Positions 1-28,525 of a DNA stretch of 28,525 bases are shown piece after piece. Every line of letters begins with the position of its first letter. Position 1 is the stretch's first letter. The notes beneath the pieces were generated by a model, which was not told the DNA's origin, did no database searches, and saw only the letters and a program-made list of their open reading frames with translations. Both the position numbers and the translations under genes were made by a program. This stretch comes from an uncultured bacterium (GTDB lineage: Bacteria; Verrucomicrobiota; Kiritimatiellia; RFP12; UBA1067): positions 1 to 28,525 of the forward strand of contig CACZAK010000066.1 in assembly GCA_902779075.1 (NCBI GenBank), given 5' to 3'.

Positions 1-1
1 G

Positions 2-1078
2 ACGAAGAAGCCCGTCGACCATCTCGAGGCAGGGCAGGTCGGCTACATCGTCGGCACGGTGAAGGACCCGAGCGAGATCAAGATCGGCGACACGGTGACA
101 ACGGCGAAGCTTGGCGCGACGGAACCGCTTCCCGGTTTCCAGGACATCCATCCGACTGTGTTCTGCGGTATCTACCCGATGTCGACTGACGAGTTCCCGA
201 AGGTCTCGGCGGGGCTTGAAAAGCTTCACCTCAACGATTCGGCGTTCACGTTCCACCACGAAAGCTCGCTCGCCCTCGGCTTTGGTTTTCGCTGTGGCTT
301 TCTCGGGCTTCTCCATATGGAGATCGTCCAGGAGCGTTTGCGGCGCGAGTTTGGTCTCGACATAATTTCGACTTCTCCCGGCGTAGTCTACAAGCTGAAA
401 CTAAAGAACGGAGAGGAGAAGGATCTCGACAATCCGCTTCAGATGCCCGATCCTTCTGCACTCGAGACAATATCCGAGCCGATCCTAAAGTCGCGTATCA
501 TCACGCCGTCTGAGTCAATAGGCGACGTGATGCGCATCGTGATGGACCGTCGCGGGCAGGTCGAGGGAACAGAGACGATTGACGCGAAGCGCGTGATGCT
601 CCACTGCATGCTTCCTCTCAACGAGATCCTCATCGACTTCCACGACACGCTTAAGTCGGTGAGCCACGGCTATGCCTCGATGGACTATGAGCCCGCGGGC
701 TACCAGGTCTCCGACATCGTTAAGATGGACATTCTCCTCAACGGCGAGACTGTCGATGCGTTCGCGACGATGGTACACCGCGCCAAGGCGCGCGCGAGGG
801 GGCTTCAGATGTGCAAGGCGCTTGCCGACACGATCCCGCCGCACCAGTTCAAGATTCCGGTGCAGGCCGCGATTGGCAAGGAGATCATTGCTCGCGAAGA
901 CATCAGGCCTTTCCGCAAGGACGTCCTCGCAAAGCTTTACGGCGGTGACGTCACGCGCAAGATGAAGGTCTTGGAGAAACAGAAACGCGGCAAGGCGAGG
1001 ATGAAGGAGTTCGGCCACGTCAACGTTCCGCAGTCCGCTTTCATCGCGGTGCTGAAGGGCACCATCAAGGACAAATGA
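2..1078 (+). CDS. lepA: Elongation factor 4 (LepA), C-terminal part
   Basis: This is the C-terminal 358 or so residues of the ribosome back-translocating GTPase LepA/EF4, normally about 600 residues. The reading frame is open from base 2 and enters from outside the window, so the GTG at 59 is an internal valine and not a start. Recognition rests on family blocks: KPVDHLEAGQVGYIV near the left edge (domain II), FGFRCGFLGLLHMEIVQERL (EF-G domain III/V-like region), and the LepA-specific C-terminal domain with LYGGDVTRKMKVLEKQK and the ending VPQSAFIAVLKG. The C-terminal domain contacts the peptidyl-transferase centre and the A-site tRNA in known LepA proteins. The GTPase domain lies outside the window. 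The stop codon overlaps the next gene's start (ATGA), implying translational coupling to the permease gene. Confidence 0.96.
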   Translation, partial: TKKPVDHLEAGQVGYIVGTVKDPSEIKIGDTVTTAKLGATEPLPGFQDIHPTVFCGIYPMSTDEFPKVSAGLEKLHLNDSAFTFHHESSLALGFGFRCGFLGLLHMEIVQERLRREFGLDIISTSPGVVYKLKLKNGEEKDLDNPLQMPDPSALETISEPILKSRIITPSESIGDVMRIVMDRRGQVEGTETIDAKRVMLHCMLPLNEILIDFHDTLKSVSHGYASMDYEPAGYQVSDIVKMDILLNGETVDAFATMVHRAKARARGLQMCKALADTIPPHQFKIPVQAAIGKEIIAREDIRPFRKDVLAKLYGGDVTRKMKVLEKQKRGKARMKEFGHVNVPQSAFIAVLKGTIKDK

Positions 1079-1947
1079 TGCTTTCCATAGCGGCTGCGAT
1101 CGTCGTTGGTGCGGCGCTTGCCGTGTCGGGCGCAGTCCTGCAGAGCGTCCTCAGGAATCCCCTCGCGGAACCCTATATCCTCGGCATAGTCGGCGGAAGT
1201 GCGCTTTTCTCGGCGCTCGCGACGAAACTCGGTCTTGTCGCTATTGCGGTGTGGGTTCTTCCGGCGTCGAGCTTTCTTGGCGCATGCTTCTCGCTTTCGC
1301 TTCTTCTTCTCGTCGCGTGGTTTGCCTCTAGGGCACGCGCCGTCAACGGATCGGACGCGCAGCTTAGGTCTAACTTTTCGACGGTCGTGATTGCCGGTTT
1401 CGTTGTAGGCGGCTTTACCGGTTCGCTCGACTGGCTTGTTCTTTCCTACTGCTCGCCCGAGGACTTCACGCGTCTCAACAAGTGGCTGTACGGCTCGCTT
1501 TCCGAAGTCGGGTTCGCCGCGCTTGTCTCTGGAGCGCTCGTGCTTGCGATAGTAATGGCCGTTCTTGTTTTCTTCCGCCGAGAGCTAAACGTAATGGAGC
1601 TTGGCCACGACGAGGCCGAATGTCTCGGCATAGATACGCGCACGACGATGATCGCCGTAATTGGCGCGGTCTCGCTTGCCACGGCTGTGTCGGTGTCGCT
1701 CGCTGGCGCGATAGGTTTTGTCGGGCTTGTCGTTCCGCATTTCGTCAGGCGCGTATTCGGGCCGCGTATGCAGCGCCTTCTCCCGCTTTCTGCGCTCTTT
1801 GGAGGCGCGTTCCTCGCCGCCGCCCAGATTGTCGCTGCAAAGTTTCTCCCCGATGTCGGCGTAGGCGTGATTTGCGCCATATTCGGCGGGCCGTTTATTC
1901 TATGGCTTCTCGCCTCTCGCCGCAATGGGGAAGGGCGCGACGTTTAG
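1075..1947 (+). CDS. FecCD/BtuC-type ABC transporter permease, short N-terminus
   Basis: This is a membrane subunit of an iron-siderophore, haem or cobalamin importer of the FecCD family. Visible family blocks are GAALAVSGAVLQSVLRNPLAEP at residues 13-34, LGHDEAECLGI about residue 180, and GAIGFVGLVVPHFVRR about residue 215, followed by strongly hydrophobic helices. The protein has 290 residues against the usual 320-350. It begins inside what is normally the second membrane helix, so helix 1 and the usual RLPR loop are missing. The same frame upstream encodes polar residues inside lepA, so no better start exists there. AAGGA at 1067-1071 lies in lepA, and the second ATG (1078) has better spacing than the first. 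No ATPase or binding-protein gene follows. It is either an N-terminally eroded gene or a subunit whose partners lie elsewhere. Confidence 0.85.
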   Translation: MMLSIAAAIVVGAALAVSGAVLQSVLRNPLAEPYILGIVGGSALFSALATKLGLVAIAVWVLPASSFLGACFSLSLLLLVAWFASRARAVNGSDAQLRSNFSTVVIAGFVVGGFTGSLDWLVLSYCSPEDFTRLNKWLYGSLSEVGFAALVSGALVLAIVMAVLVFFRRELNVMELGHDEAECLGIDTRTTMIAVIGAVSLATAVSVSLAGAIGFVGLVVPHFVRRVFGPRMQRLLPLSALFGGAFLAAAQIVAAKFLPDVGVGVICAIFGGPFILWLLASRRNGEGRDV

Positions 1948-1976
1948 CTTTTTGCGAACCGAGTTCGCGAAGAGCT
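1946..1976. terminator. Hairpin between convergent genes
   Basis: A 14-bp stem with a three-base CGA loop starts at the FecCD stop codon. The core GCGAAC/GTTCGC is perfect, and the flanks pair with two G-T wobbles. No T-run follows on either strand, so it is not a classical intrinsic terminator. Its position between the convergent permease and regulator genes fits a bidirectional transcript end. The rest of 1977-2164 holds only a weak 5-bp hairpin at 2140-2158. Confidence 0.4.
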
Positions 1977-2164
1977 GATGCCTCGTCCGCGCTTCTATTG
2001 CCGTGCCAATATTTTCGCTTCTTCAACCATTCCTCAACTCAACCATCCTTCGTGTCGAATCCAAGAACGATTCCGGCACAACCGTCCTCCATCCGTGATT
2101 CTCCAACTTAGGCAACAACCGTTACTCAACCACAAGCCAATGACACGAAAAACGTCATCTTGTT

Positions 2165-3310
2165 TCACTTGCCGCTTGAATCGCGCCATGCGGAAGGAGT
2201 GAGTCCTGTCTCGACTCGGAAGAAGTTGCAGAACGCCGCGCTTGTCTTGTAGCCGCACTTGTTGGCGGTGTCTTCGACGCTTAGATCTCTGCTCGCCAGG
2301 AGCGTTTTGGCGGCATCCAGCCTTGCGTCGAGTATCTCCCGCATGATGGAATGCCCAGTTGCCGCAAGGAAGCGCATTTCCGCAGAGCGACGTGAGCAGG
2401 CGAACATCTTGACCACGTCTTTCGCGGCAAGCCCTGCGCATGCCTCGCGACGGATGCGCTCCAGTGCCTCGGAAACCGTTTTGTCCGACCTCTTGAACCT
2501 TCGCGTGGACTCCCGTCGGACGACACAGCGCGGAGGATAGGAGCTATACTGTGTTTCCATGTCTCCGACCATAAGGCCTTTCAGCTTCGCCGCCGCTGTC
2601 CGTCCAGCCGTGAAGTAGTCCAGCGAAACGCTTGATAGTGACGGTTTCGACCCCTCGCACAGTTCCTCGTCGTTGTCTACACCCACGATGGAGATGTCGT
2701 CTGGAATAGTCAGCTTCGCCAGTGTGCAGGCATGAACCACGGCGACGGACATCCGGTCGTTGGCGGCAAAAACGCCCGCCGGAAGCTCAAGCCGCTTCAG
2801 CCATTCGGCAAGCGCATATACAAGGTCGCCCTCTCCCTCGGTGAAGTGCGTTGCGTCGAATACGCTGGGACTCGCTCCGTGCAGTTCAAGCACGGCCTTG
2901 AAGGACGAAAGCCTCAGGTCGCTCCAGTACATTGAGTTGGTCCAGGTCACATACGCGTATGAGGCGAGGTGAAGCGCAATGAGTTCCCGAGCCGCAAGCT
3001 CTGCCGTCGCGCTTGCGTCGTTCACGATACAGTATCTGTCGCCGTCGCGAACCTTGCCGTTGCGCCCGAGGAAGACCACAGGCGTGTCCGCGAACTTTGA
3101 AAGGGGAATCTGGTTCGAGCCGGAGCCGCAGTTCACGATGAATCCGGAAGGGCTCCACATCTTTCTGAGTCTGGCCAAGTGCGCAGGGGTCTGCAGCGCA
3201 GGAACGGTGACAAGGTTCCACTTCTCTTCGTCTGCAAAATACCTCACTCCGGCCAGCATGCGGCTGTCTGGGTGCCTTCCAAGTCCGTTGACGTATATGA
3301 CCGTTTCCAT
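2165..3310 (-). CDS. XylR-like regulator: LacI-type sugar-binding plus AraC-type HTH
   Basis: This 381-residue cytoplasmic transcription factor resembles XylR of xylose catabolism. Residues 1 to about 260 form a LacI/PBP1-like effector domain, with FAANDRMSVAVVHAC and IPDDISIVGVDNDEELCE blocks and the PSLSSVSLD strand. Residues from about 275 to the end form an AraC-type helix-turn-helix pair, ending in VEDTANKCGYKTSAAFCNFFRVETGLTPSAWR. The start is ATG 3310. A longer reading to 3436 only translates the promoter region repeated at 9865-9930, so I rejected it. No Shine-Dalgarno sequence is visible, and a TATGAT at 3328-3323 on the minus strand sits 12 bases before the ATG, which implies a very short leader. 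The gene is divergent from the lactonase operon, so that operon is the likely target and a sugar or sugar acid the likely ligand. Confidence 0.9.
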   Translation of the reverse strand: METVIYVNGLGRHPDSRMLAGVRYFADEEKWNLVTVPALQTPAHLARLRKMWSPSGFIVNCGSGSNQIPLSKFADTPVVFLGRNGKVRDGDRYCIVNDASATAELAARELIALHLASYAYVTWTNSMYWSDLRLSSFKAVLELHGASPSVFDATHFTEGEGDLVYALAEWLKRLELPAGVFAANDRMSVAVVHACTLAKLTIPDDISIVGVDNDEELCEGSKPSLSSVSLDYFTAGRTAAAKLKGLMVGDMETQYSSYPPRCVVRRESTRRFKRSDKTVSEALERIRREACAGLAAKDVVKMFACSRRSAEMRFLAATGHSIMREILDARLDAAKTLLASRDLSVEDTANKCGYKTSAAFCNFFRVETGLTPSAWRDSSGK

Positions 3311-3338
3311 GCCGGATAGTCTATCATATTTTTTCGCT

Positions 3339-3404
3339 GTTGCGCAATGATGCAACAAAAATTTTCGTAAAATAAAGTAGTGGTGGTCTTTGGTTTGGTA
3401 TAAT
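3339..3404 (+). promoter_or_regulatory. Type-A promoter/operator of the lactonase operon
   Basis: An imperfect palindrome (GTTGC...GCAAC, 3339-3356) is followed by ATTTT-CGT-AAAAT (3361-3373), an AAAGT stretch, and an extended -10 TTTGGTATAAT whose TATAAT is 3399-3404. No -35 hexamer lies at the expected spacing, so the TG extension or an activator probably compensates. The same order and exact 60-base spacing recur at 9865-9930. It lies in the gap between the divergent regulator and lactonase genes, the expected place for the regulator's operator. Confidence 0.75.
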
Positions 3405-3411
3405 ACTGCAT

Positions 3412-4446
3412 GTGACGAGTGCAGAGACAAAGGCAATCGCAGTATGTGTGGGGTGCAATGCAGATTCAGGGCATCCTGTGGGAGTCCATGTCCTTTCCGT
3501 GAACCTGCAGTCCGGCGTTGTCGAAAAGATCGGCTCCAGGAGACTTAACCACGCAGTCTACCTGGCATACGCTCCAGATGGAAGGTACGTCTACTCATGC
3601 TCCGACACAGGGCTTGCGTCTTTTGCAGTTGAAGGCTCTTCGCTTTCCATGGTGGACGAGGTTCCCCTGCCGGACGGCCCTTGCCACATTTCGGCGATGC
3701 CGGATGGACGTCGCCTTGCATGGGCTGAGTACATGGGCGGAACGTGCGGGTCTGTCGAGGTTGCGGATGGTCGCTTTGCCAAGGTCGTCGTCCATCGCCA
3801 TTCGGGGAGCGGACCGAACCTGCCGCGCCAGGCGGGACCCCACTGCCACCAGGCGGTCCTGACGCCGGACGGGAAAGGCTATTGTGTTGTGGATCTCGGG
3901 CTTGACCAGATTGTGGAATATCCGTCGGGCAGGACATTCCACACTTCCCCAGCCGGTGCAGGGCCGCGCCACCTCCTTTTTCACCCCAATGGACGTCTCG
4001 CGTTCCTTGTTTACGAGATGGGCAACCTTGTCTCGTCGCTGTCTTGGAGTCCAGAAGCGGGCTTCACGCTTATGGACACTCAGCCGACCCTGTTTGGGGA
4101 CTCTGTGTCCTTTGAGTCCAAGAACAATCTGGCTGCGGCAATCAGGTTCACGCCGGATGGAAAGTGCATAGTCGTCTCAAATCGCGGCGAGAATTCGCTT
4201 GTCGTATTTGACTTTGACGAAGCGACCGGTAAACTGACTTTCAAGGCGCGGACTCTGCTGAGTGGCGACTGGCCGCGCGATTTCGCGTTCGTCGGCGATG
4301 ACATCGTGCTCGTCGCCTTCGAGCGTTCCGGCGAGGTGCAGACACTCCGCTACGATTCCGAGTCCGGCATGTTCGCGCCGCTTGTCACTCTTGGAGGGTT
4401 CTACCGCCCGCTTGCAGTTCTGCCGCAGAAGGAGGTGACACCGTGA
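3412..4446 (+). CDS. Lactonase, 7-bladed beta-propeller (YbhE/Pgl-like)
   Basis: This 344-residue protein belongs to the 6-phosphogluconolactonase/YbhE propeller family, which hydrolyses sugar lactones to aldonic acids. Repeated blade motifs are visible: YLAYAPDGRYVYS, HQAVLTPDGKGYCVVDLG, RHLLFHPNGRLAFLVYE, AIRFTPDGKCIVVSNRGENSLVVFDFD and RDFAFVGDDIVLVAFERSGEV. There is no signal peptide, so it acts in the cytoplasm. The GTG start lies only seven bases after the TATAAT and has no ribosome-binding site, so the message is probably leaderless. It is first in a tightly packed operon with importer, dehydrogenase, aldolase and dehydratase, where it would open the lactone made by the dehydrogenase. 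The substrate is unknown; neighbours favour an unphosphorylated sugar lactone. Confidence 0.88.
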   Translation: MTSAETKAIAVCVGCNADSGHPVGVHVLSVNLQSGVVEKIGSRRLNHAVYLAYAPDGRYVYSCSDTGLASFAVEGSSLSMVDEVPLPDGPCHISAMPDGRRLAWAEYMGGTCGSVEVADGRFAKVVVHRHSGSGPNLPRQAGPHCHQAVLTPDGKGYCVVDLGLDQIVEYPSGRTFHTSPAGAGPRHLLFHPNGRLAFLVYEMGNLVSSLSWSPEAGFTLMDTQPTLFGDSVSFESKNNLAAAIRFTPDGKCIVVSNRGENSLVVFDFDEATGKLTFKARTLLSGDWPRDFAFVGDDIVLVAFERSGEVQTLRYDSESGMFAPLVTLGGFYRPLAVLPQKEVTP

Positions 4447-5657
4447 AGAAGTGGATCACTTTGGCGTTTCTGTGCCTTGCGTTCTTCTTCTACATGTCCG
4501 ACAGGCAGCTGTTCGGACTGCTCGTGCCGCTCATCCAGGAAGAGACAGGAATGAGCAAGGTGCAGATCGGCTTCATTGACACTGTCCTCTATTGGGTTGT
4601 TGCGCTGATGATGCCGTTCTCTGGCTTCGCGGGTGACAGATGGCCGAGAACGCGCGTCATATCTGCCGCGATTCTTGGCTGGGGTGCGCTTACGCTTGCG
4701 ACTGGCTTTATGGGTGGACTCGTCGGTTTCGTGCTTCTAAGGTCAATTGCCTGTACAGGTGTCCAGACGTTCTATGGTCCTTCCGCATACGCGCTTATGG
4801 CGGACGAACACAAGACTACGCGCACGACGGCGTTGTCGCTGCATCAAGGCGCTATGTACACCGGAATGCTCACTTCGGGAGCTCTCGTCGCCGTGATCCT
4901 CGTGCACTTCGGCTCATGGCGGTGGGTATATTTCCTATTTGGCGGCGCGACGATTCTTGTCGGCATCGCATTTGCCGCGGTCTTCTGGCGAGACGGACGC
5001 ATGGCCGCCGCGTCGCAGAAGAAAAGCATAGCCGCCGGGATGAAGGCGTTTTTCGGCAACCCTGCCGCGCTATGCGCCGGCTCGGGTTACGTCGCGCTTA
5101 TCTTCGCTGCGAACGCCTGTATGAGCTGGGCGCCGACTTTCATCGCCGAGAAGTTTTCACTGGACGTCGGAACTGTCGGGAAGGGCGTAATGTTCGGGCC
5201 CAACCTCGCAGCGATGATTACCGTCCTTACGGCGGGTTTCGTCACGGACTTCTTCGTTCGCCGCTTCCCGCGTTTCCGCCTCGGCATCCAGATCGCCGCG
5301 CTTCTCTGCGGTGTGCCGCTTTTTGCCGTGTTCGGCTTTGCGCATTCTGCGGGCATGTGCTTCGCGGTGCTTGTCGGATGGGGGATTGTGCGCGGGCTCT
5401 TCCAGTCCAACACGTTCACTTCGATATTTGATGTCGTCCCTGCCGAGAGCCGCGCCTCGGCAGTCGGTTTCGTCAATGTCTTCGCCTATGTGATCGGCTC
5501 CTTCGCGCCGGTTCTCTTCGGCTTTATATCGCACCGATGGGGCGTTCGCGGCTTCGAGGTGGGTTTCGCCTCTCTCGGTGCGCTTCTTGTCGTAGCCGCA
5601 GCGATGATGGCGTTTTCGTATTTCAGGCTTTTCAAGGAGTATCGAGTGGAGAAATGA
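4443..5657 (+). CDS. MFS transporter, Spinster/ACS-like sugar or sugar-acid importer
   Basis: A 404-residue inner-membrane protein with twelve hydrophobic segments typical of the major facilitator superfamily. The first helix carries YMSDRQLFGLL and the first loop reads GFAGDRWPRTR, the family's loop 2-3 signature. FYGPSAYALMADEHK follows helix 4, and the second half has SWAPTFIAEKFS and a repeated loop VTDFFVRRFPRFR. The DRQ helix resembles Spinster-like and anion:cation-symporter subfamilies, many of which carry sugar acids. The GTG start overlaps the lactonase stop (GTGA), and its own stop overlaps the next start. It is clearly paralogous to the transporter at 12987-14222. Its place in the operon suggests uptake of the sugar handled by these enzymes. 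Confidence 0.9.
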   Translation: MKKWITLAFLCLAFFFYMSDRQLFGLLVPLIQEETGMSKVQIGFIDTVLYWVVALMMPFSGFAGDRWPRTRVISAAILGWGALTLATGFMGGLVGFVLLRSIACTGVQTFYGPSAYALMADEHKTTRTTALSLHQGAMYTGMLTSGALVAVILVHFGSWRWVYFLFGGATILVGIAFAAVFWRDGRMAAASQKKSIAAGMKAFFGNPAALCAGSGYVALIFAANACMSWAPTFIAEKFSLDVGTVGKGVMFGPNLAAMITVLTAGFVTDFFVRRFPRFRLGIQIAALLCGVPLFAVFGFAHSAGMCFAVLVGWGIVRGLFQSNTFTSIFDVVPAESRASAVGFVNVFAYVIGSFAPVLFGFISHRWGVRGFEVGFASLGALLVVAAAMMAFSYFRLFKEYRVEK

Positions 5658-6442
5658 AAAAGACAATTCTGATAACAGGGGCGACGAAGAACACCGGGCT
5701 GGCCATAGCGCGGCGCTTCGCCGCCGACGGATGGAACGTCGCCATAACGAGCCGCGACGCGGCAGCGGCGGAAGCGGCAGCGAAGGGGATAGAAGGTGAG
5801 GTTCTTGGCCTTGGCATGGATCCCGCGAATGTCGCGGACATCCGCGGCGCATTTGCCGCCGTCAAGGAGCGCTTCGGACGCCTCGACGCATTTGTAAACA
5901 ACGCCGCGCATCTCGGCGTTGGGCTTTCCGTCCTCAACTCGACCGAGGCGGACTGGGACGCCGTGATGAACGCGAACGCCCGCGCTGCGTTCTTCGGCGC
6001 ACAGGAGTCCGCGAAGCTGATGAAGGATGGCGGTTCGATCGTATTCATTTCAAGTTGCCATGCGAAGAAGTCGGTTCCTGGGCGTGCGCTCTATACGGCT
6101 TCAAAGGCCGCGCTCGGCGGCATTGTGCGCTCGCTGGCGGTGGAATTAGGTCCGCTCGGAATCCGCGCGAATGCCATTCTCGCAGGAGCGATACGCACCG
6201 ACCGCTGGGACAATCTCACGGACGAAGAAGTTGCCGCCCGACGCGCGCGCTGGCCAGTCGGGAAGGAGTCGACGCCGGACGACATTGCCGCGGCGGTCGC
6301 GTTCCTCTGCTCCGAAGGCGCGGGGACGATTACCGGAACGGAGATTCCCGTCGACAGCGGAATTGGCATCTGCCTTCTCCAGTACAACAAGGAGTGGATG
6401 AAGAATGACGAATACAACAAGAAATATTGGGAAGCGAAATGA
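5654..6442 (+). CDS. Short-chain dehydrogenase/reductase, likely sugar dehydrogenase
   Basis: A 262-residue classical SDR. The nucleotide-binding loop TGATKNTG lies at residues 8-15, the NNAA motif at 82-85, a catalytic Ser at 133-134, and Tyr147 with Lys151 in YTASK. The C-terminal block IPVDSGIGI is the usual SDR ending, but about 22 extra polar residues follow (NKEWMKNDEYNKKY region), which is longer than most relatives. The ATG start overlaps the transporter stop; a longer in-frame reading from 5537 lies inside the transporter gene and lacks support. In this operon it would oxidise an aldose at C1 to a lactone, or reduce or oxidise a keto-deoxy acid. The SDR fold alone does not tell which. 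Confidence 0.87.
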   Translation: MKKTILITGATKNTGLAIARRFAADGWNVAITSRDAAAAEAAAKGIEGEVLGLGMDPANVADIRGAFAAVKERFGRLDAFVNNAAHLGVGLSVLNSTEADWDAVMNANARAAFFGAQESAKLMKDGGSIVFISSCHAKKSVPGRALYTASKAALGGIVRSLAVELGPLGIRANAILAGAIRTDRWDNLTDEEVAARRARWPVGKESTPDDIAAAVAFLCSEGAGTITGTEIPVDSGIGICLLQYNKEWMKNDEYNKKYWEAK

Positions 6443-7095
6443 CAGCGATTGAGAGACTAAAGGAAACCAAGCTGATGGTTTTGGCGAGAGGCATCGAAAA
6501 GGATGTTCTCGTGAAGGCCGTCGGCGCGATTGCCGATGCGGGCGTCACGGTGTTTGAGTCGACCTTCGACCACCGGCACGAGAACTGCATCGCCGAAAAC
6601 GCCGAGAAGATCGCCGCGCTCGTCGCGGCCTACGGCGAGCGCATGTCGATTGGCGCGGGAACGGTTCTCACCATCGATGAAGTCCGCGCCGCGCACGAGG
6701 CCGGTGCGTCATTTATCGTAAGCCCCGACACAGACCCTGACGTAATCGCCGAGACGAAGCGGCTTGGCATGGCGTCCATCCCAGGCGCGATGACCCCGAG
6801 CGAAATCAAGCGCGCGTATGCGCTTGGCGCGGACATCGTGAAGCTCTTTCCGGCGGACGATCTCGGCTACCACTACATCCAGAACCTGAAGGGCCCCTTG
6901 CCGCACATCCCGATGATGGCGACGGGCGGCGTCAATCCGGAGACGATTCCTGAATTCCTTTCGCGCGGTATGGTCGCTGTCGGCACTGGCATCACGATCT
7001 TCCGTCCCGATCTCGTCGCCGCCGAGGACTACGAGGGCATCAAGGCGCTCGCCGCCGCGCATATCGCGGCGATCAATAATGTGACTAACCACTAA
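6439..7095 (+). CDS. 2-keto-3-deoxy-(6-phospho)gluconate-type aldolase (KDPG aldolase family)
   Basis: A 218-residue class I aldolase of the Eda/DgoA family, which splits 2-keto-3-deoxy sugar acids into pyruvate and an aldehyde. Motifs: Glu40 in VTVFEST, the GTVLT turn at 74-78, PGAMTPSEI at 115-123, the Schiff-base Lys135 in IVKLFPAD, and the phosphate-loop-like ATGGVNPETIPEF at 161-173. The ATG at 6439 overlaps the SDR stop; the TTG at 6427 is less likely. SPDTDPDV stands where relatives often have SPGxNPxV. No sugar-acid kinase is encoded nearby, so either an unphosphorylated substrate is cleaved or a kinase acts from elsewhere. The ATGGV loop does not settle this. Confidence 0.9.
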   Translation: MTAIERLKETKLMVLARGIEKDVLVKAVGAIADAGVTVFESTFDHRHENCIAENAEKIAALVAAYGERMSIGAGTVLTIDEVRAAHEAGASFIVSPDTDPDVIAETKRLGMASIPGAMTPSEIKRAYALGADIVKLFPADDLGYHYIQNLKGPLPHIPMMATGGVNPETIPEFLSRGMVAVGTGITIFRPDLVAAEDYEGIKALAAAHIAAINNVTNH

Positions 7096-7106
7096 CGACT
7101 ATTCTC

Positions 7107-8240
7107 ATGAAAATCACTGACATCAAAATCTACACTCTCGACGCATTCCGCACCAACTGGGCGTTCATCAAGGTCGAGACTGACGAAGGACTCTACGGCT
7201 GGGGCGAGGCGACACTCGGAACACAGGAGATGGCGCTTGAAGGATGCGTAGCCGACTACAAGCGGCTCATCGTCGGACGCAATCCCCTCGAAGTCGAGAA
7301 AATGCTCTTCGAGGTCTATCGCGACAGCTACTGGAAGGGCGGCCCCGTGATGATGAGTGCGCTCGCCGGCATCGAAATCGCCTGCTGGGACATTGCCGGA
7401 AAGTACTACAACGTCCCGACGCATGCGCTCCTCGGCGGCAAGATGCGCGACAAAGTGAAGATGTATGCAAACGCATGGTTTGTCGGCGCGCGCGAGCCGG
7501 AGGATTTCGCCGTCGCCGCGAAGAAGGTGAAGGCGCTCGGGATCAAGGCGCTTAAGTGGGATCCGTTCGGCAAGGCGCACATGACCTTGACGCGGGAGGA
7601 GATGGGTCATGCCGTTGCTGTTGTCGGCGCGGTGCGCGAGGCGGTCGGACCCGAGATGGAGATATTGATCGAGTGCCACGGCAGGTTCAACCACTACACC
7701 GCCGTCGCCGCGTCGAAGGAACTTGCGCCTTTTAAGCCGATGCTCATGGAAGAGCCCCATAGCGCGGTGCCGATCGCGGCGGGCGAGAGGTTCTACGGAA
7801 TGTATGCATGGAACGACGTTCTCCGCCGGAACTGCGTGGACATCGCGCAGCCGGACATTTTCCACAACATGGGGCTTCTCACCTCGAAGAAGGTGGCGGC
7901 GATGTGCGAGGCCAACCATGTGCCTGTGAGCTTTCACAATCCGTCGGGCCCAATTTCCAACGCGGCTATTCTCCAGCTCGCGGCGACGACGCCGAACTTC
8001 CTCATACACGAGATGATGCTTACGGACGGAAGCTTCCGCAAGCTCGTCACGAACGAAAGTGTCAAGTTCGAGGATGGCTACCTCGTCATCAGCGACAAGC
8101 CCGGCCTCGGCATCGACGTGAACACTACACCGGGACGCTCACCGACATCCGTCCAAAGGGCGACACGTTCTACTTCTTCGACGGCCTCGACTGCGAACAC
8201 CCCGTCTTCTGATCGCCCGTTGCGCAATAGCGCAACATAA
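7107..8240 (+). CDS. Enolase-superfamily sugar-acid dehydratase (galactonate dehydratase-like), frameshifted C-terminus
   Basis: The protein resembles DgoD-type dehydratases of the mandelate racemase/muconate cycloisomerase group, which convert aldonates to 2-keto-3-deoxy acids. Visible active-site elements are KALKWDPFG (about 147-155), Glu189 and His191 in IECH, Glu215 in MEEP, Glu227 in AAGER, His277 in SFHNPSGP and Glu302 in LIHE. Two lesions stand out. First, only about ten residues separate MEEP from AAGER, where relatives have roughly 14 more, so one barrel helix seems deleted in frame. Second, after GIDVN the frame is lost: the correct ending HYTGTLTDIRPKG...CEHPVF continues in the -1 frame to a stop at 8212, consistent with loss of one C near 8123. 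The literal frame runs on to 8240 as Ser/Thr/Arg-rich residues. The gene is probably decaying, unless there are sequencing errors. Confidence 0.85.
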   Translation: MKITDIKIYTLDAFRTNWAFIKVETDEGLYGWGEATLGTQEMALEGCVADYKRLIVGRNPLEVEKMLFEVYRDSYWKGGPVMMSALAGIEIACWDIAGKYYNVPTHALLGGKMRDKVKMYANAWFVGAREPEDFAVAAKKVKALGIKALKWDPFGKAHMTLTREEMGHAVAVVGAVREAVGPEMEILIECHGRFNHYTAVAASKELAPFKPMLMEEPHSAVPIAAGERFYGMYAWNDVLRRNCVDIAQPDIFHNMGLLTSKKVAAMCEANHVPVSFHNPSGPISNAAILQLAATTPNFLIHEMMLTDGSFRKLVTNESVKFEDGYLVISDKPGLGIDVNTTPGRSPTSVQRATRSTSSTASTANTPSSDRPLRNSAT

Positions 8241-8250
8241 ATTTTCGCAG
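8219..8250 (+). repeat. Third, partial copy of the type-A element
   Basis: A perfect palindrome GTTGCGC-AATA-GCGCAAC (8219-8236) followed by AAATTTTCGCA matches the left part of the elements at 3339 and 9865. The matching TATAAT is not at the +60 position, where TTTATC stands. It lies just past the dehydratase's original stop, inside the frameshifted reading. As a strong hairpin followed by T-rich bases it could also help end the operon transcript. A weak 5-bp hairpin with a T-rich tail follows at 8259-8282. Confidence 0.6.
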
Positions 8251-8324
8251 ACGATAACTGTCTGTGGAGACACCTTTCTTTATCTTGGCGATTTTGCCAC
8301 TTATAGTAAAGAGTTTCAACACGG

Positions 8325-8377
8325 TTGACTATATCGTAAAATAATGCTATGATATAGTAACAAGTTGAACAAGGAGG
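8325..8377 (+). promoter_or_regulatory. Promoter, inverted-repeat operator and RBS of the first AAA/DUF234 gene
   Basis: TTGACT (8325-8330) and TATGAT (8348-8353) stand 17 bases apart, a good housekeeping-type promoter. A perfect 8-bp inverted repeat, ACTATATC (8328-8335) and GATATAGT (8351-8358), overlaps both hexamers, as a repressor site would. AAGGAGG at 8371-8377 lies seven bases before the GTG start at 8385. Confidence 0.75.
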
Positions 8378-8384
8378 GTAGGCT

Positions 8385-9782
8385 GTGATTGGCAGAAAGA
8401 AAGAAATCCAAGAACTTGAAAATGCATACGCCGAGCGTGAATCGGAGTTCGTTGCCGTTTACGGAAGGCGTCGCGTCGGCAAGACCTACCTTGTCCGCGA
8501 GACGTTTTCCGGTCGATTGGCCTTTCAGCATGCAGGATTGAAGGACAAACCGACGATCATTCAACTTGATCGCTTTAGACAGTCGCTTGTGGAATGCGGA
8601 TTCAGGGAGTGCGGAGTTCTAAAGAACTGGTACAAGGCGTTTGACGCGCTGAAGAAGGTCATTGCGTCGAGTGACCTTCCCAAGAAAGTTGTATTCCTTG
8701 ATGAGTTGCAGTGGATGGATCGTCCGAATGCAAATTTCGTCTCTGCGCTTGAGAATTTCTGGAACGGCTGGGCTTCTGCGCGCAAGGATGTTCTTCTGAT
8801 TGTCTGCGGGTCCGCGAGTTCGTGGATATTGCGCAAGATCGTCTACAACAAGGAGGGTCTTCACAACCGCGTGACATACAGGATCCCGCTATGTCCGTTT
8901 TCGCTCGCGGAATGCGAAGCGTATGCAAGGGATCGCGGACTCGAATTTACGCGCCGCCAGCTGGCGGAGCTCTATATGATTCTTGGAGGTGTTCCATACT
9001 ACTGGCATTTTCTTAAACGCGGCAAGAGCGTTGCACAGAACATAGACGAGATGTTCTTTGCGAAGAGCGACAAGCTGGAAAACGAATTCGACGAGCTGTA
9101 TGCATCGCTTTTCCAGAGCCCGGAGCCCTACATTCGGCTGATTACGGCGCTTGCGACAAAGAAAGTCGGCATGACGCGGGAACGTCTTTCCTCGGCGTCA
9201 GGGGTTGCCGAGAGCGGCAAGATGACGCAATGCCTTGACGACCTCGACAGGTGCGGCTTCATTCGGAAGTATACGCCGCTCGGGAAGGCGAACCGTGGTT
9301 CGGTTTACCAGCTGATGGACAACTTCACTCTCTTCTATTTCTCTTTCATGGCTACGGGAAAGGGCGTGGATCGCCAGTACTGGTCGAAGCTGCAGGCGAC
9401 AAGAACCCATTCGACTTGGGCTGGGCTTGCATTTGAGCGCCTCTGTCTGCAGCATGTACGCGAGATAAAGCGGTCGTTGCAGATCGGTGGTGTATTGACG
9501 AGCGAACATGCATGGTATTCTCCTGCCGCGCAGATCGACTTGCTGATTGACAGAGACGACGGAATCATCAATCTCTGCGAAATGAAGTTTGCCGAGGGCA
9601 TGCATTCAATCTCACGACAGGAGGCGGATGATGTTCGGAGGAAGAAGATTGTGCTGAAGGACGAGACTGCGACTCGAAAGGCCGTATACGTCACTTATGT
9701 TACGACAGAGGGCCTTAAGCGCAATTCATACGCAAATGACGTCCAGTCCGAAGTGACGCTGGACGACTTGTTCTCGGAATAG
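8385..9782 (+). CDS. AAA ATPase with C-terminal DUF234 (PD-(D/E)xK-like) domain
   Basis: A 465-residue protein of the archaeal-type ATPase/DUF234 class. Walker A GRRRVGKT is at residues 27-34, Walker B VVFLDE at 102-107, and a sensor-like IVCGSASSW lies about residue 145. A winged-helix-like middle region (about 250-300, with LSSASGVAESGKMTQCLDDLDRCGFI) is followed by the DUF234 part, where Asp385 in AQID and Glu399-x-Lys401 in CEMKF form a nuclease-like PD-(D/E)xK pattern. No signal peptide is present. It has its own promoter and a strong RBS, so it is not simply the operon's last gene. A paralogue with the same layout lies at 16132-17547, again right after a catabolic operon. The biological role of this family is not established; defence or DNA transactions are guesses. 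Confidence 0.88.
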   Translation: MIGRKKEIQELENAYAERESEFVAVYGRRRVGKTYLVRETFSGRLAFQHAGLKDKPTIIQLDRFRQSLVECGFRECGVLKNWYKAFDALKKVIASSDLPKKVVFLDELQWMDRPNANFVSALENFWNGWASARKDVLLIVCGSASSWILRKIVYNKEGLHNRVTYRIPLCPFSLAECEAYARDRGLEFTRRQLAELYMILGGVPYYWHFLKRGKSVAQNIDEMFFAKSDKLENEFDELYASLFQSPEPYIRLITALATKKVGMTRERLSSASGVAESGKMTQCLDDLDRCGFIRKYTPLGKANRGSVYQLMDNFTLFYFSFMATGKGVDRQYWSKLQATRTHSTWAGLAFERLCLQHVREIKRSLQIGGVLTSEHAWYSPAAQIDLLIDRDDGIINLCEMKFAEGMHSISRQEADDVRRKKIVLKDETATRKAVYVTYVTTEGLKRNSYANDVQSEVTLDDLFSE

Positions 9783-9864
9783 CCCCTACTGGCCACTTGA
9801 CTACTATGCCCCTCATCTGACGTCAATAAAATTTGTCCGGGACTCCCCTTGCCCCCGCTCGCCC

Positions 9865-9930
9865 ATTGCGCAATAGCGCAACAGAAATTTTCGCAAAATA
9901 AAGTGGCGGCGGCATAAGTTTTGGTATAAT
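9865..9930 (+). promoter_or_regulatory. Type-A promoter/operator before the esterase pseudogene
   Basis: A near-perfect palindrome (9865-9882) is followed by ATTTT-CGC-AAAAT (9887-9899), AAAGTGGCGGCGG and the extended -10 TTTTGGTATAAT, with TATAAT at 9925-9930. Element order and spacing match 3339-3404 exactly, so the same regulator probably binds both. The start codon at 9984 is preceded by GGGAGGT (9973-9979), so this transcript has a leader, unlike the lactonase message. The rest of 9783-9864 shows no gene. Confidence 0.75.
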
Positions 9931-9983
9931 GCTCGTAAAAACTCGAGGTGGCATGGTGTCGCCCCGGCTTCCGGGAGGTAATT

Positions 9984-10439
9984 ATGCAACATATTTGCAA
10001 AGAAAAGTGGCAAAGCAAGGTTGTCTTCTTGCTTGCCGGCGCGGCATTCGCGCTGTTCGCGCTGGCCGTGCAGGCGTCGGACGAACCGTGGTTCGGGGCG
10101 CCGATTCCGGGGTCGGGATTAGAGGTCCCGTATGGCACCGATCCGCAGCAGACCGGCGATCTTTTCCTTCCTGCAAAGGTGACGTCCGAAACGCCTTTCG
10201 TCCTCAACATCCACGGCGGCGGCTGGAGCGCGATGTCTCGAAAGGACGCAGCTGGAGTTTCTGCGTTTCTTGTCGAGATGGGCTGCGCGGTCTATTCGAT
10301 TGACTATCGCCTTGCTAGCAAGGAGAACCCTTGGCCATCGTGTGGCGACGACTGCTTGAAAGCCGCAGAGTTCATTTTGCGCGGCAGACTTGCCGCGATA
10401 TTGCTGGAGAACCGAAAACCAATTTGGATTAGGGCGTGA
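9984..10439 (+). pseudogene. Truncated secreted alpha/beta-hydrolase esterase
   Basis: The reading has 151 residues: a signal peptide (basic start, then a FLLAGAAFALFALAVQA-type core), the motif WFGAPIPGSG, then the front half of an esterase with oxyanion-hole HGGGW at 77-81. It is about 90% identical in DNA, by eye, to 27582-27847, which encodes the esterase half of the fusion enzyme at 25962-28364. After FILRG the sequences diverge, and a lost base after IWI brings an early stop. The catalytic Ser, Asp and His of the intact copy are absent, so hydrolysis is not expected. The ATG at 9984 has a good RBS; the in-frame ATG at 9948 does not. The gene ends one base before the convergent regulator's stop codon, so the missing half was probably lost in a rearrangement at that junction. 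Confidence 0.85.
10122..10387 (+). repeat. Duplicated esterase segment, copy 1
   Basis: This segment matches 27582-27847 without gaps at a constant offset of 17460 bases. I count about 25 differences in 266 bases, most at third codon positions, with roughly five amino-acid changes. The pattern shows the two copies evolved under protein-level constraint before this one was truncated. Weaker similarity continues to about 10438. Confidence 0.85.
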
Positions 10440-10440
10440 G

Positions 10441-11649
10441 TTATCGTCGCAAGTTCTGGGCGCGGTAGTCGCGCATGGATATGCCGAAGTGGCGCCTGAA
10501 GAGGTTCTTCGGGTAGTTGGGGCTTGTCCATCCAAGACGGCGTGTGATCGATTCGATTGGGTCATCTGTCTCGCGGAGTAGGCGTTTGAGTTCCTTCAGG
10601 CGCACGGCTGTGATGCAGGAGAGTACGGATTCGCCGCGTACTTCCCTGAATCTGAGATCCATCAGTGCCCGCGAAACTTTGAGGTGCGCCTGTACGTCCT
10701 TGACGCCAATACCTCGTTTCGCGTTCCTGGCGATGAAAGCCAGTGCCTTTTGGACGAGCGGGCCTGCCGACGATTCGGCTACAGTCGTGGCGCGGCGGAC
10801 AATCTCGTTTTCACCGCGAACAATGACCGTATGCGAGGGGCGACTCGCCGCTTTGCTGCCACCCATCATTCGTTCCAGCGAGGCGGCAGCTTCCTTTCCT
10901 GCCAGCACGAAGTCCGGACGAATGCTCGACAGGCGTGGCGTCGCGTTTTCGCAAATCAGTTCCTCGTCATCGACGCCCAGCACCGCGACATCGCCAGGCA
11001 CTGAAAGCCCTGCGCTTTTGCACGCCAGCAGTGCCTCTTGCGCCACTGCATCGTCGGCGGCAAGGATGGCGGCAGGCTTCTCCATTCGGCGCAGCCATTT
11101 TGCCAGTTTCCCTCGCCGTGTCAGCGTGTCGCCGGCTGGACTGGACATGAATGTGACTGTTGGCCGGTCTCTGCGCGTCAGTTCCGCCTCAAAGCCCTCG
11201 CCACGAAGCCGCGACCATTCGCGCTGTCCCTCCGCCGGAATGAATCCAAACGACGCATACCGTCCCTGCGCGGCAAAATTCTTTGCGGCGTCGCGCCCGA
11301 TGGCGCTATTGTCGATGCGGACATGGATCGCGCCTGTCTTCCGAGATCCCAAGACGCTTGAAAAAGTTTCGACCGTTGCAAAAGGCACGGCGGACTCGGC
11401 AAGCACCTTGAACGCCTCCGGCGCATCGTCGTTCATGGCGACGATGAAACCTGATGCCTTGTGCGCGATGGCCTGTCTAACATACTCGCCTGTGAATTCT
11501 CTGTTCGAGCGGACGATTGAGAGGCTCCATTCGCCTCTCTCTGCGATGTGTGCAAATACGCCGCGAAGCACCGAAGGCCCGAAATTGCTCTCCATCGAGA
11601 CTACGGCGATGACGCGTGGGATGCGACGGCTTATGGACTTTCTTTTCAC
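10441..11649 (-). CDS. XylR-like regulator: LacI-type sugar-binding plus AraC-type HTH
   Basis: A 402-residue paralogue in type of the regulator at 2165-3310. Residues about 12-285 form a LacI/PBP1-like domain, with AAILAADDAVAQEALLAC and VPGDVAVLGVDDEELICE blocks and PRLSSIRPD. The last 105 residues are an AraC-type DNA-binding domain (VKDVQAHLKVSRALMDLRF, then DDPIESITRRLGWTSPNYPKNLFRRHFGISMRDYR). The start is GTG 11649. On the minus strand an extended -10, TGATATACT (TATACT 11662-11657), lies exactly seven bases before it with no RBS, so the message is probably leaderless. The gene diverges from the acetyltransferase-MFS-SIS operon, its likely target. Its 3' end abuts the truncated esterase. 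Confidence 0.9.
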   Translation of the reverse strand: MKRKSISRRIPRVIAVVSMESNFGPSVLRGVFAHIAERGEWSLSIVRSNREFTGEYVRQAIAHKASGFIVAMNDDAPEAFKVLAESAVPFATVETFSSVLGSRKTGAIHVRIDNSAIGRDAAKNFAAQGRYASFGFIPAEGQREWSRLRGEGFEAELTRRDRPTVTFMSSPAGDTLTRRGKLAKWLRRMEKPAAILAADDAVAQEALLACKSAGLSVPGDVAVLGVDDEELICENATPRLSSIRPDFVLAGKEAAASLERMMGGSKAASRPSHTVIVRGENEIVRRATTVAESSAGPLVQKALAFIARNAKRGIGVKDVQAHLKVSRALMDLRFREVRGESVLSCITAVRLKELKRLLRETDDPIESITRRLGWTSPNYPKNLFRRHFGISMRDYRAQNLRR

Positions 11650-11670
11650 GCAGCACAGTATATCAAATTC

Positions 11671-11760
11671 GTTATCCGATATGTGAGAAAATCTTATTGT
11701 GAAAGATAGGCGGTTTCGATTGCGATTCTCTGGGAGTTCGCATATAATTTACGTCAAAGG
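11671..11760 (+). promoter_or_regulatory. Type-B promoter/operator of the acetyltransferase operon
   Basis: A -35-like TTGCGA (11720-11725) and TATAAT (11743-11748) are 17 bases apart. Upstream lie two similar blocks, GTGAGAAA (11683-11690) and GTGAAAGA (11699-11706), 16 bases apart, then GATAGGCGGTTT. The whole segment aligns without gaps to 17625-17715. It sits in the divergent gap next to the regulator at 10441-11649, so it probably holds that regulator's operator. Confidence 0.75.
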
Positions 11761-11773
11761 ACGGGACAGAGTC

Positions 11774-12985
11774 ATGAAAGCATGTTTTAATAAGGAAAAC
11801 TTTGAGTTTCGCGGCGTTGCTCCGAAGGTCGGGCACGAAATCAGGGCATTGTCGGAAGCGCAGTTTCTCGCTGGGGAGGATGCGAGGGGCGCAATCGTTG
11901 TACTGGAGCCGGAAACTCAGATAGGCAAGGTGCAGATAGATGCACTTGTGGCGCGTGACGCATTAGGTTTCGTGAGCGACTTCTCTGAAAATCGCTTTGA
12001 GAAACCAGACGAGATACCGATTGTTGCAGTTGGCGACTTAAAGGGTCTTGCGGCGATCTTCGTTTCGCCGCGTTCAGGCGTAAGGCTGCGAACTCTCGCC
12101 GGCACTGGCGCATTGAAAATCGGGGTTGAAGAGACGCTTGTCGCGATTACGCCAATGCCGCCGCAAAAACGAGACAGGCGCAACGACCCTGTAATCGGCA
12201 AGACCGATATTCTTGCCGCGCTTTCGGCAGTTGGCGTAAAGAAGGGCGATACTTTGCTTGTTCATTCGTCGCTGTCGGCGTGTGGAAAGATTGACGGCGG
12301 CGCGAAGACGATCATCGATGCGATTATTGAGACGATTGGGCCTGACGGCAACTTCTTTGTGCCGACGTTCCAGCGTTCGGAGTGCTACCTTAATGGAATA
12401 AACAAGCGGTGGGACCATCGTCCGAGCGACTTCCGCGACAGGTCAAGCGAGGCCGTGCGCTGGGTCGGGACGCTGCCGCTGGAATTTATGCGACTTTTCC
12501 CCGACGCACCGAGGGGCGTCCACATTTCGCATTCGTGGGCGGGATGGGGGCCTTCTGCGGCAGAGGTGTTGTCGCGTCAAACGGAGGACGAGCCACCGTT
12601 TTCTGACAATTCATGTCCGATGTCCGTCAAGGATATGGGAGGCAAGATTCTACACTTCGGAAGCCCCGTGGGGCATACGTCGTTCGTGCACTGCTTCGAG
12701 ACGCACTTCAACCTGCCGGGTCTTGGCCCGTCGTATTACGACGTGCGGCTTGCGGACGGCACGATTACATGGAAGTTCGTGCCGAAGGGTCTGCCGGGTC
12801 CGCGCGAGTTCTACTCCAAGGACGAGAACGCGCGGTTCTTCCGCGAGGCTGTTGCGCGAGGTCTTGAGATACGCCACGAGAGGCTTGGTGTCGGCGAGTT
12901 GAAACTTATAGACTGCCGCCAGTTCTGGGAAATCGGCTCCGCGCTCGTCACGGAAGATCCGAGAATCGTCATAGGAGACCTGTAG
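11774..12985 (+). CDS. AAC(3)-like N-acetyltransferase with an extra N-terminal domain
   Basis: A 403-residue cytoplasmic protein. Residues from about 140 onward match the aminoglycoside 3-N-acetyltransferase/YokD family: GDTLLVHSSLSACGKIDGGA (His164, Ser165-166), GPDGNFFVPTFQ, and the catalytic-region HTSFVHCFE at 301-309. These enzymes move acetyl from acetyl-CoA to an amine. The first 130 or so residues are not part of that family. They look like a small alpha/beta domain with a GAIVVLEPE strand, ALGFVSDFSE and IPIVAVGD, faintly like a protease-associated domain. The ATG at 11774 follows the promoter's TATAAT; the GTG at 11699 lies upstream of that promoter and is rejected. The next gene begins two bases after its stop. 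Beside a sugar regulator and importer, an amino-sugar substrate is more likely than an antibiotic. Confidence 0.82.
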   Translation: MKACFNKENFEFRGVAPKVGHEIRALSEAQFLAGEDARGAIVVLEPETQIGKVQIDALVARDALGFVSDFSENRFEKPDEIPIVAVGDLKGLAAIFVSPRSGVRLRTLAGTGALKIGVEETLVAITPMPPQKRDRRNDPVIGKTDILAALSAVGVKKGDTLLVHSSLSACGKIDGGAKTIIDAIIETIGPDGNFFVPTFQRSECYLNGINKRWDHRPSDFRDRSSEAVRWVGTLPLEFMRLFPDAPRGVHISHSWAGWGPSAAEVLSRQTEDEPPFSDNSCPMSVKDMGGKILHFGSPVGHTSFVHCFETHFNLPGLGPSYYDVRLADGTITWKFVPKGLPGPREFYSKDENARFFREAVARGLEIRHERLGVGELKLIDCRQFWEIGSALVTEDPRIVIGDL

Positions 12986-12986
12986 C

Positions 12987-14222
12987 GTGAAAGGCGGATA
13001 CAAGTGGCTTTTGCTTGCGCTTCTGTCGCTGGCGTATTTCTTCAGCCAGGCAGACCGCGTATTGTTCGGACTTCTCACGATTCCGATTCAGGAAGAGTTG
13101 CACCTCACCGACCTGCAGATAGGGTTCGTCAATACTGCGCTTTTCATGACGCTCGCCTTTACCGTCCCGATTGCCGGAATCCTCGGTGACAGGTTCAACC
13201 GCAAGTGGGTGATTACTGTCGCGCTCATGTTCTGGTCGCTGATGACAGCGGTGACTGGCCTTGTCGGAGGGATGTGCGCTCTTGTGTTCTTCCGCTCGAT
13301 CCTGACCGGCGGAGGCGAGGCATTCTACGGGCCTAGCGCGTACGCTCTTCTTGCCGCACACCACAAGGAGACGCGCTCGTTCGCGCTGGCCGTGCACCAG
13401 GCCGCGCTCTATCTCGGACTGATGTTTTCCGGCGCACTCGTCGCGTGGGTGCTAAAGGCGGTTGGCGGCTGGCGTGTAGTCTTTTGGGTGTTTGGCGGCT
13501 CTGGCTTTCTGCTTGGAGTTTCGTTTATATGGCTATTGAAGGACGGAGAACGGACTTCATCAGGCGGCGAGGAACGGGTAGGCGGAACTTTCCGCGCCGG
13601 ATGCCGCGCGTTCTTCTGTTGCCCCACCGTGGTCTTGAACGCAATCGGGTTCATAGCGATCTGCTTTGCGAACAACGCATACATCAGCTGGGCGCCGAAG
13701 TTCGCCGCGCAGAAGTTTGGCCTTACAGTCGGGGCGGCGGGCAACGGCACAATGCTCTACCACCATCTCGCGGCATTCATCGCGATTCTTGTCGCAGGCT
13801 ATGTTACGGACGCTGTGATCCTGCGGGGGCATCCGCGCTTCCGCCTTGCTTTGCAGTCGGTTGCGATGCTTCTCGGTGCGCCGATGCTCGTATGGTTCGG
13901 ATTTGCTCCGACCGTTGCCTCGTGCTTCGCCGCTACGACGCTATACGGCGTGTTCCGTGGAATGTACGAGGCGAACACGCAGGCTTCGGCGTTCGATGCG
14001 GTAAGACCGGAGCATCGTTCCACTGTTGTCGCCCTTGCAGACCTTCTGGCGATGCTTATCGGCTCGCTGTCGCCGCTCCTCATCGGCGCAATGTCAGACC
14101 GCATGGGGCTCGCGGGATTCGAGCGCGGCTTCGCCCTCATGGGCGGCGCGTATGTCGTCGGCGCACTCGCCATGGCTTCCGCGTTCTTTTTCACTTTCAA
14201 CAAAGACAGAATAACGGAGTAG
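12987..14222 (+). CDS. MFS transporter, paralogue of the lactonase-operon importer
   Basis: A 411-residue inner-membrane protein with twelve hydrophobic segments. The first helix carries FFSQADRVLFGLL and the loop GILGDRFNRKW, followed by GEAFYGPSAYALLAAHHKETRS, then ISWAPKFAAQKFG and VTDAVILRGHPRFR in the second half. These positions mirror the transporter at 4443-5657, so the two share ancestry. The GTG start lies one base past the acetyltransferase stop, indicating one transcript and coupling. A longer cytoplasmic loop rich in Gly, Glu and Ser (about 185-205) separates the halves. Import of the sugar or amino sugar used by its neighbours is likely; the substrate is unknown. Confidence 0.9.
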   Translation: MKGGYKWLLLALLSLAYFFSQADRVLFGLLTIPIQEELHLTDLQIGFVNTALFMTLAFTVPIAGILGDRFNRKWVITVALMFWSLMTAVTGLVGGMCALVFFRSILTGGGEAFYGPSAYALLAAHHKETRSFALAVHQAALYLGLMFSGALVAWVLKAVGGWRVVFWVFGGSGFLLGVSFIWLLKDGERTSSGGEERVGGTFRAGCRAFFCCPTVVLNAIGFIAICFANNAYISWAPKFAAQKFGLTVGAAGNGTMLYHHLAAFIAILVAGYVTDAVILRGHPRFRLALQSVAMLLGAPMLVWFGFAPTVASCFAATTLYGVFRGMYEANTQASAFDAVRPEHRSTVVALADLLAMLIGSLSPLLIGAMSDRMGLAGFERGFALMGGAYVVGALAMASAFFFTFNKDRITE

Positions 14223-14234
14223 ATTCAATTTCAG

Positions 14235-15944
14235 ATGAATATTAATATCTCCAACACCGCGCGGGCGAAAGCCCGTGACTTTATCGAAAACGAAAAGCAG
14301 TTCCATCTAGGTTTTCTGCCAACGGAACAGTCGAACCCCATAACTGCGACACTCGAGCACGACTTCAAGCGTTCAACTTTAGCGGGTGTGCAGTGCCTAC
14401 AGCGCGGCGACAGGCAGATTCCAATCACGATGCGACATGTCTTTGCCGGACATCGCTTCGCCGCGCTCGTCGATTCGATGGTCGAAACCCTCACAACTCC
14501 TCCACTCCCACACTCCCCCACTCCACGAATAATCTTCTCAGGTTGTGGCGCGACAGGGCGGCTTTCCATTCTTCTTGAATCAATGTGGCGCGACTTCTTC
14601 CACCGCCGCGCGGCGGAGCTGACGGACGAGGAACGCGCCCTCGCCGACCGCTCTGCCTCGATAATGACAGGCGGCGACTTTGCGCTCATCAAGAGCGTTG
14701 AGTTCTTCGAGGACTTTGCGGAAGGTGGCCGCCGCCAGGCCGCCGCGCTCAATGTTGGCGAGGGCGATACCTTTGTCGCCATAACGGAGGGCGGCGAAAC
14801 GTCGTCTGTGCTTGGAACGCTGAAATATGCTGCCGAACACGGCGCGAGGTGCTTTCTCGTGTTCAACAACCCCGCAGATCTTTTGCGCAAGCATCTTGAC
14901 CGCTGCCGCGAGGCAATAGACAATCCGAAGGTGACGGTGATAGACCTCTATTGCGGTTCAATGTCGCTTGCCGGTTCCACGAGGATGCAGGCGACAAGTT
15001 CCGAACAGCTCTTGTGTTCGTGCGCCCTTGAAGCCGCGCTCTGCCGTGTCCTGCCGCGTTTTGCCAAGGAGACGGCTGACGACTACACGCTGGCGTTCGA
15101 GAACCTTCTTGCGGGGCTGGAATCTCCCGAAGGCCGCGCCGAGATTGTGAAGGCAATAGAGTTCGAGAAAGGCGTTTACGACAAGCACGGACGCATAACG
15201 TACCTTGCCGACAAGTGCATGCTCGACCTCTTCACGGACAACACGGAGCGCAGTCCTACGTTCATGCTGCCGCAACTGCGTTCCAGCTGCGAAAGGCATC
15301 TCGCGCAATCGTGGGCTTTTGTGAAGAACCCGCTCCACCCGACCGAAGAGTGTTGGAGCGAAATGATGCGCCGTCGCCCGCGCTGTCTTGAGTTCACGGC
15401 TGACGATGCCCGCGCACTCGGGATGCCGCACTGCTTTATCGACAACCCTCCGGCAATCAAGTATTCAGACCTCATAACCTACATGATTGGCAACGAATCC
15501 GCGCCGGAGAGAATAGATGGTTACGAACGCGCGGCGGCGGTCGTGCTGCGCGTTCCCGGCGAGACGCCTGATTTCGTAGCGGCGGCTGATCGCCTCGCGG
15601 CGGCGTGGCCTGAAAAGACGGAGTTCCGCTTCGACTTCCCGATAGCGGACTCGCCGCTTGAAATCTGGAAGCACCTTGCCGTAAAGCTTGCGTTCAACTG
15701 CCTTTCGACGGGCACGATGACGGCAATGGGGCGCGTCGCTGGCAACTGGATGAGCTGGGTGTCGATTTCCAACAAGAAGCTTATTGACCGGGGCATACGG
15801 CTTATATCCGAACTTGGCGCGATTCCCTACGACGAGGCGGCGGAGAGACTTTTCGCCGCCGACGAGTGGGTACAGTCGCAGGACTGGACAGGAAAAGAAG
15901 AGCCTTGCGCCGTCCAGGTCGCATTGCGACAACTTGAAAGGTGA
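14235..15944 (+). CDS. Double SIS-domain protein, MurQ/GCKR-like
   Basis: A 569-residue protein related to N-acetylmuramate-6-phosphate etherase (MurQ) and glucokinase regulatory protein. The N-terminal tag FLPTEQSNPITATLE resembles the MurQ entry motif. SIS domain 1 has GCGATGRLS at 103-111, then GDTFVAITEGGETSSVLGTLKYA and an AGSTRMQATSSEQ block. A second SIS-like half follows and ends with the MurQ-like CLSTGTMTAMGRVAGNWM and ISNKKLIDRGIRLI. MurQ has about 300 residues, so this is the double-length GCKR-type layout. It may bind or convert a sugar phosphate, by ether cleavage, isomerisation or regulation. A proline-rich piece (TPPLPHSPTP, about 88-97) just before the phosphate loop comes from low-complexity DNA and is unusual. 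It is third in the operon, twelve bases after the transporter. Confidence 0.82.
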   Translation: MNINISNTARAKARDFIENEKQFHLGFLPTEQSNPITATLEHDFKRSTLAGVQCLQRGDRQIPITMRHVFAGHRFAALVDSMVETLTTPPLPHSPTPRIIFSGCGATGRLSILLESMWRDFFHRRAAELTDEERALADRSASIMTGGDFALIKSVEFFEDFAEGGRRQAAALNVGEGDTFVAITEGGETSSVLGTLKYAAEHGARCFLVFNNPADLLRKHLDRCREAIDNPKVTVIDLYCGSMSLAGSTRMQATSSEQLLCSCALEAALCRVLPRFAKETADDYTLAFENLLAGLESPEGRAEIVKAIEFEKGVYDKHGRITYLADKCMLDLFTDNTERSPTFMLPQLRSSCERHLAQSWAFVKNPLHPTEECWSEMMRRRPRCLEFTADDARALGMPHCFIDNPPAIKYSDLITYMIGNESAPERIDGYERAAAVVLRVPGETPDFVAAADRLAAAWPEKTEFRFDFPIADSPLEIWKHLAVKLAFNCLSTGTMTAMGRVAGNWMSWVSISNKKLIDRGIRLISELGAIPYDEAAERLFAADEWVQSQDWTGKEEPCAVQVALRQLER

Positions 15945-15968
15945 AAGTAGTAAAAACTACATAAGTGG

Positions 15969-16020
15969 TAATCGGCTTGGATTCGATTAAATAGTTGAAA
16001 TAAGCCGATTATAATTTTAA
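15969..16020 (+). terminator. Likely intrinsic terminator of the acetyltransferase-MFS-SIS operon
   Basis: A perfect 10-bp inverted repeat, TAATCGGCTT (15969-15978) and AAGCCGATTA (16002-16011), is followed by a T-rich stretch. The 23-base loop is longer than typical, so an operator role is an alternative. The surrounding 15945-16131 is markedly AT-rich compared with the coding DNA. Confidence 0.5.
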
Positions 16021-16073
16021 GTTGGCAAATATATGAATATTGTTGATTTTTTAAACATTTGTCGTGTGCTTAT

Positions 16074-16124
16074 TTGACTTGAATACTATATATTTGCTAT
16101 AATTGCGCCGTTTTAAGACGGAGG
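16074..16124 (+). promoter_or_regulatory. Promoter and RBS of the second AAA/DUF234 gene
   Basis: TTGACT (16074-16079) and TATAAT (16098-16103) are 18 bases apart. ACTATAT at 16085-16091, in the spacer, repeats the operator half-site seen at 8328. GGAGG (16120-16124) is seven bases before the ATG at 16132. CCGT/ACGG (16108-16121) may form a small hairpin touching the RBS. Confidence 0.72.
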
Positions 16125-16131
16125 CAATGAT

Positions 16132-17547
16132 ATGATTGGACGCAAAAAAGAGTTGATGAGGTTCAGGGAGGCCGAGGAGTCCGACCAATCCGAATTTCTT
16201 GCCGTATATGGGCGGCGGCGTGTTGGTAAGACCTTCCTGATAAGGCAGGCATTTTCAAATCATTTTACATTCGCGCATACAGGCATTGCAAAAGGATCAA
16301 TGGCGGAGCAATTGGCAAATTTTCAGGATTCACTTGTCGAATATGGCTATGAAGACATTCCTGCTCCGCAGACATGGCTTGAGGCGTTTCGCCGTTTGAG
16401 AAAGGTCATCTCAGAGTCGAAGGACATCCGCAAGATCGTGTTCATAGATGAAATGCCATGGATGGATACGCCTCGTTCAAACTTCACGGCGGCACTGGAG
16501 CACTTCTGGAACGGATGGGCCTCGGCTCGTAGCGATGTTGTGTTGATTGTCTGTGGTTCTGCCACAAGCTGGATTATCAACAAGGTCATAAGGAACAAGG
16601 GCGGGCTTCATAACCGCGTAACGGGGAAAATCCATCTTCGGCAGTTTTCGCTGAAGGAGTGCGAAGAGTATGCGGAGGCGCGGCATCTGGGGATGTCGCG
16701 GAGCCAGATTGCCGAAGCGTACATGGTTCTGGGCGGAGTCCCGCACTATTGGTCTTTTCTGAAGAGAGACGCCAGCCTGGCCCAGAACATCGACAGGATG
16801 TTCTTCTCCGAGGACGGGGAACTGAAGGACGAGTTCCACGAGTTGTACGCTTCGCTTTTCAAGCGCAAGGCGCCATACGAAGCCATCGTCACTGCTCTTG
16901 CCGCGAAAAAGGGGGGCTTGACGCGCGAGGAACTTATTGCACATACTGGGATGGCGAACAATGGCCGCTTGACGGAACGCCTTGCGGAACTTGAACAGTG
17001 TGGATTCATCAGGAGCTACCATGTCGTTGGCGCATGCGCCAGCGCAATCGTCTATCAGCTCATGGACAGTTTCACGCTCTTTCACTTCAACTTCATCAAG
17101 AACAACCAAAGGCGCAACGAACGGTTCTGGTCGTCTTCGCTCGGCTCTCCGATGTACCACGCATGGCGAGGCCTCTCCTTCGAGCGGCTGTGCCTTCAGC
17201 ACGTCGGCAAGATAAAGGACGCCATCGGCATCGGAGGCGTCGACGCGGAAGTTGGATGCTGGCGGCATGTTGCGAACGAGCGCTGTCCGCAGGGAGCGCA
17301 AATCGACCTTGTGATCGACCGTGCCGACAACGTGGTTGACCTTTGCGAAATGAAATGCACCGATTCGCCATATCGTGTTTCGGAATCAGACATTGCGGAG
17401 ATGAAGCGGAAATGCGAAGTCTATCGCACTGTCACGAACACGCGCAAGTCGATTCATACGCTTCTCGTGTCCGCGAGCGGCACGGAGCCGGGGATGTATC
17501 GCAACGAGATTAACTGCGAAGTCACGCTCGATGCGCTGTTTGCGTAA
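16132..17547 (+). CDS. AAA ATPase with C-terminal DUF234 domain, second paralogue
   Basis: A 471-residue protein colinear with the one at 8385-9782. Walker A GRRRVGKT is again at 27-34. Walker B reads KIVFIDEMPWMD, and the sensor-like block is IVCGSATSW. The middle region has LIAHTGMANNGRLTERLAELEQCGFI. The DUF234 part carries Asp392 in AQID and Glu406-x-Lys408 in CEMKC. Conservation of both the ATPase and nuclease-like residues in two diverged copies argues that both activities matter. The extra length lies in an insertion before the AQID motif that includes two Cys and two His (WRHVANERCPQG region). It has its own promoter and RBS. Its function is unknown; its position after a second catabolic operon repeats the first module. 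Confidence 0.88.
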   Translation: MIGRKKELMRFREAEESDQSEFLAVYGRRRVGKTFLIRQAFSNHFTFAHTGIAKGSMAEQLANFQDSLVEYGYEDIPAPQTWLEAFRRLRKVISESKDIRKIVFIDEMPWMDTPRSNFTAALEHFWNGWASARSDVVLIVCGSATSWIINKVIRNKGGLHNRVTGKIHLRQFSLKECEEYAEARHLGMSRSQIAEAYMVLGGVPHYWSFLKRDASLAQNIDRMFFSEDGELKDEFHELYASLFKRKAPYEAIVTALAAKKGGLTREELIAHTGMANNGRLTERLAELEQCGFIRSYHVVGACASAIVYQLMDSFTLFHFNFIKNNQRRNERFWSSSLGSPMYHAWRGLSFERLCLQHVGKIKDAIGIGGVDAEVGCWRHVANERCPQGAQIDLVIDRADNVVDLCEMKCTDSPYRVSESDIAEMKRKCEVYRTVTNTRKSIHTLLVSASGTEPGMYRNEINCEVTLDALFA

Positions 17548-17624
17548 TTTTGCAGTGTGAAAGTCTGTCTACCGGGAATTGACGCTGCGGCACTACTCGA
17601 GAGATGATGCGAGAAAAATCGGCT

Positions 17625-17715
17625 GTTATTGGATATGTGAGAAAGTCTTGCCGTAAAAGATAGGCGGTTTTGGTTGCGTTTTCACGGCGGGTCGCATATA
17701 ATGTGCGTCAGAAAG
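17625..17715 (+). promoter_or_regulatory. Type-B promoter/operator before the secreted-enzyme row
   Basis: This segment aligns without gaps to 11671-11760: GTGAGAAA (17637-17644), a GTAAAAGA block 16 bases later, GATAGGCGGTTT, a -35-like TTGCGT (17674-17679), a 17-base spacer and TATAAT (17697-17702). The shared sequence predicts control by the same regulator, encoded at 10441-11649. Bases 17548-17624 show no gene. Confidence 0.75.
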
Positions 17716-17744
17716 CCCTGAGGGGCGCAAATATAAGGAAGCCA

Positions 17745-19736
17745 ATGAAAATGAAAGCAACGAAATCTAATTCCGTCAGGATGCTTTGCAAGGAAATCAC
17801 GCTTCTGACTTTTGCTATCGTTTCCATTTCCGCCCTCGGCGCGACGGACATCACCGCCTACATGCGCTCGCTTGGGAGCGGGTATTCCGTTTCGGGCGGA
17901 GCCTTGCTCAGCGCGACCCCTGCCGCCAACGCGGTTGACGGTGTGGGATTCGAAAGAATTGACGGTGGAGCGGTCCGCTTCCCAAGATTGACGAGCAATG
18001 GAAGCGGGGGCTACAAAATCAACCCCGCTGAACTGAATTACAAATTTCTTGACGGACGCACTGCGATATTGACGGCGTTCACGGTGTATCGATACAGACG
18101 AGCGACATATAGCGATGTCGGGGACAAGGCCGACCTTGCGCGAACACCCAAGCGTTTCAAGCTTCTGGCGAGGAACGGCGACAGCGACGCTTGGACGACG
18201 CTCTATGAGACGGCGGAGGATGCCGTCTGGGGGAAGGACATCGCCTCAAACCGGTTCGAGATTGCGGAGGCGAACCGGAGACCATACGCCCAGTATCGTT
18301 TCGCACTCGATCTCACAAACGCGACAAACGAGTATTATGTGGCAAACACCCAAGGCAACGACGACTACTACTCCTACCACGAACTCGTCCTTGAAGGCGC
18401 AATGACGCTTTCATGGACTGGAGACGCGAACAATACGTGGAGCGGGTCTGATGCCAACTGGTCGAACGGCGCTGAGAGCCTGGCCTGGCAGCCCTCGGCG
18501 ATGGCGGTGTTCGGTGGCGGGAACGATGTTGCCGTGAGCGGCACACAGAATGTGAGCGGCATCAAGGTCGGGTCGGCAGGGGCCTGTTCGATTTCGGGCG
18601 GGGCGCTCGCAATTGGGGACCCCGCGTATTTTGACATCGCGTCATCGACCACGATCTCGTCCACGATAACCGACGCGAACGATGCAGATTCGGCAATGCG
18701 GTTTGACATTCCGGCGGTTACCAACGTCCTTGACTGCCGCAACGGCTCTTTTTTGCCGCGCAGTGAAACAAACTCCAAGACAGGCGCGGCTGTCCTCTGT
18801 TGGCCAGGAAGGTCGCTTCGAGACCTTGTCTCCGTGGTGTCGTGCGGGTTCAAATATGGTGGAGCATCGGCCAGCAGTCCGAGCATCGAATTCTTCGCGA
18901 ACGACTTCACGACGGCGTCATTCCAAGTGCAGTATTACACATCCACCCCATATGGCATGGCGGTCAAGGTTGAGTTGACGCAAGTAGGAAGCGACATCTA
19001 CGCCAGGGCGGTCTATGCCAAAAGGAAAGACATTGCAAAGCCGCAGGATCCACTCAATTTTGACTCCGCGACTGGGACATCGGCAAAGAACATTCTGGAT
19101 GACGACCACAATACGGACACCTATGGCGTCCGCAACATCAAACTTGCATTCCGCGAAGATCTGAACCTCAACGGCGCATTCACAAGCGAGAGGGATTTGG
19201 TGGTCAATGGCAATACGCTTTCGTTTGGTGCCCCATCGCTGGCGTTTGCGCAGGATGTTTCAGGAACTGGTACCTTGAAATTCGCCCCGGCGAGCGGCTC
19301 GCAGAATGTGGCCTTCGGCGGCAGCTGCGGTTGCGACGGCGGCATGATCCTCTCCGGAGCCACAACCGTTACGGTCTCCGACGCAGCCCCCTTTGCCAGC
19401 GGCATGCCGCTCGCGATGGAGGACGGCGCGACGCTCTCGGTCGGTACGGTCGCGGCCTGCACCGTCGGTGTTGCTACCTTCTCCGGAACAACAACGATTG
19501 CCGTTGCGAAAGGCGCGACTATTTCCTTCGATTCAGTCTCGTTCGCGGACGGTGCCATTGTCAATCTCGTCCTTTCGGGAAGCGCGGCTGGTCATGGGGT
19601 GCGCATTGGAACGACGGCGTCACTGTCCGCAGAGGAACTGGCTCACTTTGTTTGCAATGGGAAGCCTGTTAAGGTGCAACTTGAAGATGGCTGGCTCAAT
19701 GTCGTCGGGAATGGTCTTGTGCTATTCGTCAGATAA
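17745..19736 (+). CDS. Secreted protein, discoidin-like domain plus autotransporter-strand-like repeats
   Basis: The 663-residue product starts with basic residues and a hydrophobic core (TLLTFAIVSISALGA), a Sec signal peptide. Residues about 35-220 resemble an F5/8 type C (discoidin-like) carbohydrate-binding fold: paired strands, FTVYRYRR, RFKLLARNGDSDAWTTLYE, and a YAQYRFALD block near the end. A segment WTGDANNTWSGSDANWSNG (about 225-245) is typical of the autotransporter-associated strand-repeat proteins of PVC bacteria. The rest is Gly-, Ala-, Ser- and Thr-rich strand repeats (DLVVNGNTLSFG, GMILSGATTVTVSD). No PEP-CTERM anchor is visible. ATG 17745 follows AAGGAA (17735-17740); the ATG at 17751 is possible. 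GTG 17670 lies upstream of the promoter and is rejected. A surface glycan-binding role is inferred. Confidence 0.75.
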   Translation: MKMKATKSNSVRMLCKEITLLTFAIVSISALGATDITAYMRSLGSGYSVSGGALLSATPAANAVDGVGFERIDGGAVRFPRLTSNGSGGYKINPAELNYKFLDGRTAILTAFTVYRYRRATYSDVGDKADLARTPKRFKLLARNGDSDAWTTLYETAEDAVWGKDIASNRFEIAEANRRPYAQYRFALDLTNATNEYYVANTQGNDDYYSYHELVLEGAMTLSWTGDANNTWSGSDANWSNGAESLAWQPSAMAVFGGGNDVAVSGTQNVSGIKVGSAGACSISGGALAIGDPAYFDIASSTTISSTITDANDADSAMRFDIPAVTNVLDCRNGSFLPRSETNSKTGAAVLCWPGRSLRDLVSVVSCGFKYGGASASSPSIEFFANDFTTASFQVQYYTSTPYGMAVKVELTQVGSDIYARAVYAKRKDIAKPQDPLNFDSATGTSAKNILDDDHNTDTYGVRNIKLAFREDLNLNGAFTSERDLVVNGNTLSFGAPSLAFAQDVSGTGTLKFAPASGSQNVAFGGSCGCDGGMILSGATTVTVSDAAPFASGMPLAMEDGATLSVGTVAACTVGVATFSGTTTIAVAKGATISFDSVSFADGAIVNLVLSGSAAGHGVRIGTTASLSAEELAHFVCNGKPVKVQLEDGWLNVVGNGLVLFVR

Positions 19737-19749
19737 GGAGTTTTTAAGA

Positions 19750-21339
19750 ATGAGAAACTGTAACAGGATGGTCTGGACCGTTGTTGCACTAATTCCGGCT
19801 TTGCTTTTTGCCGAGCAGCAACTGACGGCAGGCTCCACGATGTCTTGCCCTCAAACTATGACAACCGTTCGGCCTGTGGCGACGGACGAGGCGCTGATAA
19901 ACCCTGACATGGGGTTTGTCTATTACAAGTATTCCAACAGGCTCTGGGCCTACGGCATCAACACGCCGGAAAACGACACGCTCGACTGGTTCCCCGGTTG
20001 CTCGACGGTCTATCTGCGCGTTCTCTGGAACGACATCGAACCGGAGGAAGGCGAGTACCGTTGGGATCTCTTCGATTCTGTCGCGCAGAACTGGATTGCC
20101 AAGGGCAAGAAAATCGCGATCCGCATCATCTGCTGTAACCAGACGGAAAACGCCACGCCGCAGTTCGTGAGGGATGCCGGCGCGAAAGGGTTCTGGTTTG
20201 AATACAAGACCCATGCCGCGAAAGGTGCAAGATTCCCTCCACGTTGGGAGCCAGTGTATGACGATCCCGTGTTCCTCGCGAAGCTGGAGAGCTTCGTCAA
20301 GGCGTTCGCCAGAAGATATGACGGCGACCCAAGCGTCGCGTTTGTCGATGTCGGCAGTTTCGGAATATACGGCGAGGGGAATTTATATGGAACCACGCAG
20401 CAGTATCTGGGCGACCCTGAACACCGCGCCGAATTCATGCGTCTCGCAAAGCTGCATCTCGACCTGTGGAAACGGCTTATGCCCAATACCTACCTTGTGG
20501 TTTCCGACGACATCGAGGGTGGATGGAGCCGCGAGGAGGACCCAGACCTGATGCGCTACTGCCGCGAAAACGGCATCGGATTCCGCGACGATTCCATCTT
20601 TTGCTTTCCCATTCCTGGGACGAACAAGAGCTGCCCGTTCGCCTACTGGGCGCACGACGGCTGGGCGCGGAAGTTCGCGCCGACGCTCCCCGTAGTCGTA
20701 GAGACAGGCCATTACACAAGCGTGTGCGGCACGCCGAAATGGGACGACGAGGAATATGTGCGCTGCGTGGAGGCGTATCAGGCGTCGTACATGTCGATCC
20801 ATGACTTCCCAGACGTTCACCTGAAGCTCTGCCGCGACGCAATCGACCGCATCAACAGAATCATTGGATACCGCTTTGAGCTTCGTGAGGTGTCTTATCC
20901 GGAGGAGGTGAAGATTGGCGAGAAGGTCGAAATCAAATCAATCTGGGTGAATGCGGGCGTTGCGCCCAAGACGAAGAGCGCGGCACTCGCGTGGTCGCTC
21001 CTCAATCCTGATGGCTCCGTCGCCTGGTGCGTGACGGACAACTCGTTTGACTTCAAGTCTCTCGAACCGAAGCTGAAGGGCGTGGAGAAGCCGCGCAATG
21101 TTGCGACGCCCTGCCGCTTCGGGTATTTGAAGCGCATTCCGGAGCCGGACAATTGCGTCGTGTGGGCGCGTGATGCCAAGCGGACTTTCCCTGACACTTT
21201 CGCGCCGCTGAAGCCGGGAGTCTATGCCCTCGCCGTGTCCGTCGGATCGTGGCAGGGTACGCCTGAAATCGCGTTGCCGCTCGAAGGGCAGATAGGCGCG
21301 ACGCGGCGGTATGCGGTCGGAAAAATCAATGTCAAGTAG
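19750..21339 (+). CDS. Secreted glycosidase-like barrel protein (DUF4832-like)
   Basis: A 529-residue exported protein with signal peptide MVWTVVALIPALLFAEQQ. After INPDMGFVYY it has a TIM-barrel-like order: TVYLRVLWNDIEPEEGEYRW, KKIAIRIICCNQ, then VDVGSFGIYGEGN with Glu209. The last motif matches the GxxGxxGE block of DUF4832-type barrels, and a later ASYMSIHDF strand fits too. A beta-sandwich follows from about residue 385 (IGEKVEIKSIWVNAGVAP...). These proteins resemble clan-A glycosidases, but no activity is assigned to the family as far as I know. The ATG at 19750 lies nine bases after AAGGAG (19735-19740), which overlaps the previous stop, so the two genes are cotranscribed. Its signal peptide closely resembles that of the hydrolase at 21692. 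Confidence 0.75.
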   Translation: MRNCNRMVWTVVALIPALLFAEQQLTAGSTMSCPQTMTTVRPVATDEALINPDMGFVYYKYSNRLWAYGINTPENDTLDWFPGCSTVYLRVLWNDIEPEEGEYRWDLFDSVAQNWIAKGKKIAIRIICCNQTENATPQFVRDAGAKGFWFEYKTHAAKGARFPPRWEPVYDDPVFLAKLESFVKAFARRYDGDPSVAFVDVGSFGIYGEGNLYGTTQQYLGDPEHRAEFMRLAKLHLDLWKRLMPNTYLVVSDDIEGGWSREEDPDLMRYCRENGIGFRDDSIFCFPIPGTNKSCPFAYWAHDGWARKFAPTLPVVVETGHYTSVCGTPKWDDEEYVRCVEAYQASYMSIHDFPDVHLKLCRDAIDRINRIIGYRFELREVSYPEEVKIGEKVEIKSIWVNAGVAPKTKSAALAWSLLNPDGSVAWCVTDNSFDFKSLEPKLKGVEKPRNVATPCRFGYLKRIPEPDNCVVWARDAKRTFPDTFAPLKPGVYALAVSVGSWQGTPEIALPLEGQIGATRRYAVGKINVK

Positions 21340-21345
21340 GCAAGA

Positions 21346-21639
21346 ATGAACGGCCAAGGAAAGTCAAAGCTGATGACGAAGTTCGTAAAACTTGCGGCTT
21401 CGGCAACGCTTGCCTCTGTCGGCATGTTTGCCGCCGACGCCGCGCCTTCGGTGTCAAGCCGGATTTTGACAGACTACGGCAGGTCGGTGCAGCGCGACGC
21501 ATACGGCAGTGCGCTTGCAATGATCGAGGGGATTCTTGGATATCTCGATTTCAACACCGAGGTCGTCGATTTCGGGATTACAAAGGACGGCTATGGCATC
21601 GAACCCCTATCGAGGGATTCGCAGTTCCGTCCGGAATAA
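21346..21639 (+). CDS. Small exported protein of unknown function
   Basis: A 97-residue reading with a Sec-type signal (FVKLAASATLASVGMFAADA) and a mature part of about 65 residues that I do not recognise (SRILTDYGRSVQRDAYG, then FNTEVVDFGITKDGYGIE). ATG 21346 has a weak AGG upstream; ATG 21373 follows AAGGA at 21356-21360 with a long spacer. It begins six bases after the previous stop, in the same transcript. The abrupt end suggests a remnant of a larger secreted enzyme, but a genuine small protein cannot be excluded. Confidence 0.5.
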   Translation: MNGQGKSKLMTKFVKLAASATLASVGMFAADAAPSVSSRILTDYGRSVQRDAYGSALAMIEGILGYLDFNTEVVDFGITKDGYGIEPLSRDSQFRPE

Positions 21640-21691
21640 AATGTTTCAATGTTGTCTTTGTCAGCTATATGCTCGTGAGGAGTCCTGCAAG

Positions 21692-23263
21692 ATGAAAAAC
21701 CGAGGTAAGATGTTTTGTTCTATTGCCACATTAGTTCCAGCATTGCTATTTGCCGAATCGCATCCGATTGAGGACGCCGAGAAAGTTTTGGTTCCTGGCA
21801 CAGTCGAAATCGTGGCGGACTTTACCGGAACGAACCCGCCGACGCGTGTATTGAGGGATTTCCTAACGCCCTGCGACATGTCCAAAGGAGGGGAGGTGTC
21901 CTTCGACATGTTCTGCGAAGATATTGGACAATTCTCGAAGTTCATGGTCTATTTCGGCAGTGGGGCTGGATGGTATATCACATATTTCAGTCCGGAGAAG
22001 TGTGGCGAGTGGGAGCATCGTCGCATTCGCGTAGGGAGAAAAACAACTTCATCCGAGGGCGTTGCCGCAGGATGGGATAAAGTTGACAGGATTCGCTTTT
22101 CATTGTCCCGCGCCGGTACAAGCAAGTCCATAATCAGACTGCGCGATATACGCTATAGCAGTCATGCAGAAGAAGACTCCCCTGAGGTGGTCGCCACTCG
22201 TAGGGTCAAGGCGCATGAACGACTTCTGTCAATGCCCGGCAAGGCAGGCGAACGGCGTTTCGCTTGGTGTCATACAGAATATGGACCGTTCAATGGCGAC
22301 TGGGACAAGGGAGCAAAGGAACTTCGCGACTGCGGATTCACGGACATCATCGTGAACTTGTGCTGTGGCGCCAATGCCGCCTACGAAAGCGCGGTAATGG
22401 AGCCGGCGCTGTCAGTCGCCAAATACGGCGACATGCTGGAACCATGCAAAGAGGCATGTCGCAAATACGGACTGAAGCTCCACGTGTGGCGACTATGCTG
22501 GCGTGTCAGGTGGACGACAAAGGAGGCCGTTGACCGGTTGGAGTCAGAAGGGCTTCTCCAGCGCAATATCAGGGGTGGTGTCGAGCGTGACTGGCTCTGC
22601 CCATCGAATCCACGTAATCGTGAGCGAGAGATTGCCGCTATGATGGAGCTCGTCGGGAAGGGAGTTGACGGCATACACTTTGACACGATCCGTTATTCCA
22701 GTCACGACACTTGTTTCTGCGACGGATGCAGGGAACGCTTCGGGCAGGTCGTTGGCCGCCAGCTTCCTGATGACTGGGCGAAGATTGTTCAGAACGACCC
22801 AGAGCTGGCGGCGACATGGGCTAAGTTCAGGGCTGACAATATCTCCGCCGTTGTTAGAGCTGTGGTGGAGCGTGCTCGTGCCAAGCGTTCTGACATAGAG
22901 ATATCCGCCGCCATCTTCAACACTCCGAATGATGACTACCGTGGTCGCGCCCAGGACTGGATGGGCTGGTGTCGCGAAGGACTTCTTGATTTCGTCTGCC
23001 CGATGGACTACACAGGTTCCACGGCCATGCTTCGCGGCATGTTGCGCATGCAAAGGGGTTATCAGGGAAAGACAAAGTTCTATCCCGGTCTCTGCATAAG
23101 CCTCTGGCCTGTTGACGGACGGGAGGAGCAGCGCCTTGCGGAGCAGATCGAAGCGGTGCGCGAGGAGGGCTTCGGCGGCTTCACGCTCTTCCAATACGAA
23201 AGCAAGACGCTTCCGCTCTTCAAGATACTGCGAGAAGGGCCGCTCGCGCCCATCGGGAATTAA
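21692..23263 (+). CDS. Secreted GHL10-like glycosyl hydrolase with N-terminal beta-sandwich
   Basis: A 523-residue exported protein. The signal peptide (SIATLVPALLFAES) is followed by a beta-sandwich of about 150 residues (VEIVADFTGTNPPTRV... WEHRRIRVG... IIRLRDIRYSS) that resembles a carbohydrate-binding module. The C-terminal barrel fits the glycosyl hydrolase-like 10 (GHL10) family: KYGLKLHVWRLCWRV, GVDGIHFDTIRY with Asp331, then ISAAIFNTPNDDY, DFVCPMDYT and GFGGFTLFQYES. GHL10 members are thought to cleave glycans, but few are characterised. ATG 21692 lies nine bases after GAGGAG (21677-21682); the in-frame reading from 21536 runs through the previous gene and is rejected. Cys-rich loops (DTCFCDGCRERF) may bind metal or form disulphides after export. 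Confidence 0.8.
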   Translation: MKNRGKMFCSIATLVPALLFAESHPIEDAEKVLVPGTVEIVADFTGTNPPTRVLRDFLTPCDMSKGGEVSFDMFCEDIGQFSKFMVYFGSGAGWYITYFSPEKCGEWEHRRIRVGRKTTSSEGVAAGWDKVDRIRFSLSRAGTSKSIIRLRDIRYSSHAEEDSPEVVATRRVKAHERLLSMPGKAGERRFAWCHTEYGPFNGDWDKGAKELRDCGFTDIIVNLCCGANAAYESAVMEPALSVAKYGDMLEPCKEACRKYGLKLHVWRLCWRVRWTTKEAVDRLESEGLLQRNIRGGVERDWLCPSNPRNREREIAAMMELVGKGVDGIHFDTIRYSSHDTCFCDGCRERFGQVVGRQLPDDWAKIVQNDPELAATWAKFRADNISAVVRAVVERARAKRSDIEISAAIFNTPNDDYRGRAQDWMGWCREGLLDFVCPMDYTGSTAMLRGMLRMQRGYQGKTKFYPGLCISLWPVDGREEQRLAEQIEAVREEGFGGFTLFQYESKTLPLFKILREGPLAPIGN

Positions 23264-23319
23264 ACAAGTGGCTCCCACCGTATAGCGGTCAGGTGCCCAT
23301 CGTGAATCGGGAAAATGAA

Positions 23320-25965
23320 ATGATTGCAAATCTTATCGGGCGTGTCCTTGCCCTTGTCTCTGTTGCGGTGGCGTTTGGCGCGTCTGCCAAGACATACGAG
23401 GCGAACTGGGAGTCGCTTAACACGCGCCCTTGCCCAGAATGGTGGAAGAACGCGAAGTTCGGGATATTCGTGCATTGGGGGACCTATTCCGTCCCGGCGT
23501 TTGCACCCTACGACAAGAACAGCGTCTATGGGTGCTACGCCGAGCATTACGGCAACCCGCAGCACCAGGAGAAATACCCTGCAATTCCCACCTTCCATGC
23601 GAAGCATTACCCCAACAAGTCCTACATCGACTTCGCGGCGGAGTTCACTGCGGAGAACTTCGACCCCGCTGCATGGGCTGAACTGTTCAAGCGTTCCGGT
23701 GCGAAGTATGTAGTCCTCACCTCAAAGCACCACGAGGGTTTTGCGCTTTGGCCATCGGCGCAGTCTCCCTACTACAACGCAGGGTGCATGGGCCCGAAGC
23801 GCGACCTCTGCGGCGACTTGACTGAGGCCGTGCGCGCGGCGGGGCTTCACATGGGATTCTACTACTCGCTACTCGAATGGCGACATCCGCTCTACAACAA
23901 GGACGACATCCGCAAGTTTGTGGATCGCGTCAACATCCCGCAGTTGAAGGACCTGGTCGTGCGGTACAATCCCGAGATCGTCTGGACGGATGGCGAATGG
24001 GACTATCCGTGGCAAGTCTGGCGCGGCCCCGAATTCCTCGCCTGGCTCTACAACGAGTCGCCTGTCAAGGATACAGTTGTCGTAAACGACCGCTGGGGAA
24101 AGGGGTTTCGCGGCAAGTGCGGCGACCACTATACGACGGAATACGAGGATCTTACAAAAGAATCGCAGGATTCGGCGCAGCATCCGTGGGAGGAGTGCAG
24201 GGGGATTGGGCTTTCGTTCGGGTACAACAAGTTTGAGACAACCGCGCAATACCTATCGAACGAGGCCTGTATTGAGACACTTTGCGACAAGGTCTCGCGT
24301 GGCGGAAACCTGCTTCTCAACATCGGACCGACTTCGGACGGACTTATCCCCGTCATCATGGAAGAGCGGCTGCTTGCGATCGGCAAGTGGCTTTCCGTGA
24401 ACGGCGAGGCAATCTACGGAACGACTGCGTGGGGAAAGCGCCCAAAGGACATGAAGAAGAACCGTGTCTATTTTACGAAGAAGGGCGAAGACCTCTACGC
24501 AATCGTCTTCGGCTCGTCAGAAAAGGCTGTCGTGCCTGATTGCGGTTTCGTAAAATCGGTATCGCTTCTTGGCGGCGGCTGCAAGATCAAGTGGACACAG
24601 AAGGGGCGAGACGTTGAAATTGAGATGCCCGCTTTCCGCCAGGGCGAGGCCCCTGCGGAGCATGCAATTGTATTCAGGCTTTCCGGCATGGTTTCCGTGT
24701 GCTCGATCCAGCGCGAGATTGACGAAGCGGCGGAGCGGGGCGGCGGGCGTGTCGTGGTACCGGCGGGTGAGCATTTCATAGACGGTCCCCTGCACCTCAG
24801 GAGCAACGTCGAGCTCCATCTTGAGGATGGCGCGATGCTTGTGTTCACGGACAACCCAGCAAAATACCTTCCTGCGGTTCCGTCCAGTTGGGAGGGACTG
24901 GAGTGCTTGAACTACTCTCCGCTCGTCTATGCCTACTGTTGCACGAATGTTGCGATTACCGGCAAAGGAACGCTTGCGCCGAAGATGGACCGTTGGGCGG
25001 CGCAAATGGAGCGCGAGCGACAGACGTGGACTTCGCCGGAGAAGGATCCGCGCTACGACATACAGGCCGCGCGCGCGATTCTGTACAAATGGGGCAGCGA
25101 GGACTATCCGGTTGAAAAGCGCGACATGACGAAAGCCCATCCCGCCGTGATGCGCCCACAGCTTGTCCAGTTCAACCGATGCAAGGGTGTCCGTGTCGAA
25201 GATGTACGGATAAGGGACTGTCCGTTCTGGACGATACACCTTTTTCTCTCGGAGGATGTTGTCGTGCGCGGCGTAGATTCCCGCGCTCGTGGCTTCAACA
25301 ACGATGGAATAGACATCGAGATGTCTCGGAATGTCCTTGTCGAAAACTGTCGCTTTGACCAAGGTGACGACGGAATCGTCCTCAAGGCGGGACGCAACCG
25401 GGATGCTTGGCGGCTGAACCGTCCGACGGAAAATATCGTAGTCCGCAACTGCGACTTTGCGTTTGCCCACAGCCTGCTCGGCATTGGCTCGGAGCTTTCG
25501 GGCGGCATTTGCAACGTCTGGATGCACCATTGCAAGATAGGTTCTGCATACAATCTCTTCTATGTCAAGACGAACAGACGCAGGGGCGGCTTTGTGAAGA
25601 ACATCAATTTCGGTGACGTAGAATGCGATAATATACGGGGTGCGCTATGCAGAGTCGAGACCGACGTCCTCTATCAATGGGCGAAGTTCCCAGACTACGA
25701 GTTGCGCCGGACGGAGATAGACGGGCTTCATATCCGAAACGTCAAGGCGAATTGCGCGGACTACGCAATCGACATTAGGGGCGACGCCGCCGCGCCTGTC
25801 CGCAACGTCGAGTTGGAAAATGTGTGGCTTGGTTCTTTCCGTAAGGCGTTCGAGCGAGTTGAGAACGCGACGGACATATGCAAGGAAAATGTCCGCTGCG
25901 GCGGCCTGGAGCCAAAGTCTTGGGATCAGCCGGTTAGCGTCAATGCGAAAGGGAAATCGAAATGA
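23320..25965 (+). CDS. Secreted GH29 alpha-L-fucosidase fused to a GH28-like polygalacturonase
   Basis: An 881-residue exported two-enzyme protein. After the signal peptide (VLALVSVAVAFGASA), residues about 30-440 match GH29: WWKNAKFGIFVHWGTYSVPAF, YVVLTSKHHEGFALWPS, and VWTDGEW with candidate nucleophile Asp224, then NLLLNIGPTSDG. From about 465 the protein is a right-handed beta-helix like GH28: Asp662 in NNDGID, Asp683-Asp684 in QGDDG, His717 in AHSLLGIGSE and Lys750 in YVKT. These match the canonical GH28 catalytic positions, although NTDG is NNDG. Together they would remove fucose and cut galacturonan-type links. The ATG at 23320 gives a compact signal peptide; GTG 23293 or 23302 is possible, and the RBS is weak. 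The stop overlaps the next start. Confidence 0.88.
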   Translation: MIANLIGRVLALVSVAVAFGASAKTYEANWESLNTRPCPEWWKNAKFGIFVHWGTYSVPAFAPYDKNSVYGCYAEHYGNPQHQEKYPAIPTFHAKHYPNKSYIDFAAEFTAENFDPAAWAELFKRSGAKYVVLTSKHHEGFALWPSAQSPYYNAGCMGPKRDLCGDLTEAVRAAGLHMGFYYSLLEWRHPLYNKDDIRKFVDRVNIPQLKDLVVRYNPEIVWTDGEWDYPWQVWRGPEFLAWLYNESPVKDTVVVNDRWGKGFRGKCGDHYTTEYEDLTKESQDSAQHPWEECRGIGLSFGYNKFETTAQYLSNEACIETLCDKVSRGGNLLLNIGPTSDGLIPVIMEERLLAIGKWLSVNGEAIYGTTAWGKRPKDMKKNRVYFTKKGEDLYAIVFGSSEKAVVPDCGFVKSVSLLGGGCKIKWTQKGRDVEIEMPAFRQGEAPAEHAIVFRLSGMVSVCSIQREIDEAAERGGGRVVVPAGEHFIDGPLHLRSNVELHLEDGAMLVFTDNPAKYLPAVPSSWEGLECLNYSPLVYAYCCTNVAITGKGTLAPKMDRWAAQMERERQTWTSPEKDPRYDIQAARAILYKWGSEDYPVEKRDMTKAHPAVMRPQLVQFNRCKGVRVEDVRIRDCPFWTIHLFLSEDVVVRGVDSRARGFNNDGIDIEMSRNVLVENCRFDQGDDGIVLKAGRNRDAWRLNRPTENIVVRNCDFAFAHSLLGIGSELSGGICNVWMHHCKIGSAYNLFYVKTNRRRGGFVKNINFGDVECDNIRGALCRVETDVLYQWAKFPDYELRRTEIDGLHIRNVKANCADYAIDIRGDAAAPVRNVELENVWLGSFRKAFERVENATDICKENVRCGGLEPKSWDQPVSVNAKGKSK

Positions 25966-28364
25966 AGAAAAGCGTGGCAAGCATGTTCGCGGCGATTGCC
26001 GCAACGACATGCGCGGTTGTCGCGGCGACTGTCGAACAGTGGTTTGGGGCGCCGATTCCGGCGTCCGGCTACGATCCAACAATTCCAGACTGCGGCATGT
26101 CGGCGGCGAAGGTGTTTGACGCGCCGATTGCGGGATTGAAAAGGATTGGCACTCTCGCCGTGCCGAAGTCCGCAGACCTTCCCGAATTGTCCAACGCTTC
26201 CATCGGCTTCGAGGGCCTTGACCGAGGCTTGTTCGAGCCTGACCGTTGCTACGATGCGCTGGCGGCGGCTGGCGTCAAGTGGGCGCGTGTTCAGACGATG
26301 TGGAGCCGGTGCGAAAAGGAGAAGGGCGTCTACGACTTCTCCGTTCTCGACGGCGTGGTTGACAACCTGTCGCGGCGCGGAATCAAGCCGTGGTTCAGCG
26401 TCACATTCGGAAACACGCTTTACATGACGAACTGCTACACAGGCGCGGCGGTGGGATGTGTGCCGACGCATTATGGGGCCGAGTGCTGCGATGCGTGGTG
26501 CGCCTACGTGCGCGAACTCGCGAAGCGCTACAAAAACAAGGTCACGCATTGGGAGATATGGAACGAGCCAAACATACGGGAGTTCTGGCAGCCGACGACG
26601 CCGAACGCGGCAGAGTATCTTGAACTCGTCAAGCTGACGGGTGGCGTGATCCGCGAGGAGATTCCCGACGCGAAGATCGGCGGAACAACATCGTCGCCTG
26701 CCCTGAACGATTGGGAACGGAGGTTCTTCGAGCTTGGAGGCGCAAAGGCGATTGATTTCTGGAGCGGACATGCATACGGATGCGTTCCTGAACGACTTAG
26801 GCACAAGCAGAAGGTTGCGACGGAATCAACCGACGACTATGTTGCCGTCTTGCGCGACATGCGCAAGTTTATAGATTCAAAAGGTGGAAGCCATGTCGAG
26901 ATATGGCAGGGCGAGTCGGGCTTTCCGAGCTGGTTCCCAGAAAGCCACTGGCTGTATCCAAGAGGCGTTTGCAAGGAGGGCTGGCAGAGTCAGGCGAACC
27001 AGGCGAAGTGGATGCTCCGCCGCTACGTGACAGATCGCCGCGCCGGAATTGCCCGCAGTTCCTTCTACCAGATGGCGGACATTTCGCGTCACTATTCGAT
27101 GTCCAACATAACGAAGAAGCATCCTGCCGAGCATGGCATCCTGAATGGCTGGACGTACAAGCCGAAGATGTCATACCACGCATTTGGGAATTACAACGCG
27201 CTTCTCGCAACGGCCAAGTACGAAGCCTCCGTGGAGACGTCCGTCTCGCCATCGTCCGACGGCGGTGCGCCCACGGTGTCTGCGGCGTTCCGCAGCGCGG
27301 ACGGTTCGCCGTTCTTCCTCTACTACACGGCGTTCGACTTCTCCCTGAGCTATACAGGCGCATGCTATGCTGCGCGGTGCGATGCGAAATTGACGGTTCC
27401 GGCGAGGCTCGCGCCGAAAAATCCGGTTCTCGTCGATATGCTGCGCGGCGGCGTGTACGAGGTCTCTTCTAAAATCGAGGAAAACGGCATCGTCACTTTC
27501 GCTGGGCTGCCCCTCGTCGACTATCCGCTTGTGGTCGCCGACCGTCGGTGCGTGAAGCTTGTTGATGCCTTGTCTGTCCTTGAGGTTCCGTATGGCTCCG
27601 ATCCGCAGCAGACGGGCGATCTTTTCCTTCCCGCGAAGGTGACGCCCGAAACGCCTTTTGTCCTCAACATCCACGGCGGCGGCTGGAGCGCGATGTCGCG
27701 AAAGGATGCGGCTGGAGTTTCTGCGTTCCTTGTCGAGATGGGCTGCGCAGTCTATTCGATTGACTATCGCCTTGCCAGCAAGGAGAACCCCTGGCCTGCG
27801 TGTGGCACCGACTGCCTGAAGGCGGCAGACTTCATCCTACGCGGCGGATTTGCCGCGCAGGGGCTCAAGCCGAGCCGTATCTGGATTATTGGTGTGTCGG
27901 CTGGCGGACACCTCGCGCTTTGGACTGGGATGAACCTCGGGGCGGAGCAGGTTGCCGGTATAATCTCTGTCTCTGGGATTGCAGATCCAATCCCAGATGC
28001 CAAAGCGAATCCGAATCGATATGTGCGGCTCTTTGGTGGTAGTGAACCGAAAGCATCCGACTTTGACTCTATGAGCATTATGAAGTTTGTTCGCAAAAAC
28101 GGCCCGCGCATCCTCCTTACCCACGCGAAGGAAGATACTGTCGTCCCCATTGAGAGTGCCGCCAACTTCTGCAAAGCCTGCAGAGACATTGGAAAAGACA
28201 ACATCGCATTCTTCCAATATTCCGCGAAGGACGAGTCAAACTTAGGCGGACATGCCATCTGGCGCAGTAATTACCCCGTTCGCAAGCGGCTTCTAAACTG
28301 CATCGAAAACGAAATTGCGCGGTTCATGGGCATTTCGCAGAGAGTTATGAAAGGCGAAAAGTGA
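25962..28364 (+). CDS. Secreted GH39-like glycosidase fused to an alpha/beta-hydrolase esterase
   Basis: An 800-residue exported enzyme. The signal peptide is followed by WFGAPIPASG, a motif shared with the truncated esterase at 9984. Residues about 60-420 form a clan-A barrel closest to GH39 (beta-xylosidase type): WARVQTMWSRCEKEKGVYDF, acid/base Glu202 in WEIWNEPN, and candidate nucleophile Glu318 in IWQGESG. A beta-sandwich follows to about 535. Residues 540-790 are a carbohydrate-esterase-like hydrolase: oxyanion hole HGGGW (571-575), Ser646 in GVSAGG, Asp725 in THAKED and His764 in LGGHAIW, a full triad. It likely removes xylose-type sugars and acyl groups from the same glycan. The ATG overlaps the fucosidase stop, so the two are translationally coupled. 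The GH39 assignment could instead be a related clan-A family. Confidence 0.85.
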   Translation: MKKSVASMFAAIAATTCAVVAATVEQWFGAPIPASGYDPTIPDCGMSAAKVFDAPIAGLKRIGTLAVPKSADLPELSNASIGFEGLDRGLFEPDRCYDALAAAGVKWARVQTMWSRCEKEKGVYDFSVLDGVVDNLSRRGIKPWFSVTFGNTLYMTNCYTGAAVGCVPTHYGAECCDAWCAYVRELAKRYKNKVTHWEIWNEPNIREFWQPTTPNAAEYLELVKLTGGVIREEIPDAKIGGTTSSPALNDWERRFFELGGAKAIDFWSGHAYGCVPERLRHKQKVATESTDDYVAVLRDMRKFIDSKGGSHVEIWQGESGFPSWFPESHWLYPRGVCKEGWQSQANQAKWMLRRYVTDRRAGIARSSFYQMADISRHYSMSNITKKHPAEHGILNGWTYKPKMSYHAFGNYNALLATAKYEASVETSVSPSSDGGAPTVSAAFRSADGSPFFLYYTAFDFSLSYTGACYAARCDAKLTVPARLAPKNPVLVDMLRGGVYEVSSKIEENGIVTFAGLPLVDYPLVVADRRCVKLVDALSVLEVPYGSDPQQTGDLFLPAKVTPETPFVLNIHGGGWSAMSRKDAAGVSAFLVEMGCAVYSIDYRLASKENPWPACGTDCLKAADFILRGGFAAQGLKPSRIWIIGVSAGGHLALWTGMNLGAEQVAGIISVSGIADPIPDAKANPNRYVRLFGGSEPKASDFDSMSIMKFVRKNGPRILLTHAKEDTVVPIESAANFCKACRDIGKDNIAFFQYSAKDESNLGGHAIWRSNYPVRKRLLNCIENEIARFMGISQRVMKGEK
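27582..27847 (+). repeat. Duplicated esterase segment, copy 2
   Basis: Intact counterpart of 10122-10387, inside the esterase half of the fusion gene. In this copy the frame continues through the catalytic Ser, Asp and His. Confidence 0.85.
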
Positions 28365-28525
28365 GGATCTTGTGCGGAAGAACCTTTGCGGCGGCGGTCA
28401 TGGCAACTGCGATTGTTGCCGCAGGCGAAGCGCGTACAGTCGCCATAGAAGTCGGGATGCAGAACGGCGGCATGGCTGGTGCGCTTGCCGTCGGCGTTCT
28501 CGGCAGCGCGGTCGCGGCGCTTCCC
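28361..28525 (+). CDS. Bile-acid:sodium symporter (BASS/SBF)-type C-terminal fragment, runs off the window
   Basis: A GTG at 28361 overlaps the esterase stop (GTGA) and opens 55 codons to the window edge. RTVAIEVGMQNGGMAGALAV matches the sodium-site region of BASS transporters, where EVGMQ coordinates sodium about 260 residues into a protein of about 310. Here the Glu is residue 30, so some 230 residues, including the first sodium site and most helices, are missing. The short hydrophobic lead (FAAAVMATAIVAAGEA) may be the remains of a membrane helix or may act as a signal peptide. A truncated remnant after a deletion is the simplest reading, but the rest of the gene lies outside the window. 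Confidence 0.6.
   Translation, partial: MRILCGRTFAAAVMATAIVAAGEARTVAIEVGMQNGGMAGALAVGVLGSAVAALP

Follow-up and report, generated by a model that had tools for sequence, protein, structure and literature searches.

The closest described relative of the regulator studied here is XylR of Escherichia coli, an activator of sugar operons that recognizes direct-repeat half-sites in front of them and that likewise joins a LacI/periplasmic-binding-type sensor to an AraC-type DNA-binding domain. AraC-family direct-repeat operators have half-sites that lie in the same orientation about two helical turns apart, as they do here; in araI the half-site spacing is 21 bases, which differs from the period of 22 bases in our locus and of 21-23 across its lineage. 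A Bacteroidota polysaccharide utilisation locus also brings a regulator, a transporter and glycan-active enzymes together. Regulons are seldom known for uncultured gut and rumen bacteria. According to one report, direct-repeat binding is confined to few regulators, mostly of the AraC family (PMC9723621), and a limited literature search surfaced no publication on such operators in this lineage.

In the window, by which we mean the whole stretch of 28,525 nucleotides that was analysed, the regulator at 10441-11649 has two Pfam domains that score 97 and 51.2 bits, above their cut-offs, and it is thus of the XylR type. Its best PDB matches are 4fe4 and 4fe7, both "Xylose operon regulatory protein", over residues 23-399; similarity to the E. 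coli protein is low (92 bits), the target genes differ and the ligand presumably does too. Compared with a polysaccharide utilisation locus, the window has an MFS transporter and two putative transcription units, and the 19 window proteins scanned, which include one other regulator (2165-3436), gave no SusC/SusD-type Pfam match. The preliminary description had proposed that a single sugar sensor controls both the import and metabolism of a product and the extracellular enzymes that release it. The part of this proposal in which the adjacent regulator reads both copies of a repeated promoter element is well supported by sequence comparison, but the operator anatomy had been partly misread. We consider it likely, from the sequence comparisons below, that this regulator governs a two-unit regulon and that each copy supplies one of the units with its operator and core promoter. 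The kind of system is already known, and the window is a further example of it. Coordinates are given in Table 1.

Table 1. Features of the regulator, of the two putative transcription units and of their regulatory regions.
Feature	Position	Strand	Basis and details
XylR-type regulator	10441-11649	-	Pfam: Peripla_BP_3 and C-terminal HTH_18 (AraC-type)
-10-like TATACT, putative own promoter of regulator	11657-11662	-	sequence, predicted -10 position; upstream flank 22/40 vs G001
Element layout	columns: operator 1-40, -35 50-55, -10 73-78		
Operator copy 1	11671-11710	+	half-sites TTATCC 11672-11677 and TTATTG 11694-11699, 22 apart; 33/40 vs copy 2, 28/40 vs G001
Acetyltransferase-operon promoter	11720-11748	+	-35 TTGCGA 11720-11725, 17-base spacer, -10 TATAAT 11743-11748
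Antibiotic_NAT-family acetyltransferase	11774-12985	+	Pfam; 75-79% orthologues in relatives
MFS transporter	12987-14222	+	Pfam
SIS-domain protein, MurNAc-6-P etherase/GKRP-like	14235-15944	+	Pfam; NCBIfam below cut-off (116.6 vs 168)
Terminator-like inverted repeat	15969-16011	+	sequence; TAATCGGCTT/AAGCCGATTA, then TAATTTT
AAA ATPase gene (ATPase_2) between units	16132-17547	+	Pfam
Operator copy 2	17625-17664	+	half-sites TTATTG 17626-17631 and TTGCCG 17648-17653, 22 apart
Enzyme-row promoter	17674-17702	+	-35 TTGCGT 17674-17679, 17-base spacer, -10 TATAAT 17697-17702
Enzyme row as a whole	17745-28364	+	
Enzyme row, first gene	17745-19736	+	no Pfam
Enzyme row, DUF4832/GH42-like	~19750-21339	+	
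Enzyme row, ORF	21346-21639	+	
Enzyme row, GHL10	~21680-23263	+	
Enzyme row, GH29 fused to GH28	23293-25965	+	
Enzyme row, GH39 and BD-FAE esterase	25962-28364	+	

When the window was compared with itself, 11671-11756 and 17625-17710 were identical at 67 of 86 positions without a gap, so the gapless match of about 90 bases described earlier for 11671-11760 and 17625-17715 holds over 86 nucleotides. Dinucleotide-shuffled versions of copy 1 (n = 500), compared with the window on both strands, reached a mean of 39.2 and a maximum of 45 of 86. The string GATAGGCGGTTT, previously noted in both copies, is indeed identical in the two. By part, agreement between the copies is 33/40 for the operator, 6/6 for the -10 and 10/17 for the spacer, and the similarity ends at the edges of the element, with 10/40 in each 40-base flank. 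A search of the window yielded these two copies and no others, an Rfam scan gave nothing at gathering scores for the element, and a pattern scan of viral contigs gave no match.

To place the element in related genomes, we used the regulator to scan a genome collection and obtained two loci, one at 70% identity (L001, in genome G001, isolate RUG10619, where we take RUG to stand for rumen) and one at 41% (L002). In G001 the regulator is divergent from an acetyltransferase orthologue (79%), after which an MFS gene begins, and the orthologous intergenic region, which was found via the protein, matches each window copy at 58/86 positions without gaps. Across the two window copies and G001, 52 columns are invariant, and an intergenic identity of 58/86 beside proteins at 70-79% would imply selection. 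In the 40-base flank towards the regulator, copy 1 matches G001 at 22/40, but copy 2 matches copy 1 at 10/40 and G001 at 9/40, and thus copy 2 holds the block only.

The same orthologue bears on how the operator is built. In copy 1, copy 2 and G001 the half-sites are spaced 22 apart by sequence. The operator is probably a direct repeat of the AraC type whose period is 22 bases. The preliminary description had instead pointed to paired GTGAGAAA-like blocks 16 bases apart. The second of these blocks reads GTGAAAGA in copy 1 and GTAAAAGA in copy 2 and is lost in G001. Pairing at 16 bases is thus not conserved, and the G001 orthologue rules out the repeated GTGAGAAA blocks as the operator.

We then asked how general the repeat is upstream of related regulators. 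The first set comprised 30 upstream regions, after three redundant ones were dropped and the window was added, and a 6-of-7 repeat at spacing 22 was present in 14 of the 30 against 4.0 expected, the maximum at any spacing in 200 shuffles being 12. Spacing 30 was also enriched in this set (12/30 vs 3.7 expected). The second set consisted of 40 further regulators in listing order, of which 3 were redundant and dropped, leaving 37. Here spacings 21, 22 and 23 were found in 12-13, 13 and 14-15 regions, against about 6 expected; the highest single-spacing count, 15, stays under the shuffle maximum of 16, but the three spacings sum to 39, and no triple of spacings exceeded 32 in 300 shuffles. In a control on 3' flanks (n = 29), the triple sum was 18 against 13.6, which is not significant, and spacing 21 alone occurred in 10/29 against 4.5 expected. 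The pattern TTGNNG-N16-TTGNNG, on either strand, was present in 10/30 first-set regions, where 0.2 were expected, and in 1/37 of the second set, which indicates that the period is general and that the letters are proper to the nearer subfamily. Such a direct-repeat rule would let the operators of many related sensors be predicted, and as a lineage-wide rule it is a more interesting by-product than the regulon.

Matrices built from these operators were used to ask how well each copy fits. A matrix covering columns 1-29, built on the two window copies and that of G001, matched 13 of 28 homologue regions at p<=0.05, against 1.4 expected, with 11 of the 13 sharing the window orientation; on the second set the same three-copy matrix matched 4/37 against 1.9 expected. 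In the reverse direction, matrices from 10-11 homologue operators rank copy 2 first and copy 1 second in the window, with a wide gap to the remainder, but their operators were partly picked by likeness to the window, which makes this comparison partly circular. We also made a non-circular matrix of 8 operators picked by spacing pattern alone, leaving out G001 and the G003:C51 site described below. Over about 57,000 window positions it ranks copy 2 first (10.9, with 7.9 for the runner-up) and puts copy 1 in seventh place (3.6), and with the pattern letters removed neither copy is in the top 12. The same operator is thus found at both units and in the regulator's own intergenic region, with copy 1 only seventh by the non-circular matrix.

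Could the element instead be a generic promoter or a dispersed genome repeat, tied to no one regulator? Both copies do contain a sigma-70-like core promoter, which is what that reading would expect, and the preliminary description had itself named a generic repeat as the outcome that would undo its proposal. We built a profile, R1, from the three copies (two from the window and one from G001) and ran it on 143 relatives of G001 with stricter filters, scoring no more than 31 candidates per genome. In the 6.1 Mb of G001 it found the genome's own site (E 5e-22), which matches by construction as R1 contains it, and no second R1 site. The next-best match over the 143 genomes has E 0.0057, and 53 of the 143 have a match at E<=1, near the chance expectation. 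With no second site in G001, the element is not a generic repeat as far as that genome shows; rather than many copies there is one in G001. Together with the two copies in the window and the lack of an Rfam match, this makes a generic promoter or dispersed repeat highly improbable. An early pattern search of G001 and G002 had given four 3-mismatch matches in G001 against six control matches, which is noise.

The copies could also be the trace of a promoter-region duplication without present common control, the row perhaps being under another regulator. The single site in G001 is consistent with this, as is other duplicated DNA in the window (276 nt at 90%), but conservation between the copies is uneven and tracks the operator and the -10, and in the operator models built from homologues copy 2 scores no worse than copy 1, so we regard this as unlikely. 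Alternatively, two different but related regulators might read overlapping operators, one per unit. Matches to the regulator are plentiful, occurring in 116 of the 143 genomes and in many of them at least 13 times, and the related gene run in G003 adjoins a different regulator. Within the window, however, the only other regulator among the 19 proteins is 2165-3436, which has a different type of operator with TTGCG pairs 23 apart, and control by two regulators is in our judgment quite improbable. A single regulator for both units is likely.

The core promoters had been described as TTGCGA or TTGCGT, a 17-base spacer and TATAAT, and these are present in both copies. A consensus promoter scan called 11720-11748 and left copy 2, whose -35 is weaker, uncalled. 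The regulator does border copy 1, as had been stated, with its gene start 21 bases away. If transcription starts near column 85, the operator would span about -84 to -45, an activator-like position ahead of a weak -35. A regulator dimer would bind both half-sites, which face the same way, and, once ligand occupies the LacI-like domain, would activate the two promoters from a position directly before the weak -35. In the opposite direction the operator would share bases with the -35 region of the promoter that serves the regulator, which may therefore control itself. The enzyme row would have its own promoter because a terminator-like hairpin and an intervening gene for an AAA ATPase set it apart from the first unit. 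The hairpin, which would close off the first unit from the genes downstream, is missing from the terminator-scan output, and the AAA ATPase gene is preceded by a promoter-like site at 16074-16103 in the promoter scan.

Of 161 genomes in the order, 3 contain acetyltransferase orthologues at E<=1e-40. In G003 a run on one strand encodes an MFS protein (53%), a SIS protein (80%), a DUF6259 protein, a large ORF with an autotransporter-type PATR repeat, the acetyltransferase (77%) and a DUF4832 enzyme that is 52% identical over 491 aa to that of the window row, with about 0.3-0.5 kb between the acetyltransferase and DUF4832 genes. The regulator divergent from this run is a different one (35%), and there is no R1 match within the run. 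G018 carries, on one strand, a 1,085-aa protein with no Pfam match, the acetyltransferase (75%), the SIS protein (82%), an FAD oxidoreductase and a GH127 protein. From the co-located orthologues in G003 and G018 we conclude that genes of both units belong together in relatives, though they do not share the operator seen here. The 1,085-aa protein of G018 and a 1,237-aa neighbor in G003 were considered as counterparts of the first protein of the enzyme row, but they are not homologues. Elsewhere in G003, a weak R1 match to columns 1-38 only (G003:C51:4926-4963; E 0.135, or 0.0025 for the 67,920 bases searched) lies just in front of the best homologue of the regulator in that genome (43%) and ends 22 bases before the first aligned codon. 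At L072:1443-6187 this closest G003 homologue, with the conserved operator, is divergent from a 1,132-aa ORF (no Pfam) and a sugar transporter.

The GH29, GH28, GH39 and esterase domains of the row suggest a pectic or fucosylated glycan. The nearest NCBIfam family to the GH28 domain is the alpha-D-galacturonidase BT4155, at 488 bits against a cut-off of 800. Among the relatives' matches listed for the GH29-GH28 fusion, either half is covered and none spans both. The acetyltransferase is not assigned as an aminoglycoside 3-N-acetyltransferase, as it scores 87.6 bits against the NCBIfam AAC(3) cut-off of 270. If the regulon is as proposed, the function and substrate of the acetyltransferase, the SIS protein and the DUF4832 enzyme would be tied to one glycan through the shared sensor. 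The 276 nucleotides duplicated at 10122-10397 and 27582-27857 are an esterase (BD-FAE) domain; the duplicate adjoining the regulator is truncated, and the other is fused to the GH39 domain in the enzyme row.

A second cassette, type A (TTGCGCAAT...GCAACA), is present at 3333-3407, beside the XylR-type regulator 2165-3436, and at 9859-9933, upstream of the esterase fragment; its copies are 79% identical over 3340-3407 and 9866-9933. TTGCG-type pairs 22-23 apart were found in 8 of 10 homologues of regulator 2165-3436, although the pattern was chosen after the homologues had been read, and the 8 include near-identical groups of two and of three. Tentatively, the many XylR-type sensors of this lineage may each read their own variant of a 21-23-base repeat, which would make their regulons readable from sequence, and distant operons may join by gaining an operator-plus-promoter block, as would have happened twice here (type A and the 86-base element, type B).

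An AAA ATPase gene ends about 80 bases before each second copy (type A at 9866 and type B at 17625). The two AAA ATPases, 8385-9782 and 16132-17547, are 49% identical, and their family has as many as 17 matches in a single related genome; the latter has relatives at 84-86% in G010 and G013, with similarity ending at the gene ends. A 37-nt repeat (8213-8249 and 9859-9895) flanks the first gene. Insertion of the AAA ATPase as the means of spreading promoter copies is unsupported: the second gene lacks a flanking repeat (19/30 at best), and 1 of 30 homologous loci (L143, 24/30) exceeds the shuffle range, the others reaching at most 22 and the shuffles up to 22. The end of the mandelate-racemase-like gene at 7107-8240 seems to be out of frame and, judged by eye, its likelier C-terminus is at 8212 in another frame.
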